64,000 nucleotides of DNA, taken from Calothrix sp. PCC 7103. Lineage in GTDB: Bacteria; Cyanobacteriota; Cyanobacteriia; Cyanobacteriales; Nostocaceae. Each line of letters starts with the position of its first letter. Positions within the stretch are counted from its first letter, which is position 1. The stretch spans positions 3,809,315 to 3,873,314 of the forward strand of contig NZ_KB217478.1 of NCBI RefSeq assembly GCF_000331305.1, read 5' to 3'. Of this stretch, positions 1 through 64,000 are shown piece by piece. Under the pieces are notes generated by a model that saw only the letters and a program-made list of their open reading frames with translations, was not told the DNA's origin and did no database searches. Both the position numbers and the translations under genes were made by a program.

Positions 1-884
1 GTAGTTCTAATAAAACCAGCTTGAGCTATACTGTCTCGCTCTTGTGGATGAGCAAGAAAATACTTAATTTTATCTGCTAAATCTTCTGTTGAATGAAAAG
101 CAACTATCTCTTCATTTAAAACATACGAACGTTCTAACTCAGAAGCATATTCTGTGATAAGAAAGCCACCAGCACCTGGAACTTCAAAAGTTCTTGCTTT
201 TACTTGATTGGGACCCTTGTAAGCATTAGCAAAATTCAAACTAATAACAGACTCTCGCATAATGCGCGGTATTTCTTCTGCTGCTACCGAACCATTATCC
301 CAACCATGACCAAAACAAGTTACTTCAATACCCAGTGATTTCAGTTCGCTAATTCGTTGTTTCCTATCACCATGTGCTGCACCGACAAATGAGACTTGAT
401 AACGGCATTGTGATGCAGGTATAGGTTCTTGAAGCATTTGTGAGTTAGCTGCCCACTGTGTTAATAATACATTTTGAATACCATCTTGGTGATACTTAGA
501 AACAGATTCGGCATAAGTTGTGGTCATCGAATGGTATTTAGTGCCAATAAACCGAGATACTTCCCGATATTTCCAGGAGTCATCAGTTGTCCAGGAAATA
601 GTTGCTACATCTCCTCGTGATTGAATAATTTGCAATGTTTCCAACCAAATTTCGTAATCTCTCTGAATTGTGAGCATGACATCTGGTCTTTCTTGTTCAA
701 CCATCTGCAACAGTGATTGATTCAGTTCTGCATAGTTAGCAAATTTAGTTTTTTCCCAAGAATCAAAATGAATAACTTTATGTCCTAGTCTTTCCAGAGC
801 AGGGACAAAAGCAGCATACTCAGTACCGATTCCACGAGTTGGATCGCCATATTGATATTTACCAAAGACACATAATACTTTCAT
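1..884 (-). CDS. CgeB-like glycosyltransferase, 3' end outside window
   Basis: An open frame runs without a stop from an ATG at 884 to the window edge, so the C-terminus is missing. I translated it by hand: it begins MKVLCVFGKYQYGDPTRG, and later shows VSFVGAAHGDRKQRISEL and the segment KARTFEVPGAGGFLITEYA. That last pattern, followed by an acidic stretch and a segment on HPQERDSIAQAG, is typical of the CgeB/DUF3880 family of GT4-like glycosyltransferases, which act at the cytoplasmic face on surface glycans. It is the most downstream gene seen in the minus-strand polysaccharide island, 7 bp after the methyltransferase gene at 892. The family call is good; the sugar and acceptor are unknown. 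Confidence 0.75.
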   Translation of the reverse strand, partial: MKVLCVFGKYQYGDPTRGIGTEYAAFVPALERLGHKVIHFDSWEKTKFANYAELNQSLLQMVEQERPDVMLTIQRDYEIWLETLQIIQSRGDVATISWTTDDSWKYREVSRFIGTKYHSMTTTYAESVSKYHQDGIQNVLLTQWAANSQMLQEPIPASQCRYQVSFVGAAHGDRKQRISELKSLGIEVTCFGHGWDNGSVAAEEIPRIMRESVISLNFANAYKGPNQVKARTFEVPGAGGFLITEYASELERSYVLNEEIVAFHSTEDLADKIKYFLAHPQERDSIAQAGFIRT

Positions 885-891
885 ATAGTAA

Positions 892-1635
892 TTAAGCAGT
901 TTTTTTTATCGCGGTTACATGATACCCAATTGTGAAACCTTTATTTTTATCAAGGTTATCAAGAAAATGACACGTAATAGGGAGAATAAATGTAAACCAA
1001 GGTAAGAGGAATAACCATAGAGGAAGCCAGAGTAAACACAAAACTATATTGATATTCAATTTCCAAGGAATGGTAGTTTGAGCAAAACGGATGCTTTCCT
1101 GACCATAATGTTTAAAGAATCCTCCATTCGGTTCTATAAAAATATCTGAGAAACCAGCTTCAGTCAAGAATTTTTCATACCAATAGGGGGTATAACCACC
1201 ATAAAAATGGTACGGTTCTTGGTGGATACCTGAGCCAAGGGGAGCAGTCAGCAGGAGCTTACCACCAGGCTTAAGTATTCGAGAAAATTCATATATAACT
1301 TTAATCGGTTCAGGTACATGTTCTAATACTTCAGTGCATAAAATAGCATCAAAGTTGGCATCAGGAATTGGAATATTAGTTGCATCGCATACATAATTTA
1401 TTTTACCATATCCACTATGACCTCGTAGTTGTTCTGGTGATAGTGGTGTAAAATCCTGGGTTTTATAATCACAATGGAGAAAATATTCGCGGTAAGGACA
1501 AGAACCTGCTCCTACATCTAGAATAGAATTGTTCACTGGAATTAGAGAAGCTTGTTTGGCAACCCACTTATCTCTTTCTACTAAGTTAAAGTTGAGAATT
1601 TTACTTGTTTGAAAGTATTGTTTTAATAAATTCAT
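892..1635 (-). CDS. Class I SAM-dependent methyltransferase
   Basis: A 247-residue protein. Motif I is ILDVGAGSCPYREYF (about residues 38-52), the acidic post-motif follows, and motif IV/V is seen as DAILCTEVLEHVPEP with LKPGGKLLLTAPLG after it. This is the Methyltransf_11 pattern. Near the C-terminus (about residues 195-225) there is a strongly hydrophobic tryptophan-rich stretch that could hold the enzyme at the membrane. It lies in a minus-strand run of glycan genes, 23 bp from the DUF268-like gene, so a role in methylating a sugar or a lipid-linked glycan is plausible. Substrate unknown. Confidence 0.8.
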   Translation of the reverse strand: MNLLKQYFQTSKILNFNLVERDKWVAKQASLIPVNNSILDVGAGSCPYREYFLHCDYKTQDFTPLSPEQLRGHSGYGKINYVCDATNIPIPDANFDAILCTEVLEHVPEPIKVIYEFSRILKPGGKLLLTAPLGSGIHQEPYHFYGGYTPYWYEKFLTEAGFSDIFIEPNGGFFKHYGQESIRFAQTTIPWKLNINIVLCLLWLPLWLFLLPWFTFILPITCHFLDNLDKNKGFTIGYHVTAIKKTA

Positions 1636-1658
1636 AAACTTTTTAGATTGATAAAAAA

Positions 1659-2423
1659 CTAGTTGATTTTATTTTTGGTAAATACAAACATTCCGCAAGC
1701 ATATTCTGAATTTATTGCTGAATCTAAATTTACTTCATCAAGATAATTTTTGTTATCATCAGCAAAAGAAAAATCAACTAAACTTAAAGCACTAAACATT
1801 TCAATAACTGTGTTTGGCGAGAACACTCGATGTGCATTGAAGCATATTCGCTCTCTACCAATTGGAACTGAAATATATAAATAACCATTTGGCTTTAGTA
1901 TCCTACTGAGTTCTTTAGCAGCTTTAATACTTCCATCTGGGTCAAGAGGGTCTCCGTAGCGTCCTAAACCAATATGTTCAATGACATGCAAACAAGAGAG
2001 AGACTCAACAGATTCATCAGGGAAAGGTAAGTTTAATATATCTCCTTGAGTACAACTTAAACCCTGAAGCGATGTTTGTAAGGGACGATAATCGATGAAA
2101 GTAGTATTGATAAAGCCACTGATAGTACCAATTAATCGAATATCAGATGCCACATCTACATGCTGTAAAGCCTTTCTAGAAGACAGTTGTCGAGCAAGCC
2201 AACAAGATTGATAAAAGTAATGTGGATCAAATGAAGTATGCGATGTATCATCTCTAAAACAAGGATAGCTATCCCAGAAATGTATCACCTCTTTTTCATT
2301 AACTAAATAATTAAATTTTAGATAGTCACGAACATACTTGGGAATACTCAAAAAACCTAGTATTTTTGATAGATCAAGAATACTGTTAATCCATCTTAAT
2401 ATGAAACTAGAACTAATATTCAT
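1659..2423 (-). CDS. DUF268-like methyltransferase-fold protein
   Basis: A 254-residue protein. The centre resembles DUF268: a segment with HVDVASDIRLIG, then GDILNLPFPDESVESLSCLH, HVIEHIGLGRYGDPLDPDGS and ELSRILKPNGYLYISVPIG. The glycine-rich SAM loop is not canonical (VASDIRLIG replaces the usual DxGxGxG), as is common in DUF268, so activity is uncertain. Its start overlaps the stop of the GT2 gene by 4 bp (2420-2423), which points to translational coupling in one operon. Confidence 0.7.
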   Translation of the reverse strand: MNISSSFILRWINSILDLSKILGFLSIPKYVRDYLKFNYLVNEKEVIHFWDSYPCFRDDTSHTSFDPHYFYQSCWLARQLSSRKALQHVDVASDIRLIGTISGFINTTFIDYRPLQTSLQGLSCTQGDILNLPFPDESVESLSCLHVIEHIGLGRYGDPLDPDGSIKAAKELSRILKPNGYLYISVPIGRERICFNAHRVFSPNTVIEMFSALSLVDFSFADDNKNYLDEVNLDSAINSEYACGMFVFTKNKIN

Positions 2424-3247
2424 ATGACTTTTATAATCCTTAAGTTATCTACAATTGTGCCTTTAGAAACCTTTTTAATTGTAAATTTACTACCTACATA
2501 CGCTCTCCATCTTGCTTTATAAGTGTAAATAGATTCGAGTAAATAGGATGAAAATCTGGAAGTTTTTTGCGGCATCATCCTTTTTTGTATTAATTGTCTT
2601 TCTTGTTTATATTTTTTTGAGGAAGAAGATTTTTGACAAGCATGTTTTCTAAAAGCACTGAAAATAAATGGTGCATATATCGTTTTACCATTTAATGCAA
2701 TATTTAGAAAGAAAGAATAGTCAGCAGCATATTTTAGCTGAGTATCTAAACCACCAATACAATCATAAATACTTTTTCGCCAAAAACAAGCATCTTGAAG
2801 AGGTGTCCAGCCTCCATAAAGCATCATTTTTTCCAAGGATTGAACATAACCTGAAGAATGACTAATCACACGATTATATTCGTCTATATAAAGATCATCA
2901 CCAAAGATTAAATCAGTATCAGTTTCTGTAAGAATTTCTCGTGCTTTTTCCAAAGCTCCTTTTAGTAATATATCTCCTGAGTTGACCCAGCACATAAATT
3001 CCCCCGTACATCTGCTGAATCCTTTTGCTATTCCATCAGCATATCCTTTATCTGGTTCACTAACCCAACCAGTTAAATCGTTTTCATACTTCTTGATAAT
3101 TTCCACATCATTTCCGGTCGAACCTCCATCAATCACAAAGTATTCATCTCCAGAACGCAAGTTAGAAAGTACGGATTCAATGGTATCGGGGAGATAATTC
3201 GCCATATTAAGATTAGGCGTGACAACTGAAAATCGATATTTTTCCAT
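2420..3247 (-). CDS. Family 2 glycosyltransferase
   Basis: A 275-residue GT-A fold enzyme. The N-terminus FSVVTPNLNMANYLPDTIES is the GT2 nucleotide-binding start. YFVIDGGSTGNDVEIIKKY follows, then WVSEPDKGYADGIAKGF and the acidic motif WVNSGDI, where related enzymes carry DxD-like residues. The aromatic segment GGWTPLQDACFWRKSIYD matches the acceptor region of WcaA-type enzymes. It probably transfers a nucleotide-activated sugar onto a lipid-linked oligosaccharide at the cytoplasmic membrane. It is coupled by a 4-bp overlap to the DUF268-like gene. Confidence 0.85.
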   Translation of the reverse strand: MEKYRFSVVTPNLNMANYLPDTIESVLSNLRSGDEYFVIDGGSTGNDVEIIKKYENDLTGWVSEPDKGYADGIAKGFSRCTGEFMCWVNSGDILLKGALEKAREILTETDTDLIFGDDLYIDEYNRVISHSSGYVQSLEKMMLYGGWTPLQDACFWRKSIYDCIGGLDTQLKYAADYSFFLNIALNGKTIYAPFIFSAFRKHACQKSSSSKKYKQERQLIQKRMMPQKTSRFSSYLLESIYTYKARWRAYVGSKFTIKKVSKGTIVDNLRIIKVI

Positions 3248-3293
3248 ATTTTTGAGGGAATTAATAAAGAAAATAATAGATAAATTTATTCAT

Positions 3294-4550
3294 TCATTCA
3301 TAACTATTAGATTTATCGAGTAAATCTTTCATATTAGAATTATAAAGCTGATCTAGTAAAGGAATAATACATAATGCAATGTTATAAGTTGAGACTGCTG
3401 CAAAAGGTGGGAATGCAAACATTTTACAAATAATTATAGTTATTACTAAAACTTTTGTTAAAAAGGTTTTACAACATCGAAAAATGAAAACCATAGCGCA
3501 TAAAGATATTACCATACCTACCAAGCCTGACATCAATGCAGCATCCATAACATAGTTATGAAAGCTAAAACTAAATTTGCCGCCTAAATTGGTATTCAAG
3601 TCAGCATTAAACAAATAAATTTTATCTAAGTTTGAAAAGAAATCAGCCCATAGATCGAACCTACCGGACTCCAGCAATTTGTCTTCAGAACCCTCAAATC
3701 TTTGAAAAATTGACAAATTACCAATACTTGTTGTAACAACTTGATATACAAAAGGTAGAAATCCTAAAGAAACTATAGCGACAGTAAATATTTTTTTTCT
3801 TGACTTGCATTCAAATTTTAATTTTGTATATATGAGCAAGAAAAAATTAACTATATAAATAAATAAACATCCTCTAGAACCAATAGAAAGAAGAAAGAGG
3901 CTTGACAGAATAAAATATAGAAAAGTAGATAATCTCAATCTTGTAAAATAAAAAGAATAAAGTAAAAAGAATGTTGGAGCTGACAAAATCTCCCAAAAAG
4001 CGCCACCAGCAACAGGTCCTAAAAATGGATAATTAATTTCTAAGGATTCTTGATTATTTACTAAATAATAAATTTGGCTCAAATTATATTGTTTAGTTGA
4101 AAGAATAATTAAAATAAATAATGCAATTAATAAAAATGAAGATATAAATATATAAAAAGATTTTTTTATGAGTTGAATATTATACTTTACATTGCTAATT
4201 AATACAAATATAATCGCTATTGTACTGCTTAAAATTAAATTTTTAGACCCATATTCTATTCCTTCTTTTAAAGATATATCAGTATAGTCATTAAAAAAAA
4301 CACCAATTGCTGGAGCAGCGAATAGAAAGATTCCAATAATCATCTCTCTTGATTGCTTAGAAATATATAGCTTGAATTTAGACTGAATAATCCTTAATAT
4401 TAAAAGCCCAGAGAATAAAAGTAAAACATTTATTACCCTTGGATTAGTTATTGCCGTTAAAGGTAAAATACCACATGATATATATATATATGTTTCTCGT
4501 GTATTGATTCTAAAGTTCATAGCAGCTTTATTTTCAGTTAATTTATACAT
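3294..4550 (-). CDS. O-antigen polymerase (Wzy)-like membrane protein
   Basis: A protein of about 420 residues made almost entirely of hydrophobic helices (10-12 by eye), with a larger polar loop around FEGSEDKLLESGRFDLWADF. This Gly-Arg-x-x-x-W loop is typical of Wzy/WaaL family proteins, which polymerise or ligate glycan repeat units on the periplasmic side. The frame can be extended to a TTG at 4598 that overlaps the previous gene. I prefer the ATG at 4550; the ATG at 4520 (MNFRINTRETYIY) is equally possible. Base composition is very AT-rich. It is the only polymerase candidate among these genes. Confidence 0.75.
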   Translation of the reverse strand: MYKLTENKAAMNFRINTRETYIYISCGILPLTAITNPRVINVLLLFSGLLILRIIQSKFKLYISKQSREMIIGIFLFAAPAIGVFFNDYTDISLKEGIEYGSKNLILSSTIAIIFVLISNVKYNIQLIKKSFYIFISSFLLIALFILIILSTKQYNLSQIYYLVNNQESLEINYPFLGPVAGGAFWEILSAPTFFLLYSFYFTRLRLSTFLYFILSSLFLLSIGSRGCLFIYIVNFFLLIYTKLKFECKSRKKIFTVAIVSLGFLPFVYQVVTTSIGNLSIFQRFEGSEDKLLESGRFDLWADFFSNLDKIYLFNADLNTNLGGKFSFSFHNYVMDAALMSGLVGMVISLCAMVFIFRCCKTFLTKVLVITIIICKMFAFPPFAAVSTYNIALCIIPLLDQLYNSNMKDLLDKSNSYE

Positions 4551-4594
4551 AAAGTCTATAATTATGCAGCAGTATTTACATCTTAAATATACAT

Positions 4595-5869
4595 TCAAAA
4601 ATTGCTGTTACTATTAGAAGTTGATTCTAGAATTTCTTTGTATAGATTAATGTATTTTTTTGCTTGTAAATTAAGTGTAAATTGTTGTTCTACTTTTGTT
4701 CTAGCGGCAAAACAAAATTTATTATACCTATCTTCATCTTCCAATATATAACTAATTCCATTGGCTAAGTCATCATGATTTAGATATTCAGCAAGGTATC
4801 CATTTTGGAGATGATCTACGATGTCTTGAAAACCAGTTGACTTAAAAGCGACAACGGGAGTTCCGCAAGCTAGTGACTCCATTGCTGTCTTACCAAATGC
4901 TTCTTGCGTCGATGGAGTGACAGTTACATCTGCTGCTGAATATGCTGAGGCTAAAAGTTGATCATCTTGTAGAAAACCAGTACAATGAATCTTTATAGGT
5001 AAACACATAAAATCTTTGGCTTGAGAAGAGCCAACTATTAAGAGTTCACTTTTTTCCACAAAATCAGGATTGCTACAAAGTCTTCTTAAAGCTGCAATCA
5101 AATATTGATAGCCTTTTCTTTTACTTTCTGTAGCAGCTATTGCACAAAAAAGTATTATATTTTTGTTTACTGGAAGATTAAATCTTTTACGGGCACTTTC
5201 TTTTGGTATTGGCTTGAACTTAGATTCATCCAGAGCATTATGAATCACTTCTATTCTTTTATTTTGAAATAGGCTACTCTCTTTTGCACGTTCCGCCAAC
5301 CAATTGCTAATTGCTACAATTGTAAAATCAGTATTTTTCCAAGCATTCCACTTTCTGTTCCAAATTTTTCGAGATAAATCGTTATCGAAGTGAGAATCTA
5401 GTTTTGGACATGAGCCACATGAATTTGTATACATTAAGCAATCATCAGAATAGTGACAACCTCCAGTAAATGCCCATAAATCACGAAGTGTCCAAAGTAC
5501 TGGTACTGAAAATTTAGCTATACTCTCTAACCGCAGGAACCCATTACCAATCCAGTGTAGATTAATTACGTCTGGTTTTAAGCGTTTAACTTGATAAGGA
5601 GTCAAGTTAGGCATCCAAGAAACTGAGAATGTTTCAGAATCGCGATTAGGATATAAATGAAGTGGCAATCTGTCCAATTTAGAATTAAGCTCGTGTAACA
5701 GGTTAGAAAAATTTTGTTCTGCTCCAATTACAGAATTATCACTACTTAATTTTTCTCGTACTAGCATTATAGATTCTACATTTGCACCCAAAAGCGCTTG
5801 ATGAAGCCAATATGCTCCACGAGCAGCCCCAAATTTTATATCAGCAGTGCTTAGATGAACTACTTTCAT
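4595..5869 (-). CDS. Family 4 glycosyltransferase
   Basis: A 424-residue GT-B enzyme. The N-terminus KVVHLSTADIKFGAARGAYW is the WcaC-like GT4 start. The middle has LHWIGNGFLRLESIA and a cysteine-rich GGCHYSDDCLMYTNSCGSCP segment seen in this subfamily. The C-terminal nucleotide-sugar site is TPSTQEAFGKTAMESLACG, the EX7E motif of retaining GT4 enzymes, followed by TPVVAFKSTGFQDIV. It overlaps the next upstream gene by 29 bp (5841-5869), consistent with one operon. Sugar specificity cannot be read from the sequence. Confidence 0.85.
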   Translation of the reverse strand: MKVVHLSTADIKFGAARGAYWLHQALLGANVESIMLVREKLSSDNSVIGAEQNFSNLLHELNSKLDRLPLHLYPNRDSETFSVSWMPNLTPYQVKRLKPDVINLHWIGNGFLRLESIAKFSVPVLWTLRDLWAFTGGCHYSDDCLMYTNSCGSCPKLDSHFDNDLSRKIWNRKWNAWKNTDFTIVAISNWLAERAKESSLFQNKRIEVIHNALDESKFKPIPKESARKRFNLPVNKNIILFCAIAATESKRKGYQYLIAALRRLCSNPDFVEKSELLIVGSSQAKDFMCLPIKIHCTGFLQDDQLLASAYSAADVTVTPSTQEAFGKTAMESLACGTPVVAFKSTGFQDIVDHLQNGYLAEYLNHDDLANGISYILEDEDRYNKFCFAARTKVEQQFTLNLQAKKYINLYKEILESTSNSNSNF

Positions 5870-6806
5870 GATTGTTAAATCTTAGTTTGTTTTCTATTAT
5901 AAATTGTATCTTTCTCAAGCCGGAATCAATTCTAGCTAATGGTCTAGATTTCAGCATTTTATTAAAATAGATTATATCTGCATTTGTATCCTTCAATATG
6001 AATTTCGGATGTTGCAATGGAAATTGCATTTCCTCAGTTGAGAGGTTGGCAAGAGGACTCCATTCAACTTTTGTATGTGTAGCATCTGGACCAAATCCTA
6101 TATTAGTAACCAGATTTTTAGTTGGCTTTATCGAAAGACCACCTTGACAGACACAGGACAGATGCCAAGAGTAATCCCAAGTATCTATTTCACCAGAATG
6201 TACACGCTGCCAATTTTTTGATCTTAATTTAAATTCTTGCTCACAACAGAAAATATCTTTAAAAAGGGAGCTTTGCTTTACTACATCATCCCAGTAGCTA
6301 ATATTGACATCATAGAATTTCCATGCTCTTCTCCAGCTTGCCCAACCCCATATACCTGTGACTGTTGAAAAATAGTAACTTTGGTCGGGAAATGAGCCTG
6401 AAATTCCATAGTTGCATCCGCTAATATGCATAACACGGTTATCATATCTATAGTGTTCCAGAAGCTCTTCGCAAAAGCGAAAAAAAGTAAGATGAGGAAG
6501 GCAATCATCTTCTAGAATTATTGCTTCTTCAACATTTTCAAATACCCAATCTAGTCCACTTGCGACTCTTTTTTTACAGCCCAAGTTAACATCGGAATAA
6601 TTAGTTAATACCTCACACTCCCAATCAACTTGTTTAATAATTTCACGAGTATCTTTACATTTTTCTACTTCACCAGGTTTATCTGTACGGGGACTATCTG
6701 CAACAACTAACAGCTTAGGAGGTTTAGCTTGACGGATGGCTTCAAATACTTTTGCTGTAGTATCTGGACGATTAAATATTAAGAAGGCAACTGGAGTTTT
6801 CATCAT
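5841..6806 (-). CDS. GT-A fold glycosyltransferase (HlpA-like)
   Basis: A 321-residue protein beginning MMKTPVAFLIFNRPDTTAKV; the second Met is an equally good start. LLVVADSPRTDKPGE and the acidic motif AIILEDDCLPHLTFFRFCEE give the nucleotide-sugar binding DD motif seen in GNT-I-like transferases. Cyanobacterial relatives are often labelled hemolytic protein HlpA-like, a name with no functional support. WGWASWRRAWKFYD is a typical aromatic acceptor motif of the group. It belongs to the minus-strand glycan operon. Confidence 0.75.
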   Translation of the reverse strand: MMKTPVAFLIFNRPDTTAKVFEAIRQAKPPKLLVVADSPRTDKPGEVEKCKDTREIIKQVDWECEVLTNYSDVNLGCKKRVASGLDWVFENVEEAIILEDDCLPHLTFFRFCEELLEHYRYDNRVMHISGCNYGISGSFPDQSYYFSTVTGIWGWASWRRAWKFYDVNISYWDDVVKQSSLFKDIFCCEQEFKLRSKNWQRVHSGEIDTWDYSWHLSCVCQGGLSIKPTKNLVTNIGFGPDATHTKVEWSPLANLSTEEMQFPLQHPKFILKDTNADIIYFNKMLKSRPLARIDSGLRKIQFIIENKLRFNNHESSSSKHC

Positions 6807-6844
6807 CTAAGATTATTTCTAAATATAAAACAAAAGTAAATATA

Positions 6845-7879
6845 TTAATTTTTCATTAAATGAACCCATAAAGCACTTCCACCAACCTCTTTATAATTTT
6901 CAAATATTAGTTTTTTGAATTTTATTTTCAGATAATATAATCTAAATGGAAGTGATATTTTTTTAATTATTTTGTTTTTGGAAAGAAAATTCTCTATTGT
7001 ATTATCGTTCTGAATATCTCTGAGGTATTTATATAAAGTAAATTTATTAAGAAACAACTCAAAATCTGAATCCTCAACTTTATAATCATTGATTGTCCAC
7101 CCAAATTTTTCAGCAATAAGTTCAAATGTTTTTTTGTTATATCGACCAATATGGTTTGGAGGCATGTCTAGTAAAGCACCATTAGACTCATTGAAGTTAA
7201 TGAATTTTTGATTAGGAACAGATATGAACAAATGAGCTTTATTTTTAGTAATACTATTTAATACATTAAATGTAAATTCCATATTATCTAAATGCTCTAA
7301 CACTTGAAATAGACATACTATTGAAAACTTTTGTGACCATTCTTCTGATTTTTGCCTGAAATCTATTGGATATACAGTTATACCCATTTTTTTTAGTTGT
7401 TCTATCCCATATTCACTATATTCCGTTGCCGTAATTCGTGTAGATGGTAATTTTGATAAAATCTTCTTGGTAAATGAGCCATCACCAGCACCTATTTCTA
7501 GAAAATTCAATTGGCTATTTGAATCTATAATTGTATTTTCGATAATCTTACTTATAGAATTGAAGGTTTCTTCAAACTCAAACTTCCATTTTGGATAACC
7601 TGTCCTTTGATAGGCTAAATCATAAAATATCTTATCTCCTCCCATATATGGATTCGCATAGCCAAAGCCACAGTTTTGACATTCTAATACTTGGCACTTG
7701 TTTTTTCCCCATAATTTTAATAAATGTTGACTAAGTTGAGTATATTTTTTGCTTGATTGATTTGGGATAAAATGTTTTGCTGATTGTTCATTTGTCACTT
7801 CGTATAAAATTTTGTAACTGTTATTTCCACAAACCGGACAATTAAATTTATTTGAGCTTGTCATAAATATAATTAACAT
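6845..7879 (-). CDS. Methyltransferase with N-terminal zinc-binding segment
   Basis: A protein of about 340 residues; the second Met (MTSSNKFNCPVCGNN, near 7864) is a likely start. It opens with a CPVCG pair and a later CQNCGFGYANP pair, forming a probable zinc ribbon as in SAM methyltransferases of nucleotide-sugar pathways (Methyltransf_13/23 type). Motif I is FLEIGAGDGSFTKKIL, followed by VCLFQVLEHLDN and LFISVPNQ. The family often modifies deoxysugars. AT-rich like its neighbours. Confidence 0.75.
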   Translation of the reverse strand: MLIIFMTSSNKFNCPVCGNNSYKILYEVTNEQSAKHFIPNQSSKKYTQLSQHLLKLWGKNKCQVLECQNCGFGYANPYMGGDKIFYDLAYQRTGYPKWKFEFEETFNSISKIIENTIIDSNSQLNFLEIGAGDGSFTKKILSKLPSTRITATEYSEYGIEQLKKMGITVYPIDFRQKSEEWSQKFSIVCLFQVLEHLDNMEFTFNVLNSITKNKAHLFISVPNQKFINFNESNGALLDMPPNHIGRYNKKTFELIAEKFGWTINDYKVEDSDFELFLNKFTLYKYLRDIQNDNTIENFLSKNKIIKKISLPFRLYYLKIKFKKLIFENYKEVGGSALWVHLMKN

Positions 7880-7890
7880 TTAAACAACAA

Positions 7891-8610
7891 CTAATTATCT
7901 ATAGGTTTTTGAGCTTCCATATACAAAGTTTCCCAAGCTCTTTCCTCTCTATCTTTCAATAGAGAAATATCGCTTCCTTTCATAAAACTAACTTCTCGAA
8001 TATTAATAAATCCCGATTTATTTAAACATTTTTCGAGTAATTCACTGTCCCATAGAGAAAGATGAAAGTAGTCTTGGGTTAAGGTTCTCATTGCCTCACA
8101 ACCTGTCTCCCATCTGTTAAACTGCTCGTTTACTTCTTGTCCGCAGTAGTGATTCACATATTTCCTTAAATCAGGGACAGTGACTCGCAGCCAAGCACCT
8201 GGTTTCATGGTTCTATATAGCTCCTGAATCAATTGTATTCCTTGGTTTGGATAAAGATGCTCAAGAGTATGCTCTGTAAAAACACCATCCCACACATTGT
8301 CATCACAATTGAGAGGAAATCGTAGATCCAACATCCAATCGTGCCAATTAGTATTTTTGTCAATAAGCAATCTCAAACGAAATTGAAAAAAATCAGCATT
8401 CACCCAACCTTGCAAATAGGTCTTTCCACACCCTAAATGAAGTAAATTTTTACTATATTCTTTGGGTTTGGGCTTAAAGTTAAATAAAAATCTACCACAT
8501 AAGCTTTTAAGCTCAAATGAAAGTAATCCTATCAAATTACTTTGGTAATTGTTATGGAAAATATTGTATTTTTCTTGCTTTAGTTTCGTATTCATAAATA
8601 CTACCTTCAA
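7891..8610 (-). CDS. SAM-dependent methyltransferase
   Basis: A 239-residue protein; an internal Met (MNTKLKQEKYN, about 8595) may be the true start. It contains NLLHLGCGKTYLQGWVNADF, the motif-I variant of a family of predicted SAM methyltransferases frequent in glycan clusters, then DGVFTEHTLEHLYPNQG and MKPGAWLRVTVPDLRKYV. The final third is WETGCEAMRTL and SGFINIREVSFMKG. It lies 11 bp from the methyltransferase at 6845, in the same orientation. Substrate unknown. Confidence 0.75.
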   Translation of the reverse strand: MKVVFMNTKLKQEKYNIFHNNYQSNLIGLLSFELKSLCGRFLFNFKPKPKEYSKNLLHLGCGKTYLQGWVNADFFQFRLRLLIDKNTNWHDWMLDLRFPLNCDDNVWDGVFTEHTLEHLYPNQGIQLIQELYRTMKPGAWLRVTVPDLRKYVNHYCGQEVNEQFNRWETGCEAMRTLTQDYFHLSLWDSELLEKCLNKSGFINIREVSFMKGSDISLLKDREERAWETLYMEAQKPIDN

Positions 8611-8618
8611 CTTATATT

Positions 8619-9941
8619 CTAGAAACGAAATATTAGAATTGACTTAATCTGTAAAATGAATATTTTCCAGCTTTTTGAATCTATTGCATTAGCGAAAACT
8701 GAACCAAATGCGTAAGATATAATAGTCGCACTTGCAGCACCAACTCCATAATATTTAGGAATCAATAAAAGATTTAAAAGTATGTTTGATATAGCTCCAA
8801 TTAGAGTCCTTCTGAATGGAAGATGAGTTAACCCTTCTGCAATAAACCAGGGTGAAGCACCAACTCCCATAAAGACAAATACACAAGCCCAAATATGAAT
8901 TCTTAATATCACTTCAGCTTCATTATAACTGCTGCCAAATGTTATTTTAATGATTGTTCCAGCTAGTATTGAAATTGTTAAAGCAATTATAATAGAAAAT
9001 CTTGTTAAAAGATTAAGCGAATGTTCTAATTTGCGATAATAAATAGCCTCACTTACTTTTTTAGAGCCATAAATTGAAGGAGTAACTGAAGACATAATTG
9101 CTGTTGCTATAAAATACCAAACTTCAGAAACACGAGTTGCTGCTGAATAAATTCCTACAGCTTTATCTCCAACCATTTGACCTAACATAATTTGGTCTAT
9201 TTTTACGTAAATCATGATAGCTAAACCAGATAAAATCAAAGGATAGCTATCTTTAAGAAGATTTCTGGCAAGGGGAAAACTCCAATGCCACAACCAAATT
9301 GAGTGTCCATTTACTTTATACGCAAATATCAAACCGATCGCACCCAAACCAACTTCTACTAATCCTGCCCAAGCAAAGGCAATAAGCGGTGCTTGCATTG
9401 TAATTAGAGCTATTTTCAGCAAAGTTACGATGATAAAGGCTGTATTTTTAGCAACCACAGTGTATTTTGACTGCACTTGCGACTGAAACCAAAGGTCAAT
9501 CGTATCAAAAGACTGAAAAATCCCTACAGATGCCAAAATTACTACTAGTGAAATGCTTAACTCGTCATCATGACGTAATATAAAAATTGAGACTGATGCT
9601 AACAATAAACATCCAACTCCACCAAGCATTTTTAGCCAAAAAACTGTCCCTAAAATTTGCTCTTTATTTTCAGGCTTACGCACAATAGACTGGACTGTTA
9701 TAGCATCTAATCCTAATGTAGAAAAGCTAATAAATAGTGCTACGAAAGCATTGGCATAGTTAAAAACACCAAACTGCTGTACTCCCAAATAACGAGCAAC
9801 CCAAACACCGACAAATAAACCAACACCCATCCGCAGAATTCTATCTGCAAACAACCAACCCGTATTAGCAATAATTGCACGTAAGCCAGAGCGAGATTTG
9901 AGGATTGATAGCTTTTTTTGAATTTTTAACTTACGTAACAT
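8619..9941 (-). CDS. Wzx-like polysaccharide flippase (MOP superfamily)
   Basis: A 440-residue integral membrane protein with 12 or more helices and the N-terminal pattern ANTGWLFADRILRMGVGLFV, which is diagnostic of the polysaccharide-biosynthesis branch of the MOP superfamily. GVQQFGVFNYANAFVALF is the conserved second-helix region. It probably flips the lipid-linked repeat unit across the inner membrane for the Wzy-like protein at 3294. It is the first gene of the minus-strand island, with 531 bp of non-coding DNA upstream. Confidence 0.85.
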   Translation of the reverse strand: MLRKLKIQKKLSILKSRSGLRAIIANTGWLFADRILRMGVGLFVGVWVARYLGVQQFGVFNYANAFVALFISFSTLGLDAITVQSIVRKPENKEQILGTVFWLKMLGGVGCLLLASVSIFILRHDDELSISLVVILASVGIFQSFDTIDLWFQSQVQSKYTVVAKNTAFIIVTLLKIALITMQAPLIAFAWAGLVEVGLGAIGLIFAYKVNGHSIWLWHWSFPLARNLLKDSYPLILSGLAIMIYVKIDQIMLGQMVGDKAVGIYSAATRVSEVWYFIATAIMSSVTPSIYGSKKVSEAIYYRKLEHSLNLLTRFSIIIALTISILAGTIIKITFGSSYNEAEVILRIHIWACVFVFMGVGASPWFIAEGLTHLPFRRTLIGAISNILLNLLLIPKYYGVGAASATIISYAFGSVFANAIDSKSWKIFILQIKSILIFRF

Positions 9942-10472
9942 AATAATTAAATCTGCTCAAGTTTACTGCTATTACAACTACTTTGATTTTTAACATAGTT
10001 AAACATAAATCTAAATTCTATTTCAAATCTTGTAAAATCTATGTTTTTTATATAATACTCCTAAAATAACTAAAGCTTGGGAAACTATTCTTGCATTACC
10101 AATCTTTGCTGCCTTGCAACCTCAATTCCTTGCAAATGCTTGAATATCGTTTAACAAGTAGTTTGTGCTACCAGCAAGCGATCTCCATTATTGCGCTGCG
10201 GCGGCTTACTACAAACAAAACGGGAGCAACGCTTACGTAACTTCTATTTTCATCTCTTAACATAAATTACGCTTATTCACATAGTGCTGTCCTTAATCAC
10301 TGGTTAGTATAAATAAGCAAAGTTTTTTAGAAAATTGCTGTTCAGTTTTTATATAATAATTTTCTATTATTAAAAAAAAATACGTGTTTATACTGAACTT
10401 TGCATCCCTGAATGAGTTTATTAAGTAAATCTACTAGATTTGCATTATTTACAGTAAATATATTTTTTATTT
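9942..10472. other. Non-coding gap at the edge of the AT-rich glycan island
   Basis: A 531-bp stretch with no credible ORF. It should hold the promoter of the nine-gene minus-strand island. The part from 10081 to 10260 is less AT-rich than its surroundings and resembles degraded intergenic repeat DNA. The 10310-10470 part is very AT-rich with a run of A residues near 10375. It marks the border between DNA without GGCGCC (below about 10.7 kb) and DNA rich in it. Confidence 0.5.
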
Positions 10473-11549
10473 CTACTTAAGCAGTGGTTCACTTTTTAAG
10501 CTTTTAGCCTTTACCACACTTTGACGTAGCCTCCGTGCGATTGAATCAATCAACGGATGCTTAACAATACTATTATCACGGCGAATTTCCCATAGTAAAG
10601 CACTACGCACAATAGTATCTAAGTTATTATACTGAGGCTGCCAATTCAGCACTTGTCGAATTTTATCCACACTTGCAGTAACACAAGCAGGGTCTCCAAG
10701 GCGCCTTTCGCTTTCAAGTACAGCAAAATCAACTCCAGAAATAGCCTTCACACATTCAATTACTTCACGAACACTGTAACCCTGACCATATCCACAATTC
10801 AATACTTGGCTTGCATTACCTGCTTCTAAATACTGCAATGCAGCAATATGTGCTGAAGCAAGGTCTTCAACATGAATATAATCACGGATACCAGTACCAT
10901 CTGGTGTAGGAAAATCAGTACCAAAAATTCTCACACCAGGTTTACGTCCAAGTGCAGCATCACAAGCAGCACGAACTAAGTGCGTAGCATTCGGGTTCAT
11001 TTGCCCAATTCTACCCAAAGGATCGGCGCCTGCTACATTAAAGTACCGTAAAATAACATAGCGTAAATTAGAAGCTCTACTCTGGTCTTGAATTAACCAC
11101 TCACTCATCAACTTTGAGCGTCCGTAAGGATTAATAGGAACAGTAGGAGTTTCTTCGGTAACAGGATTTTGCTGCGGTTCGCCATATACCGCAGCAGTGC
11201 TAGAAAAAATTAATTGATTCACCCTGAACGTTTCGCATACTCGGAGTAAATTCAGCGTGTTGCGGGTGTTATTTGCGTAGTAGTCGAGTGGGTGTACTAC
11301 AGATTCTGGAGCAATTAGACTTGCTGCAAAATGTAAAACAGCACTAAACTTATTGCGCGCGAATGTTCGATATAATAGTTCTATATCAGCTAAATCGCCA
11401 GTAATCAGTTCACCATGTAATACGGCAGATGCATTTCCTGTTGAGCAGTTGTCATAAACTACTACATCATAACCAGCTTCACCAAGTTGACGAACAACAT
11501 GCGAGCCAATATAACCTGCTCCACCTGTAACCAATACTCTTTTTTGCAT
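10473..11549 (-). CDS. galE: UDP-glucose 4-epimerase
   Basis: A 358-residue short-chain dehydrogenase-fold enzyme that interconverts UDP-glucose and UDP-galactose. The NAD-binding loop is VTGGAGYIGSHVVRQL (residues 6-21). The catalytic Ser/Thr region is SSTAAVYGEP and the catalytic Tyr-x3-Lys is PYGRSK. RYFNVAGADP and GTGIRDYIHVEDLA are the classic GalE signatures. Its start directly abuts the stop of the sugar-phosphate transferase gene (11549/11550), so the two are surely cotranscribed. It supplies UDP-galactose for the exopolysaccharide pathway. Confidence 0.95.
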   Translation of the reverse strand: MQKRVLVTGGAGYIGSHVVRQLGEAGYDVVVYDNCSTGNASAVLHGELITGDLADIELLYRTFARNKFSAVLHFAASLIAPESVVHPLDYYANNTRNTLNLLRVCETFRVNQLIFSSTAAVYGEPQQNPVTEETPTVPINPYGRSKLMSEWLIQDQSRASNLRYVILRYFNVAGADPLGRIGQMNPNATHLVRAACDAALGRKPGVRIFGTDFPTPDGTGIRDYIHVEDLASAHIAALQYLEAGNASQVLNCGYGQGYSVREVIECVKAISGVDFAVLESERRLGDPACVTASVDKIRQVLNWQPQYNNLDTIVRSALLWEIRRDNSIVKHPLIDSIARRLRQSVVKAKSLKSEPLLK

Positions 11550-12905
11550 TTATCTACCCTTACCTAATAACACGACACGAATAGTTTTGAGTGCAATCAC
11601 CAAATCTAAAGCAAACGAGTAATGTTTAATGTAATAAAGGTCGTATGACAGCTTTTGACGCGCGTCATCTACCGATGCACCATAAGGATACATAACTTGT
11701 GCCCAACCCGTAATTCCAGGTTTGATGCTGTAACGCATATTGTAGTAAGGTATCGCTTCAGCCAGTTTGACATCGAACTCCGGTCGTTCTGGACGTGGAC
11801 CAATCAAACTCATTTCACCATTCAATACATTCCAAAGCTGCGGTAACTCATCAATTCGCGTTGCTCGTAACCAATGTCCAACAGGTGTTACACGTGGGTC
11901 ATGTTCCATAGCCCATTGGGCGCCTAATCGTTCCGCATCTTGGTACATTGAGCGGAATTTGTAAACGCGCAAAGTTTCACCATTATATCCACTACGTAGT
12001 TGTGAATAAAGTAATGGGCCCGGACTGTTTAATTTCACAGCAATAGCAGCTAATACCATCAATGGAGACAAAACAGTTAAAAGCACACTCGCTCCAATAA
12101 CATCAACTACTCGCCTACAGTTTTGATGAAATCGACTTGAATTCAGCCTAAATCCTTTAGCGGAAACAAACCAATTATCATTAACTAAATTTGGTGGTAT
12201 TTTGTACCATATCTGTTCATAAACGTCAAGTAGTTCATAAATAGGCACTCCTTGCAGGCGATAATTTACAAGCGTTTGTAATTCCTCTCTTGCTAAAGGC
12301 GCCTGTGTGGCAACAACAACACCAGATAACGGGCGTGCGTTGGATTCTAATAATGGATACTGCTCTGCTAAATCTTTCTTAAACTGATTGGCGCTTGGAC
12401 TTGCACCCACAATCAACCAGCGATTACTATTGAACAAAGGGTTCATAGCAACCTTTCCGAACGGCGCCCGCATATAAATAACAGCTATAAGCCTTCCTAA
12501 GACTGCCCATAGCGGAAATATGCCTAAGCTAGCAAGTAAAATACCTTGATTTAGCTGCCAGTCTGCTTCCCAAATATTCGATAAGTAAATGAGTACAGTG
12601 CTGAAAGCACTAACTATAATAAGACTAATAATGGTTCTTAATCGCGTCCAGACAATCGCAATTTGTAGTTGCGAACGGTACGCATCAAATATATATAGCC
12701 CAATTAACCCTGATAATACGATTCCAGAAGCAAATGTATTAAACTGCTCGATGTGTACGTTAAACTGCATCGACAAGACAGATATTATACTGAAAAACAC
12801 ACCAGCCAAATCCGATATAAGTAGAAATACTGCTATAGTGCGCGGTATTGCGATTTGCGTAGGTAATGTTAAGTTTTTTGGAAAATAAGAGGTATTCGCT
12901 GACAT
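11550..12905 (-). CDS. Polyprenyl-phosphate sugar-1-phosphate transferase (WcaJ/WbaP-like)
   Basis: A 451-residue protein with four or five N-terminal membrane helices, a CoA-binding-like middle, another helix, and the C-terminal bacterial sugar transferase domain. The domain shows VVDVIGASVLLTVLSPLMV, KFRSMYQDAE, RIDELPQLWNVLNGEMSL and GPRPERPEF, all hallmark motifs. It would load the first sugar onto undecaprenyl phosphate and so initiate the glycan. It is upstream of galE and divergent from the Wzc-like gene. Confidence 0.92.
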   Translation of the reverse strand: MSANTSYFPKNLTLPTQIAIPRTIAVFLLISDLAGVFFSIISVLSMQFNVHIEQFNTFASGIVLSGLIGLYIFDAYRSQLQIAIVWTRLRTIISLIIVSAFSTVLIYLSNIWEADWQLNQGILLASLGIFPLWAVLGRLIAVIYMRAPFGKVAMNPLFNSNRWLIVGASPSANQFKKDLAEQYPLLESNARPLSGVVVATQAPLAREELQTLVNYRLQGVPIYELLDVYEQIWYKIPPNLVNDNWFVSAKGFRLNSSRFHQNCRRVVDVIGASVLLTVLSPLMVLAAIAVKLNSPGPLLYSQLRSGYNGETLRVYKFRSMYQDAERLGAQWAMEHDPRVTPVGHWLRATRIDELPQLWNVLNGEMSLIGPRPERPEFDVKLAEAIPYYNMRYSIKPGITGWAQVMYPYGASVDDARQKLSYDLYYIKHYSFALDLVIALKTIRVVLLGKGR

Positions 12906-13152
12906 CGCACTGATATCTAATCGTCTTTGTACCTATACTTCCCATTTTTTCTGTAAAAATCACATACGAAGCATATATTTTTTCAAAAAGCGGGATTTCC
13001 TTTTTTCTTTTTGCAGAGACATTAAATACGTCAGTATAAAATTCACGGGCAAGCTTCTACTTCAGAAAATATACTGATGCCAAATGTGTAAATACTGAAA
13101 TATATTGACCTCAAATAAAAACTGTATTATTATCACTTATCATTATTTTCTT
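12906..13152. promoter_or_regulatory. Divergent intergenic region, sugar transferase / wzc
   Basis: About 250 bp separate the two divergently transcribed genes and must hold both promoters. It is AT-rich with homopolymer runs near 12978-13010. No operator or sigma-70 pair stands out clearly enough to position. An in-frame TTG at 13105 could extend the plus-strand gene, but the extension is not family-like. Confidence 0.4.
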
Positions 13153-15321
13153 ATGCCAGTATCAAATGCTGAAAACGACTCTATTAATTTTCGACAAGCT
13201 TGGCGAATACTCAAACGACGTTGGCTAGCAGTAACTATTATTGTTAGTTCTGCTGTGGGAGTAACAGGGGCAATCACATTTTCGCGAACACCTATTTATG
13301 AAGCTGAAGGAAAGTTACTATTTAATAAAGCTAATCTTTATTCATCACTAACAGGAATTGCTGGAGAAAAAGAACTAGAAATGCTTGGAAGGGGTGCAAA
13401 TGTAGGCAATCCACTAGAAACACAAGCTGAAATAATTCGCTCTCAACCTGTAATCCAAAAAACAATCGATACATTAGAGCTTAAAAATAAAAAAGGACAA
13501 CCGCTTGCATTTGAAGAATTTGCCAAAAATTTAAAAGTATCGGGAGTTAAAGGCACAGATATATTACAAATTAGCTATCGTAGTCCTGACAAAAAAATGG
13601 CTGCTGCAATAGTTGATTCACTTATTAAAAATTATCTCGAAAACGATATTCGCGCCAATCGAGCCGAAGTTGTTTCCGCGCGCGAATTTATTAGTAAGGA
13701 GTTGCCAGAAGTCGAAGCAAAAGTTCGTCAAGCAGAAGTATCACTACGCCAATTTAAAGAGCTAAATCGCGTTATTGAACTTCAACAAGAAGCAAAAACA
13801 TCAATTGCCAACCAAAGCGATTTAGCAGACCAAATCATTAAAACCGAAGCAACGCTAGTTGATACCAGTTCAAAAATTATATCACTCCAAAATCAACTTG
13901 GGTTCAATTCACAAAAAGCCATAGCGCTCAATGCCCTTAGTCAATCGAAGGCAGTTCAACAGTTGCTCGACGAGTTTCGCTCATCTCAAAATAAACTAGC
14001 TGTTGAACGAATACGCTTCAGCGACGAGCATCCAACAATTATTGATTTAGCCGACAAGGTACAAGTGCTGCGACAACAGTTACAACAGCGAATTATACAA
14101 ACTTTAGGAGGCGCCCCACAAGGCTTAAACGAACGCGACTTAAATATTGACTCCCTTAAGCAAAACTTGATTACCGAACTAGTCAATTTAGAAGTCGAAC
14201 GAACAGGTTTATCCAACCGCATTTCTACTTTAAGCAACGCGCTGACTCTATATAAGCAACGCGCGAGTTCACTACCACGTCTTGAGCAAAACCAAAGCCA
14301 ACTCGAACGTGACTTACAAGTCGCACGCCAAACTTACGAGCAACTCTTAAGACGCTTACAAGAAGTGCAAGTTATCGAAAATAAAACTGTTGGTAATGCG
14401 CGCGTTGTCTCTCAAGCATTAGTCACAGACGACCCCGTTTCTCCTAAAATTGCACTCAACTTAGCATTAGGCGGATTTTTAGGTATTATACTAGCCGTCG
14501 GCGCCGCGCTAACGTTAGAAGCATTAGATGGAACAGTCAGAACCCTCGAAGAAGCACAAGAACTATTAGGTTATCCATTACTTGGCACTATTCCCCGTCT
14601 TTCTATAAGTCGTCATTACCGAAATCGTGATATTTCAACTTTACCAATTCGTGATAACCCTTGGTCTCCAGCAAGCGCAGCATTTGAAAAACTGCAATCA
14701 ACACTCGAATATACCCTCCCCGACCAAGTACTCAAAAGCATTGTCATCACCAGCGCTGTACCTAGCGAAGGTAAATCTTTTGTAAGTGCCAACTTAGCAC
14801 TAGCAATGGCTCAACTTGGGCGCCGAGTATTAATCATCGATGCTGATATGCGGTGTTCGCGTCAGCATGAAGTTTGGAAAGTTGAAAACTCACAAGGGTT
14901 AAACGAAATATTAGAAAACAAAATCGACTTACAAACAGCATCTCGTAAAATTGCAAATAATGTTTATCTTTTAACTGCTGGCGCCACTCCCTCAAACCCC
15001 TTTGCTACACTTGCCTCTCCGCAAATGAACGCGCTAATTGCAACCGCACAACAAGAATATGATTTTGTAATTATTGATACCCCACCTGTTATATATGCTG
15101 CTGATGCTTTAGTATTGGGCAAATTAGTTGATGGCACCTTAGTTGTAGTACGTCCAGGCGCCACGAATTCTGCAATATCCCAAGAAATGAAAACATTGCT
15201 CACACAATCAACTCAACGAGTATTGGGAATGGTTATTAATGACGTTACGGATGAAACAGACACTTATTACGGTTACGGAGTGCAAAAAGGATATTATAGA
15301 TTACCAACAGTGGCAAAGTAG
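13153..15321 (+). CDS. Wzc-like polysaccharide co-polymerase and BY-kinase
   Basis: A protein of about 722 residues starting at MPVSNAENDSINFRQAW. An in-frame TTG at 13105 would add 16 residues. N-terminal Wzz domain with a first helix around WLAVTIIVSSAVGVTGAI, a long coiled-coil periplasmic region, a second helix IALNLALGGFLGIILAVGAA, then a cytoplasmic tyrosine autokinase. The kinase has Walker A VPSEGKSFVSANLA, Walker A' RVLIIDADMR and Walker B DFVIIDTPP. The tail is tyrosine-rich (DTYYGYGVQKGYYRL), the usual autophosphorylation cluster. It controls chain length and export of the exopolysaccharide with the flippase and polymerase. Confidence 0.93.
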   Translation: MPVSNAENDSINFRQAWRILKRRWLAVTIIVSSAVGVTGAITFSRTPIYEAEGKLLFNKANLYSSLTGIAGEKELEMLGRGANVGNPLETQAEIIRSQPVIQKTIDTLELKNKKGQPLAFEEFAKNLKVSGVKGTDILQISYRSPDKKMAAAIVDSLIKNYLENDIRANRAEVVSAREFISKELPEVEAKVRQAEVSLRQFKELNRVIELQQEAKTSIANQSDLADQIIKTEATLVDTSSKIISLQNQLGFNSQKAIALNALSQSKAVQQLLDEFRSSQNKLAVERIRFSDEHPTIIDLADKVQVLRQQLQQRIIQTLGGAPQGLNERDLNIDSLKQNLITELVNLEVERTGLSNRISTLSNALTLYKQRASSLPRLEQNQSQLERDLQVARQTYEQLLRRLQEVQVIENKTVGNARVVSQALVTDDPVSPKIALNLALGGFLGIILAVGAALTLEALDGTVRTLEEAQELLGYPLLGTIPRLSISRHYRNRDISTLPIRDNPWSPASAAFEKLQSTLEYTLPDQVLKSIVITSAVPSEGKSFVSANLALAMAQLGRRVLIIDADMRCSRQHEVWKVENSQGLNEILENKIDLQTASRKIANNVYLLTAGATPSNPFATLASPQMNALIATAQQEYDFVIIDTPPVIYAADALVLGKLVDGTLVVVRPGATNSAISQEMKTLLTQSTQRVLGMVINDVTDETDTYYGYGVQKGYYRLPTVAK

Positions 15322-15384
15322 CTCATTGGCAACGGATGATGAACGGATGTAACGGATAAGCTATTGGTTACAAACAAAATTTAT

Positions 15385-15548
15385 TATACTGCGAACGGGT
15401 AAAAACTAAACTTTGTCATGCTGAACGGAGCGCAGCGGAGTGAAGCATCTTGGAGATTCTAGCCTTCGGCAAATGCTACCCTCCGGGAAAACTGCGTTTA
15501 CGCATTACGCTACGCTCAGAATGACATTTATTACCCGTTTTGAGTATA
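15385..15548. repeat. MITE-like element with imperfect terminal inverted repeats
   Basis: A non-coding stretch of about 164 bp between the wzc stop and the next gene. The left end (TATACTGCGAACGGGTAA) is an imperfect inverted copy of the right end (TTACCCGTTTTGAGTATA). Inside them a second pair is seen, GTCATGCTGAACGGAGCG against CGCTACGCTCAGAATGAC. The rest of 15322-15613 shows nothing else coding. Confidence 0.6.
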
Positions 15549-15613
15549 GCATCACGCACCATTTACAAGTATGACCGATAAGGCGCCGATTTGGTGTAGC
15601 GATTAATGGTTAG

Positions 15614-16690
15614 TTAAAATTGGTAGGAAACACCAAGAGAAAAAACAGGATAGATATTCAACCAATCTAGGTCTTTTTCCAACTTTCTCTTTTCTGAATT
15701 AAGGCTGCTAATAATTTCATTTCTAATCGGTGAATTATCAGGTGCAGCTGCTCCAAAAACTGGGTCTAAAGTTACTTTTGGTGAACCTACGAACATGGCG
15801 CCTAAATTCACTGAAAAGCCCCAACGCTGCCCAGGTCTAACAGCATTTCCCCAACCAATGCCAAGATATGGTGCAGGACTATTAGGAAAAGAAATTTTCG
15901 CTTTCAAAGAACCTAATTCTTGAGGGGTATAAGTTCTGCCGTTATCTTCAATTTGAATTCCTGCACCTTCAGGTTTAGCAGTTCCTTCCACTTTATTATC
16001 TTGAAAAACTAAACCACCACTCACGCGAAAACCAGAGTTTTTCCAAGGATGATAATCAACTGAAGTCGAAATATTCAAGAGGTTCAAATCAGCTTTATAT
16101 GTTACATCCGTTTCTTTTATGTCTCCTCCACCTACAGAAAACGCATTGAAACCAACTTTTGCATTGAGATTAGGCGTGATTGACCTAGTAACCGAGGCGC
16201 CTAAACCAAGGGTACTGACTTCAGGAGTAACAGCCCAACCACTAGACTTAACTTCGCTTTCGGCTTGTTGCTCATTGGTAGTGGGTTGTTCTGTTTGTTT
16301 TACTTCTTCTGGCTTTGCTTGGCTAGTACGATTTTTACAAGCAGAATTATAAGGATAGTCTTTACAGAATTGTTCTTCGTCTACTGGTCGTTGAGCTAGT
16401 AAATCAGCAGCTTCGTAAGAAACATTTCCAGGTATTGGTGTTTGTTTAGTCGTTTCTAAAACTTCAGCTTTACCAGATGTAGAGATTAATACTGGTTCAA
16501 TTGTGGTGTTTTCAGAAGTAATTGTTTCGGTAGTAATATTTGGTTCTGTGATAATTTGATTAGTAGCTTCCGACTGATTTACTGATTGAGCTTCAACTTG
16601 TTCAGCAAATGCCTGCTGATTTATCGATTCTGCTACAACAAAAACAGCCACTGCTACTAGTGCAGATGTCGTAATCATAAATTTATTCAT
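15614..16690 (-). CDS. Exported outer-membrane-type protein, unknown function
   Basis: A protein of about 358 residues. The start is the ATG at 16690, because GAGGAG lies 10 bp upstream; a GTG at 16708 would sit on top of that ribosome site. The signal peptide is MITTSALVAVAVFVVAESIN with cleavage near AFA. Residues 30-150 are Thr/Gln/Glu-rich and probably disordered, with two cysteines (FCKDYPYNSACKN). From about residue 150 alternating hydrophobic segments (VTPEVSTLGLGASVTRSI, YLGIGWGNAVRPGQRWGF) end in PVFSLGVSYQF, the terminal-Phe strand of outer membrane beta-barrels. I do not recognise a named family. It may belong to the OmpA/opacity-like superfamily. Confidence 0.7.
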   Translation of the reverse strand: MNKFMITTSALVAVAVFVVAESINQQAFAEQVEAQSVNQSEATNQIITEPNITTETITSENTTIEPVLISTSGKAEVLETTKQTPIPGNVSYEAADLLAQRPVDEEQFCKDYPYNSACKNRTSQAKPEEVKQTEQPTTNEQQAESEVKSSGWAVTPEVSTLGLGASVTRSITPNLNAKVGFNAFSVGGGDIKETDVTYKADLNLLNISTSVDYHPWKNSGFRVSGGLVFQDNKVEGTAKPEGAGIQIEDNGRTYTPQELGSLKAKISFPNSPAPYLGIGWGNAVRPGQRWGFSVNLGAMFVGSPKVTLDPVFGAAAPDNSPIRNEIISSLNSEKRKLEKDLDWLNIYPVFSLGVSYQF

Positions 16691-16750
16691 TACTCTATAG
16701 CTCCTCACACATCAAAATACATTAAGTGTTAATAATTCCAAATTATCAAT

Positions 16751-16812
16751 TCAAACTAATAAGATTCAAACTAATAAAATTCAAAGTAATAAGATTCAAA
16801 ATAATAAAAGTT
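16751..16812. repeat. Short AT-rich tandem repeat, about 15-bp unit
   Basis: Three to four imperfect copies of a unit close to AATAAGATTCAAACT lie just upstream of the outer-membrane-type gene (minus strand). No coding frame is present. Confidence 0.6.
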
Positions 16813-16920
16813 TAAGTCTTAATTTTGATTCTTATTATTAAAAATAGCACGATAATTAGTAACTTCATGTATATAATAAAACATTATTCATAAAGTAAAA
16901 TAAATGTTTAAGAAACCCTT

Positions 16921-16979
16921 GTAGAGACGTTACATGTAACGTCTCTACCGGGACAGGAAATCAACCGGACGTGATATTA
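16921..16979. repeat. Palindromic repeat and half-MITE abutting the CHAT gene
   Basis: 16921-16948 is a perfect 28-bp palindrome (GTAGAGACGTTACA and its complement). It is followed at 16957-16979 by a sequence close to the terminal repeat of the element at 40707. The TAA stop codon of the 1661-residue gene (16979-16977) lies at the edge of this element. Confidence 0.65.
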
Positions 16980-19900
16980 CCAAGGGCTACCAATCATAGT
17001 GAAAGGCGCCCAATAATAAGGATGAGAGAAATTGGCAGGTATTTTTTGCTGCTGTAACGCGGTTGCTAATTTAGATGTCAGTTCAACACCGCCTCTGGTA
17101 TTAAGAACTTTGTTGTCCTCTACCCGCACTTTACCTTCAATCATTGATATTTGTGTTTGTCGCAGCGCTTCTGCTTTTATGGGCGCACTTTTTAACTGAC
17201 GGTAAAACTCGGTCATCAACCCCAAGGTTCCTGCATCCGACACATACCATAAACTTGCCAAAGCTGACTTAACTCCTGATTGTACTGCTAATCCAGCAAA
17301 ACCCAACTCTGAGTTTGTATCCCCAAAAGCTGTTTTACAAGCACTTAACACCAGTAACTCGACAGGTGGGTTGTTCCACCCCAGTTTGCGGACATCATCA
17401 AAATTGAGTTTGCTGTTGTATAGCTGAATATAAGTTTTAGTTTTGTCTTGTTGAAAATCGGCGTGGGTTGCGAGGTGAATGATTCCATATGCATTTGCTG
17501 CCCGTTCTCGCTTCAAGTTTTCTAGGGTAAAGTTTTGGTTAAGGACGTATTTACCTCGCCAGAGCTTTTGGGCAATTGTAGAAATCTCTAGAGGTACGGC
17601 GCGCAGGGGAAATTGATTTTGCTCTTTTGTAAATTCTTCAGACCCCATTGCCAAAACTTGGCTGTTTTTTACACCAACGTATGTGGTATCAGTGAGACTA
17701 AGACTAGGTAGCAGTCCGAGGCTATACTTTTGTACTACAAACTGTTTACCGTCATGGAGGGCGCCTACGGGGAGTTTTCGTAAACCAGCATCCGTAACAA
17801 ACATCAGATTCTTGACTCCCCGCTTTTGTAACTCAGCTTCTTGGGGCGCAATTAGCCATTTATAAAGTTGCTGTGCTTGAGGTAAATAGCTAGTGTCGTT
17901 AGGATTTTCTGGAGCAGAAGAAATTTTATAGTAGAAATTTGCTAAAGTACTGAGAACAGCTGCTCTGGTTGCCCCAGGAATTTGTTTGCGAATGGGTTGA
18001 CCTTCTCCAGTGACAATTACTAAATCCAACAAATCGCTAGCCTGTTGCTGTCGAGTTCGAGCGCCAGAACCAGGTACATAATTTTGCGGAGTAAACATTG
18101 TATACACAACAGCAGGCTTAACACCCGTTTTGGACTGAATTTGGCGAAGCAGTTTCTGTGCATCTTCCACAGTTTTGATGGGTATTTCGCCTTGTTGTCC
18201 GAAATAATCTTGAAACTGCTGCGTAGCGTATGCTTCTATTTCCTCAACAAAGGTGCTAATCTCTAGTTCTGAGTTGCTGTTAGTTAATGGTAATTGATTG
18301 CTCCCAAGTGTACTCTGTGTTTGTTTTTCTAGATTGGGTGTCAAGTTATATAACAATTCTAATTCTAGATCGTTTAGAGGTGGCGCCGCTGGTGTAAGTG
18401 GTCCTTTAGCAATTATTCGGATGTTGCCTTCAGTGAAGTTACCTGGTATGGATTTGAAAGCCGGAATTTCGGAGGCAAACACATCAAGAAGACCTCCAGT
18501 TAATATCCCTCCAGCCGTACCGTTTTTGCTAGCATCACCAACGACAAAAGGCGTATTTTGGTCGCCACCGTGTTCAATAGTAACACTGCCTCCACCAGCC
18601 CTTCCGTAGGAACCAATGCTATAATTTTGAACACTCTTAGTAGTGTTTTTGAACTCGTTAATTGATTGCTGAATATCCGCTAATGTTTGTCCACCCACAA
18701 GGTTGGACAATTCAGGAATACTGTTCACTTCATCTAAAAAGTTAAACAAGCTACCAACAGTTCGGGTATTACGGAAAAAACTGCTAGTTGTAATGTTTAT
18801 GTTACCACCTTTACCAGTGATAAATTTTCCCTCATTGTCGTAAGCAACTGAGGCTATCAACTCGGTAGAAATGTCGCTTTTGGCACTCAAATTAATGTCA
18901 CCAGCATTGCCTATATTGCCATCTTGTGTATATACACCCGAAGCTATAACTCCTGTGTTGATACCGTTATTTTTAGAAGTGATACTAATATTACCGCCTT
19001 TGCCAGCGTTATTAATGGCGCCTGCGACCGAAGCTATAACTCCTGTGTTGACGTTACCATTTGCATCTAAAGTAACTGCACCAGCATTACCAGCTTGATT
19101 ACCTGCACCTGCAATTGACAATATAGTTGCTGTATTAATGTTGCCGTTGCTAGATGTAATTTTAACTTCACCGCCATTACCAGCATTACCATTAATCGAA
19201 CCTGTGGCTGATACTATAGGTTCTATAGGACCAGTAGAAATTTCGTCTGGGAAGCTAATTCCATTTAGAATAGAGTCTTCTGGAAGGTTAAGTTCATCCA
19301 GAATGCCTAGAAGCGATATTGCTCCGGGGAGTATACCTGTTGTCCCTACAGAAACATTATCTTTAGCAGAAAGAGTTATTGCACCACCATTGCCAGCATT
19401 ACCTTGTCCTGTTCCAGCAAGTGACGCTAAAGCTGCTGTGGTAATACTGCCGTTATTAGCAGTCAAGTTAATAGCACCACCATCCCCAACATTACCATTT
19501 CCGGCGCCTGCAACTGATAAGATAGCAGCTGTGGTGATATTACCGTTACTTGAAGTAATATTAACTGCGCCACCACTACCAGCATTACCATTTCCGGCAA
19601 TTGAAGCAGATAATATCGGTCCAATGAAAAGTTCGTCTGGGAGGTCAACTCCATTGAGTAAACCAGATGTATCTAATCCTCTTGCTTGGCTTTCGGATAT
19701 AGAGCCAATAGAAACATTATTTTTGGCATTCAGGGTTATTGCACCACCATTTCCTGCTCTATTAATATCTCCATATGCGACTGAAGCAATAGCTCCTGTA
19801 GTAATGCTGCCATTATTAGCAGTCAAGGTAATAGCACCTCCATTACCAGCTGCACTATTCTCTGAAATGGCGCCAGAAAGTAAACTTATATATGACGAGA

Positions 19901-21962
19901 TGCTGATAGGTCTGACGAATTCTTGGATAAAGACGAATTCTTGGATAAAATAGGGAGCAATATTAATATTACCTTCGCTAGAAGTAATAGAAATTACCCC
20001 CCCATTGCTTGCAGTGCCTTCAGATGCATTTGAAATTGATTCTATAGTACCCGTAGAAATGTTACCTTTGGCTATTAGGCTAATTGTGCCTCCACTGCCA
20101 GCGTTACCACCTGAATCAGCGCTTGTCTGTATAGCTTTTGTAGTGATACTGCCATTGTTAGCGCTAATGTTAACAGAACCTCCATTACCAGCATTGCTTC
20201 TAGCGCTTGTGGCTGCAATTATATTCTCAGTGCTGATACTGCCATTGCTACTATTAATGGTGATTGCACCCGCGTTACCTGTATTACTTATGAAACTTCC
20301 ACCAGTGAAAATAAAAGAATTGGGAAAGGCGCCTGTTATTATATTTCCTGTGGAGATATTGCCAGTTCCTTCTAAAATTACTCGACCACCATTTTGATTA
20401 ATTGTAGAAGTACTTGTGTTGATATTACCGACTTTAATACTTCCAGCAGGTAATCCTGAAGAGCTTGTAGGAGTGCTAAAGGATGTTCCTCCAGCGGAAC
20501 TAGGGAAATTGGTAGGAGTGGCAGAAGGCAAACCAGCACGTAAAATCAGGGCGCGACTGGTAGTCAAAGTAGTAAAATCTGGATCAGAACTGGGAATACT
20601 CGCACTTGTATCTGGAGAAGTAATGGTAATATTTCCGCCTTGAATACTACCTGTCGCTTCTACTTTTAGCGCTGCACCAGTATAATTACCAAACTGAACA
20701 TCCCCATTTGCCCTGATAATTGGGTCAAATAGACTGACAAAATTCCCGGCGCCACCTGCTAAATTACGAATTGCAAATTGTCCACCACTAGCAAAGTGAG
20801 CATCCCCAGAAATATTACCATCACTAACTAAAGTTAAATTACCTCCACTAATAAATGGTGTTTGTTGATGATTCAGTGCCAGAATATCAACACCTTTATT
20901 TCCCTGAATATAGAGATTTCTGCCAGCTTGTGCGACAAAGGGATTAGCTACACTATCGCGTACCGTTACTGTATCTTTTGCGAACAGGTTTAAATCACCT
21001 GTTGTTTGTAACTGACTTTCTGGCAATATTAAATTATTTGCAGCAGACAAAGTTGCATTTCCTGCAGTTACAGCTTTTGCGACTACATCTCCAGTATTTA
21101 CCCCAATACCCGAATCAGTAACTTGAACTTTTCCATTGCTGTTTACTGTCAATCCGCTAGTATTGCCCAAATCACCAGTCAAAAGCTCAGGCAAACTAGC
21201 GGCGGATATTTGACCATTCGCTACAGAGGAGGTCGCAATATCCAAACTCAGTACATTCCCTGGTTGGTTGATACGTAAAATATTTTCCCCTGATACAGCG
21301 GTGACGGTGAGGTTACCACCTGGCGCCGATAGCTGCCCGGTACTGACAACGGTGCCACCAAGTAAGGTTAAATTACTTCCATTTCCAACAGCTAAGTTAC
21401 CCAAGTTAACAATGCTACCCCCCTGCGAAGAGAAGCTAAAAGCATTGGGGTTTCCGATTAAGGCGTTGTAGTTATTATCACCAACAGCATTAAACCAATT
21501 GGCGCCGAAGCTAATGCCGTTGGCAGTAGTAGCGGTAAAGTCTGCTGGTACGTTTAAGCTGGCGTTGGCGCCAAAGATAATTCCAGCTGGGTTCATCAAG
21601 TAGAGATTAGAATTACCACCCGTAACTTGAATTAAACCGTTAATTACTGAAGGGTCACCACCAACAACTCGACCTAAAATATTTTGAATCTGGGGGTTAG
21701 AGAGAAAATTGGCAACTTGGTTCGAGTCAAGACCAAACTTTTGAAAGCTGTGGAAGAGATTGGCGCCTCCTGACAAAGTTCCACCAACAATATCAATGCG
21801 ATTACCGTTGGTTGTAACTTGAGTATTCGTACCGTCAGCAGCAGGAGTGATAGATTGTGCTTGGGCTGGACTAAGAATATTAATGCTTAAAAGAAATATT
21901 TGAGCGAGGGTGTGAAGAATAAATAACAGTAGGAAATTATTTTTTAGTGCTAGCAAATTCAT
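16977..21962 (-). CDS. Two-partner-secreted haemagglutinin-like protein with C-terminal CHAT protease
   Basis: A 1661-residue protein. After a signal peptide (cleavage near SPAQA) comes a TPS/FHA N-terminal domain (about residues 35-270) with the conserved block NLYLMNPAGIIFGANASLNV. Residues of about 270-1130 are a beta-helix-like repeat region with many GNAGNGGAITL-type units. A low-complexity linker leads to a CHAT (caspase-like) domain from about 1300. The catalytic dyad is intact: His1500 in HLATHADF and Cys1542 in LSACKTAFGD. The protein should cross the outer membrane through a TpsB pore, the best candidate being the gene at 23640, and expose or release a peptidase. Related fusions are known in cyanobacteria; the substrate is not. 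Confidence 0.9.
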   Translation of the reverse strand: MNLLALKNNFLLLFILHTLAQIFLLSINILSPAQAQSITPAADGTNTQVTTNGNRIDIVGGTLSGGANLFHSFQKFGLDSNQVANFLSNPQIQNILGRVVGGDPSVINGLIQVTGGNSNLYLMNPAGIIFGANASLNVPADFTATTANGISFGANWFNAVGDNNYNALIGNPNAFSFSSQGGSIVNLGNLAVGNGSNLTLLGGTVVSTGQLSAPGGNLTVTAVSGENILRINQPGNVLSLDIATSSVANGQISAASLPELLTGDLGNTSGLTVNSNGKVQVTDSGIGVNTGDVVAKAVTAGNATLSAANNLILPESQLQTTGDLNLFAKDTVTVRDSVANPFVAQAGRNLYIQGNKGVDILALNHQQTPFISGGNLTLVSDGNISGDAHFASGGQFAIRNLAGGAGNFVSLFDPIIRANGDVQFGNYTGAALKVEATGSIQGGNITITSPDTSASIPSSDPDFTTLTTSRALILRAGLPSATPTNFPSSAGGTSFSTPTSSSGLPAGSIKVGNINTSTSTINQNGGRVILEGTGNISTGNIITGAFPNSFIFTGGSFISNTGNAGAITINSSNGSISTENIIAATSARSNAGNGGSVNISANNGSITTKAIQTSADSGGNAGSGGTISLIAKGNISTGTIESISNASEGTASNGGVISITSSEGNINIAPYFIQEFVFIQEFVRPISISSYISLLSGAISENSAAGNGGAITLTANNGSITTGAIASVAYGDINRAGNGGAITLNAKNNVSIGSISESQARGLDTSGLLNGVDLPDELFIGPILSASIAGNGNAGSGGAVNITSSNGNITTAAILSVAGAGNGNVGDGGAINLTANNGSITTAALASLAGTGQGNAGNGGAITLSAKDNVSVGTTGILPGAISLLGILDELNLPEDSILNGISFPDEISTGPIEPIVSATGSINGNAGNGGEVKITSSNGNINTATILSIAGAGNQAGNAGAVTLDANGNVNTGVIASVAGAINNAGKGGNISITSKNNGINTGVIASGVYTQDGNIGNAGDINLSAKSDISTELIASVAYDNEGKFITGKGGNINITTSSFFRNTRTVGSLFNFLDEVNSIPELSNLVGGQTLADIQQSINEFKNTTKSVQNYSIGSYGRAGGGSVTIEHGGDQNTPFVVGDASKNGTAGGILTGGLLDVFASEIPAFKSIPGNFTEGNIRIIAKGPLTPAAPPLNDLELELLYNLTPNLEKQTQSTLGSNQLPLTNSNSELEISTFVEEIEAYATQQFQDYFGQQGEIPIKTVEDAQKLLRQIQSKTGVKPAVVYTMFTPQNYVPGSGARTRQQQASDLLDLVIVTGEGQPIRKQIPGATRAAVLSTLANFYYKISSAPENPNDTSYLPQAQQLYKWLIAPQEAELQKRGVKNLMFVTDAGLRKLPVGALHDGKQFVVQKYSLGLLPSLSLTDTTYVGVKNSQVLAMGSEEFTKEQNQFPLRAVPLEISTIAQKLWRGKYVLNQNFTLENLKRERAANAYGIIHLATHADFQQDKTKTYIQLYNSKLNFDDVRKLGWNNPPVELLVLSACKTAFGDTNSELGFAGLAVQSGVKSALASLWYVSDAGTLGLMTEFYRQLKSAPIKAEALRQTQISMIEGKVRVEDNKVLNTRGGVELTSKLATALQQQKIPANFSHPYYWAPFTMIGSPW

Positions 21963-22022
21963 GGACTTCCTTCAATAAAAATAACAGCGGTATATATTTT
22001 GATGGAGAATGTGGGTAAGCTA

Positions 22023-23036
22023 CTAAAATAACCAACCAGGTGAAGGAGCATTTTCTCTTTGTCTGGGAGGAGTATCTTGAGGAAGCGGACTTGATGGAAA
22101 CGAATTTAATGGTTTTTTTACAGGTTCACTATGAACAAACTCCACAGCTGCATCATCTTCGGGTTCAATAATTATTGTTCTGGCGTTACAACCTCTAGTA
22201 GCAGCAGAAAAATTGAACGGTAATCCAGAGCGTTTAATACCCAACCTTCGATTTGGCTGTGATACTTTTGTTTCAAAACCCTGAATAGGAAAAGCAAATG
22301 CCAATCTAGTTTCGGCTCGGCTTATACCACCTCTTGTACTGCTACTTGTACCGCCACATTGTTGAACTTCTACAGATTGTGAACTAGAGGTTCCTGGTGT
22401 AACATTTTGGTGATAAATACCTACAACCCTACCTAATAAATCAAAAATTGGACTTCCGGTCATCCCAGTCCATGTAATTTTCGGTGTATTATCGAATGCT
22501 TCTTCATCACTTGGCTGTTCGCTTTCAAGTTGTGAAGTGAACTGAAAAACACGCTGTCTTACTGCTGCATCACGGTTGGTAAATCCTGCAACATAGAAAC
22601 CAGCGCACTTGTTTTTTGCATTCGACTCACAAAGGGTGGTGGTTTCATAAGCTAACTCGCTGCGAAATCGCACTAGTGCTAATTCTCCACCCGCCAATAT
22701 TTCAATATCTCTGTCAGGAGAGACCAGTATTTTTTGACGTTTTCTCCCCTGAGTTCTTTCTGAAAATGGAGTGATTATATAATAATCATTATTTTTGTTT
22801 TGTACTAGTTTGTTTGCTGTTAGTACAACATAAACATTTGTTCCTTGTTCCTGATAACGACCAATAATTACTCCAGAACCAACAGAATTAGCAGTAGGTT
22901 CAATTTGAACGACTGTTGCTCTCGCAATTTTGGCTACTTCGCTTGGAGTTAAAGCTTCTTGTGCAGAAACTTGACTTACTAATATCACCATTGCCATAAC
23001 GACAGCGCAGGCTGCTAAAAAATATCGATTTAACAT
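22023..23036 (-). CDS. Trypsin-like pseudoprotease, exported
   Basis: A 337-residue protein with a signal peptide (cleavage near VSA) and a trypsin-like fold. It aligns closely with the intact protease at 31676, sharing VGSGVIIGRYQE, VYVVLTAN, VFQFTS and GRVVGI. All three catalytic positions differ: His becomes Lys76 (TANKLVQ), Asp becomes Glu118 (GGELALVRF) and Ser becomes Thr193 (GMTGSPIFD). It is therefore probably a binding or decoy protein rather than an enzyme. A Pro-rich tail ends in PGWLF. It lies 60 bp upstream of the CHAT gene in the same direction, so cotranscription is likely. Confidence 0.85.
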   Translation of the reverse strand: MLNRYFLAACAVVMAMVILVSQVSAQEALTPSEVAKIARATVVQIEPTANSVGSGVIIGRYQEQGTNVYVVLTANKLVQNKNNDYYIITPFSERTQGRKRQKILVSPDRDIEILAGGELALVRFRSELAYETTTLCESNAKNKCAGFYVAGFTNRDAAVRQRVFQFTSQLESEQPSDEEAFDNTPKITWTGMTGSPIFDLLGRVVGIYHQNVTPGTSSSQSVEVQQCGGTSSSTRGGISRAETRLAFAFPIQGFETKVSQPNRRLGIKRSGLPFNFSAATRGCNARTIIIEPEDDAAVEFVHSEPVKKPLNSFPSSPLPQDTPPRQRENAPSPGWLF

Positions 23037-23154
23037 TACTCTTATCCTGGATGTACAAATTCAATTAAAGTCGTGAAATGTTGGCAATATTTATTTTGTA
23101 ATCAATAAACAAGGATAAAATAAAACTTCACAAATATGGGCGCGTAAGCGTTCA

Positions 23155-23185
23155 GATTCCCGACTTCTTCAATAAGTCGGGAATC
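23155..23185. repeat. Stem-loop repeat with 12-bp arms
   Basis: GATTCCCGACTT and AAGTCGGGAATC form a perfect 12-bp stem with a 7-base loop. Close relatives lie at 31621 and 34470. It lies in the 603-bp gap between the divergent pseudoprotease and tpsB genes, which otherwise holds a MITE and AT-rich DNA. Confidence 0.65.
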
Positions 23186-23217
23186 TAACTTTTTACAAAT
23201 GAATAGTTTATGATTAC

Positions 23218-23322
23218 TATAGCAATCCCATATGAGTTGTGAAAAATGTATCCACGTAGAGACGCGATTAATCGCGTCTCTACAGCGTGCGGATTTTACA
23301 AATGATTTAGGACTGCTATATA
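23218..23322. mobile_element. MITE, about 105 bp, with nested 28-bp palindrome
   Basis: The element ends in TATAGCAATCC on the left and GGACTGCTATA on the right and contains a perfect palindrome at 23256-23283 (GTAGAGACGCGATT plus complement). Read in reverse it matches the element at 44384 along its full length with few differences. It encodes nothing, so it would need a transposase in trans. Confidence 0.75.
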
Positions 23323-23639
23323 GATCGAAAATAGGGATAGTTCTGATTGCCGATATTTTATTACTTATTTATTAATATTGCAAGTCTTTATAGAGTTTAA
23401 ATGTTAAAATTATACATTTTATTTTTTTTGTAAAATAGATTGTTTAGACATTAAGCCATTTTTATATTTGCTTAATTTATTTGCTCAGTTAATATTGTTA
23501 CTATTTTCTGCAATTAAAGTATTGATTTGTGATTTAATCAACAATCAAAATATTTTGAATAATGTAGTATTTATAGCGTGATTTTCTCTCAATAACCGCG
23601 TCCATTTACAGATATTTAAATTTAATAGGATAAAATTTT

Positions 23640-25394
23640 ATGCAATTATCTTTGCGGCTGGGAGTTTTGTTGTGCGCGTTTTTAGCTCCTGGCGCCGTCT
23701 TGGTAATTCTTACTTCTCCAAGCAATGCACAGGTTCTGAGCGAAACTAGAGTAGAAACATTTGCACAGGCGCCAAACTTACAAGGAGACCCAAACCGTGA
23801 GCGGTTGCTTCCTGGTGCGCCAAACCCAGAACCCTTGGCGCCAGAAGTACAGCCTTCTTTGCAACCGGCTCCCACTCCAGAATCTTCACCAACACCTACA
23901 ACTGGTAGTATTGAGGTAAAAAAAATTGAGGTAAAAGGCAGTACAATTTTCAGTTCTAAAGAACTTAACCCAATAATTCAGCCATTTGAAGGTCGTTCCA
24001 CTACTCAAGAAGAACTAAAAAAGGCATTAGATGCTATCACTCAGTTATATCTGAATGGAGGCTACCTCACTTCACGAGCAGTTTTGGGGCAAATTAACGA
24101 TGGTGTTGTAGAAATTCGTGTTATTGAAGGTAGTTTAGAACGAATTGATATTCAAGGAACACGACGTGTATATCATGAATACGTGCGTTCTCGTGTGAAT
24201 TTGGGTGCTGCGAAGCCTCTTTCTTTAACAAAGTTAGAAGACCAGTTAAAGTTGTTACGGGCTGACCCATTGTTTGCCAACGTAGAAGCCAGCATACGTG
24301 CGGGAAGTCGAGAAGGTAAAAGTATACTCAGAGTGAGGGTTACCGAAGCTAACCCTTTTAACGCATCAGCTAGTGTAGACAATTACTCGCCTCCTAGTGT
24401 CGGTTCAGAAAGATTAGGTATAAGTGCTGCCGTTCGCAACGTCACAGGCGCCGGCGATGAATTTGCTGCTTCTTATTACCGTACAGCCCAAGGCGGTGCA
24501 AATACTTACGACCTCAGTTATAGGGTGCCAATGAATGCGATGAATGGCACTTTACAACTACGAGGTGTAATTAACGATAACAAAGTAATTCAGCCTCCTT
24601 ACGATGCGCTCGACATCAGCGGCGAGTCCAAAATGTACGAAGTTAGTTTCCGTCAGCCGCTAATCCGAACAACTCGTGAAGAATTTGCTTTATCGTTAGG
24701 CTTCACCACCCAAAGCGGTCAAACCTACCTCGGAGCAGAACCTTTTAGTTTTGTTAGTTTTGGCCCTGACAAAGATGGTTACAGTCGTACCAGCGTCGTT
24801 AAATTTGGACAAGATTATACCAAGCGTGATGTACAAGGAGCTTGGGGGTTGCGTTCCGCGTTAAGCTTTGGCACTGGTTTATTCGATGCTACCGTCAACT
24901 CAGGCTCAATTCCAGATGGTCGCTTTTTCAGTTGGCTAATGCGAGCGCAGCGAGTACAACGCTTGAATGATAATAATCTCTTAATTGCTCAAGCCGATTT
25001 ACAATTAACACCAAATGGTCTTTTGCCTTCCCAACAGTTTGTAATTGGTGGTGGTCAGTCTGTACGCGGCTTTCGGCAAAATTCACGAGCCGGTGACAAC
25101 GGGCTGCGATTTTCTTTAGAGAATCGAATTACAGTTCAGCGAGATGGTTCTGGAAACGCCATGCTGCAATTGGCGCCATTCTTTGATATGGGATATACCT
25201 GGAATGTGGATGACAACCCCAACCGTTTACAAAATCAAACGTTTATAGCTGGTGCAGGATTAGGAGTACTATGGAAACCTTTACCAAGTGTTAATGTGCG
25301 ATTAGATTATGGTTTACCCCTAATTAACTTGAAAGACCGGGGCGAAAATATTCAGGATAATGGTTTTTATTTCAGTGTAAGTACTGGGTTTTGA
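23640..25394 (+). CDS. TpsB/ShlB-FhaC family outer membrane transporter
   Basis: A 584-residue protein. The signal peptide ends near SNA; a Pro-rich linker (residues 55-85) leads to two POTRA domains (about 90-235). POTRA 1 starts SIEVKKIEVKGSTIFSS, and POTRA 2 contains ERIDIQGTRR. The rest is a 16-strand-type beta-barrel. The conserved loop motif is VRGFR in GGGQSVRGFRQNS, and the last strand ends FYFSVSTGF with a terminal Phe. It secretes a TPS-domain partner; the only one in view is the CHAT protein at 16977. It is divergent from that gene rather than in an operon with it. Confidence 0.92.
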   Translation: MQLSLRLGVLLCAFLAPGAVLVILTSPSNAQVLSETRVETFAQAPNLQGDPNRERLLPGAPNPEPLAPEVQPSLQPAPTPESSPTPTTGSIEVKKIEVKGSTIFSSKELNPIIQPFEGRSTTQEELKKALDAITQLYLNGGYLTSRAVLGQINDGVVEIRVIEGSLERIDIQGTRRVYHEYVRSRVNLGAAKPLSLTKLEDQLKLLRADPLFANVEASIRAGSREGKSILRVRVTEANPFNASASVDNYSPPSVGSERLGISAAVRNVTGAGDEFAASYYRTAQGGANTYDLSYRVPMNAMNGTLQLRGVINDNKVIQPPYDALDISGESKMYEVSFRQPLIRTTREEFALSLGFTTQSGQTYLGAEPFSFVSFGPDKDGYSRTSVVKFGQDYTKRDVQGAWGLRSALSFGTGLFDATVNSGSIPDGRFFSWLMRAQRVQRLNDNNLLIAQADLQLTPNGLLPSQQFVIGGGQSVRGFRQNSRAGDNGLRFSLENRITVQRDGSGNAMLQLAPFFDMGYTWNVDDNPNRLQNQTFIAGAGLGVLWKPLPSVNVRLDYGLPLINLKDRGENIQDNGFYFSVSTGF

Positions 25395-25395
25395 C

Positions 25396-26660
25396 TCTCC
25401 CCTCCCTAAAGGGTAGGGGATTCACTAAGAAGTTCTGCCGTATTTCTTAGTTATCCGTTTGTCAGACGAGTGATACTCAGCTATATCAAAAAGACACATC
25501 TGCTCACCACTCGTCCCAAAGGCATGGTTTCTGGGCACAACTCCAACGGTTGTTCTCTCCACAGACGTGACTTTCGCGCAGTCCGCACGTAGGGTTTTTT
25601 CATTTTTTGGGAAAACCAATCCCGCTTTTTTAGCTATTGTTCTGCTCGCTTTCGTGTCGGCGTGGTCGGTGTGACCGCAATTAGTACACAAAAACTTCTC
25701 ACCTTCACGGTTAGCTTTATCAATATGTCCGCACGCTGGACACTCTTGACTAGTGTGCTTGGGGTTAACAACAATTACATGTTTTCCTGCTTTCAAAGCA
25801 AGCCAAGCAATTTTATTATAAATATCTCCCCAACCACAATCTAGGATTACTTTATTTAATCCTGATTTTGCAGAGGCACCATTCTTTTTATATCCACCTT
25901 TACCATCGTGTTTTGGTTTGGCACGCTTGACCATGTTTTTAATTTTGAGGTCTTCACGTACCACAGCGTCACTCATTTTTACTATATCATTAGCTACTTT
26001 CCAATTGCGGCCATTTCTATTAGCCGCAATTTTGTGTTTAGTTCTAGCAAGCTTGATTACTGCTTTTTTTCTATTCTTTGAACCTTTAACCTTACGAGCA
26101 ATACTGCGTTGACGCATTGCCAAACGGCGTGCTGTCTTCTTGTTTGTTGCAGGTTTTGTATTAATAGCAAAGCTTCCATCTGAGAATGCTACTAGCTTAT
26201 TAACTCCAACATCAATTCCTACCACTGACTTAACTTTATCAAGTGGTATTTGGTCTTGAATTATATCTGGAATCTCTACAATTACAGAAATGAACCAGTA
26301 TGTCGCTTCTCTTGAAACAGTTACGCTTCTAATATCTGTAACTGAGCCAAATTCATATGACCGACTATTATGAAAATTTACATTCCCAATGCCAGGAAGA
26401 TAGATGGTAGCGTAGTTTTTATTAGTTAATCCAATCTTGGCTTGACCTGGCTTATATTCAAACGAATCAAGCCGAGTTACATAGCTTGGATAACCACGTT
26501 CGTGCTTAAAGAAGTTAGTGTAAGCGTCATCAAGTTTATTTAGATTAGTTTGCAATACAGCAGAATATATTTCTCCAAAGTATGGAGATTTAGCACGTAA
26601 TTCTGTAGTTACTTTTTGCTGTATACCACTTGCATCATCCCCGACAGTCACGGTACGGGG
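25396..26660 (-). mobile_element. IS200/IS605-type TnpB element, probably degenerate
   Basis: The tnpB frame is bounded by two hairpins. At 25396-25420 an imperfect CTCCCCTCCC/GGGTAGGGGA hairpin follows the tnpB stop, as expected for the right end that also forms the guide RNA scaffold. At 26639-26660 CCCCG and CGGGG flank the first tnpB codons like a left-end hairpin. There is no tnpA. The right end touches the tpsB stop codon, so a right-end guide would read into the end of tpsB. Exact ends cannot be fixed from one copy. Confidence 0.55.
25425..26651 (-). CDS. tnpB: TnpB RNA-guided endonuclease homologue, N-terminally truncated
   Basis: A 408-residue frame with a GTG start. The RuvC residues are present: Asp147 in [14 protein letters not shown], Glu233 in [10 protein letters not shown] and Asp332 in [13 protein letters not shown]. 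The zinc ribbon is CPACG (304-308) and CTNCG (322-326). Known TnpBs start about 60 residues earlier with an RLYPN-type strand and helix; here the homology begins at the equivalent of residue 60 ([20 protein letters not shown]). The first codons lie in a left-end-like hairpin, suggesting a deletion between left end and gene. The protein may be expressed but is unlikely to be a complete nuclease. Confidence 0.85.
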
Positions 26661-27128
26661 CTTTCAAGGTATTTTCTTGTAATGATTAAGGAAATAAACC
26701 AATTTCTATAATAATTTTCATACACATCATTGACTACTTTCAAAGAATCCAGATTTTTCTCAATTATTTTCACAGTAAAATTCCTAGTATATTACTTGGA
26801 TAAACAAAGATAAGTAAAATTGATATATTGATATATTGATATATAGCGTTTCCCGTTCTAATGAAGTATATAAAGGCGAGCAAGGATGCCCGCCCTACAA
26901 GAGATATATTGATTTAATCTGTACGTCACTTGACTAGGAACTGCTATAATTTACCTATATAGCTCGATGTAGATATGAGCTGAATAGATATCAATTCCCT
27001 ACATTTTTTGTTTGGGAATAACATGAATCACTTGAGTTTTGAGAGTTTTCCTGAAAATTGACCTTATTAGAGACAGAAATCACTGAGTAAATAGCGGGTT
27101 TGGGAGACTTTTTACGTAAGTCCTAAAC
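26661..27128. other. Non-coding gap with short repeats
   Basis: No credible gene. 26818-26843 holds three copies of ATTGATAT. 26875-26894 is a GGCGAGCAAGGATGCCCGCC hairpin of the type common between cyanobacterial genes. The segment from about 26842 (TATAGCGTTTCC) to 26951 (GGAACTGCTATA) has weakly inverted ends and may be a decayed MITE. Confidence 0.45.
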
Positions 27129-27440
27129 CTATTCACTCAATAACGAATCAAGATTCTCAAATATTATTTGAATATTTTCTTGATTCTTTCCATAAGCGAT
27201 GAGTGTTGTGGGCACAACACAAATACTCTTTATTTTTACCTCACCGTTTCTATCAATCTGTATTTCAATAATTTCACCAAATGACTTCCAACTCGTGGGA
27301 GCATGTGCCACAATACAACCAGTTGAAGAATTTGATTCTTCAACAGTGAAACCACAAATTTCAATGCTTTCTTGGCATTTTGTAAATAGGAGATTAAAAT
27401 CCGCTGCGAAATGTCGAGATACTTGGCAATTTGCTGTCAT
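27129..27440 (-). CDS. Small hypothetical protein
   Basis: A 103-residue protein without a signal peptide or membrane segment. Alternating hydrophobic stretches (GCIVAHAPTSWKSFGEIIEI, EVKIKSICVVPTTLIAYGK) suggest a small beta-rich domain, and a C-terminal amphipathic helix (NIQIIFENLDSLL) follows. It has cysteines at CQVS, KCQE, EICGF and GCIV. I do not recognise a family. It lies 73 bp downstream of the DM13 gene on the same strand. It could be real because the composition is protein-like, but no strong ribosome site is seen. Confidence 0.5.
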   Translation of the reverse strand: MTANCQVSRHFAADFNLLFTKCQESIEICGFTVEESNSSTGCIVAHAPTSWKSFGEIIEIQIDRNGEVKIKSICVVPTTLIAYGKNQENIQIIFENLDSLLSE

Positions 27441-27513
27441 TTTAATTATCCGTAAAGGTATTTATTAGTAAGTTCAGTTTCCAGGTATTTCTTCCATTGC
27501 CCCTAACATATGA

Positions 27514-28053
27514 TTATGACTGTTTTGTTAAGCTAGCAGCACCAAAAGTAGCGTTGAATTTACGGCACCAAATAGCAACCGATTTAAAATCATTTAGATT
27601 TACATTGTCAGGAATTTCATAGGTTTGAATGCCACTAAAGCTTTGCAAGGGAGAAATTATTACATAATCTCCCTGCTTAATAGGATAGGCAGGAGGTTCA
27701 GTTGAAGCTATAACATCAGATTCGCGATGCAAAATCACTACTAAGTCAGGCCCCATTGAAGAAGTCTTAAAATTTTTACTGAGTTGTAAGAAACGCTTAT
27801 TATTACGGTTAATAATTACAACTTTGCCGCTAGTTGGATGTTCACCGCTAACAAAATTACCGAGGCTAATAATAGACTGGTTTTTAGATTCAGTTGCTTC
27901 ACTGTTAAGGTTCTGAAATGTTTTTGTCTCCATCGACATTCCATTTTGATGTTGGGAATTTGCGATGACAGTAGTATAAATACCACCAATCACAATTACA
28001 ACACCAATCATTAAGCCTGCTATTGTTAGAGACTTTTTGTTATTCATAGTCAT
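27514..28053 (-). CDS. DM13-domain protein, membrane-anchored
   Basis: A 179-residue protein. A single N-terminal helix (LTIAGLMIGVVIVIGGIYTT) anchors or exports it. The DM13 domain occupies about residues 62-175: GNFVSGEHPTSGKVVIINRN, MGPDLVVILHR, YEIPDNVNLNDFKSVAIWCR and the closing FNATFGAASL. DM13 domains carry a conserved Cys (here in WCRKF) and are proposed to act in extracytoplasmic redox chemistry. A second DM13 protein is encoded at 36591. It is the probable last gene of a minus-strand group with the FHA-flavoprotein. Confidence 0.88.
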   Translation of the reverse strand: MTMNNKKSLTIAGLMIGVVIVIGGIYTTVIANSQHQNGMSMETKTFQNLNSEATESKNQSIISLGNFVSGEHPTSGKVVIINRNNKRFLQLSKNFKTSSMGPDLVVILHRESDVIASTEPPAYPIKQGDYVIISPLQSFSGIQTYEIPDNVNLNDFKSVAIWCRKFNATFGAASLTKQS

Positions 28054-28197
28054 AATTTTTAATTGTTTTATGAGATTACTGATTGAGGTAAATTCTTTTC
28101 GCGATACAGAAAATAATTATTAAATTCAATAATTTAATAATTTAGAAAGACGTAGTGATAGTAGTTGTATTCAAGCACAACTACTAACCCCAAATAA

Positions 28198-28647
28198 TTA
28201 ACTAACCTTGTTCCACTTACCAATCCATGCACCCCCACGATAGCGAGCGCGAGGGAACATGATCCGCATGACAACCCACGAAGCCATGTACATAAATACC
28301 CAAACTAGGCTATAGTGAATCGTATAACTTACCCAATTAAAGTTTGTCTTGGGAACATTGGGTAAATTAAAATAGTTAATAATTAATGCTAAAAATATAC
28401 CCTCAAAAATAGCACTAATTAGTTGAATTGCTCCGGGCCAGTCGTGGTCCCAAAGAAATTTTTGTAAGTAGGTGTAGAGAATATCCCAACCCAAACCAAA
28501 AAGACCGACGTAAAATAATACCCAAAAATATATTTGCTGAAATTGCTGTACTCCGTCTTTTAATGCAAAGGGGAGACTTACTAACACTCCAATAGTTGCT
28601 AGGAGATATATCCGAGATTGCCAGCGTCCAAATAATGTCGGTGTCAT
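28198..28647 (-). CDS. Small four-helix membrane protein, unknown function
   Basis: A 149-residue protein with four predicted membrane helices (around IYLLATIGVLVSLPFAL, YFWVLFYVGLFGLGWDIL, LISAIFEGIFLALIINYF and YSLVWVFMYMASWVVMRI) and a basic C-terminus. Aromatic residues are frequent at helix ends. No family recognised. The gene begins 38 bp after the FHA-flavoprotein gene ends, so it may be the membrane partner of that enzyme; this is inference from position. Confidence 0.65.
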   Translation of the reverse strand: MTPTLFGRWQSRIYLLATIGVLVSLPFALKDGVQQFQQIYFWVLFYVGLFGLGWDILYTYLQKFLWDHDWPGAIQLISAIFEGIFLALIINYFNLPNVPKTNFNWVSYTIHYSLVWVFMYMASWVVMRIMFPRARYRGGAWIGKWNKVS

Positions 28648-28685
28648 GGATAATTTACTTTATTTCCTAATCAGTACTATTATTA

Positions 28686-30728
28686 TTAAGGCTTTAAATT
28701 GGCAGCCCATTTAATCCATTGCCAAAGAGAGCCAAAACCATCGAGGTAACGGATTCCTGGCGCTCTCGCTACAACTAAAGCATCTGATGTTCTTTGAGCG
28801 GCATATTGCAACCCTAAGAAAGTATCGATTGCAGCATAGGGTCCCCCCAAAGTTAATACCCCACTAGCATATATTCTGCCTTTTTGATTCCGCATTTCCC
28901 GAATTTCAAAATCGTTGGCTACGTTCAATCCACCATAAGGAGAAAGACGTATACTATATTGATCAATTAGATCGGCAAATAAAGAATTATCTTGTGGTTT
29001 TGCTTCCAAACCTGTAGAGTCGATAATGAAATCTGCTTCTACTCTGAGCATTCCCTTATCTGTTTTTAGGAAAGAAAGCGGTTTACCTTGGGGAGTTTGT
29101 TCCACCTTCTCAACCTGACCAAATTCAATGGTGTACCATCCCTCGTCTAAACCTTTTTGAACTATTCTACGCCAGTCCGAGCGATCGGCTGTGGTGGTTC
29201 CACCCCATTGTTTAAGAAGTTCAAAGCGTTCCTGTGGGGAAGAAGCTTCTAGTTTCTCACGCATGTCTCCTCCCCAGGTGCCTTTGGGCCAATTATAGGG
29301 CTGAAATTCCCAGTGGTTTTCGACTTTACGTTGAGCTAGCCCATACTTATTGCCTTGAAGAACAGGTTTGCGCGTAAGATGGATAACCCTAATTTTGGGG
29401 TTTTTACGTCTGACTTCCGAAATTCTCTGGAGAATGCGAGAAGCCACAATTCCGCGACCACGTAAAATTACAGTTCCACCTTGTTGTTCTAGTTGCTTGT
29501 AAATGTGTTCATGTTTTTCATAGGCATTGACTACTGATTGGTAATCGCCTGTTTCTTGCCGATATTTTTGTAGATCTGGTAAAAATCTAATAGCTGGATA
29601 TCCTGTAGCAATCTGAACAAAACGCCCAACCATAAATCCATGAGTGCGTTGGGTTTCTCCAGGAACAGAATAAGCTACAGCATAACGACCATCATTAGTT
29701 TTACGAATTGCTCGGATGCGTCCATACCTCAACATTTCCGACCAGCCAATACGTTCTGCTTCTCTGTCTACAGATTCAAATACCTTTCCTGACATAGGAG
29801 TATAAGTATCCGCAAATACAGGTTCAGCAAAAACTTGCCAGAGATGCAGAAGAGCGGAAATAACTTGACCGGAACCGATTTCTCGCCAAGCTTCGCGCCA
29901 AGCGTATCCGGGCCAACCCCAAAGATTATCTGGACAGGAATCTGAACCAGAACGCAATCTCTCGTAGGGAGGAATTTGAGAATTTTGACAAAGACGTTGG
30001 TAACGGGCATAAGGTTTTTGTTCTAAACCAAGAACGGCAATTTTATCGGGTTTAACTCCATAAATTCTGATGTAGTCTACCCAAACAAAACTCCCCATCC
30101 CACCACCGAGTGCTAAGTATTCTTTTTCTTCGACTCTGTTTCCTGTTGCATATAAGGATTGCACGTCCACCAGTTGAGCTTTCATAAACTCTTCTGGAGG
30201 AAAAGCTGCTATGGTTGGTTCTGGTATAAAAACTTGTGAGTCAGGTTGGTCAGTTTCTGGGTGAAATAAAATAGTAGAACTAGAGGTTTCTGGTTTTGAT
30301 TGAGATTTGATCGCAGGAATACTGACAAAGGTTTCATCATTATCCTTGCCTAGTATTACTTGGGTTTGGTCAGGGATATAAACTTCGGTTCCTGCTGGTG
30401 GTATAAATAGAGTGACAGTCACTTCATAAGGACCTATTTGCAGGATATCACCACTATTTAGAGCTTGGCTAGATTTCTGCAATAAATTCCCATTTACCTT
30501 TGTACCATTAGTGCTGGTATCGCTAATAGTTACTTGAAGATTATCAAAGTAAATTAGGGCATGATGACCAGAAACTTGTTTGTGGGCAAAGATAGCTTTA
30601 GTAAGCTGTTGTCCGTTGTAGGTATCGGGTAAACGGACTATTTCTCTACCGATTGCTAGTGGTAAAGCAAATGTCTGCTGCTGTTCTTCCTGGTTGGTAG
30701 GTTCTTTCCAAGTCAGTGTTATTTCCAT
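28686..30728 (-). CDS. FHA domain fused to FAD/NAD(P)-binding oxidoreductase
   Basis: A 680-residue cytoplasmic protein. Residues 1-110 form an FHA domain: the Gly-Arg of LAIGREIVRL, the Ser-x-x-His of QVSGHHALIYF and the Asn of TSTNGTKVNG, the residues that hold phosphothreonine. A linker of about 90 residues follows. From about 200 there is a flavoprotein with Rossmann loop ALGGGMGSFVWVDY, a second nucleotide loop ILRGRGIVASRILQ and a late ASGVLTLGGPYAAIDTF motif. Redox activity would be placed under control of threonine phosphorylation. It lies between a second FHA gene and a small membrane protein on the same strand. Substrate unknown. Confidence 0.85.
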   Translation of the reverse strand: MEITLTWKEPTNQEEQQQTFALPLAIGREIVRLPDTYNGQQLTKAIFAHKQVSGHHALIYFDNLQVTISDTSTNGTKVNGNLLQKSSQALNSGDILQIGPYEVTVTLFIPPAGTEVYIPDQTQVILGKDNDETFVSIPAIKSQSKPETSSSTILFHPETDQPDSQVFIPEPTIAAFPPEEFMKAQLVDVQSLYATGNRVEEKEYLALGGGMGSFVWVDYIRIYGVKPDKIAVLGLEQKPYARYQRLCQNSQIPPYERLRSGSDSCPDNLWGWPGYAWREAWREIGSGQVISALLHLWQVFAEPVFADTYTPMSGKVFESVDREAERIGWSEMLRYGRIRAIRKTNDGRYAVAYSVPGETQRTHGFMVGRFVQIATGYPAIRFLPDLQKYRQETGDYQSVVNAYEKHEHIYKQLEQQGGTVILRGRGIVASRILQRISEVRRKNPKIRVIHLTRKPVLQGNKYGLAQRKVENHWEFQPYNWPKGTWGGDMREKLEASSPQERFELLKQWGGTTTADRSDWRRIVQKGLDEGWYTIEFGQVEKVEQTPQGKPLSFLKTDKGMLRVEADFIIDSTGLEAKPQDNSLFADLIDQYSIRLSPYGGLNVANDFEIREMRNQKGRIYASGVLTLGGPYAAIDTFLGLQYAAQRTSDALVVARAPGIRYLDGFGSLWQWIKWAANLKP

Positions 30729-30754
30729 AGTTATTTTTTAGACAAGAAAATGAT

Positions 30755-31243
30755 TTATTGGTTAGGATTAGGGAGAATTACTGTTCCTTGGGCTTGCAAA
30801 GAGACACCGCAGTGAGGACAAAAATCTCCTACGTAGTCATAAGATACAAAGTGTCCGTTGACGCATTGTAAGCCGTAAACTTGCTTGGCTTGAGTCCACT
30901 CAATATTTTTGATTGTTATACTGATTCTGCCTAACTTGATTACACTCCCAGAAGACAGAGGCACTTCCTCCAGGACAATCGCTTTCCCATCAACAATGAC
31001 CGAATTCGGATTTGGTCTGTTAATAGTCAAATTTTTCAACAGTAATTGATGCTTTTGTGAGTCATAACAGATAGCAGCATGTAAACGAGAAACCGATTTG
31101 GAACTATCGTTTATGACAATATCGCATTGTTTTTCATCTCGACCAATCAAAAACTTTCCTTTTTGTTTGGTATCATCTTTCGCTGAAAATGTTTGCGAAA
31201 GTTTGCGTCCCTCCTCAACCCATTCGAGAGAAAATTGATACAT
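30755..31243 (-). CDS. FHA domain protein with C-terminal zinc ribbon
   Basis: A 162-residue protein. The FHA domain covers about residues 25-115 with FLIGRDEKQCDIVIND and SVSRLHAAICYD; the phosphothreonine-binding Arg, Ser and His are present. The C-terminus contains CVNGHF and CPHCG, a likely zinc ribbon. It starts the group FHA / FHA-flavoprotein / membrane protein / DM13, with 26 bp before the next gene. It probably docks phosphorylated partners. The nearest kinase gene on the same strand is at 34504. Confidence 0.85.
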   Translation of the reverse strand: MYQFSLEWVEEGRKLSQTFSAKDDTKQKGKFLIGRDEKQCDIVINDSSKSVSRLHAAICYDSQKHQLLLKNLTINRPNPNSVIVDGKAIVLEEVPLSSGSVIKLGRISITIKNIEWTQAKQVYGLQCVNGHFVSYDYVGDFCPHCGVSLQAQGTVILPNPNQ

Positions 31244-31620
31244 GATTCTAGCTATTTACCTACTCATGAATAAAGATACTGGGGACATGTAATATCAAAT
31301 TTAAGCAATAATGTTCTTTAGAATCTAGGTTAAACTACACAAATAGTCTGATGACATTGTTAGAATTTTGTCAATAAAATTTACTAGCCACTCATATATA
31401 TATACTTCTGAATGCCATAATGATATGCAATATTGCCAGATAATTAAACCAAATAATTAAAAAGTTTAAAAATAAGTATTAATACATTGGTGCAAATTTT
31501 GATAAAAAAATGCTCATGTTTCAACTACTCGTCTTTTAGAACAGCACGATACAAATAAAAAACGTAATTAATCATAACCACAAAACCTGCCTTCTAGTTA
31601 ATTTGAGTGGATTTTTAAAT
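31244..31620. other. AT-rich non-coding gap
   Basis: No gene seen. It lies between the trypsin-like protease gene and the FHA group, both minus strand, so it should carry the promoter of the FHA group near 31250-31400. Short TA-rich runs (for example near 31396) are present, but no defined operator. Confidence 0.4.
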
Positions 31621-31695
31621 TCCCAATTTATTCAATAAATTGGGAATGTGAACACGCAACGAATCAATCATAATATTAGAACAATGATTGATTCG
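31621..31695. terminator. Two stem-loops at the 3' end of the protease gene
   Basis: 31621-31643 is CCCAATTTATT/AATAAATTGGG around a single C. It is a relative of the stem-loops at 23155 and 34470 with paired base changes that keep the stem. 31659-31695 is a perfect 12-bp stem (CGAATCAATCAT and complement, 13-base loop) that straddles the protease stop codon. No U-run follows, so a role in 3'-end stability is as likely as termination. Confidence 0.5.
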
Positions 31696-32731
31696 GTGCT
31701 GTATTTGGGCGATTTGGTCGATTAGGGCTAGGAATATTTCTAGGAGACGGTTTAGATGGCGCCACTGTTTGAGGTGTAATAGCTGGTTCTTGTTTATTTT
31801 CTTCTGCTGTTGCTTCTTCTTTTTCTTCAATATTTGTAGGCGGTGGAACTCTATTATCACCTCTTTGGGCAACAATAGTGCTAAATAAACCTGGCTCAGT
31901 ATTATCTATTTTTAAATTAAATTTTGTGATGTTACCCGATGCTTTACTTAAAAAAGTCTGAATGGGGATGCCCAAGTTAAATCCGGTTTTGTCTCCTGCT
32001 GTTCTTGGTGCCCCACTTTCTTGATTGTCTTGTGGTGATTCCGTTCGAGGCGCCACTTCCTCTCTGTCGCCTTGACCGTGAATACCTACAACACGACCTG
32101 ATACATCGAATACGGGACCACCACTCATACCAGCCCTAGTATTAGCGGTGTAACTAATTGCATATCCATTTTCAACAGGACTTGTTTCATCCTCAACAGA
32201 TTCACCATCTAAGCGACTAGAAACTAGAGAAGAAGTAAATTGAAAGACACGCTGTTTAATTGCGGCGCCGGGGTTAGGGAATCCAGCAACATAGATACCT
32301 GCTCCTTCTGTAGTAAATTTTGAATCACCAAGGGTGGCAGTTTGAAAATCGTTTTGGCTGCGGAATCTGACAACCGACAAATCTACACCAGGTAATTTTT
32401 GAATATCTTTGTCTGTGGAAATTTTAATTTTGAGGCGCCTTTTACCACTTCTAGTGTTAGTCGCTGGTGTAATAATGTAATACTCATCATCTTTATACTG
32501 AACAACGTGATTTGCTGTCAGTACAACATATACATTGTTTCTGCCTTCTTGGTAACGACCAATAATTACTCCGGAACCGGGTGAATTAATTGTAGGTTCA
32601 ATTCGTACTACAGTGGATTTAGCTATTTGAGCTACATCTGTTGGTAGCAAGGCTTGTCTGGCAAAGGCTGGACTTGCAATTACAATGGCTGTACCAATCA
32701 AGAAACTTGGTAGCAAATTTCGATTGAACAT
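31676..32731 (-). CDS. Trypsin-like serine protease, exported
   Basis: A 351-residue protein. Signal peptide with cleavage near AFA. Trypsin-like domain (about 35-270) with intact triad: His75 in VVLTANHVVQ, Asp117 in GVDLSVVRF and Ser203 in AGMSGGPVFD. The tail from about 290 is rich in Pro, Asn and Glu and ends NQSLF. It has no PDZ domain, so it differs from HtrA/Deg proteases. The pseudoprotease at 22023 is a close paralogue. It is followed on the same strand by the FHA genes and preceded by another protease and a COP23 gene. Likely periplasmic or surface-located. Confidence 0.88.
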   Translation of the reverse strand: MFNRNLLPSFLIGTAIVIASPAFARQALLPTDVAQIAKSTVVRIEPTINSPGSGVIIGRYQEGRNNVYVVLTANHVVQYKDDEYYIITPATNTRSGKRRLKIKISTDKDIQKLPGVDLSVVRFRSQNDFQTATLGDSKFTTEGAGIYVAGFPNPGAAIKQRVFQFTSSLVSSRLDGESVEDETSPVENGYAISYTANTRAGMSGGPVFDVSGRVVGIHGQGDREEVAPRTESPQDNQESGAPRTAGDKTGFNLGIPIQTFLSKASGNITKFNLKIDNTEPGLFSTIVAQRGDNRVPPPTNIEEKEEATAEENKQEPAITPQTVAPSKPSPRNIPSPNRPNRPNTAPNQSLF

Positions 32732-32780
32732 CTTCTTAATTCCTCCAATGAATTATGAAATATTAATTATGAATTATGGG

Positions 32781-33707
32781 CTACCATAAAGTCCTGAAAC
32801 GAGATTGGGGATTTACAGTATTTGAAGCTGGAAAGTCAGGTGCAAGCATCCTCGGCGCCGAGACTGGTGTCGTAGTTGAGGATGTTTGTACTTTTGGCAA
32901 AGAATTTATTGAGGTAGCAAATTGGGGAGCTTGCTGCAAAAATGTTTGTATCGGAATTGCCCAACTAGAGCGTTCCATTTGTGTTATTACTTCTGCAACA
33001 GGTGTAGTCCCATCTTTAAAGATGTAATTATTTCCCCAAAGTGGAAATTTCTGTCTACCGTTAATAGCGACAAGTTGTCCATAACGGTTAAGGACTGGTC
33101 CACCACTCATACCATTTAAAATGTCATTGCTATAACCCAATTGGTAGCCGCGTAAAAAAGCTTTAGGCAAAACATTGTCAACCTTACCAACCGTAAAAAC
33201 AAACCCGTTAGCTTCTAGAGGAAATCCAGCAGCATAGGTTTCATCTCCAACAGTTAATTTATATTTAGCTAAATTAGCAATTTGATAAGAATTGGCACTA
33301 CGAAAACTTAATAATGCCAAATCATCATCATTGAATTGAGCATTTTGATTGTGCGATGCTTGATAAATTCTCCCATCTGCTGTTTGAATGCGATAAGTTT
33401 TTGCTAAACTAATAACATGGTTGTTAGTTATAACTGTATAAGTTTGACCTTTTTTTTGAATTAAAATACCCGAACCCCAAGCATCTCCTACTAAGACTTT
33501 AACTGTAATCAACCGAGATGTAGCTTGCAGTTCCTTTAACGACAATTGCTGTTGCCTTTGGCTAAGTAAAATAGGATTTATACTCTCAGCATGCACAGCA
33601 ATTTCTGAAGAAAGAGCCTGTGTGGTTAGCCCAAAAAATACACTAACAACACAAGCGAAAATACTTATTATGCAACTAGGCATTTTGAGTTCAGAAAATA
33701 ATAACAA
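32781..33707 (-). CDS. Second trypsin-like serine protease, exported
   Basis: A 308-residue protein with a signal peptide; start at residue 1 or at Met9 (MPSCIISIF). The triad is intact: His97 in VITNNHVISLA, Asp129 in NDDDLALLSF and Ser201 in NGMSGGPVLN. Sequence similarity to the protease at 31676 is limited to the catalytic motifs, so this is a separate lineage. The tail is Ser/Thr/Pro-rich and ends FRTLW. It lies 49 bp upstream of that protease gene and 22 bp downstream of the COP23 gene, consistent with one transcript. Confidence 0.87.
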   Translation of the reverse strand: MLLFSELKMPSCIISIFACVVSVFFGLTTQALSSEIAVHAESINPILLSQRQQQLSLKELQATSRLITVKVLVGDAWGSGILIQKKGQTYTVITNNHVISLAKTYRIQTADGRIYQASHNQNAQFNDDDLALLSFRSANSYQIANLAKYKLTVGDETYAAGFPLEANGFVFTVGKVDNVLPKAFLRGYQLGYSNDILNGMSGGPVLNRYGQLVAINGRQKFPLWGNNYIFKDGTTPVAEVITQMERSSWAIPIQTFLQQAPQFATSINSLPKVQTSSTTTPVSAPRMLAPDFPASNTVNPQSRFRTLW

Positions 33708-33729
33708 TCAAGTTTACTAATAAGTTGAA

Positions 33730-34338
33730 TTAGAAAAGACCACCTGGTTGGTTTGGAGCTTTATTTGGAGTTGTTGGCGCCTCATCGCTTTGTTCTGCTT
33801 CTACAGAATCCACAAGTTGATTAATGTCAATAAAGGCACGACCAGAAGACTCTTGGATTGCTCTTGTTCCAGCTACACCTTGTCGCAAATTAGTCAGTTG
33901 CTGTAAAATTTCCGCAGTTTTCCTACGGTTATTTTTGTTGAGGGTAACTAAAACATTAGTTCTGTTACAGCCGATCTCTAAGCTAGTCGTAGCACAAACA
34001 ACAGGCTGATTGTTGACAATACCTGCGGTAAGGACAAACTGTGGTGTTCCTTGTTGGTTAGCTTGTCGATTTGATATAGCTAAACGATTAAATCTTTGAG
34101 CAACTTCTTGACAACGGGTCAAAGGGTCATACCCAGAAGCCGCAAAATCCCATGTACGCCAGGTAATTACTGGTTTTAGACCTAGAGGAGTTACAGCTAC
34201 TGTTGTTGGTTTACCCTTAATCCAGCGACATTCAAATCTGGGGGCGCCTTGAGCAGAACTAGGCGTAGTATTGATTACAGTTGCAAAACTACTTAAGAGA
34301 GCCACGCCAGTTACAACGCTTAAAAACTTACGTAACAT
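33730..34338 (-). CDS. COP23-domain exported protein
   Basis: A 202-residue protein. Signal peptide MLRKFLSVVTGVALLSSF with cleavage near SAQG. The rest matches the COP23 domain named after a circadian-oscillating cyanobacterial membrane protein: FECRWIKGKPTTV, PLTRCQEVAQRFNRL, VCATTSLEIGCNRTNVLVTL and SSGRAFIDINQLV. Four cysteines suggest two disulphides. The Pro/Asn-rich tail ends QPGGLF, like the protease tails next door. Function of the family is unknown. Confidence 0.85.
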   Translation of the reverse strand: MLRKFLSVVTGVALLSSFATVINTTPSSAQGAPRFECRWIKGKPTTVAVTPLGLKPVITWRTWDFAASGYDPLTRCQEVAQRFNRLAISNRQANQQGTPQFVLTAGIVNNQPVVCATTSLEIGCNRTNVLVTLNKNNRRKTAEILQQLTNLRQGVAGTRAIQESSGRAFIDINQLVDSVEAEQSDEAPTTPNKAPNQPGGLF

Positions 34339-34469
34339 ATTCAGTTCTCCTAAAAAATTGAGTACCTATTTATAAGTATAGATAGTCTTTTTTTAAACTT
34401 TAATAATAACAGTAATTTCAATCTAAATTTAATTTATTTATTCACTTTTATAACATTTAATTTAGATTA

Positions 34470-34491
34470 CCGACTTATTCAATAAGTCGGG
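34470..34491. terminator. Stem-loop after the kinase gene
   Basis: CCGACTTATT and AATAAGTCGG form a 10-bp stem, 13 bp beyond the kinase stop codon. The sequence is a family member of the stem-loops at 23155 and 31621, including the flanking GGGAAYCTRACTTTTTAC-like stretch. Confidence 0.5.
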
Positions 34492-34503
34492 AACCTGAAC
34501 TTT

Positions 34504-36264
34504 TTACTGAAGCTTTTGAATTAGGCTATTTACATCGTTGTAGCCACCAGTTTTACCTTGTTCAAGATAAAATTTTCCTGCTTGCCGAAAATCTTGAATT
34601 GCTTTTTGCTGATCTCCAGTAGCAGCATAAACTAAACCTCTGTTTCTGTACGCATCAGCAAAATCAGGCTTAATTTCTATTGCTTTTGTAAAATCCTCAA
34701 TTGCTCCTTGATTTTCTTGGAGTTTATAACGAGTTATACCCTTACTACTATAAGCATCAGCGTATTTGGCATCCAATCGTAATGCTTGGTTAAAATCTTG
34801 AATAGCAGCTTGGTAGTTTTCCAGTTGATCATGGGCAACACCCCGATTCAAATAGGCTTTACTATCATTGGGGTTAAGCTTAATCAACTGGTTTAAGTCT
34901 TCAATTGCTTCCTGAGTCTTACCTAGATTTAGGCGAGCGGCGCCTCGATTAAGGTATGCGTCGATATCATTAGAATTAAGCCGCAGTGCTTGGGTACAGT
35001 CTTCTTCACCTTTCTGATGTTGGCTCTTATTGATATAAGCAGCACAGCGACGAGTATAAGCATCTCCATAGTTGGAATTAATTTGAATCGCTTGACTTGA
35101 ATCGTCAATCGCTCCATTAAAATCTCCATTGGAAAAGCGAATATTTGCTCGTTGATAGAAAGCTTCCGCGTTCCGAGGATCAATGTTAACAGCTTGAGTA
35201 AAATCCTCAACTGCTCCCGATTTATCTTCTTTCTTAGATTTTACCAGTCCTTGATGATATAAACTTTTTGACTTGGTTTGAGGTAATTGATTATAAATAA
35301 AAGTACCTGTACCAAGTGCAATTAATGCTCCTATCCCAGCGATAATCGTTAATCGCTTTTTGTTAGGTTTAGATAGTAAAGTGTTGGAAATAATATTAGT
35401 TATTTTTGACCCTGCACCTGAATAAGAAGTTTTAACGCTAATTTTTTCCAAATCTACAAGTACTTCACTTGCAGATTGGTAGCGTTTCTTACAGTCAATC
35501 AACACCATTTTATTGATAATTTGTGCTAACCCAGCGCTTACTTGCACTCGGTTATGCCAAATAATCTCACCTTGACTAGAGCTATTATTATCTCGGAGTT
35601 TTGATAACTCATTGCTGTGTAACCCCGAGAGGGCTTGAATCGCCATCATTCCCGCAGCATAGACATCGCTATTAAATCGTGGTTGTCCGTGGATTTGCTC
35701 TATCGGCATATATTGCAATGTGCCAACACCAACAGTAAATGGAGATTGCCCTTGATTAATATGATTAGTGATTTCCTTGACAGCACCAAAGTCAATCAAA
35801 ACTAATTTATTGTCGGAGGAACGGCGCATTAAATTACTAGGTTTAATGTCCCGGTGAATTACCGCGTGACTATGCACAAATACTAGAATTTGCAACAATT
35901 CTGTTAATAAAATTATAACTTTGTCTTCACTCCAGGGTATACCGGGCAGAATTTCCTCATTTAACGGATAACCATCAACGAATTGTTGAACTAAATAAAA
36001 TTCTTCATTTTCCTCAAATTCAGCTAATAATGTGGGAATTTGGTCATGATGACCTAACTTTTCTAAAGTTTGTGCTTCAGTTTTAAATAAACGACGGGCA
36101 ATTTCCAGTCCTTGAGCTTCTTGACTTGAGTACATCAGCTGCTTGACCACGCATTTGGGTTGACCAGGACGCTTGACATCTTTTGCCAAAAAAGTTTTCC
36201 CAAATGCTCCGGAACCCAAAACTTTAACAATCTCGTAACGTCCATCCAAGAGTTGAGCGCTCAT
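34504..36264 (-). CDS. Membrane Ser/Thr protein kinase with TPR domain
   Basis: A 586-residue PKN2-type kinase. Catalytic domain (about 8-275): Gly-rich loop LGSGAFGKTFLA, Lys in VVKQL, catalytic VIHRDIKPSN, DFG motif LIDFGAVKE and GTLQYMPIEQ in the activation segment. A single membrane helix (about 308-328, IIAGIGALIALGTGTFI) is followed by seven or so TPR units (AVEDFTQAVNIDPRNAEA, AIQDFNQALRLDAKYADA and others), probably outside the cytoplasm. It is the upstream gene of the COP23/protease/FHA run and could phosphorylate targets that the FHA proteins read. Confidence 0.93.
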   Translation of the reverse strand: MSAQLLDGRYEIVKVLGSGAFGKTFLAKDVKRPGQPKCVVKQLMYSSQEAQGLEIARRLFKTEAQTLEKLGHHDQIPTLLAEFEENEEFYLVQQFVDGYPLNEEILPGIPWSEDKVIILLTELLQILVFVHSHAVIHRDIKPSNLMRRSSDNKLVLIDFGAVKEITNHINQGQSPFTVGVGTLQYMPIEQIHGQPRFNSDVYAAGMMAIQALSGLHSNELSKLRDNNSSSQGEIIWHNRVQVSAGLAQIINKMVLIDCKKRYQSASEVLVDLEKISVKTSYSGAGSKITNIISNTLLSKPNKKRLTIIAGIGALIALGTGTFIYNQLPQTKSKSLYHQGLVKSKKEDKSGAVEDFTQAVNIDPRNAEAFYQRANIRFSNGDFNGAIDDSSQAIQINSNYGDAYTRRCAAYINKSQHQKGEEDCTQALRLNSNDIDAYLNRGAARLNLGKTQEAIEDLNQLIKLNPNDSKAYLNRGVAHDQLENYQAAIQDFNQALRLDAKYADAYSSKGITRYKLQENQGAIEDFTKAIEIKPDFADAYRNRGLVYAATGDQQKAIQDFRQAGKFYLEQGKTGGYNDVNSLIQKLQ

Positions 36265-36330
36265 GGTAATACTTAATTGGGTTTAAGTCAATATTAGCAC
36301 TTCTTGAGTCAGTATTATTTAGGCTGAGTC

Positions 36331-36651
36331 TTGAAAAAATGGGCATTACACCAAATATTTTTATTTTATACTAAAATTTTATACTTATCAGAGTTTGACA
36401 AGCGACTCGAAGCAAGTTTCTTGCTACAATGGCAAGATAAACAACCTATTAGCAGTTATACTCAAAAAGCCACCATTAGTCAGCTTGGTGTTGCAGGTGT
36501 GATTGCCAAACCTTTTGACCCCATGACTTTAAACAAAGAAGTATCCGAGATTTTAGGGTTTACAACTGGTGGAAATCATAAAAAAGTAAATTATTGGCGC
36601 CTGGAATTACTACTACCCAAAGGTGCATATCCAAATGTCGTATTAAACTGA
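36331..36651 (+). pseudogene. Response-regulator receiver remnant
   Basis: The frame contains QLGVAGVIAKPFDPMTLNKE and SEILGF (about 36480-36560), which is the last helix-strand-helix of a REC domain including the conserved Lys-Pro. The sequence in front of it has lost similarity to a receiver domain and lacks the phospho-acceptor Asp, and the end runs into the DM13 gene on the other strand. I read it as a decayed gene end rather than a working protein. Confidence 0.65.
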
Positions 36652-37064
36652 CGACACCAAATAGCAACAGATTTAAAATCTGCTAACTTAACATTTTCGG
36701 GTATTGCGTAGCGCTGAACACCATTTGTTCTTTGTAAACGAGCAAGCTGCACATAATCTTTTTGTTTGATACCGTCGGGAACTGTTGCATTCCGATGCAA
36801 AATAACGTACAAATCTGGCCCATTATCAGTTTTGAATTCTTCGCTAAATTCAACGAAGCGTTTTCCATTTCGATTCACAATACGCGCATTTCCTTGAGTT
36901 GGATGTTCTACTGCTCTAAAACTTCCAATTGCTGCACTTGCAGTTTTTGATGTTGTTTCACTCGAAGGCGCCTTTTCTGTATCGGTCTGGTTAGTACTAA
37001 CGGAAGTCGTACAACTTGCCATTAATACTGCAACGGCGCCAAGAATAGCCAATTTATATTTCAT
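36591..37064 (-). CDS. DM13-domain lipoprotein
   Basis: A 157-residue protein. The signal peptide ends in the lipobox LMASC (Cys18), so it is probably a lipoprotein. The DM13 domain covers about 45-152 with GSFRAVEHPTQGNARIVNRN, NGPDLYVILHR, YAIPENVKLADFKSVAIWCR and FNTTFGYAPL. It is a clear paralogue of the protein at 27514, with the conserved Cys in WCRQF. Both likely face the periplasm. The C-terminal end overlaps the response-regulator remnant on the opposite strand. Confidence 0.88.
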   Translation of the reverse strand: MKYKLAILGAVAVLMASCTTSVSTNQTDTEKAPSSETTSKTASAAIGSFRAVEHPTQGNARIVNRNGKRFVEFSEEFKTDNGPDLYVILHRNATVPDGIKQKDYVQLARLQRTNGVQRYAIPENVKLADFKSVAIWCRQFNTTFGYAPLGSSNSRRQ

Positions 37065-37365
37065 CTTCCGCTTGATTGTGTTCCATAACTAAAATTTAAA
37101 CCTTTTAGCTTCGGACAGAACAAATATAAGTTGAGAATTTGCTTAAGTTTTATGTTTCTAATTTCAGCTTAATCTCACCCAGTTCTAATAAAACCTTCAA
37201 CGATATTGGTTATTGTGGGTAATGTGGTGGCTATTGCCGTATAAACACTTAAACTATTTATGTAATGATTAATTATTGTTAAGATAAATATAATTTTATA
37301 AATTGCCTCAAACCCATTAATAGCACAGTGTTGGGCAAAACATTTAAATCAAGACTTATAGCAAA
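37065..37365. other. Non-coding gap, divergent promoters
   Basis: 301 bp between the DM13 lipoprotein gene (minus) and the broken cellulose-synthase-like gene (plus). AT-rich, no ORF, no repeat of the families seen elsewhere. Confidence 0.4.
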
Positions 37366-37914
37366 ATGTCTGTATCACACCTAAAACCTAAATCTCGATG
37401 GACAAGCAGCAGGCAACTGCAAACAGCAACGCTAATGTTAGTTGGCACCTTGATAATTTCGGGGTTAGTGGCCGCTCTCTGGTTTGCTGGTGAACACCGC
37501 ATTAGTCAAATATTTGAGCAATTTAATAAATTACAGCAAAACCCACCAATGTGGTTAGAAGCACCAATGGTAACAGGTAAATATTTACTGGCGCCAACAA
37601 TAGCATTATTTATAGGGGTGCTAGCTGTAATGCGGGTTTCTCCACAACCACGCACTTGGTCAAGACGCATTGTAGTGAGTATTTTAATTATATTGACTTT
37701 GCGCTACGTCACTTGGCGCAGCTTGTCTACACTCAACTTAGCCAACCCCTTGAACGGTGTGTTTAGCTTGGGACTTTTTGTGTTAGAGATGCTAATGTTA
37801 GCTAGCAGCACGATTCAATTATTCTTGATGCTAAACGTTAAAGACCGCAAGCGTGCTGCCGATATAAAATCTCAAGCTGTTATTGATAGCAGCTTCGACC
37901 CTACTGTAGAGTAG
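37366..37914 (+). pseudogene. Cellulose-synthase-like gene, N-terminal fragment
   Basis: Encodes 182 residues with membrane helices around TLMLVGTLIISGLVAALWF and GVFSLGLFVLEMLMLASSTI, then KDRKRAADIKSQAVIDSSF and DPTV, directly before where BcsA-like proteins enter the catalytic domain (V-D-V-F-I-P-T-Y-N-E-P). Instead the frame reads Glu-stop inside an IscB element. The continuation lies at 39671, so this is the 5' part of a disrupted gene. Confidence 0.85.
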
Positions 37915-38204
37915 TCAGTAAAGCGGAGTAATCCGATGTAAATCATGGTTAATCTGTGGTTTATAGAAGGTAGAAATTGGTCTACCCGGCTACACCAGAG
38001 TCGCCCTTCGGCAAGGCGTAAGCGCTACGAAGTCATGACCTCAATAGGGTTTTACCAGCCTTAAGGTATAGCTAGTCCTAAGCGGTCAGGAAAGGAACAT
38101 CGCGTAGTTTGCTCTCGTGGAAAACCAATCCGATTAAAAAGCAACGTAGCAATCTCAAAGCAAACTTTACCCCATAAAAGAGCGGCGTAACTGCCAACCA
38201 AAAT
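37915..38204 (+). ncRNA. Probable omega-RNA upstream of iscB
   Basis: 290 bp of non-coding DNA precede iscB. It is rich in stems, for example GCCCTTCGGCAAGGC near 38003. The last part (ACCCCATAAAAGAGCGGCGT and a following ACTGCCAACCAAA) resembles the conserved 3' end of IscB guide RNAs as I remember it. In this arrangement the guide is copied from the flank, here the last bases of the interrupted gene before 37911. Confidence 0.6.
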
Positions 38205-39602
38205 ATGTCTTTACTAACAAATCACGTTTTTGTACTAAATAAAGATAAAAGTTTTTTGAGCATGGTGCATCCAGCACGAGCAAGAAAACTTTTAACCCAA
38301 AATAAAGCTGCTGTATTTAGAACTTATCCTTTTGTGATAATACTTTTGCAGCAAATTATGAACCCTAGCTTAAAACAGTATTTTCTCAAAATTGACCCAG
38401 GTTCTCAATGGACTGGGTTTGCAATTCAATGTGGAGAAGAAATTGTTTTTCGTATGGAATTAAAGCATCGTGGTGATGTGATAAAATCCGACTTACAAAA
38501 ACGTTCTGGATTTCGACGTGGTAGACGTTCTAGAAATCTAAGGTATCGTCAAGAACGTTTTAATAAAAAGAAGAAATCTGGCTGGCTACCACCGTCGCTA
38601 ATGCATCGTGTATTTACAGTTGAAACCTGGATAAAACGTTTTTGTAAATTCTGTCCAATAATACTTATTGAGATAGAACAAGTACGTTTTGATATGCAGA
38701 AAATAGCCAACCCAGAAATCAGCGGTATCGAGTATCAACAAGGTACGTTATTTGGCTACGAAGTTAGAGAATACCTGTTGGAGAAATGGGATAGAGAATG
38801 TGCTTATTGTGGTGCAAAAAATATTCAGCTAGAAGTAGAACATATAAAAGCTAAAAGTAATGGGGGTAGTGATAGGGTTAGTAACTTAACTTTAGCTTGC
38901 CATGATTGTAATCAGAAAAAAGGAAATATGAATGTTGATGATTTCTTGAGCGACAAGCACAAACTCGCTCATATTTTAGCGAATGCACAAACACCATTGA
39001 AAGACGCTGCTGTCGTAAACTCTACTCGCATTCACATAGTTGATGTGGCTAAAAAATACAACCCAGTTAACACTTGGACTGGTGGAAGAACAAAGATGAA
39101 TCGGGTTAATCAAAATTTAGAAAAAGGTCATAGTATTGACGCTGCTTGCGTTGGGGAGTCTGGAAGCAAAGTTATTTTCTTGACTGAACAACCATTGCTT
39201 GTAATAGCCTTTGGTCATGGTTCTAGACAAAGTAGAAGGACAAACGATAAAGGTTTTCCTGCATTAGTAACAAAAAAATGCAAGAATACAGGCAGAGATA
39301 TTGTACAAAAAGATGAATTTGGTAATGTCAAAATAATATCACCTAAGAATGAATATACTCATATTACTGCAGGTGATATCGTAAGATTTGAAATTAAAAA
39401 GGTTAGAAGTGTTAAAAGTAATCATATCCAGGCAGTAGACGGGAAAGTAGTTGTAGAGCCTAAATGGTATACGTGTAGAGTCAAAACTCCTACACCACAA
39501 GGTTTTGAAGTTTTAATCAAGGGCGGTAGAGTGGGCATCTCCAGCATGAAAGGCGCAAAGTTTGCTTACCGTGCTGATGGATACGAATATAAATTTAGAT
39601 AG
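38205..39602 (+). CDS. iscB: IscB, RNA-guided HNH/RuvC endonuclease
   Basis: A 465-residue protein. The N-terminal PLMP-type domain is degenerate (LSMVHPARARKLL instead of PLMPCHP). RuvC-I Asp64 in LKIDPGSQWTGFAI, an Arg-rich bridge helix (RSGFRRGRRSRNLRYR), RuvC-II Glu158 in IEIEQVRFD, an HNH domain with His213 in EVEHIKAKSNGG and Zn cysteines C199/C202/C232/C235, and RuvC-III His309/Asp312 in KGHSIDAACVGE. All catalytic residues are present, so both strands could be cut. It is the ancestor-type relative of Cas9. Its omega-RNA should be encoded just upstream. Confidence 0.93.
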   Translation: MSLLTNHVFVLNKDKSFLSMVHPARARKLLTQNKAAVFRTYPFVIILLQQIMNPSLKQYFLKIDPGSQWTGFAIQCGEEIVFRMELKHRGDVIKSDLQKRSGFRRGRRSRNLRYRQERFNKKKKSGWLPPSLMHRVFTVETWIKRFCKFCPIILIEIEQVRFDMQKIANPEISGIEYQQGTLFGYEVREYLLEKWDRECAYCGAKNIQLEVEHIKAKSNGGSDRVSNLTLACHDCNQKKGNMNVDDFLSDKHKLAHILANAQTPLKDAAVVNSTRIHIVDVAKKYNPVNTWTGGRTKMNRVNQNLEKGHSIDAACVGESGSKVIFLTEQPLLVIAFGHGSRQSRRTNDKGFPALVTKKCKNTGRDIVQKDEFGNVKIISPKNEYTHITAGDIVRFEIKKVRSVKSNHIQAVDGKVVVEPKWYTCRVKTPTPQGFEVLIKGGRVGISSMKGAKFAYRADGYEYKFR

Positions 39603-39670
39603 CACAGATATACAGATATACTTCGTTTTACCAGCATTGATTACGTTATATTGTTATCTGGTAAAACTAC

Positions 39671-40510
39671 ATCTTTATTCCTACCTATTCAGAACCAGCG
39701 TTTATACTAAGACGTACTATTATTGGTCGTTCTGCCCTACTCTCAGATATATATTCTCTAGTACTATGTTTTCCCTTAGCATTAACAGTTATGCAAGTGA
39801 TGCTAAATCCTTTCTCGTCATGTTTTAAAGTTACACCCAAAGGAACAGTAAACAACAATTATACATTCAATTGGAAACTAGCTCTACCTTTAATTTGTCT
39901 ATTTATTCTTACAGCCATCAGCTTGTGGCGAAACTTAGGCATGTGTATGATACAAGGAGTATGGGCGCCTGAAGTTGATAATACAGTCAAAGGAATTGGT
40001 CTCGGTTGGCTGTGGAGTACATATAACCTAATTATGATTGGCATTGCACTATTAATACTCCTAGATGCACCCAAACCAGATATTTACGAATGGTTTGATT
40101 TACGACGAGTCGTTAAATTAACCCTTAGTGATAATCAAATATTATGGGGAGTAACAACAATTATTTCAGAAGCAGGCGCCGAAATAGCCCTTACGAAAAC
40201 TCCCCTCGACCTACCCAACTCCACAGTACATCTAGAAATAGCAGAAGAAAACTTACAAATCGGCGCCGAAATCATCCAAACAGGAATTAATAACGAATAC
40301 CATACTCTTAAAGTTAAATATACATCACTTAGCTTGACACAACATCGGCGCCTCGTCAAAATGTTATTCTGTCGTCCAGGACAATGGAAGCGCAATAAAA
40401 CACCAGGAGAACTTCAATCACTCTTACTAATATTTAGAATACTTCTAAAACCCCGCATCTTCTTTAATAGAAACCTAGAAGTCACCCCAATAGCACTAGC
40501 TAAACTATAG
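39671..40510 (+). pseudogene. Cellulose-synthase-like gene, C-terminal fragment with internal deletion
   Basis: In the frame that later includes the Met at 39791 the sequence reads IFIPTYSEPAFILRRTIIG, the entry to the BcsA catalytic domain. It then jumps without a break to RSALLSDIYSLVLCFPLA, which belongs to the membrane region after that domain. The catalytic GT2 core, normally some 300 residues or more, is gone. The rest has further helices and a PilZ-type c-di-GMP domain (FDLRRVVKLTLSD, EIIQTGINNEYHTLKVKY), but the usual RxxxR motif is not obvious. The TAG stop lies in a MITE end. Confidence 0.85.
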
Positions 40511-40634
40511 CAATCCTAAATCACTTGTAAAATATTTCTCTTCTTTCTTTCCTTCCTTCCTTTGCGTCCTTTGCGTCCTTTGCGGTTCGTTACATAAGCA
40601 TCATTTTTTACAAATCAATTAGGAATGCTATATA
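40506..40634. mobile_element. MITE with related ends but a different core
   Basis: The ends TATAGCAATCCTAAATCA and AATTAGGAATGCTATATA are inverted and match the elements at 23218 and 44384. The core is replaced by a pyrimidine-rich run with GCGTCCTTT repeats. The first bases form the stop codon of the upstream fragment. Confidence 0.65.
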
Positions 40635-40640
40635 ACACCT

Positions 40641-40670
40641 CTTGTGGAACAGGCATAGCAAGCCTGTTAT
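40641..40670. repeat. Intergenic hairpin repeat
   Basis: CTTGTGGAACAGGCATAGCA followed by AGCCTGTTAT forms a short hairpin. Similar copies lie at 41687-41713 and 61261-61286. Confidence 0.55.
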
Positions 40671-40706
40671 ATAAATATTATGATGCTACCCTGCGGGAAA
40701 ACTGCG

Positions 40707-40814
40707 TTATATCATGTCCGGTTGATTACCCATAATTACCACGTCACGTAGAGACGCGATTAATCGCGTCTCTACAATGATTTTATTATGGTTACGCTCC
40801 CGGACATGATATTA
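40707..40814. mobile_element. Second MITE type with nested 28-bp palindrome
   Basis: The left end (ATATCATGTCCGGTTGATTA) and the complement of the right end (ATATCATGTCCGGGAGCGTA) agree, and both continue with similar CCATAAT-type sequence. The palindrome GTAGAGACGCGATT/complement is at 40748-40775. A half copy is seen at 16957-16979. The remainder of 40815-41008 holds only a degenerate palindrome near 40920. Confidence 0.65.
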
Positions 40815-41008
40815 ACGTTTCTCAGCATGACACCGCAGGATCATTCATTTTGTGGCTTACTCTAAGTGAAAAACAACATTGAAAAATGTAAAATATAATA
40901 CTTAAAATAAAAGATAATTGTAGAGACAGCTTTGAGCAGGCGCCTCTACAATTACCATGTATTCGTTTTAGTATTCGTTTTATACTTGTAGCCAGACGAT
41001 GAAAAAAC

Positions 41009-41653
41009 TTAAATGTATTCGTTTTGATTAACAGTTGCTCTGTAGGTATCCTTTTGTTCAGAAGAATCGGCGCCTTCATTACCTTGGCTATCAGCTTCTG
41101 TTTCGGGATTTGAGTAAGCTGCGTTTTTAACAGAATCAACTGTATTATAAGCAGCATTTTTAACGGTGTCAGTAGTATTTTTAACGGTATCATTAACGTT
41201 TACTACTGTATTTTTGACTTTATCTACAGAAACGTTAACAGTGTTATTAACGTCTACCGCTGTATTCTTGATAATATCGCCAACATTTTTTGTTGTATCG
41301 CTAACACCGCTTGCCACAGTATTAACAGTTTCACCTATTTCTGTAACTGTTTGGTTAAAACCCTGTGCTGTGTTTCTAACAATATTAGTTACACCTTTTA
41401 TCGTTTGACTCAGCTTTTCACCAATTCCTTTGATTGCTAATGTACCAGCAATTGCACCTACTCCGGCGCCAATTAAGCTTCCAATAACAACTTTAGATAA
41501 CTCATTATTACGTGCATTATTTGCTGTCTCAGACTCTCCATTCAACATGTAGGTATTAGAGAGTGTATTTTGTGTTGGTGTATTTTGTGTTGGTGTATTT
41601 TGTGTTGGTGTATTTTGTGTTTCTGGAGGTAATAATGGTTGATTGCTATTCAT
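41009..41653 (-). CDS. Glycine-zipper protein with amphipathic repeats
   Basis: A 214-residue protein. The N-terminus has a QNTPT repeat (residues 12-32) matching a 15-bp DNA repeat. A glycine-zipper helix (VVIGSLIGAGVGAIAGTLAI, about 55-74) resembles YtxH-type stress proteins. From about 80 to 180 comes a run of roughly 11-residue amphipathic units rich in Val, Asn, Thr and Lys (TVNTVASGVSDTTKNVGDII, DKVKNTVVNVNDTVKNTTD), similar in style to LEA or perilipin-like proteins. It is a paralogue of the gene at 41762. A membrane- or stress-related role is a guess from composition. Confidence 0.75.
   Translation of the reverse strand: MNSNQPLLPPETQNTPTQNTPTQNTPTQNTLSNTYMLNGESETANNARNNELSKVVIGSLIGAGVGAIAGTLAIKGIGEKLSQTIKGVTNIVRNTAQGFNQTVTEIGETVNTVASGVSDTTKNVGDIIKNTAVDVNNTVNVSVDKVKNTVVNVNDTVKNTTDTVKNAAYNTVDSVKNAAYSNPETEADSQGNEGADSSEQKDTYRATVNQNEYI
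41558..41617. repeat. 15-bp in-frame tandem repeat
   Basis: About four copies of TGTATTTTGTGTTGG, the last one altered, encode the QNTPT repeats near the N-terminus of the overlapping minus-strand gene. Confidence 0.8.
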
Positions 41654-41686
41654 AACAAGCTCCTCATAAAAAATAATTTTCTTACT

Positions 41687-41713
41687 CTTGTGGAACGGGC
41701 ATCCTGCCCGTCC
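41687..41713. repeat. Intergenic hairpin repeat
   Basis: ACGGGCATCCTGCCCGT forms a GC-rich stem. It lies between the two paralogous genes and belongs to the family at 40641 and 61261. Confidence 0.6.
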
Positions 41714-41761
41714 TAAATATTAAATACAGGGTGACCTCAAGCCACCCTATATTAAATTCAC

Positions 41762-42784
41762 CTATTCAAAAGCACTACCAGTACGGTTGATTTCTTCTTC
41801 TAATGAATCCATATCAATAGAAGCAGAAGCTCTGCGCGCTTCAAGGTCTGAAGTTGGACTTACATAAATAGAGGCAGAACTTGTATCGCTCATTGGGTTG
41901 CTCATACTGCTTGTCGATTGACCAGCATTATAACCACTAATGTATTGACTACCTGAAGGCGCCGATTTAGGTTGCTGCGCTTCGTACTTAAATGTATCAG
42001 TTGCATATTGTACCGACTGATTCAAGTTTTCAGCAGTATTCTGTACATTGTCTGCTCCAGATTTGACTGCTTGGTTAAGACCATCTGCTGTACTTTGCAC
42101 AGCATCAGCTCCAGATTTGGCTACTTGGCTGAGACCATCTGCTGTACTTTGCACAGCATCAGCTCCAGCTTTTACTACTTGACCTACACCTTGACTTACA
42201 CCTTGTGCTGTACTCTGTACAGCATCCATTGTGCCAGCTGCTACTTGTGAAGCGCTATTAGCAACACCTTTTGCTGTATCTACTGCACCACCAACAACTG
42301 CTTGGGTTGTACCCTCAGCTACACTTTGTACTGCTTGTCCTAAACCTTGACCAGTTTGCATTAAACCAGAACCAATGGTTTTAGCTGCTTCACCAATACC
42401 CTTCGCTGCGTGCCCAAAACCTTGACCAATTCTTTTGCCAGCAAATGCAGCAGCTAAAGACCCTAAAGTACCACCAATAAGTCCACCTAACAATATTCTG
42501 CTTAATGCATTATCTTTGTCTTGTCCTGATGTAGCATTCGCTCCCATACTTCCAGAACCAGAATAACCACCAGACTGTTGATTAAACTGACCAGATGGTT
42601 GGTTGTATTGCTGACTATATGGTTGATTAGATTGACTATATTGCTGATTATTATATTGTTGACCGTATCCACTGCGGCCTTCATAGCCCTGTCTACCTAT
42701 ATCACTGGTATTGGCATCGGCGCCTGTTTGGTTTTGATAATACTGATTATCACGTTGCTCATTGTTTCGTATGTTATCAACCAT
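41762..42784 (-). CDS. Glycine-zipper protein with long amphipathic repeat array
   Basis: A 340-residue protein. Residues 1-85 are low-complexity and rich in Gln, Tyr, Asn and Ser (QYNNQQYSQSNQPYSQQYNQ), likely disordered. A glycine-zipper (ILLGGLIGGTLGSLAAAFAG, about 96-115) follows, then about 160 residues of repeated units such as SGADAVQSTADGLSQVAK that predict a continuous amphipathic helix. No signal peptide. A paralogue follows on the same strand. The build is like LEA/apolipoprotein-type surface-coating proteins; no experimental family is recognised. Confidence 0.78.
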   Translation of the reverse strand: MVDNIRNNEQRDNQYYQNQTGADANTSDIGRQGYEGRSGYGQQYNNQQYSQSNQPYSQQYNQPSGQFNQQSGGYSGSGSMGANATSGQDKDNALSRILLGGLIGGTLGSLAAAFAGKRIGQGFGHAAKGIGEAAKTIGSGLMQTGQGLGQAVQSVAEGTTQAVVGGAVDTAKGVANSASQVAAGTMDAVQSTAQGVSQGVGQVVKAGADAVQSTADGLSQVAKSGADAVQSTADGLNQAVKSGADNVQNTAENLNQSVQYATDTFKYEAQQPKSAPSGSQYISGYNAGQSTSSMSNPMSDTSSASIYVSPTSDLEARRASASIDMDSLEEEINRTGSAFE

Positions 42785-43717
42785 ATTCTTTGACTCCTTG
42801 TGAAGGTAAAATGTGTTTCGATAATGCTAATTTAGCGATTTAAAACGTTATATTAACCTTTCTATAGACAGAGTATATTATTTTTTAATCTACATCTATA
42901 GCGGTAGCACTCAATTAAATTTAATCACTATCTTAATCGATGATAGGTACTAACATAGATTCATATTTTTTATTGAATAAATTATTAATTTTTACATTAA
43001 AATTTGTTTATTTAATGTGTTCTTAACCTACGTGAATACAACAAAAAAACCTCTCTATTGAGAGGCTAATTACAAACTGTTAGATATAAAAAAAACTATA
43101 AAAAAACCTAGTTTATTATCAAAATCTTTATTTTATTCTGTATCGATAAAAAAACCCGGTTTCTCGCAGTAATTAATAAAGTAATTAATAATATTTCCTT
43201 ACCTGATATCTTGCACCCCTATCTTGCTCCGAAAATTGCAGCTTCTCAACGAAGTTTTCCTTTATGGTAGCACTTTGCTATATCAACTAATTTCATCTTT
43301 ATCTTTATACGTATAATATTTGGTTACTTTTAACACGTTAACTATCTCAGCATCACGGTACTAGGTATCAAAGTCACTAAATTTATGAGGCGCCATACTG
43401 AATTTGATTTCTTCCGCCTATCTTCATCTCCTAAGTTAAGAACTAAAACCCTTATAATCATCTTTCTTTAGGATGAGTTAGATTAATATTTAGATTGCTT
43501 TCAGCGAGTAATAATTATGTATGTAAGGTCTGCTCAAAAGCTTGTAGAATAAGGGCTATGAATAATATTAAAACATTTGTATAGCTGAAATGTGACTACT
43601 TACTTGCACAAATAAAAAATCTTATTATATTCTTGCGTTAAATATAAAACTCATAAATCTAAATCAGAAATACATTACCTTACCTTCGTCAGATTTTTTT
43701 CTCATCAGCAAATTATA
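42785..43717. other. 933-bp non-coding gap
   Basis: No ORF with protein-like composition on either strand. It should hold the promoter of the minus-strand gene at 41762. It also holds a terminator-like stem at 43043-43065 that points left although no gene is seen upstream of it. One GGCGCC lies near 43390. Confidence 0.5.
43043..43065 (-). terminator. Intrinsic terminator with no visible gene upstream
   Basis: On the minus strand CCTCTC, loop AATA and GAGAGG are followed by seven T residues, a textbook rho-independent terminator. The minus strand between about 43066 and 43700 has no ORF, so a small RNA could end here. Confidence 0.5.
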
Positions 43718-44368
43718 TTGTTTACACAAGTAATACATATAAACTTAACTACGGAGAAACAATTGCAAACCTCAAAGCTACTGCGGGATATATTACAACG
43801 TCACTCAACAGAACGTATATACTTAAGAGATTTAGTTTCTGAACTGAAAGAACGTTCGTTTGCAGGGTTATTAATGATTTGTGCATTACCAGAAGCTTTA
43901 CCATTACCTGTTGCTGGAGTCTCAGCAATTATTGGTATACCGTTGATGATAGTTTCTCTTCAGTTGCTTTTGGGTTTTCGCAAACCTTGGTTGCCAAATT
44001 GGATAGCTAACCGTTCGTTAAAGCGTAAAGATGTTGAAAAGCTTTTCAATAAAATTCTGTCAATCCTTGAAAAATACGAAAGTGTAATTCGTCCCCGTTG
44101 GAAATTTGTAACTCACCCTAACGCACAACGTTTGCTGGGACTATTACTTCTCATACTGGCTTTTATTATTGCGCTTCCCATTCCTTTCGGAAATATGCTC
44201 CCTGCAATTATTATCATTATCATTAGCTTGGGCTTAATTGAGCAAGATGGTATTGTGATAGCTTTGGGTGCGTGTTTATCTTGTATACTCTTCGCTTTTG
44301 TCGCATATGCACTGCTTACTTTAAGCCAGTTTATTCCAAAATTCAATTTTCGGTTCTTCGCTCGGTAA
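43718..44368 (+). CDS. ExoD family membrane protein
   Basis: A protein of up to 216 residues with a TTG start at 43718; the true start is uncertain because no ribosome site is clear. The N-terminal cytoplasmic part contains RIYLRDLVSELKERSFAGLL, the ExoD entry motif, followed by ALPEALPLPVAGVSAIIGIP. Three or four further helices include FIIALPIPFGNMLPAIIIII. ExoD proteins are linked to exopolysaccharide production in rhizobia but their biochemical role is not known. Confidence 0.82.
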   Translation: MFTQVIHINLTTEKQLQTSKLLRDILQRHSTERIYLRDLVSELKERSFAGLLMICALPEALPLPVAGVSAIIGIPLMIVSLQLLLGFRKPWLPNWIANRSLKRKDVEKLFNKILSILEKYESVIRPRWKFVTHPNAQRLLGLLLLILAFIIALPIPFGNMLPAIIIIIISLGLIEQDGIVIALGACLSCILFAFVAYALLTLSQFIPKFNFRFFAR

Positions 44369-44383
44369 AAATAATTCTTTCGA

Positions 44384-44489
44384 TATATAGCAGTCCTAAA
44401 TCATTTGTGTAACCCGCACGTTGTAGAGACGCGATTAATCGCGTCTCTACGCGGATATAATTTTCATGACTCATATAGGATTGCTATAT
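44384..44489. mobile_element. MITE, about 105 bp, with nested 28-bp palindrome
   Basis: It is the reverse-oriented copy of the element at 23218, matching along its length. The palindrome is at 44423-44450. Its right end (GGATTGCTATAT) supplies the first two bases of the ATG at 44488. Confidence 0.75.
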
Positions 44490-45867
44490 GAAACGTAAAA
44501 ATTTAAGCTCGTTAAAAAATACGATGAAATTAATAGAAATAATACGTTCTAAATGGAACTCCTTTAAAAAGGCATTAAAAACTTCGGCGCCAAGCGAGAA
44601 ACCCCAACAATATAAAAAAGCCTCTTTATTTCCTAATGGTAAGGCAAACAAGGCAGCATTGTCGGTGGTCATGCGCGGTGTTGCCGAAGTCTTATCACAA
44701 AAAATGAACCTACCCTGGAAAGCTGAAGCCAGTAATAATACTTTGAGTTACGAACAAATTAATAGCGGCAAAGGAAAAATTTGTTATTACATCACTGATA
44801 ACCCAGAAACCCCGCAACCAGATACTTTAGTTGAAGAAACTGCTCTTAACGTTATCGACCAATTCGACCCTAGAGCTTGCGCTATTCATTTAATATACTG
44901 TGCCCTTGCTGCAAACCTTGACAAACCTTGGGAACAGAGTTTTGTCATTGACGACAAACAGCTACTTGAGTATACAGGACTCGTCAGGCGCCGCGACTTG
45001 TGTAAACACGAACAATTGAGTATTTTATATGAACTTCTACGTCAACCAGCCCAAATATTAGCTCGTATAGTTTGGCCCAAGCAAGGAAAAGTCGGAGCAT
45101 TTACAGTTGCAGATTTAAAAATCTGGGATATCACTGTATTAAGAGACTACCAAACCGACAAAGCTGGTAATACCAAGTTAGTTGGTTTAAAAGTTATTGG
45201 TAAAGCAGGCGCCTGGGCAAAATACTTTCTCAACAAATCAGAATATCATTACAGCACAGGTGTAATCACCAAAAAAACCGTCCAAAAACTATTTAGCATC
45301 GGCAAGCAAAATATTGGCGCCGCAAGAATGTTAGTATGGCTAACCTTCCAAGTACAACCAGGTAGACAAGACAGTGTAATGGGCAAAACCCTAATAGAAA
45401 TAGCTTACGGCGCCGAAAAAGTATCAATGGTAGAAAAAGACAGACAACTTAGACGCTCCTTGGCTGATGACTTTGAAACAGATTTAAAAGTAGTTAAAGA
45501 TGCAGGTTGGCATGTGGAACTTAACGAAGGCACAGTGTGGCTAAAAAGTGAACACCCAACTAAAAGACCTATCGGTTACTGGAACGACTTATTAAACACC
45601 ACATTGCGTATCCAATTACCAACCGACGCACAAGAATATTTAGCCTTACCAGAAAATCAATATATAGTAAATGACACCGAGAATGTACCGAAACAACCTC
45701 CAACAGCTAACGTTATTAGAGAAGCAAGAAAAGCCAAAGGTTGGTCTAGAGCCGTTTTTGCTCAAAGAATGGGAAAAAGTATATCTTGGGTTGATGCTAT
45801 AGAAACGGGTCATCGTCAAGTTTCGCAAAAAGACTTACCCAAAATAATTGATAAACTTGAATTATAA
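44488..45867 (+). CDS. HTH (XRE-type) protein with unknown N-terminal region
   Basis: A 459-residue protein. The C-terminal 55 residues are a Cro/CI-type helix-turn-helix: VIREARKAKGWSRAVFAQRM then GKSISWVDAIETGHRQVS. The long N-terminal part is unfamiliar. It alternates helices and short strands (QSFVIDDKQLLEYTGLVRRR, TKKTVQKLFSIGKQNIGAAR) and could hold winged-helix folds as in plasmid replication initiators, but that is speculation. The ATG at 44488 lies on a MITE end; the ATG at 44524 is a plausible original start. Six GGCGCC sites suggest long residence in the genome. Confidence 0.7.
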   Translation: MKRKNLSSLKNTMKLIEIIRSKWNSFKKALKTSAPSEKPQQYKKASLFPNGKANKAALSVVMRGVAEVLSQKMNLPWKAEASNNTLSYEQINSGKGKICYYITDNPETPQPDTLVEETALNVIDQFDPRACAIHLIYCALAANLDKPWEQSFVIDDKQLLEYTGLVRRRDLCKHEQLSILYELLRQPAQILARIVWPKQGKVGAFTVADLKIWDITVLRDYQTDKAGNTKLVGLKVIGKAGAWAKYFLNKSEYHYSTGVITKKTVQKLFSIGKQNIGAARMLVWLTFQVQPGRQDSVMGKTLIEIAYGAEKVSMVEKDRQLRRSLADDFETDLKVVKDAGWHVELNEGTVWLKSEHPTKRPIGYWNDLLNTTLRIQLPTDAQEYLALPENQYIVNDTENVPKQPPTANVIREARKAKGWSRAVFAQRMGKSISWVDAIETGHRQVSQKDLPKIIDKLEL

Positions 45868-45907
45868 GAAAAGGGATGGTATGTTGGCTTCCGTTCCTCC
45901 ACCCAAC

Positions 45908-47485
45908 CTACAGTTGATATAGAGAATAAAACCTATCTGAGTAAACACGACTCATTCTCGACTTATATACTGTTTCTATATTACGTCGCAACTGACTCGA
46001 AGGATTCAACACATAGACATTTGAAGATAAATTTACCACACTCGGCGCCGAATTTTCTCTAACCAATAACAATCGTACTTCTGAATTCAACAAATAACTC
46101 AAAGAAAAAACGTTACCATAATTAATTCCAGCATCATCACTTATTAAAACCGAGCGTGATTGGTTAATAATTCGAGCAGCTTCAGGGTTTCCATAACTAA
46201 CAACTTTATTCCACCAAGTATCAGCTTGAGAATTAACGGCAATTGAAATTATGCCCAGCGTTAGTATTGCTACCGTCACTCTACACCAAATTTGGCGCCG
46301 TGAAAAAATACCGTCATTAACTTGATAGCACAAAAAGTAAGCAACCGCTATAATTATTCCCAAATATGAAGGTATTAAATATCGCTCAGAAACTGACCGG
46401 ATTCCACCCAAAATCAAATCAGGTATTACTAACGGTAGCGCTGGGATAAAAATTAGAGTTACAACAAACAACCATACTTTTATATTTGTTCTTATATATA
46501 GAAAGTAAACTGCATAGCTAACAAAACCCAAAACGAACAACGCAGCTAAGTATTGGAAAATATTATCTAAATTCCAATTAAAATCAAAAAAAATGCGCGT
46601 AATTTGCAATAACCAAGATTGTAATAAATTTGCTACAGGAATTGGCGCCTGTGTCCATTCAGTAGTAAAATTAAATGTATACAGATTAGTCACCACAATA
46701 ATCAACCAAGGACTAGCAAACAAAAAACTAACCAACATTGCTGTAAAAAAAGCTTCTACAGTCCTTGTCCATTTAAATTTAGCTGTAGTAATTATATAAA
46801 CAGCATGAGCAATTGCGACAAATCCACTTAATAAAAATGTGTACATACTCAACGCCAAACTCAGTGCGTATATTCCCCAATTAAAAACAGGATATTTTAC
46901 ATCTTGTGATTCCTCAACTTTTATCGCACGTAATAAACAAGCACTCGATAATAAAATAGTTACAGCCCAAAGAATATACTCACGCGCTTCAGTAGAATAA
47001 ACAAAAAACACTGGCGAACATAAAGTTAATGCTACAGCAAAATAAGGTGCCCCTAATGGAACTCTAAACAATAAATAACACAACCAATACATAGTAAAAA
47101 TTAAGAATAAACTAATAACAGCAGATAAACATCTAATAGCTGTTACTGAGTTACCAAAAATAGCCAACCAAAACCGCGCCAATATATAATAAAGCGGTGG
47201 ATGTTGAGGGTCTTCAATTGCCAAAGAGTTAATAGTATCAATCAAACCTCTATCATCATTAACACCTTGAAATTTAGCCAAACTATCGCTCGTAATTACA
47301 CGACCATTAAACACTTGCCGCTTGACTTCACTTGCTGTATATCCCGATACTCGAAGCATTGTAAAAGTTTCATCATGCCAAAAAACTTTACCGTCTAGGT
47401 TAACGAAGCGAAAACACACTCCTAGCAGTAAAACCACAACAATAAAATACCGTAACCAATTAGGAGCAATTCGGAGATGCTTCAT
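45908..47485 (-). CDS. GT39-like membrane glycosyltransferase
   Basis: A 525-residue protein with about 12 helices. The N-terminal periplasmic loop contains KVFWHDETFTMLRVSGY, the conserved Asp-Glu pair of PMT/ArnT-type (GT-C fold) enzymes that use polyprenyl-phosphate sugars. EDPQHPPLYYILARFW is the second signature. The C-terminal 90 residues form a small periplasmic domain (ARIINQSRSVLISDDAGINY). It probably adds a sugar to a lipid or protein outside the inner membrane. Divergent from the kinase gene at 47720. Confidence 0.82.
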   Translation of the reverse strand: MKHLRIAPNWLRYFIVVVLLLGVCFRFVNLDGKVFWHDETFTMLRVSGYTASEVKRQVFNGRVITSDSLAKFQGVNDDRGLIDTINSLAIEDPQHPPLYYILARFWLAIFGNSVTAIRCLSAVISLFLIFTMYWLCYLLFRVPLGAPYFAVALTLCSPVFFVYSTEAREYILWAVTILLSSACLLRAIKVEESQDVKYPVFNWGIYALSLALSMYTFLLSGFVAIAHAVYIITTAKFKWTRTVEAFFTAMLVSFLFASPWLIIVVTNLYTFNFTTEWTQAPIPVANLLQSWLLQITRIFFDFNWNLDNIFQYLAALFVLGFVSYAVYFLYIRTNIKVWLFVVTLIFIPALPLVIPDLILGGIRSVSERYLIPSYLGIIIAVAYFLCYQVNDGIFSRRQIWCRVTVAILTLGIISIAVNSQADTWWNKVVSYGNPEAARIINQSRSVLISDDAGINYGNVFSLSYLLNSEVRLLLVRENSAPSVVNLSSNVYVLNPSSQLRRNIETVYKSRMSRVYSDRFYSLYQL

Positions 47486-47719
47486 AAACCTTTATATAGC
47501 AATTGCAGTTCACATATGAATCTAGCAAAGTTCACATGCTTCTATTTGCTTGCTACAATAAATTAGGATATCCTTTGCTTGTTACCAGCCGTTATAAAAT
47601 GGGGGTACGCTTGGCATGGTTAATCGAGTAGCTAACAAAGCGTTAAGTAAAGTACTTTAACTCATTAATGTCTCCTTAATCTGAGTTGAATAGATTAGAG
47701 GTAACTATCTCTTATATCT

Positions 47720-49129
47720 ATGACACTGTGTATCAACCCAGATTGCCAACAACCAAATAACCCCGATACAGTTAAGGTTTGTCTGAGTTGCGGTAGTAAA
47801 CTTTTATTACTCGAAAGGTACCGACCTACTACTATTATTGGTAAAGGAGGATTTGGCAAAACATTTCTAGCTACTGACGAACACAAACCATCTAAACCTC
47901 GCTGTGCGGTTAAACAGTTAAGCTTTACTGGTACTGGGCAACTTGTCAATAAAGCAGTGGAGTTGTTCGAGCAAGAAGCAGTTGTTTTAGAATCTTTAGG
48001 CAACCACCCGCAAATTCCGACACTTCTAGCATATTTTACCCATGAACAACGGCTTTATATTGTTCAGGAATTTATAGAGGGTGTGACTTTAGAGCAAGAA
48101 TTGCTTCAAGGCGCCTATAATGAAGTTAAAATTAGATCACTGTTACACGATATATTACTCGTTTTAAAGTTTGTTCACGAACACAATATATTACACCGTG
48201 ACATTAAGCCACCCAATATTATCATCCGGGCGAGTGACGGTAAACCTGTGTTGATTGATTTTGGTGTTGCCAAGGTTTTACAGTCGTCAAGTTTTATTCA
48301 ACAAGCAACCGCTCTTGGTACTTTATATTATGCGGCGCCTGAGCAATTTAGAGGGTCTGTTTTTCAAAATAGTGATTTATATAGCTTGGGTGTTACCTGT
48401 ATTAGTTTAATTACGGGTGTATTCTCTATTGAAAAACTTTATGATGGCACCAATTCCAGTTGGTGTTGGCGTAAATTTGTACCTGCGACTAATACTATCA
48501 GCGATGGATTGGGACAAATTTTAGATAAATTACTACAATTTCAGCCAATACATCGGTATTCGTCAGCACAAGAGGTTCTGCAAGCGCTTTCGTTGTTACC
48601 AAATATTAGTACTAAGGTACCATCAAAGTTACATCTAGACACATTGATTCCAGTTACAGTACCAAGTAGTGCGAGCCAAACTTCTAAAATAGAAATATAT
48701 TATATCAAACTTGAACTTTTACTTAAATCTCAGAAATGGAAAGAAGCTGACTTAGAAACTTGGAAATTACTATGCATGGCATTAAATAAACCTTTAGAAG
48801 CTAAGATAACAAGTAGTGAAATTAACTTGGTGAACTGCCAACAATTACATAAAATAGACCAGCTTTGGATAGAAGCAAGTAATGGTAAATTTGGCTTTAG
48901 CATTCAAAATCAAATATTAGAGAGTGTCGGAAAAGACTACGTGCTGTTTTGTCAACATGTACAGTGGCAAAGCTATAACTCAAAATTGTTCCACCAAAGT
49001 CTCAAATTCAGCAACGAAGCTCCACCCGGACACTTCCCTTCGCGAATTTGGGCTGAAAGTGATAAATATTGGCGTTACCTGGACATAATTGCTTTAAAGT
49101 TAGCACAGTGCAGCGTCACTACCATTTAG
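47720..49129 (+). CDS. Ser/Thr kinase fused to a GUN4 domain
   Basis: A 469-residue protein. It begins with a cysteine pair set (CINPDCQQPNNPDTVKVCLSC), a probable zinc ribbon. The kinase domain (about 33-290) has IIGKGGFGKTFLA, Lys in AVKQL, ILHRDIKPPN and LIDFGVAKVL. From about 320 comes a GUN4 domain: YYIKLELLLKSQKWKEADLE, TWKLLCMALNK, IDQLWIEASNGKFGFSIQN and APPGHFPSRIW. GUN4 binds Mg-porphyrins, so a porphyrin-sensing kinase is a reasonable inference. No membrane helix. The PstS-like gene follows after 36 bp. Confidence 0.9.
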   Translation: MTLCINPDCQQPNNPDTVKVCLSCGSKLLLLERYRPTTIIGKGGFGKTFLATDEHKPSKPRCAVKQLSFTGTGQLVNKAVELFEQEAVVLESLGNHPQIPTLLAYFTHEQRLYIVQEFIEGVTLEQELLQGAYNEVKIRSLLHDILLVLKFVHEHNILHRDIKPPNIIIRASDGKPVLIDFGVAKVLQSSSFIQQATALGTLYYAAPEQFRGSVFQNSDLYSLGVTCISLITGVFSIEKLYDGTNSSWCWRKFVPATNTISDGLGQILDKLLQFQPIHRYSSAQEVLQALSLLPNISTKVPSKLHLDTLIPVTVPSSASQTSKIEIYYIKLELLLKSQKWKEADLETWKLLCMALNKPLEAKITSSEINLVNCQQLHKIDQLWIEASNGKFGFSIQNQILESVGKDYVLFCQHVQWQSYNSKLFHQSLKFSNEAPPGHFPSRIWAESDKYWRYLDIIALKLAQCSVTTI

Positions 49130-49165
49130 CAAGTTTTACTCAACAATTCTATTTAATATAATTAT

Positions 49166-50236
49166 ATGAATAAGGCTAAAACTTCATTAAAAGATACACA
49201 AGAAGCGCTAGAAACAGCTAAATATTCTTACGAAGAAAATCTCCGGAAGTTACAAAGCATTGAGCAAAAAGCACATGCTGCTCAAGCATCCGGAGATGAA
49301 GCAGGTGCAAAAAAAATGATGATGCAGGCAATTGAAGTTGAGGAACATCTCTCAGTCTTGAATGCTGACATCAAATATTTAGAGAGTCTTCTGAACGACA
49401 AAGCAAAGCCAAAAAATTTCAATATCATCTTACTGTCGTTAATTCCACTTGCCTTAATATTATTCGGTGGCTTAGGCTATTGGCATTTTACACGAAAGGC
49501 GCCGACTACTACAAGTTGTTTACCATCTGGCAGCATACTACGAATCAATGGTTCCACCAGCATGGTAAGAATAAATAAAAAACTCAAAGGACTAATAGAG
49601 TCAAAGTGTCCTGGTTCGGTCGTCGAAACTGCATCAAATGGTTCAGATGTGGGAATTCAACAAGTTACCGCAGGTCAAGTGGATATAGCTGCTGTCTCAC
49701 GACCGTTAAACGCACAAGAACAAGCAAATGGGCTAGTTCCTAATTTTGTCAAGCGTGATGCAATTGCGGTTGTAGTTGGTAAACAAAATCCATTTCAACA
49801 AGGATTAACAACTGCCCAAGTAGCGGACATATTTAAAGGTAATATTACTAATTGGTCGGCAGTTGGTGGTACTTCGGGCACTATCCGGGTTATAAACCGT
49901 TCACCTGTTAGTGGTACTCATCACGCATTCGATGAACTGGTTCTAAATAATGCCAAATTTGGTACGACACCTAATATAACTACATATCCAACCGATGAAA
50001 CAACTCCCATCCTCAGAAAACTCCAAAGAGATGGTATTAGCTATGGTAGCTATAGTCAAGTAAATCAACAAAGTGTACGAGTAGTCCCCATCAATGGTTT
50101 AATGCCAGACTCTGAAAAATATCCACTGCGGCGCCAGCTATTCTATATATATAGAGACCCGATGAGTCCTACTGTAAAAACTTTTATGGATTTTCTCAAA
50201 TCACCCGAAGTTCAAAAAATCATCAAGGAAAACTAG
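49166..50236 (+). CDS. Membrane-anchored PstS-like binding protein with cytoplasmic coiled coil
   Basis: A 356-residue protein. Residues 1-85 form a charged coiled coil (SYEENLRKLQSIEQKAHAAQ), one helix follows (IILLSLIPLALILFGGLGYW, about 90-110), and the rest is a phosphate-binding-type (PBP-like) domain with RINGSTSMVRINKKL, QVDIAAVSRPL, FKGNITNWSAVGGTSG and NRSPVSGTHHAF. Secreted PstS proteins do not normally have a cytoplasmic coiled coil, so this looks like a sensor rather than an ABC-transporter subunit. It is likely cotranscribed with the kinase-GUN4 gene. Confidence 0.85.
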   Translation: MNKAKTSLKDTQEALETAKYSYEENLRKLQSIEQKAHAAQASGDEAGAKKMMMQAIEVEEHLSVLNADIKYLESLLNDKAKPKNFNIILLSLIPLALILFGGLGYWHFTRKAPTTTSCLPSGSILRINGSTSMVRINKKLKGLIESKCPGSVVETASNGSDVGIQQVTAGQVDIAAVSRPLNAQEQANGLVPNFVKRDAIAVVVGKQNPFQQGLTTAQVADIFKGNITNWSAVGGTSGTIRVINRSPVSGTHHAFDELVLNNAKFGTTPNITTYPTDETTPILRKLQRDGISYGSYSQVNQQSVRVVPINGLMPDSEKYPLRRQLFYIYRDPMSPTVKTFMDFLKSPEVQKIIKEN

Positions 50237-50302
50237 AAACTCGACAAAGAAACCCGGTTTCTTTGATATGCTGAAAGGCAGTTTGAGTTAAATTGAGCCA
50301 CT

Positions 50303-50938
50303 GTGAGCAGAATTCGCGAACCAATTGCTAGTCTCCTTCTTTATCATGCCTTAAAATGGTCGGTTGTGGCGCCTATGCTTCACCTATACTTCCGGGGAAT
50401 AATTCATGGCATTGAAAATGTGCCACAAGAAGGTCCTCTGGTAGTAGTTAGTAACCACGCAAGCAATTATGACCCTCCGATTGTGTCGAATTGTGTTCGC
50501 CGTCCTGTAGCATATATGGCAAAAAAAGAGTTATTTGATATCCCTTTTTTAAGCAAGGTCATTCAGCTATACGGTGCCTATCCCGTAAGTCGTGGCAGCG
50601 CTGACACCAAAGCCATTCGCGCTGCGTTGGAATACTTAGAAAACGGTTGGGCTGTTGGTGTCTTTTTACAAGGTACACGTACCGAAACTGGTAAAATAAC
50701 TGACCCAAAACGCGGCGCCGCACTGCTCGCAGCAAAAGGTAACGCACCGCTATTACCTGTATGCTTATGGGGTACACAAGAAATTGAGAAAAAAGGCGCC
50801 ATCCCTCATCCAGCAGGTGTAACAATACGAATAGGTGAATTAATAGAGGCACCAACCTCTGGTAGTAAAGAAGAACTAGAAGAAATTACAAAAAAATGCG
50901 CCGACGCAATTAATGCGCTACACGACTTAGGAAGATAG
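50303..50938 (+). CDS. 1-acyl-glycerol-3-phosphate acyltransferase (PlsC-like)
   Basis: A 211-residue protein with a GTG start. The acyltransferase box is VVVSNHASNYDPP (H-x4-D), and block III is GVFLQGTRTETG, where the usual PEGTR has become LQGTR. LLPVCLWGTQE is block IV. It would transfer an acyl chain to lysophosphatidate in membrane lipid synthesis. The E to Q change in block III is seen in some cyanobacterial members but could affect the substrate. Confidence 0.88.
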   Translation: MSRIREPIASLLLYHALKWSVVAPMLHLYFRGIIHGIENVPQEGPLVVVSNHASNYDPPIVSNCVRRPVAYMAKKELFDIPFLSKVIQLYGAYPVSRGSADTKAIRAALEYLENGWAVGVFLQGTRTETGKITDPKRGAALLAAKGNAPLLPVCLWGTQEIEKKGAIPHPAGVTIRIGELIEAPTSGSKEELEEITKKCADAINALHDLGR

Positions 50939-51079
50939 GCCACAGAGGCAAGATAATTGAACTTAAAACGACTATATTCCTCCTAGGGATGAACTTAAAT
51001 ACCCTTAAAGGAAGTACCAATAAGCATTTTCATTCTGCTAAGTTAGCTTCAAATTAACAAAAAGCAATAAATACTTAGT

Positions 51080-52120
51080 ATGACAGGGTTAGAAGCTAAA
51101 AATATATGGTCGCGACTTAGCAGTTCATCGTTAGTTCGCTTTCTGCTATTTGTTGCATGTGGGTGGGCAAGTGTTCAACTACTAGCTTATTTTGAATCAA
51201 TAATTGTTATTTTTGCATTTGCTACGATTATTGCTTTTTTACTTAGCTACCCAGTCAAATGGCTAACACGTTACATACCGCATAGTATTGCGACAATATT
51301 AATTTTCTTGGTTAGTATGACTGTTATTGGAGGAGTAACTGTTACTGTTGGTTTGACGATTATATCGCAAGGACAGCAGTTAATTGACAGCGTTACTCGG
51401 TTTTTAGATTCATTAGTACCGCTATCAAACCAGGTAGAAGAGTTTTTTCGTAGTCGTAATATCCAAATTGACTTGTCTGTTTTTGAAGCGCAGTTACGAA
51501 ATCAAGCATTATCATGGTTAGCCACAAGTTTGACTATATTTCAAGGCTTTATCACAAATTTTGTCACTTTTATTTTTATTGCAGTTGTTGCTTTTTTCAT
51601 GCTACTTGATGGCGGAAAATTATGGGAACTTATAATGAAAGCTGCACCCAGGCAACGAAGAACACATATAACAAAAATAATTAGAAAAAACTTTTTAGGT
51701 TTTTTTCGTGGTCAGTTAATACTTACTTTGTTTTTAACTCTAAGTACGTTTATAGTCTTTACTGTGCTTGAAGTTCCTTTTGCTTTAATACTATCTGTAA
51801 TGATTGGCATTCTAGATATAATTCCAGGAATAGGAGCAACTTTAGGGGTTGCTTTGGTAACTTTAATCGTGCTATCTCAAAGTGTTTGGTTAGCATTAAA
51901 GGTGTTGGTTGCTTGTATTATTCTACAACAAATTCAAGATAATTTTATCTCTCCAAGGGTGATGCAAGGAGCATTAAATTTAAATCCTGTTGTAGTATTT
52001 TTTGCCTTATTAGTAGGTGCCAGAGTCGCAGGTTTATTAGGAATTTTTATCTCTATCCCTATTGCTGGTGTCATTGTATCTCTATTTGAAATTGATGAAA
52101 TGAAAGCAGAAGTTGAATAA
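51080..52120 (+). CDS. AI-2E family transporter
   Basis: A 346-residue membrane protein with about eight helices. Typical features are the start SLVRFLLFVACGWASVQLL, the middle polar region (SLVPLSNQVEEFFRSRNIQI), LILSVMIGILDIIPGIGATL and the late ILQQIQDNFISPRVMQGALN motif. The family includes TqsA/YdiK-like transporters with varied cargo; quorum-signal export should not be assumed. Stand-alone gene with 140 bp in front. Confidence 0.9.
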   Translation: MTGLEAKNIWSRLSSSSLVRFLLFVACGWASVQLLAYFESIIVIFAFATIIAFLLSYPVKWLTRYIPHSIATILIFLVSMTVIGGVTVTVGLTIISQGQQLIDSVTRFLDSLVPLSNQVEEFFRSRNIQIDLSVFEAQLRNQALSWLATSLTIFQGFITNFVTFIFIAVVAFFMLLDGGKLWELIMKAAPRQRRTHITKIIRKNFLGFFRGQLILTLFLTLSTFIVFTVLEVPFALILSVMIGILDIIPGIGATLGVALVTLIVLSQSVWLALKVLVACIILQQIQDNFISPRVMQGALNLNPVVVFFALLVGARVAGLLGIFISIPIAGVIVSLFEIDEMKAEVE

Positions 52121-52227
52121 ATGTAGAGAGGTCATATATTCACTGCGGGACACTGCGTGAACACGTCCGGCATATATTGTGAAAATCAGGTAAAATAAAA
52201 AATTAGTAAAGAATTATAAGCACTAGG

Positions 52228-52515
52228 ATGTCAAATATTAGAACAGAGTTAATCGAAAACTTAGATGAGGCAGAATGGGATTGGCTAGTTCCTCATGCAC
52301 AACGAGATGCAATTATTTTGGTGTCATCACATCTTGACCTTCTCGATGTTGGGGTTGCCATTGCATCTGATAGTACCAACAAAGTCCAGGTTTGGATAGA
52401 CGAAGCGTTAATTACTAAACCTTCACCTCAACAACTCGGCGCCTGGAATACTGACCGCACTAAACGTTTTGATACTTTAATTGTACAACCTTATGTGCTG
52501 GTTAAAGAGAAATAA
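52228..52515 (+). CDS. DUF2288 family protein
   Basis: A 95-residue protein with the complete family pattern: LIENLDEAEWDWLVPHAQRD, ILVSSHLDLLDVGVAIASD, VQVWIDEALITKPS and FDTLIVQPYVLV. Small, soluble, no known activity. It faces the ydcF-like gene tail to tail with 22 bp between. Confidence 0.88.
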   Translation: MSNIRTELIENLDEAEWDWLVPHAQRDAIILVSSHLDLLDVGVAIASDSTNKVQVWIDEALITKPSPQQLGAWNTDRTKRFDTLIVQPYVLVKEK

Positions 52516-52537
52516 TATTAATGCATTTGTATTAATA

Positions 52538-53140
52538 TTATTGCTTTAACTGTTCTCCTTTCGCTCCTGTGTAACCTGTGGTTAACCATAATATAGAGCG
52601 AACTCCATCGCGGACACTTTTTTGTATGGGTTCTGGGGGAACGTCAGAAGGTATGGACACTGCTTTAAAGGCAATTCCTCTACTTCCCAATACAATTTCG
52701 CCGACAACCGACGCGCGTCGCATATGATAATCTGAAGTTACCAAATATACTTTTCTAATCTTGCGTGCTTCGAGTTCATCGACAAGTGTAGTAAAGTTTG
52801 TTACAGTGTCTACAGCATCATAATCTAAGTGCAGGCGCCTTAAATCTACTCCTTGGTTTGAAAATACTTTCTTTGTTGGCATCTTTGGACTGCCACCAGA
52901 TATCCAAATTGGTATACTAGGATGCTTTTTGGCAAACTTAGCAGTAAATTTTTCTCGTTCTAGGCTTTTAGTAGAGCCACCTAAAACTAGAATCGCTTCC
53001 GGTTGTATAAAAGTATTTTGCACTTCCCTGTAACCCAACAGCAACATTAGCGGTAGGGCAAGAATTGTAAACCGAGGAATACCTTTAAACACTAGCTTAT
53101 TCAAGGTTCTATCACGTCTTGTTGTTTCTGCTGATGTCAC
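52538..53140 (-). CDS. YdcF-like protein (DUF218)
   Basis: A 200-residue protein with a single N-terminal helix (about 22-38) and a DUF218 domain: AILVLGGSTKSLEREKFTAK, PIWISGGSPKMPT, DAVDTVTNFTTLVDEL and VYLVTSDYHMRRASVVGEI. The family includes ElyC/SanA proteins involved in envelope polysaccharide metabolism. It starts just before a 47-bp tandem repeat array, so its promoter must lie inside or beyond that array. Confidence 0.88.
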   Translation of the reverse strand: MTSAETTRRDRTLNKLVFKGIPRFTILALPLMLLLGYREVQNTFIQPEAILVLGGSTKSLEREKFTAKFAKKHPSIPIWISGGSPKMPTKKVFSNQGVDLRRLHLDYDAVDTVTNFTTLVDELEARKIRKVYLVTSDYHMRRASVVGEIVLGSRGIAFKAVSIPSDVPPEPIQKSVRDGVRSILWLTTGYTGAKGEQLKQ

Positions 53141-53176
53141 AATTTTGTTTCAATAATATTAATACGTAGGTTGGGG

Positions 53177-53411
53177 AGGCACCGCGTTGCCGGGGTTCCC
53201 CCGGTTGTAGCGCGTGCCGTTGGAGGCACCGCGTTGCCGGGGTTCCCCCGGTTGTAGCGCGTGCCGTTGGAGGCACCGCGTTGCCGGGGTTCCCCCGGTT
53301 GTAGCGCGTGCCGTTGGAGGCACCGCGTTGCCGGGGTTCCCCCGGTTGTAGCGCGTGCCGTTGGAGGCACCGCGTTGCCGGGGTTCCCCCGGTTGTAGCG
53401 CGTGCCGTTGG
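53177..53411. repeat. Five near-identical 47-bp tandem repeats
   Basis: Units begin at 53177, 53224, 53271, 53318 and 53365, each with AGGCACCGCGTTGCCGGGGT and a following hairpin-like CCCCGG stretch; a divergent sixth unit starts at 53412. The copies are GC-rich in an AT-rich setting and almost free of differences. The period is not a multiple of three, so the open frames across it are by-products. The rest of the gap (53412-53655) shows nothing else. Confidence 0.92.
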
Positions 53412-53655
53412 AGGCTTCGCGTTCACGCAGTGTTTCGTTATCCGGAGGATATCCCGTTAACGTAAACGTAGTTTTCCCGCAGGGTAGGGGAGGAAAAGCC
53501 AACTACAGTTATTGCAATTTCAGGAAAAATTGATAAAAAATTCCCCAGTTAATATAAAAAATATAATCCTATAACCCGATGCACTCTGAATTGTATCCGC
53601 AAGGAAGAAAAATGCAAAGATTTGTATAATACTTTATTTTGTTTTATTGATTAAG

Positions 53656-53960
53656 CAGGACTGGCCAGCCTCGAACTGGCGACCTAGCGCTTCAGATTTG
53701 TGTGAGTTTCCCCACTCTCCGGACTATATCTTCACCATAAGTATTTCAATACCTTTAGGTGGTGGCTGTTTAGTCTCTAGACCTTCCTATGTATACACAC
53801 ATAAATCTGTGTATTACGAACAGGCTTGGCTTGGTATTACCATGAAGTGCTGTTCACTTTTTAGGCTTCACCGAGTTTAACCACATTCACTCACAAAGTT
53901 TCCTTTGTGGTGCCCGATTATTCAGGAGGCGCTCGCTCTATCCATCTGAGCTACAGCCCC
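53656..53960 (-). tRNA. trnR: tRNA-Arg(CCU) interrupted by a group I intron
   Basis: The exons are 53960-53924 and 53692-53656. The acceptor stem GGGGCTG/CAGTCCT (two G-U pairs), D stem GCTC/GAGC, anticodon stem AGCGC/GCGCT and T stem GCCAG/CTGGC all pair. The anticodon loop is CTCCTAA after splicing, giving CCU for Arg. The discriminator is G, and CCA is not encoded. The intron sits directly after the third anticodon base. Confidence 0.92.
53693..53923 (-). ncRNA. Group I intron (231 nt) in tRNA-Arg(CCU)
   Basis: The intron begins GAATAATCGGGCACC, close to the start of the cyanobacterial tRNA-Leu intron. It contains a P4/P6-type segment (TGAAGCCTAAA), AATACCAAGCCAAGCC, a P7-like GACTAAACAGCC region with AGATATAGTCCG, and ends in the expected G. 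This is the IC3 subgroup style. It has no endonuclease gene. It should self-splice. Confidence 0.85.
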
Positions 53961-53979
53961 AAAAGAGTTGTTACACAGA

Positions 53980-55143
<1,164 letters not shown>

Positions 55144-55226
55144 TTACTCCAGAGTAACTGACAACAAACCCTGAACGCTCCCTGCCTTGGGATGTTTTTT
55201 TACCAGCAACAGACAAGTATGCCATC

Positions 55227-57746
55227 ATGACTAAACGCAACACTATTGATTTTCTCGAATATCTGTTGTTGGGACTCTGTATATGGGGCGCGTTCGCAGC
55301 GTTCATCAGTCAAGAGTACTCTTACGCCATTTTTCCCCTAACTCTTGCTATTGCATTAAATGTAGCCAATCAACAGCGTCTACGCTTTTTACAACGTTCC
55401 TGTGAAAACTCAATCGGACAATTAGGACAACCTAACCCCCAATTAAGCTTAACTCAACAGCAAGTTGAGCAACTGCGTAACCAAGAAAAACAAGATATAG
55501 AAGCAATCAACTTACGCTTAAAACAAATAGAATCGTTTCGTATTGAAATTTTTAAAACTCAGCAAACCCAGCAGAACACCGTGAATGCTATCAACCTGCG
55601 CTTGGCTCAAATTGACAATATTGCCCAGCAGTTAAACACTACACAACGACTATTAGAGGAAATGCGCTCCTCACAGCAGCAGAATATTGATTCTATAAAT
55701 CAGAGATTAACGCAACTCGATGTTTTAACCAAACAAGCAAACCCAAATGCGCTTAATCAACGTTTGACTCAAATCGATAATATTGCCCAGCAATTAAATG
55801 CAACACAGCAGTATCTTGAACAGTTACGGCAAAACCAGGTACAAAACGTCAATATTATTAATCAGCGCTTAACTCAAATCGATGGTTTTACACAACAGCT
55901 AAATTCAACAAAGCAACAGGTTGAGCAGTTATATAACCAGCAAATAAACATTCAAGAAATTAATCAGCGTTTTGCTCAGGTAGATAATGTGACACAACAA
56001 GTAGTGAATACGCAAAAGCAACTAGAGGAAATGCAAAAAAGCCAACAGCAAAACGTGCAAGCGATAAATCAAAGATTAGCCCAAATCGACTCACTGACTC
56101 GACAAATCAACACAAACTCAAATAAACAAGCAGAGCAATACCAAACAAATCAGCAACTCAACATTACTGCATTAGTAAGTGGATTTAACCAACAACTAAG
56201 TGCAACACAACAGCAAATTGAAGAATTACAAAAAAACCAGCAGCAAAATACAGAAAATATTAATCATAAATTATCAGCATTAGATATATTTACTACAGAA
56301 CTAAGCTCTACATTAGCCAAACAAATCGAGCAGTTACAAACGAATCAACAAGTTAATGTAAATGCAATTAACCAGCGATTAGCACAAATAGATAATATCG
56401 CGCAAAATTTCAATTGGATTCGCACTTCAATTCAAGAGCTACAGCAAACTCAGCAGCAAGCGAATCAAAAAACGCAAGAAGACATCTCGCAAATAAAATC
56501 TCAAATAGCACAACTATCAGGTAGACTTGAGCCAGAAAGTACAACTACTAAACCTTCCGTAAGTCAACTAGAAGCAAAAGCTAATGTAGCACCAACACTA
56601 TCTCAACCAACACTATCTCAACCAACCCTACCTCAACCAACCCTACCTCAACCAACACCACCTCAACCAACACCACCTCAACCAACACTATCTCAACCAA
56701 CCTCACCTCAACCAACACCACCTCAACCAACTACTACAAACCAACCTGTAATCTCAAATCAATCTGTATCTCCCCAACAAGTTACTACCTATCAACTTCC
56801 TACAACTCTCAAACAACATTCTGACTTAATATTATCAATAGCATTTAGTCCAGATGGAACATTACTAGCTAGCGGTAGTTGTGACGAAACAATAAATATT
56901 TGGAATTTAGTTAACCAAAAATACAATACAATTTCCGGACACAAACAAACATCGTCCTCTGGTGGAGTAAACTCGGTTGTATTTAGTCCCAATGGTCAAA
57001 TATTAGCTAGTGGTAGCGACGATGCAACAGTGAGATTATGGAATGTGCAAACCGGAGAAGCAATTAACACATTTAACGGACATGATGACCGAGTATACTG
57101 CGTTGCATTTAGTCCAGACGGTCGCATTATTGCCAGTGGTAGTAAAGACCAAACCGTTAAACTATGGACTATTGATGGTCGAGAAATTGATGTCCTCAAA
57201 GCTCATTCCGATGATGTCTTATGTTTAGCTTTTAGCCCAAACGGTAAAATATTAGCCAGCGGCGCCGGAGGGTATGATAATACAATTAAAATTTGGCACC
57301 TTGAGCAACATAAATTCTTAACTATCGCGCGACATACCGATGATGTCAGCGCACTTGCGAGTAGTCCAGACGGTAAAACCCTAGCAAGTGGCAGTTGGGA
57401 TAAAACAATTAAATTATGGAACTTAGAAAATGGTAGAGAAATTAATACCTTCACAGGACACGAAGACCGTGTTTATACCGTAGCGTTTAGCCCAAACGGT
57501 CGAGTTCTAGCAAGTGGCAGTCGTGATAAAACAGTAAGACTTTGGCAAGTTGATACAGGAACCTTACTAAAAACCTACACAGGACACGAAGACCGCGTAT
57601 TTACCGTCGCATTTAGTCCCGACGGAAAAATCCTCGCCACAGGTAGCGCAGACCGCACAATTATGCTGTTACCCGTTGGCGATATAGTCGGAAATGGCGC
57701 CGGTAGAACAAGTCAAATACCAAGACGAGGCAAAGTAAACGACTAG
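55227..57746 (+). CDS. Coiled-coil protein with C-terminal seven-blade WD40 propeller
   Basis: An 839-residue protein. Two hydrophobic helices at about 8-50 (LLLGLCIWGAFAAFISQEYS) probably anchor it. Residues 60-430 repeat a roughly 30-residue unit such as INQRLTQIDNIAQQLNATQQ, a long coiled coil. A Pro/Gln/Thr linker (QPTLPQPTPPQPT, about 452-500) leads to seven WD40 repeats (about 525-825) with very similar FSPDGxxLASGSxDxTIxLW cores. This gives a stalk with a binding head on the cytoplasmic side. The ligand is unknown. Next to a DnaJ gene on the same strand. Confidence 0.9.
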   Translation: MTKRNTIDFLEYLLLGLCIWGAFAAFISQEYSYAIFPLTLAIALNVANQQRLRFLQRSCENSIGQLGQPNPQLSLTQQQVEQLRNQEKQDIEAINLRLKQIESFRIEIFKTQQTQQNTVNAINLRLAQIDNIAQQLNTTQRLLEEMRSSQQQNIDSINQRLTQLDVLTKQANPNALNQRLTQIDNIAQQLNATQQYLEQLRQNQVQNVNIINQRLTQIDGFTQQLNSTKQQVEQLYNQQINIQEINQRFAQVDNVTQQVVNTQKQLEEMQKSQQQNVQAINQRLAQIDSLTRQINTNSNKQAEQYQTNQQLNITALVSGFNQQLSATQQQIEELQKNQQQNTENINHKLSALDIFTTELSSTLAKQIEQLQTNQQVNVNAINQRLAQIDNIAQNFNWIRTSIQELQQTQQQANQKTQEDISQIKSQIAQLSGRLEPESTTTKPSVSQLEAKANVAPTLSQPTLSQPTLPQPTLPQPTPPQPTPPQPTLSQPTSPQPTPPQPTTTNQPVISNQSVSPQQVTTYQLPTTLKQHSDLILSIAFSPDGTLLASGSCDETINIWNLVNQKYNTISGHKQTSSSGGVNSVVFSPNGQILASGSDDATVRLWNVQTGEAINTFNGHDDRVYCVAFSPDGRIIASGSKDQTVKLWTIDGREIDVLKAHSDDVLCLAFSPNGKILASGAGGYDNTIKIWHLEQHKFLTIARHTDDVSALASSPDGKTLASGSWDKTIKLWNLENGREINTFTGHEDRVYTVAFSPNGRVLASGSRDKTVRLWQVDTGTLLKTYTGHEDRVFTVAFSPDGKILATGSADRTIMLLPVGDIVGNGAGRTSQIPRRGKVND

Positions 57747-57794
57747 TTTGTTACAATATGTAGCATATAACTACATTACTGCCTGTGAACTACT

Positions 57795-58397
57795 ATGAGC
57801 GACCGCATAGATATTAATCGTGCATATGAAGTTCTCGGATTATCACCCGGTGCATCACAGGAAGAAATAAAACGTGCATACCGTCAACTAATAAAAATAT
57901 GGCATCCCGATAGTATTGTAGACCCAGTAAAAAAGCTCGAAGCTGAAGAAAGAACTAAAATAATCAATACAGCATATAGAACACTCAAATCATATATACC
58001 TACTACACCCCCGGCGCCTAAACCCAAACGTACTAAAGTAAATACCCAATCCAAAGCATCAAGCGCAGAGAGATTTTATCAATTAGGGGTTGCGAACGTA
58101 CAACTGAGCAAATACGAAGATGCCCTAAATGATTTTACCCAAGCAATTCGTCTCAACCCTCTTTATATAGAAGCATACAAATATAGAGGACTTGTTTGTT
58201 CGCAACTTGGCTTAGAACTGCGTGCGACTGCCGACTTAACAAAAGCTGCCGAACTCGAACGGCGCCTACACGGTAAACGTACCAAACCACCAGCGGCGCC
58301 AGCAAATTACAAATACTCATACTACCGTAAGCCTAAACCCTTTCATCAAAGGGTGTGCCAAGCCCTAAAAAGATTGTTTAGATTCAAAATACGTTAA
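57795..58397 (+). CDS. DnaJ-domain protein with TPR
   Basis: A 200-residue protein. J domain at residues 5-65 with the HPD motif intact ([12 protein letters not shown]), then a basic Pro-rich linker, a TPR pair ([25 protein letters not shown]-type [20 protein letters not shown]) and a basic tail. It would recruit DnaK to clients held by the TPR. It follows the WD40 gene by 48 bp and may be its partner in one operon. Confidence 0.88.
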
Positions 58398-58887
58398 CAA
58401 AACTTTATGTTATATATAAGCATTCACTATCAAATATATAAAGATAGTTGGCAAAAGTTTACAGAAAGTGAACAGCAATCACAAATGGTAAATATGTGAG
58501 ATTTCCTCAGAAAGAAGTGCTAACTTAAAAACATGGCACAGAGAAGTTCAGGTTTCAACAAGTCTTGATATTGATGTTAAAGCCAGTGCCACCTTGCTTT
58601 AATGTCGCCGCAATCACTGTTCTATAGTCGCATCCTTCGATAAATGTGTTTTCGCCTTAAGTTTCGTTTCATTCTTTTTGGAGGTTATTGAACGCACAGC
58701 CAAAAATGCCTGCCTAACTGTAAAAAAAAGGATGTACAGCATTATAGAAAACAAATTGCGATGTATTTGTCCACACTAGTAAAGTGATTCTCCTGCTAAT
58801 TTTTAACTACTACAAATTCATTCCACATATAGTAAACCGCTGTAAGCTACTGATGAAATTCGGTCGTAGCAAACAGCGGTTAACTTT
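58398..58887. other. Non-coding gap
   Basis: No credible gene. The DNA is not repeat-like apart from its right border, where a palindromic repeat begins. Possibly the remains of a lost gene. Confidence 0.4.
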
Positions 58888-58931
58888 GTAGAGATGCGAT
58901 TAATCGCGTCTCCGATTAATCGCGTCTCTAC
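58888..58931. repeat. Palindromic repeat with internal duplication
   Basis: GTAGAGATGCGATTAATCGC and then two copies of CGATTAATCGCGTCTC extend the palindrome seen at 23256, 40748 and 44423. The copy lies just behind the PEP-CTERM gene. Confidence 0.75.
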
Positions 58932-58933
58932 AT

Positions 58934-59662
58934 TTAATTCTTTTTACTTCTTAGTGCGGCGCCAACAACTAGCAGCGTACCTAAAATAACAGACGGTTCA
59001 GGAATTTCACGCATATTAGTACTAGATTTAGAATTTAATACAAATGCGCGTTCGACTGGTGCGCTGCTTCTCGACCAGTTCTTTAACTCTCCCAGGTAAG
59101 CACTCATGCCATTAGTGCCAAAACTTTTATCTGTTGTTTCCCAGTAAATTTCATCACGGTCCAAGTTACTAGAAAGGTGTAAACCCAACCAATAAGTAGT
59201 ATTGGCAGCTATTTTCACTAGCTTTTCTAAATCAAACGAGTAGCTATACTCGTCGTAATAATTAAACAGCGAACGATTTGTAGCTTGCTTTACTACATTA
59301 GCCCCAATACCTGAAACAAAAGGTTGTGTATCAGGTGTACCATTAATATCTTCAAATAAAGAATACTTAACAGTGCCATCCCATACAGATTTCGGCGCCT
59401 CAACAGTCCAAAACTGAATATTATCTAACAAGCTATCTTGGTTAACTGCAAAGTCTTCCGCTTGTATCCATAAAGTAGCCTCTCTTCCAGCAGTTAAACT
59501 AGGCGCCCCATTATCAAACAATACTTTTGGCTGTGTAGCAAGTGTTTGGGCGAATATACTTTGAGTCGCACTTGCCCTTCCAGTTTGTAAAAATCCTAAT
59601 GCAGCAAATAACACTCCAATACAAACAGGGAAGAACTTATGCGGAATAGTTAGCCGAGTCAT
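58934..59662 (-). CDS. PEP-CTERM sorting-domain protein
   Basis: A protein of about 242 residues. The start is the ATG at 59662, because AGGAGA lies about 8 bp upstream; the upstream extension to 59758 is not signal-like. Signal peptide from FPVCIGVLFAALGFLQTG with cleavage near ASA. The C-terminus has IPEPSVILGTLLVVGAALR then SKKN, the PEP motif, helix and basic end that exosortase systems process. The middle (about 50-200) is a beta-rich domain with WIQAEDFAVNQDSLLDNIQF. Likely delivered to the surface with the exopolysaccharide. Confidence 0.88.
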   Translation of the reverse strand: MTRLTIPHKFFPVCIGVLFAALGFLQTGRASATQSIFAQTLATQPKVLFDNGAPSLTAGREATLWIQAEDFAVNQDSLLDNIQFWTVEAPKSVWDGTVKYSLFEDINGTPDTQPFVSGIGANVVKQATNRSLFNYYDEYSYSFDLEKLVKIAANTTYWLGLHLSSNLDRDEIYWETTDKSFGTNGMSAYLGELKNWSRSSAPVERAFVLNSKSSTNMREIPEPSVILGTLLVVGAALRSKKN

Positions 59663-59947
59663 TGATTTTCTCCTGAAACCAGGTAATTTTACTGGTAGAC
59701 TTACCCGGCAGTAGTCGCGTGCTAGCATCCCCCTGTGGTAAACATACTTGTTTATCACTACTTAATAAATACAAGTTTTTACGTATAAATACATAACATA
59801 TAAGTTTATTCTAACCATTCCTATTCTAATATAAGCATTTCTTTTAGGCACTTAGCACTCAGCACGAGCGCACTTTCCTACTCTCCCCTTGCCCTCAAAG
59901 GCTAGATTGCGTCACAATAAAAATAAAAGTTGTAATTTGTCTTAACA

Positions 59948-61207
59948 ATGGCGCAAGTAAAAATCTCTCAAACTCTTGACACTCCTCAAATTACGACGAA
60001 CCCTAACGGTTATGACTACGACTTAGTAATCGTCGGTGGTGGAATTGTCGGTTTAACCCTAGCAAGCTCTCTTAAAGATTCAGGGTTAAATGTTTTGTTA
60101 ATCGAAGCTCGTGTAGAATCAGCAGCAGTAATGAAAGGACAAGCGTATGCAGTACATATGCTCTCTGCTTTAATTTACGAGGGAATAGGAGTTTGGAACA
60201 AGATTTTGCCCAATATAGAGACATATCGACGAGTACGTTTATCAGATGCAGATTATTCTGGCGTAGTAGAATTTAGCACTAGTGATATAAATAAAGATGA
60301 TTTGGGATATGTAGCAGAACACCAAGCACTGCTATATCCATTACAAGAATTTGTAAAAGACTGTCCCAACGTTACAGTACTTTGTCCAGCAGAAGTAATA
60401 GAGACACAATACCTAGCAGATGCTGCTGTCACAACTATTAAAGTCGCAGAGGAAACAAAAACGATACGTAGCAAATTAATAGTAGCGGCAGATGGTTCGC
60501 GTTCACGTATTCGTCAGGCTGCTGGAATTACAACCCGTGGTTGGAAATATTGGCAGTCGTGTATTGTGGCATTTGTCAAACCAGAAAAATCGCACAATCA
60601 AACTGCATACGAAAAATTTCAGCAAAGCGGACCCTTCGCGATATTACCATTACCAGGAAACCGTTGCCGAATAGTTTGGACGGCGCCACACGAAGAAGCG
60701 AAAGCATTATGTGCTATGAACGACACTGCATTTTTAGCCGAGTTACAAGCACGTTACGGCGACCACATGGGTAAACTAGAGTTGCTAGGAGAACGTTTTG
60801 TTTTCCAAGTGCAGTTAATGCAAAGCGATAAATACGTCAAAAACCGTTTAGCATTAGTTGGTGACGCTGCTCATAACTGTCACCCAGTTGGAGGACAAGG
60901 TTTAAATTTAGGCATTCGTGATGTCGCAGCATTAGCACAAGTCATCCAAGAAGCACATTCAAAAGGTGAAGATATAGGCAATATTAAAATCTTGAAAAAA
61001 TACGAACGCTGGCGCCAAATAGAAAACTTAGCAATATTAGGTTTCACAGATATATTAGATAGAATATTCTCCAATAACTTTTTACCTATAGTTATAGTAC
61101 GGCGCCTGGGTTTACTCGCAATGAAATATATACCTATAGTTAAAGTCCTCTCATTAAAACTAATGATTGGTTTACTAGGAAGAACGCCTAAACTAGCCCA
61201 GCGCTAA
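59948..61207 (+). CDS. UbiH/VisC-like FAD-dependent hydroxylase
   Basis: A 419-residue flavoprotein monooxygenase. The FAD Rossmann motif is DLVIVGGGIVGLTLASSL (residues 26-43), the DG motif is VAADGSRSRIRQ and the GD motif is ALVGDAAHNCHPVGGQGLNL. The family hydroxylates quinone rings; in cyanobacteria a role in quinone metabolism is plausible but unproven. Monocistronic by position, with promoter in 59663-59947. Confidence 0.9.
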   Translation: MAQVKISQTLDTPQITTNPNGYDYDLVIVGGGIVGLTLASSLKDSGLNVLLIEARVESAAVMKGQAYAVHMLSALIYEGIGVWNKILPNIETYRRVRLSDADYSGVVEFSTSDINKDDLGYVAEHQALLYPLQEFVKDCPNVTVLCPAEVIETQYLADAAVTTIKVAEETKTIRSKLIVAADGSRSRIRQAAGITTRGWKYWQSCIVAFVKPEKSHNQTAYEKFQQSGPFAILPLPGNRCRIVWTAPHEEAKALCAMNDTAFLAELQARYGDHMGKLELLGERFVFQVQLMQSDKYVKNRLALVGDAAHNCHPVGGQGLNLGIRDVAALAQVIQEAHSKGEDIGNIKILKKYERWRQIENLAILGFTDILDRIFSNNFLPIVIVRRLGLLAMKYIPIVKVLSLKLMIGLLGRTPKLAQR

Positions 61208-61260
61208 CCCCTAATTTTATTTTTAATGGGTATTACATGTTGTGAGATGGATATCACATC

Positions 61261-61286
61261 TTGTGGAACGGGCATCCGTGCCCGTC
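61261..61286. repeat. Intergenic hairpin repeat
   Basis: TTGTGGAACGGGCATCCGTG with GCCCGTC forms a GC-rich stem, same family as 40641 and 41687. Confidence 0.6.
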
Positions 61287-61361
61287 GCATATCCAACATA
61301 AAAACAATTAATCAGAAAAACTACTATTAATTTGATTAATTACTTCAAAAATTCTTTCCTC

Positions 61362-62114
61362 TTAGCTAATAATAGAAACCTTATATATCTTATTAATTTT
61401 TTCCAATTTCAAAACTTTGGAATTAGTTAAAAACTTCATAAAATTACCACCTAACTTCAGCTTTTTTAAAGCTTTAGTAACGCCTTCTTTATGACGAAGA
61501 TTATACTCCACCCCTAGCTTTGATAAATCAATTGTAGTTTTATCGGTGCCAAGAGAACGAATAATATCTAACAATTGCTTTTCAATTACTGCGCGGTTTC
61601 GGTCATCAGCCTGAGTATTAGAAGCTTTATTGTTTGCTTTATTAGTGGCATTAGTATTATTTTTAGCTTGTTGGTCAAATATTAATGTACTACCATTTGG
61701 ATATTTTATAACTTTAATTTTATTATCTTGTTTTATGACTCTATATACTTCCAACTCTTGTTGCAATAAGCAATTGCACAAACTTAGCATTACTGCATCT
61801 GAAGAACAAACAAAAACAGTTTTGGCTTTAGGATACAATTCGCGCAATTGACACCCAAAGGTAATCATTTTCCCGTCGGCTGCATCTTTGGCGCCAGGAA
61901 CTTGAATTAAGTCATATCCTCGTTCATACAGCGACTGGTCTACATTACCCAGCGTGCGCCAATTAGCGAAAGCTATTTTACAAGTAATTTGAAATAAAGA
62001 TTGCTTTTGCAAAAATCCTTCCATTTCTGGCGATAATTGAAGGTTTTCGGCATCAAGTAACAAAATCGCAATTCCTTTACTGCGAACAGTTGGCATTAGC
62101 TCCTGTATCATCAT
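61362..62114 (-). CDS. NYN-domain (PIN-like) putative RNase
   Basis: A 250-residue protein. NYN domain at about 15-145 with the acidic residues expected for metal-dependent nucleases: IAILLLDAENLQL, PGAKDAADGKMI and FVCSSDAVMLSL. A charged linker rich in Asn and Ala (about 150-170) leads to a C-terminal helical region (AVIEKQLLDIIRSLG to GVEYNLRHKEGVTKALKKL) that resembles an OST-HTH/LOTUS-like RNA-binding fold. It probably cuts or binds RNA. No toxin or antitoxin partner is seen. Confidence 0.82.
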   Translation of the reverse strand: MMIQELMPTVRSKGIAILLLDAENLQLSPEMEGFLQKQSLFQITCKIAFANWRTLGNVDQSLYERGYDLIQVPGAKDAADGKMITFGCQLRELYPKAKTVFVCSSDAVMLSLCNCLLQQELEVYRVIKQDNKIKVIKYPNGSTLIFDQQAKNNTNATNKANNKASNTQADDRNRAVIEKQLLDIIRSLGTDKTTIDLSKLGVEYNLRHKEGVTKALKKLKLGGNFMKFLTNSKVLKLEKINKIYKVSIIS

Positions 62115-62361
62115 ATCCAGTTGGATACCAAAATTATACCTTAAGTTTTAATCTATAAAATTGATATCCGCAAAACTACTAGTTAAATTGATTCGTGATT
62201 ATCTAGGGTAAGTAAAAACTGGAAATTAAACTTTTATAAATAATGTTAGTAATACCCCTGCTATTGGGAAAACTAAAAGCGTGGAAGTATATATATCTGA
62301 TACTTCATAGTCGCTGACATTATGGTCGAGCCAATTAAATCAGGGTATAGAGGTAATTACT

Positions 62362-62544
62362 GTGCAAAAATCTTTTAAAAAGCCCAAATTGATTAAAAAA
62401 ATACCCCTGCGTCTGCTTCTTGTTATCCCGTTTGTCTTGCAAGTTTTTGCATCTGTCGGACTAGTAGGATATTTCTCGTTTGTTCGAGGGCAAAAAGCAG
62501 TCAATAATCTGGCTAATCAGTTGATGGACAAAACAAGTCGTTAA
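62362..62544 (+). pseudogene. Histidine-kinase N-terminal fragment
   Basis: Encodes 60 residues, KIPLRLLLVIPFVLQVFASV and GLVGYFSFVRGQKAVNNLAN, the first membrane helix and start of the sensor domain of large cyanobacterial hybrid histidine kinases. The frame stops at 62544 next to a palindromic repeat; the remaining kinase is absent. Most likely a truncated gene left by a repeat-associated deletion. Confidence 0.72.
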
Positions 62545-62546
62545 AT

Positions 62547-62599
62547 GTAGAGACGTATAATCCGCTCGTATTTCTCGAAAAGATTAATCACGTCTCTAC
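62547..62599. repeat. Degenerate palindromic repeat
   Basis: GTAGAGACGTATAATCCGCT at the left and GATTAATCACGTCTCTAC at the right are a widened copy of the 28-bp palindrome family, directly after the kinase remnant. Confidence 0.65.
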
Positions 62600-62622
62600 A
62601 ACAAATGTCACGAAACAACTAT

Positions 62623-63402
62623 TTATTTTACATGTTGGTGTTCAACCTGCACTGGCGCCTCAGATAATTTCCTTGCCATATTCAAAAACTCAGAAGGCAA
62701 CATGACTACTGTAGTTGTATTATTCTCGGCGCCTACTTCTGTTAACATTTGTAAACGTCTTAACTCTAACGCGGCAGGATTCTGAGAAATTAATTTTGAA
62801 GCTTCAGCTAATTTAATCGAAGCTTCTTGTTCTGCGTCAGCTTTAATTATCCGCGCGCGTTTCTCACGAATAGCTTCCGCTTCTTTTGCCATCGCACGCT
62901 GCATCGAAGTAGGAATTTCAACATCTTTCATTTCCACCCGCTCGATAACTATACCCCACGGTTCGGTAATTTCATCAACGATTTCTTGAACTTTGACATT
63001 TATTTTGTCGCGGTTCTGTAATACGTCATCCAAAATATTCTGCCCAACCACGTTGCGTAAAGTCGTAAGTGCAGCTTGATATACAGCAACTTGATAATTC
63101 TCTACTTTGTTAATTGCTTTCGATGGGTCGAGAATTCGGTAGAACAGAACTGCATTGACACGAATTGTAACACTATCTGCAGTTACTGTTTCTTGCGGCT
63201 CAATATTTACTGTTTTTGTGCGGATATCAACTTGTGCTTTTTGATCGACAAAAGGTAATATCCAATACATTCCTGGTCCCATAACACCCTTAGTTCTACC
63301 TAAACGGAAAATAACTCCGCGTTGGTATTCTCTATCAAGCTTTATTCCTGATAAAGAAAGGATTATTAAGAAAGTGAAAAATGTACCTATAAGAGTTCCC
63401 AT
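62623..63402 (-). CDS. Slipin/stomatin-like SPFH protein
   Basis: A 259-residue protein. N-terminal membrane helix (LIGTFFTFLIILSLSGIKL), then an SPFH domain with EYQRGVIFRLGRTKGVMGPG, DIRTKTVNIEPQETVTADSV and LRNVVGQNILDDVLQNRDKI, and the closing coiled coil (AEAIREKRARIIKADAEQEA). These proteins form membrane microdomain scaffolds and often control a partner protease; no NfeD gene is seen beside it. Confidence 0.93.
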   Translation of the reverse strand: MGTLIGTFFTFLIILSLSGIKLDREYQRGVIFRLGRTKGVMGPGMYWILPFVDQKAQVDIRTKTVNIEPQETVTADSVTIRVNAVLFYRILDPSKAINKVENYQVAVYQAALTTLRNVVGQNILDDVLQNRDKINVKVQEIVDEITEPWGIVIERVEMKDVEIPTSMQRAMAKEAEAIREKRARIIKADAEQEASIKLAEASKLISQNPAALELRRLQMLTEVGAENNTTTVVMLPSEFLNMARKLSEAPVQVEHQHVK

Positions 63403-63681
63403 AGATGCTGACGTGATAAATGTATATCTTTATTTTATACTTCCTCTAATGGGTGAATATTAATACTCTCTTAAAACAAATTAATAAAGAAAATTTGTCA
63501 ATTGATCCCCAAATTGCACGGTAGATTGTAAACTGTGTAGAGGTCACTCGGATGTTAGTTTAAGGAGATATTAATGCCAATTATAAAATTGAGATTAAAA
63601 TTAAAATTTTAGAATTTGGTTCTCCTTGGCTCCAGTGATGCTAAAGTTGCATTCAATAAACGTCGTTTTCAGCGGGTCGAA

Positions 63682-64000
63682 ATGCTGAAGAAGCTACAAA
63701 AAAAGCAAATTTCTCTGATTGCGGGTGCTGGGTTGTGTGCCTTTCTAGCTGGAGCTTTAGTTTCAGCCCCTGAGATTGGCAAAAACTTTGGTAATTTGTT
63801 TAAATCTGGTAGGGACAAACCTGAACTCCTAACAGAGGAAACCAAAGCCAAATCAGCCGTACTACCTCTGGTTGTACAATCCCCGCAGGAACGGACGGCT
63901 AAACTTGAGGCTATTGCCAAAGGTTCTCCCTCAGATGACCGCAATCGCGCACGCTATCTTTTAGCCAGCGATTTAATTGAAAGTAAAGATGCCAAAAACG
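63682..64000 (+). CDS. Soluble lytic murein transglycosylase-like, 5' end only
   Basis: An ATG at 63682 opens a frame to the window edge. It starts MLKKLQKKQISLIAGAGLCA (basic stretch and membrane signal), then LPLVVQSPQERTAKLEAIAK and SPSDDRNRARYLLASDLIE, the superhelical repeat start of cyanobacterial Slt-type proteins. The catalytic SLT domain would lie beyond the window, so the call rests on the N-terminus only. Confidence 0.65.
   Translation, partial: MLKKLQKKQISLIAGAGLCAFLAGALVSAPEIGKNFGNLFKSGRDKPELLTEETKAKSAVLPLVVQSPQERTAKLEAIAKGSPSDDRNRARYLLASDLIESKDAKN

Follow-up and report, generated by a model that had tools for sequence, protein, structure and literature searches.

The ends of four proteins in one window

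The stretch of DNA analysed here (the window) is 64,000 nucleotides long and comes from Calothrix sp. PCC 7103. It holds four tailed ORFs, all on the minus strand, with the C-terminal ends PGWLF, NQSLF, FRTLW and PGGLF. These endings had been reported in a preliminary description and were confirmed in place (Table 1). The same description called the protein at 22023 a pseudoprotease, and the alignment bears this out: it is 43% identical to trypsin A (31676), and its catalytic triad is replaced at all three positions, H to K, D to E and S to T. The catalytic H, D and S are all present in trypsin A. Alignment also finds the triad residues in trypsin B (32781), whose best matches among solved structures in the PDB are Do/DegQ/HhoA chains, covering the protease domain.

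The protein at 33730-34338 scores 99.4 bits against the COP23 profile PF14218, for which the curated Pfam cut-off is 27, and COP23 has no sequence match in the PDB. The other three each exceed the 27.6-bit Pfam cut-off of the Trypsin_2 / S1C profile, so by profile the four tailed proteins count as two unrelated folds, COP23 and trypsin. The earlier view of four different kinds thus holds for COP23 against the trypsins and fails among the trypsins themselves; the protein at 32781, which had been taken for an unrelated protease, has a Trypsin_2 domain, as has that at 31676, and the two are distantly related within a single superfamily. A Pfam search at E<=0.01 found no PDZ profile in any of the four. 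HtrA/Deg proteases may have 0-4 PDZ domains, according to one review, so the absence here is that of a usual feature.

The DNA of the four tails is mostly unlike, and the codons for LF vary (TTATTT, TTGTTC, CTTTTC). Recent copying of one tail into four genes was considered and found unsupported by codon shuffles in five of the six DNA pairs; the exception is 31676 with COP23, which scores 14 against a maximum of 13 in 200 codon shuffles.

Table 1. Tailed proteins of the window, their tails, and neighbouring genes
Feature	Coordinates	Strand	Remarks
COP23-domain exported protein, 202 aa	33730..34338	-	PF14218 E 1.9e-28; ORF ends ...NKAPNQPGGLF
COP23 Pro/Asn-rich tail with LF end	33730..33810	-	Inner limit approximate; AlphaFold models it as coil, with middling confidence
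Trypsin B, HtrA-type protease domain without PDZ	32781..33707	-	PF13365 E 6.7e-21; ends ...SRFRTLW
Trypsin B Pro/Ser/Asn-rich tail with LW end	32781..32918	-	Inner limit approximate
Trypsin A, protease	31676..32731	-	PF13365 E 2.8e-20; TANHVV and GMSGGP intact; ends ...NTAPNQSLF
Trypsin A Pro-rich tail with LF end	31676..31843	-	Inner limit approximate
Pseudoprotease, trypsin A paralogue	22023..23036	-	PF13365 E 1.5e-10; ends ...PSPGWLF
Pseudoprotease Pro-rich tail with LF end	22023..22145	-	Inner limit approximate
Ser/Thr kinase with TPR repeats	34504..36264	-	Directly upstream of COP23; without tail
CHAT (caspase-like) protein, two-partner-secreted	16977..21962	-	Ends MIGSPW
ShlB/FhaC-type outer-membrane transporter	23640..25394	+	Presumed partner of the CHAT exoprotein

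The last residue across cyanobacterial cassettes

The ending recurs in various cyanobacteria, in COP23/trypsin cassettes of many families. Gene calls were longest ORFs, signal peptides were called by a crude ad hoc rule, and the compared sequences are related by descent. In a set of 144 tails, dereplicated at 70% and drawn in part from loci that tailed queries had turned up, 35 (24%) finish in W and 28 (19%) in F, against 1.1% W and 3.4% F in the tail interiors. Loci L159-L238 were gathered using tailed queries; the COP23 survey (L059-L158) was not, and 103 COP23 genes were read there of 146 matches. In that survey alone 20 of 88 end in F or W, where about 4.6% would be expected (p=2.7e-9). 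If all 43 unread matches lacked the ending, the count would still be 20/131 (p=2.5e-6); most of the COP23 matches outside the survey resembled a longer COP23 class with an FR end. The W/F ending is above chance. A set of 84 F/W tails (70 W, 14 F) comes from named loci L274-L353, which were ranked by similarity to the tailed trypsin B of the window and lie partly in the same genomes as other loci. Over as many as 29 residues preceding the final one, these tails are 18% P and 57.5% P, Q, S, N, G or T.

One reading would be that nothing recognises the ending: the cassettes are homologous and share ancestry, the samples are related by descent, and the aromatic might be a historical accident at the end of inherited low-complexity sequence. 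Homologue pairs make this reading barely credible, since the terminal residue persists through the scrambling of the linker. Among 258 pairs with 60-75% domain identity and at least one F/W end, the final residue agrees in 54%, linker positions -9 to -20 in 13%; among 434 control pairs without F/W ends the figures are 25% and 13% (pairs share sequences in this comparison). The contrast is smaller in closer pairs, with 64% for the last residue against 47% for the linker at 75-88% domain identity, and 83% against 67% at 88-98%. The same end on unrelated folds, and the difference between DUF4344 proteins beside and away from cassettes described below, also speak against accident.

Within 98 dereplicated cassettes, scored as F/W on the last residue only, F/W ends of COP23 and trypsin B co-occur (odds ratio 14, p=8e-6). 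No clear association was found in these cassettes between COP23 and trypsin A (p=0.12) or between trypsin B and trypsin A (p=0.06), and the choice of W or F is weakly matched inside cassettes (p=0.06). The preliminary description named orthologues without the ending as grounds for refutation, and these grounds fail, with exceptions: a related cassette, L099, has kept it (SGSW, RRVW, GKLW), and in L078 both trypsins have kept an F/W end and COP23 is without it. Some cassettes have the ending on a single member, such as trypsin A in Trichodesmium. COP23/trypsin cassettes without the tail are numerous and include the other cassettes of the window's genome.

A probable tag of the cassette

The preliminary description had guessed at a C-terminal sorting or docking signal, to be checked by its enrichment among exported proteins at large. 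That enrichment did not appear. In 244 kb of the window's genome (190 ORFs, 70 of them with signal-peptide calls by the crude rule; of the ten stretches, half belong to the window or to cassette loci), F/W ends are found on 9/70 exported and 10/120 other ORFs, and a general export mark was rejected. Nine exported proteins of this sample have Pro-rich ends, and the four of these that end in F or W are exactly the four window proteins; among the other ORFs with Pro-rich ends the count is 1/6, the CHAT protein. Among cassette neighbours, COP23 and trypsins excluded, exported proteins with Pro-rich ends finish in F or W in 12/28 cases at tailed loci and 1/11 at untailed loci. This comparison is weaker than it appears, because Pro-rich F/W ends are not rare either without a signal-peptide call (8/47 at tailed and 9/51 at untailed loci). 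From these counts the tail is a tag specific to the cassette and not a general export signal. The original proposal is partly supported: there is support for a selected C-terminal signal, common to unrelated exported folds, and none for a general export signal. Narrow searches of the open-access literature found no account of such a tail.

The tail is also found, in other genomes, on CAP, papain, DUF4344 metallopeptidase and VWD proteins that adjoin cassettes. The DUF4344 proteins were compared in 20 proteins, read from 20 of 41 places. All ten that lie near a trypsin B gene (within about 8 kb) are tailed, with eight W and two Y ends; none of the ten elsewhere is, and none of those lies less than 18 kb from a COP23 match. 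One genome, G117, has DUF4344 in both states. Taken together, a common ending that is conserved despite a scrambled linker, and that sits on unrelated folds, is shown at the level of sequence by these comparisons, along with the contrast between DUF4344 beside cassettes and elsewhere.

Three kinases (L236, L229 and L128) have a kinase domain, a membrane span as read from the sequence, and an outer stretch that ends in DQPLF, LEPLF and NEGIW, and homologues of the kinase outer domain supplied six further ends. In the window's genome 30 of 88 kinase matches were taken; 19 of them have readable ends and the other 11 run off the edge of the locus. One of the ends is W (L265), and it falls in a shortened kinase domain without a tail.

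The kinases bear on whether the tail directs export or outer-membrane targeting, either like the C-terminal aromatic of a barrel or as something read by a secretion system. The BAM beta-signal is the last strand of a barrel, with alternating hydrophobics up to a terminal aromatic. Set beside it, the tails present a terminal aromatic, the Pro-rich composition given above and, for COP23, a tail modelled as coil. In favour of targeting, most carriers have a signal peptide by the crude rule, and the ShlB transporter and the ORF at 15614-16708 also end in F. Targeting nevertheless seems quite unlikely: W is at least as frequent as F (35 against 28 in the 144 tails, 70 against 14 in the named loci), a Pro-rich tail is ill-suited to closing a strand, and the ending occurs on kinases beyond the membrane span, a position that favours periplasmic docking over outer-membrane export.

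A proposed docking motif and its receptor

The tail, we suspect, is a C-terminal motif that is specific to the cassette and serves for docking in the periplasm or envelope; we would put the probability of this at about 0.7. The C-terminus, most commonly [L,A,V,I]-W or -F, would be free and carried on a disordered linker of some 20-60 residues in which Pro, Ser, Asn, Gln or Gly usually abound. The carriers would be COP23 and trypsins A and B, elsewhere CAP, papain, DUF4344 and VWD proteins, and certain neighbouring kinases, which bear the tail at their outer end. Through the tail they may all bind one common envelope receptor, by which proteases, pseudoprotease and sensor kinase would be held at a single site. 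Binding of the ending to a putative receptor, its location in the periplasm, and one receptor for all tails are what we infer from these patterns.

The preliminary description had advised a search for a co-occurring receptor. Clustering of the genes that flank 33 tailed and 77 untailed loci brought out none constant enough to be the receptor; ShlB genes are found at 5 tailed and 5 untailed loci and kinases at 14 and 30 ("tailed" here means any COP23 or trypsin with an F/W end, and the doubtful loci L072, L143-L145 and L151 are included). Two candidates, both unproven, may be named, the preferred one first: a PDZ protein of the periplasm, HtrA- or Ctp-like, and a cassette member, either COP23 or a trypsin domain.

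For the PDZ candidate there is a model in DegS, which is activated by the ends of outer-membrane proteins, and the known PDZ ligands of HtrA, DegS and DegP are mostly misfolded outer-membrane protein ends. Ligands of class I and II have a hydrophobic last residue and, at P-2, S/T (class I) or a hydrophobic residue (class II). The tails have the hydrophobic last residue (W or F, by choice of set) and depart from the P-2 rule, with P 17, R 15, L 10, S 9, G 8, T 6, W 5, N 3 and rarer others among the 84 tails; with P, R, L, S or G there, neither class pattern fits. The tails resemble these ligands in being free hydrophobic C-termini that would be read in the periplasm, and the carriers here include HtrA-type domains without PDZ; they differ in being fixed parts of a gene cassette. 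The PDZ of a house-keeping HtrA/HhoA or Ctp protein might be the receptor, with the tails either recruiting the cassette proteins to it or serving as activating ligands in the manner of DegS. Such a house-keeping receptor would account for the gain of the tail by unrelated proteins, and the cassette trypsins are HtrA-type protease domains without a PDZ of their own. PDZ domains can bind protein carboxyl-termini (PMC4877387) and contain a carboxylate-binding loop (PMC11642142). We regard this as a possible receptor, if not one to bet on.

Alternatively, the receptor may lie inside the cassette, with a COP23 or trypsin domain binding the tails, so that the cassette forms a complex with itself or each member obstructs another's active site through an aromatic end that resembles a cleavage product. 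Tailed cassettes usually contain COP23 and a trypsin. Four trypsin-COP23 fusions were seen, and L110, L131 and L157 among them lack such a tail (the fourth is L140). Trypsin A often has a long C-terminal extension in place of the tail; in the four cases examined it consists of TPR or WD40 repeats. On the other side, the COP23 model places its own tail as coil, the 5 kb of sequence read around a tailed kinase (L375) contain neither COP23 nor a trypsin, and tailed trypsins occur without a COP23 called in the locus, for example at L302. No fold, of a peptide-binding kind or otherwise, could be matched convincingly to COP23, a result of little weight in either direction. A receptor within the cassette appears rather unlikely.

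The tail might instead mark the cassette proteases for rapid turnover by a C-terminal processing protease. Such an enzyme could readily take hold of an unfolded tail, and Prc and CtpA/B possess a substrate-binding PDZ domain (PMC6686036). One degradation tag on COP23, CAP and kinase alike seems less economical than docking, and we find this reading highly doubtful.

Extending the docking motif to its fullest form, cyanobacteria may have an undescribed envelope docking code, in which a dedicated pocket in the periplasm reads a free [L/A/V/I]-W/-F end on a disordered Pro-rich linker. The code would assemble a kinase-linked extracytoplasmic proteolytic complex of COP23, active and dead trypsins, metallo- and cysteine proteases, CAP and VWD, and its recruits would gain the tail de novo. 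This fuller picture is tentative, and we hold it at a little under even odds.

Comparison with known C-terminal signals

LPXTG and PEP-CTERM signals combine a sorting motif with a membrane helix and a basic end behind it, and the T9SS CTD is a folded domain. All three, like the tail, are C-terminal signals common to unrelated exported proteins. By eye the four window tails are P/N/S-rich and lack the hydrophobic helix or basic end of the LPXTG and PEP-CTERM layout, and we know of no signal of these types that has a Pro-rich linker and a terminal W or F. The C-terminal tail of SSB is a disordered linker with a short hydrophobic, carboxylate-bearing docking tip. It shares linker and tip with the arrangement proposed here, and differs in being cytosolic, with an acidic tip and DNA-repair partners.

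Another likeness is McdB, which acts in carboxysome positioning: a C-terminal motif with an invariant W docks an adaptor to a larger structure, and other aromatics substitute for the W with graded success (PMC11321042). McdB is cytosolic and belongs to one adaptor system, and the abstract describes no tail common to unrelated exported proteins.

If the docking reading is true, a two-residue C-terminal tag would mark, from sequence, the parts of an uncharacterised exported protease/kinase system, and would point to a putative envelope receptor. The tag would also be the first handle on COP23, which in the annotations consulted here is named only as a circadian oscillating protein. Since the tag is short and at the extreme end, it can be tested by deleting two residues.

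Other genes of the window

Some kinases that adjoin cassettes in other genomes bear the tail, unlike the window kinase. CHAT-like proteins adjoin both tailed and untailed cassettes. Two further exported ORFs of the window end in F, the ShlB transporter with VSTGF and 15614-16708 with VSYQF.

Four window proteins with a shared ending

Four exported proteins encoded by minus-strand reading frames between 22023 and 34338 carry a Pro-rich tail beyond the domain that closes in LF or LW, as the preliminary description had it. It spoke of four kinds of protein; Pfam instead gives two unrelated folds, since three of the four are Trypsin_2 proteins and one is COP23. Two trypsin subfamilies can be distinguished: A, with 31676 and the dead paralogue at 22023 (the pseudoprotease), and B, with 32781. 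Over its protease domain, trypsin B best matches the solved structures of Do/DegQ and cyanobacterial HhoA chains, and no PDZ profile was found by Pfam in any of the four. The COP23 model (mean pLDDT 73.5) has a mixed alpha/beta domain followed by a tail in coil conformation, and its fold comparison returned no convincing match.

Coordinates of the tailed proteins, their neighbours in the window and the trypsin-COP23 fusions
Feature	Location	Position	Strand	C-terminal end	Basis
CHAT (caspase-like) two-partner-secreted protein	window	16977-21962			Pfam
Pseudoprotease, trypsin A type, Trypsin_2	window	22023-23036	-	PGWLF	ORF, Pfam
ShlB-type transporter	window	23640-25394			
OrfB_IS605/Cas12f1-like TNB protein (TnpB type)	window	25425-26651	-		
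DM13 protein	window	27514-28053			
FHA-domain protein	window	28686-30728			
FHA-domain protein	window	30755-31243			
Trypsin A, Trypsin_2	window	31676-32731	-	NQSLF	ORF, Pfam
Trypsin B, Trypsin_2	window	32781-33707	-	FRTLW	ORF, Pfam
COP23 protein	window	33730-34338	-	PGGLF	ORF, Pfam
DM13 protein	window	36591-37064			
RRXRR + HNH protein (PF14239, PF01844)	window	38205-39602	+		
Short overlapping ORFs of repeated unit NGTRYNRGNPGNAVPPTARATTGGTPATRCL...	window	53112-53502	-		
Trypsin-COP23 fusion, no tail	L110	9884-11182			
Trypsin-COP23 fusion, no tail	L131	9034-10272			
Trypsin-COP23 fusion, no tail	L157	9820-11088			

The ending across cassettes

COP23 is present in 40 of 41 related genomes, and the cassette of side-by-side COP23, trypsin B and trypsin A genes was found in the window's genome and many others. 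The COP23 survey comprised 100 neighbourhoods covering 103 of 146 COP23 matches, and further cassettes were added through trypsin B and A searches of 291 genomes of the order. Cassette proteins ending in F or W occur in at least families f1-f10, f14-f16, f21, f28 and f33. Locus L099, for example, has the endings SGSW, RRVW and GKLW, and L126 has SGMF, PLVF and GFMF; at L078 the trypsins end RRAW and RRF and COP23 lacks the ending. In trypsin A a long extension often replaces the tail, and the four that were checked (L070, L227, L201, L092) are TPR or WD40 repeats. The window's genome (11.58 Mb, 12 contigs) holds 5 COP23 and 24 Trypsin_2 matches. Three of its other COP23 genes adjoin trypsins by coordinates, without the tail; one of the trypsins there, that of L072, does have a final F (VRKF), but on a long extension and not on a Pro-rich tail. 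The natural trypsin-COP23 fusions in the table differ from HtrA proteases in that COP23 sits where HtrA has its PDZ.

The last residue stands out from the rest of the tail. In a set dereplicated at 70% (tails of at least 15 residues, proteins under 450 aa, n = 144, including loci gathered with tailed queries), W is last in 35 tails and F in 28, and the interiors contain 1.1% W and 3.4% F. The COP23 survey alone has the W/F end in 20 of 88 tails (p = 2.7e-9), or in 20 of 131 (p = 2.5e-6) with the 43 unread matches all scored as negative. Another set of 80 named loci, which partly overlap the genomes of the earlier searches, was obtained by searching with a trypsin B alignment that combined tailed and untailed sequences and ranking the matches by similarity to the tailed protein of the window. 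An F/W end is found on one or more COP23 or trypsin proteins in 42 of these loci and on two or more in 26, and their 191 tails end in W in 70 cases and in F in 14. The penultimate residue of 84 F/W-ended tails is most often L (32), then A (12), V (11) and I (8).

Among homologues whose domains are 60-75% identical, 258 pairs have an F/W end on one or both partners (158 on both). Their last residues are the same in 54%, their second-last residues in 27% and their linker positions (-9 to -20) in 13%; the corresponding values for 434 control pairs without F/W ends are 25%, 18% and 13%. Last residue and linker agree in 64% versus 47% at 75-88% identity (controls 41% versus 27%), and in 83% versus 67% at 88-98% (controls 75% versus 60%). 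No p-value is given because pairs have sequences in common. At the greatest distance compared, the ending is retained although the linker has drifted.

Within a cassette, COP23 and trypsin B also tend to carry the ending together. Across 98 dereplicated cassettes, COP23 and trypsin B both have it in 15, COP23 only in 13, trypsin B only in 4 and neither in 49 (odds ratio 14, p = 8e-6). The association in this set is weaker for COP23 with trypsin A (13, 14, 11, 30; p = 0.12) and for trypsin B with trypsin A (10, 6, 11, 24; p = 0.06), and residue matching inside cassettes is only suggestive (W-W 17, W-F 2, F-W 5, F-F 4; p = 0.06).

Other carriers of the ending

Other folds near cassettes end in the same way: CAP proteins (L059 SDYLW, L233 SERLW, L296 NTLW and L295 PDAW, in which no signal peptide was called for the L295 protein), a protease of the papain family (L233, PQPLW), DUF4344 metallopeptidases (L065 KRDLW, L344 PGLLW, L372 GIYW), VWD proteins (L101 PLPF, L344 GLPF) and three proteins that match no Pfam family (two from L228 and one from L233).

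DUF4344 proteins occur at 41 places in 36 of the 291 genomes, and the ends of 20 were read. Ten have coordinates that place them beside a cassette, no more than about 8 kb from a trypsin B gene; in all of these the domain is followed by an extension, mostly Ser-, Pro-, Asn- or Gly-rich, that ends in W (8) or Y (2; SDPLY, WGDY). The other ten continue for only a few residues past the domain, and none has W or F as its last residue. The difference is significant for the tail (p = 1.1e-5) and for W (p = 7e-4), with an effective number of tailed proteins below ten because close relatives (L380/L381, identical ends) and paralogues (L377/L378) are included. When the genomes of the untailed ten were searched for COP23 and Trypsin_2, the closest COP23 lay about 19 kb away (G237); in G112 the untailed protein lies 0.9 kb from a 411-aa trypsin, itself 0.9 Mb from COP23. 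Genome G117 has both forms, and three more cassette DUF4344 proteins outside the 20 (L065, L372, L373) also end in W.

In three kinases (L236, L229, L128) the kinase domain is joined to a membrane span, recognised from the sequence, and to an outer part that closes in DQPLF, LEPLF and NEGIW, respectively. Homologues of the L236 outer domain were found at 30 places in 27 of 291 genomes. Among the 18 read, some of which resemble proteins other than kinases, six have the ending (PPLW twice, QPLW, GSVW twice, DPLF), L365 among them without a Pro-rich linker; L364 and L356 end in F or W but lack a tail of this sort, three show no stop codon within the stretch, and the remaining seven have different ends. 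At L372/L373, COP23 ends GIKW, the metallopeptidase GIYW and the adjoining L236-like domain GSVW.

The ending is not a general mark of export. The preliminary description had suggested testing for enrichment among exported proteins, and in a 244 kb sample of the window's genome exported Pro-rich F/W ends are confined to the four window proteins. Kinases of this genome end in W in 1 of 19 readable cases, that one without a tail.

Possible recognition of the tail

The tail would belong with C-terminal docking or sorting signals, a known kind; judged from its sequence, it acts like a short linear motif for docking that is carried on a long flexible arm. The kinase tails, positioned beyond one membrane span, probably lie outside the cytoplasm, which makes the periplasm the natural site where the tail would be recognised. 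A purely outer-membrane export signal is less likely, since kinases bear the ending beyond that single span. The DUF4344 contrast, tailed beside cassettes and untailed elsewhere, fits a receptor whose existence does not depend on any single carrier. Such a receptor could be a periplasmic PDZ protein or a domain of a cassette member. The third residue from the end (P-2) of F/W tails mismatches class I and class II PDZ ligands. No prior description of such a tail was found in a narrow search of the open-access literature. The nearest functional parallel found is McdB, whose C-terminal tryptophan is required for carboxysome association in the cytosol (PMC11321042).

Alternative endings and neighbouring genes

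COP23 ends in REL or RDL in L101, L112, L115, L206, L209-L211 and L217, where trypsin A mostly has LPF or WPF at its end, preceded in most cases by a helix-like stretch (REL in L115); these form a second class of paired endings. In several Nostocales (L316, L317, L322-L324, L327, L328, L334-L336, L342) COP23 ends in CPxGxPxWEC or a close variant, possibly a C-terminal tryptophan loop closed by a disulphide. Both kinds of end may be alternative tags. A class of COP23 proteins of about 235-290 aa has a conserved LNPxxFR end or close variant (L004, L055-L058, L108, L118, L120), and divergent COP23-like proteins (L143-L146, L149) end in WWFF, WWPF, WWPWK or WWPFK.

An exported pair, one barrel-like (ending GYNFTFGR and similar) and one helical, recurs beside tailed cassettes (L227, L230, L231, L234, L235, L237) and could be their local partners; the L227 copy has no Pfam match. 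The window's CHAT protein is accompanied by the ShlB-type transporter, its presumed secretion partner. Long reading frames with the same end as the CHAT protein (IGSPW or IGNPW) lie near tailed (L099, L220, L223, L224) and untailed (L134, L136, L137, L139, L140) cassettes alike, and so associate with the cassette rather than the tail; CHAT identity was established by Pfam for the window and L099 proteins only. The two FHA-domain proteins lie between the pseudoprotease and the cassette, and homologues of each are found close to COP23 in L076 and L137. Two DM13 genes flank the cassette, and the TnpB-type gene separates the ShlB gene from the rest of the cluster. The RRXRR + HNH protein is presumably of the IscB-like kind, and the repeated-unit reading frames are probably a tandem repeat array.
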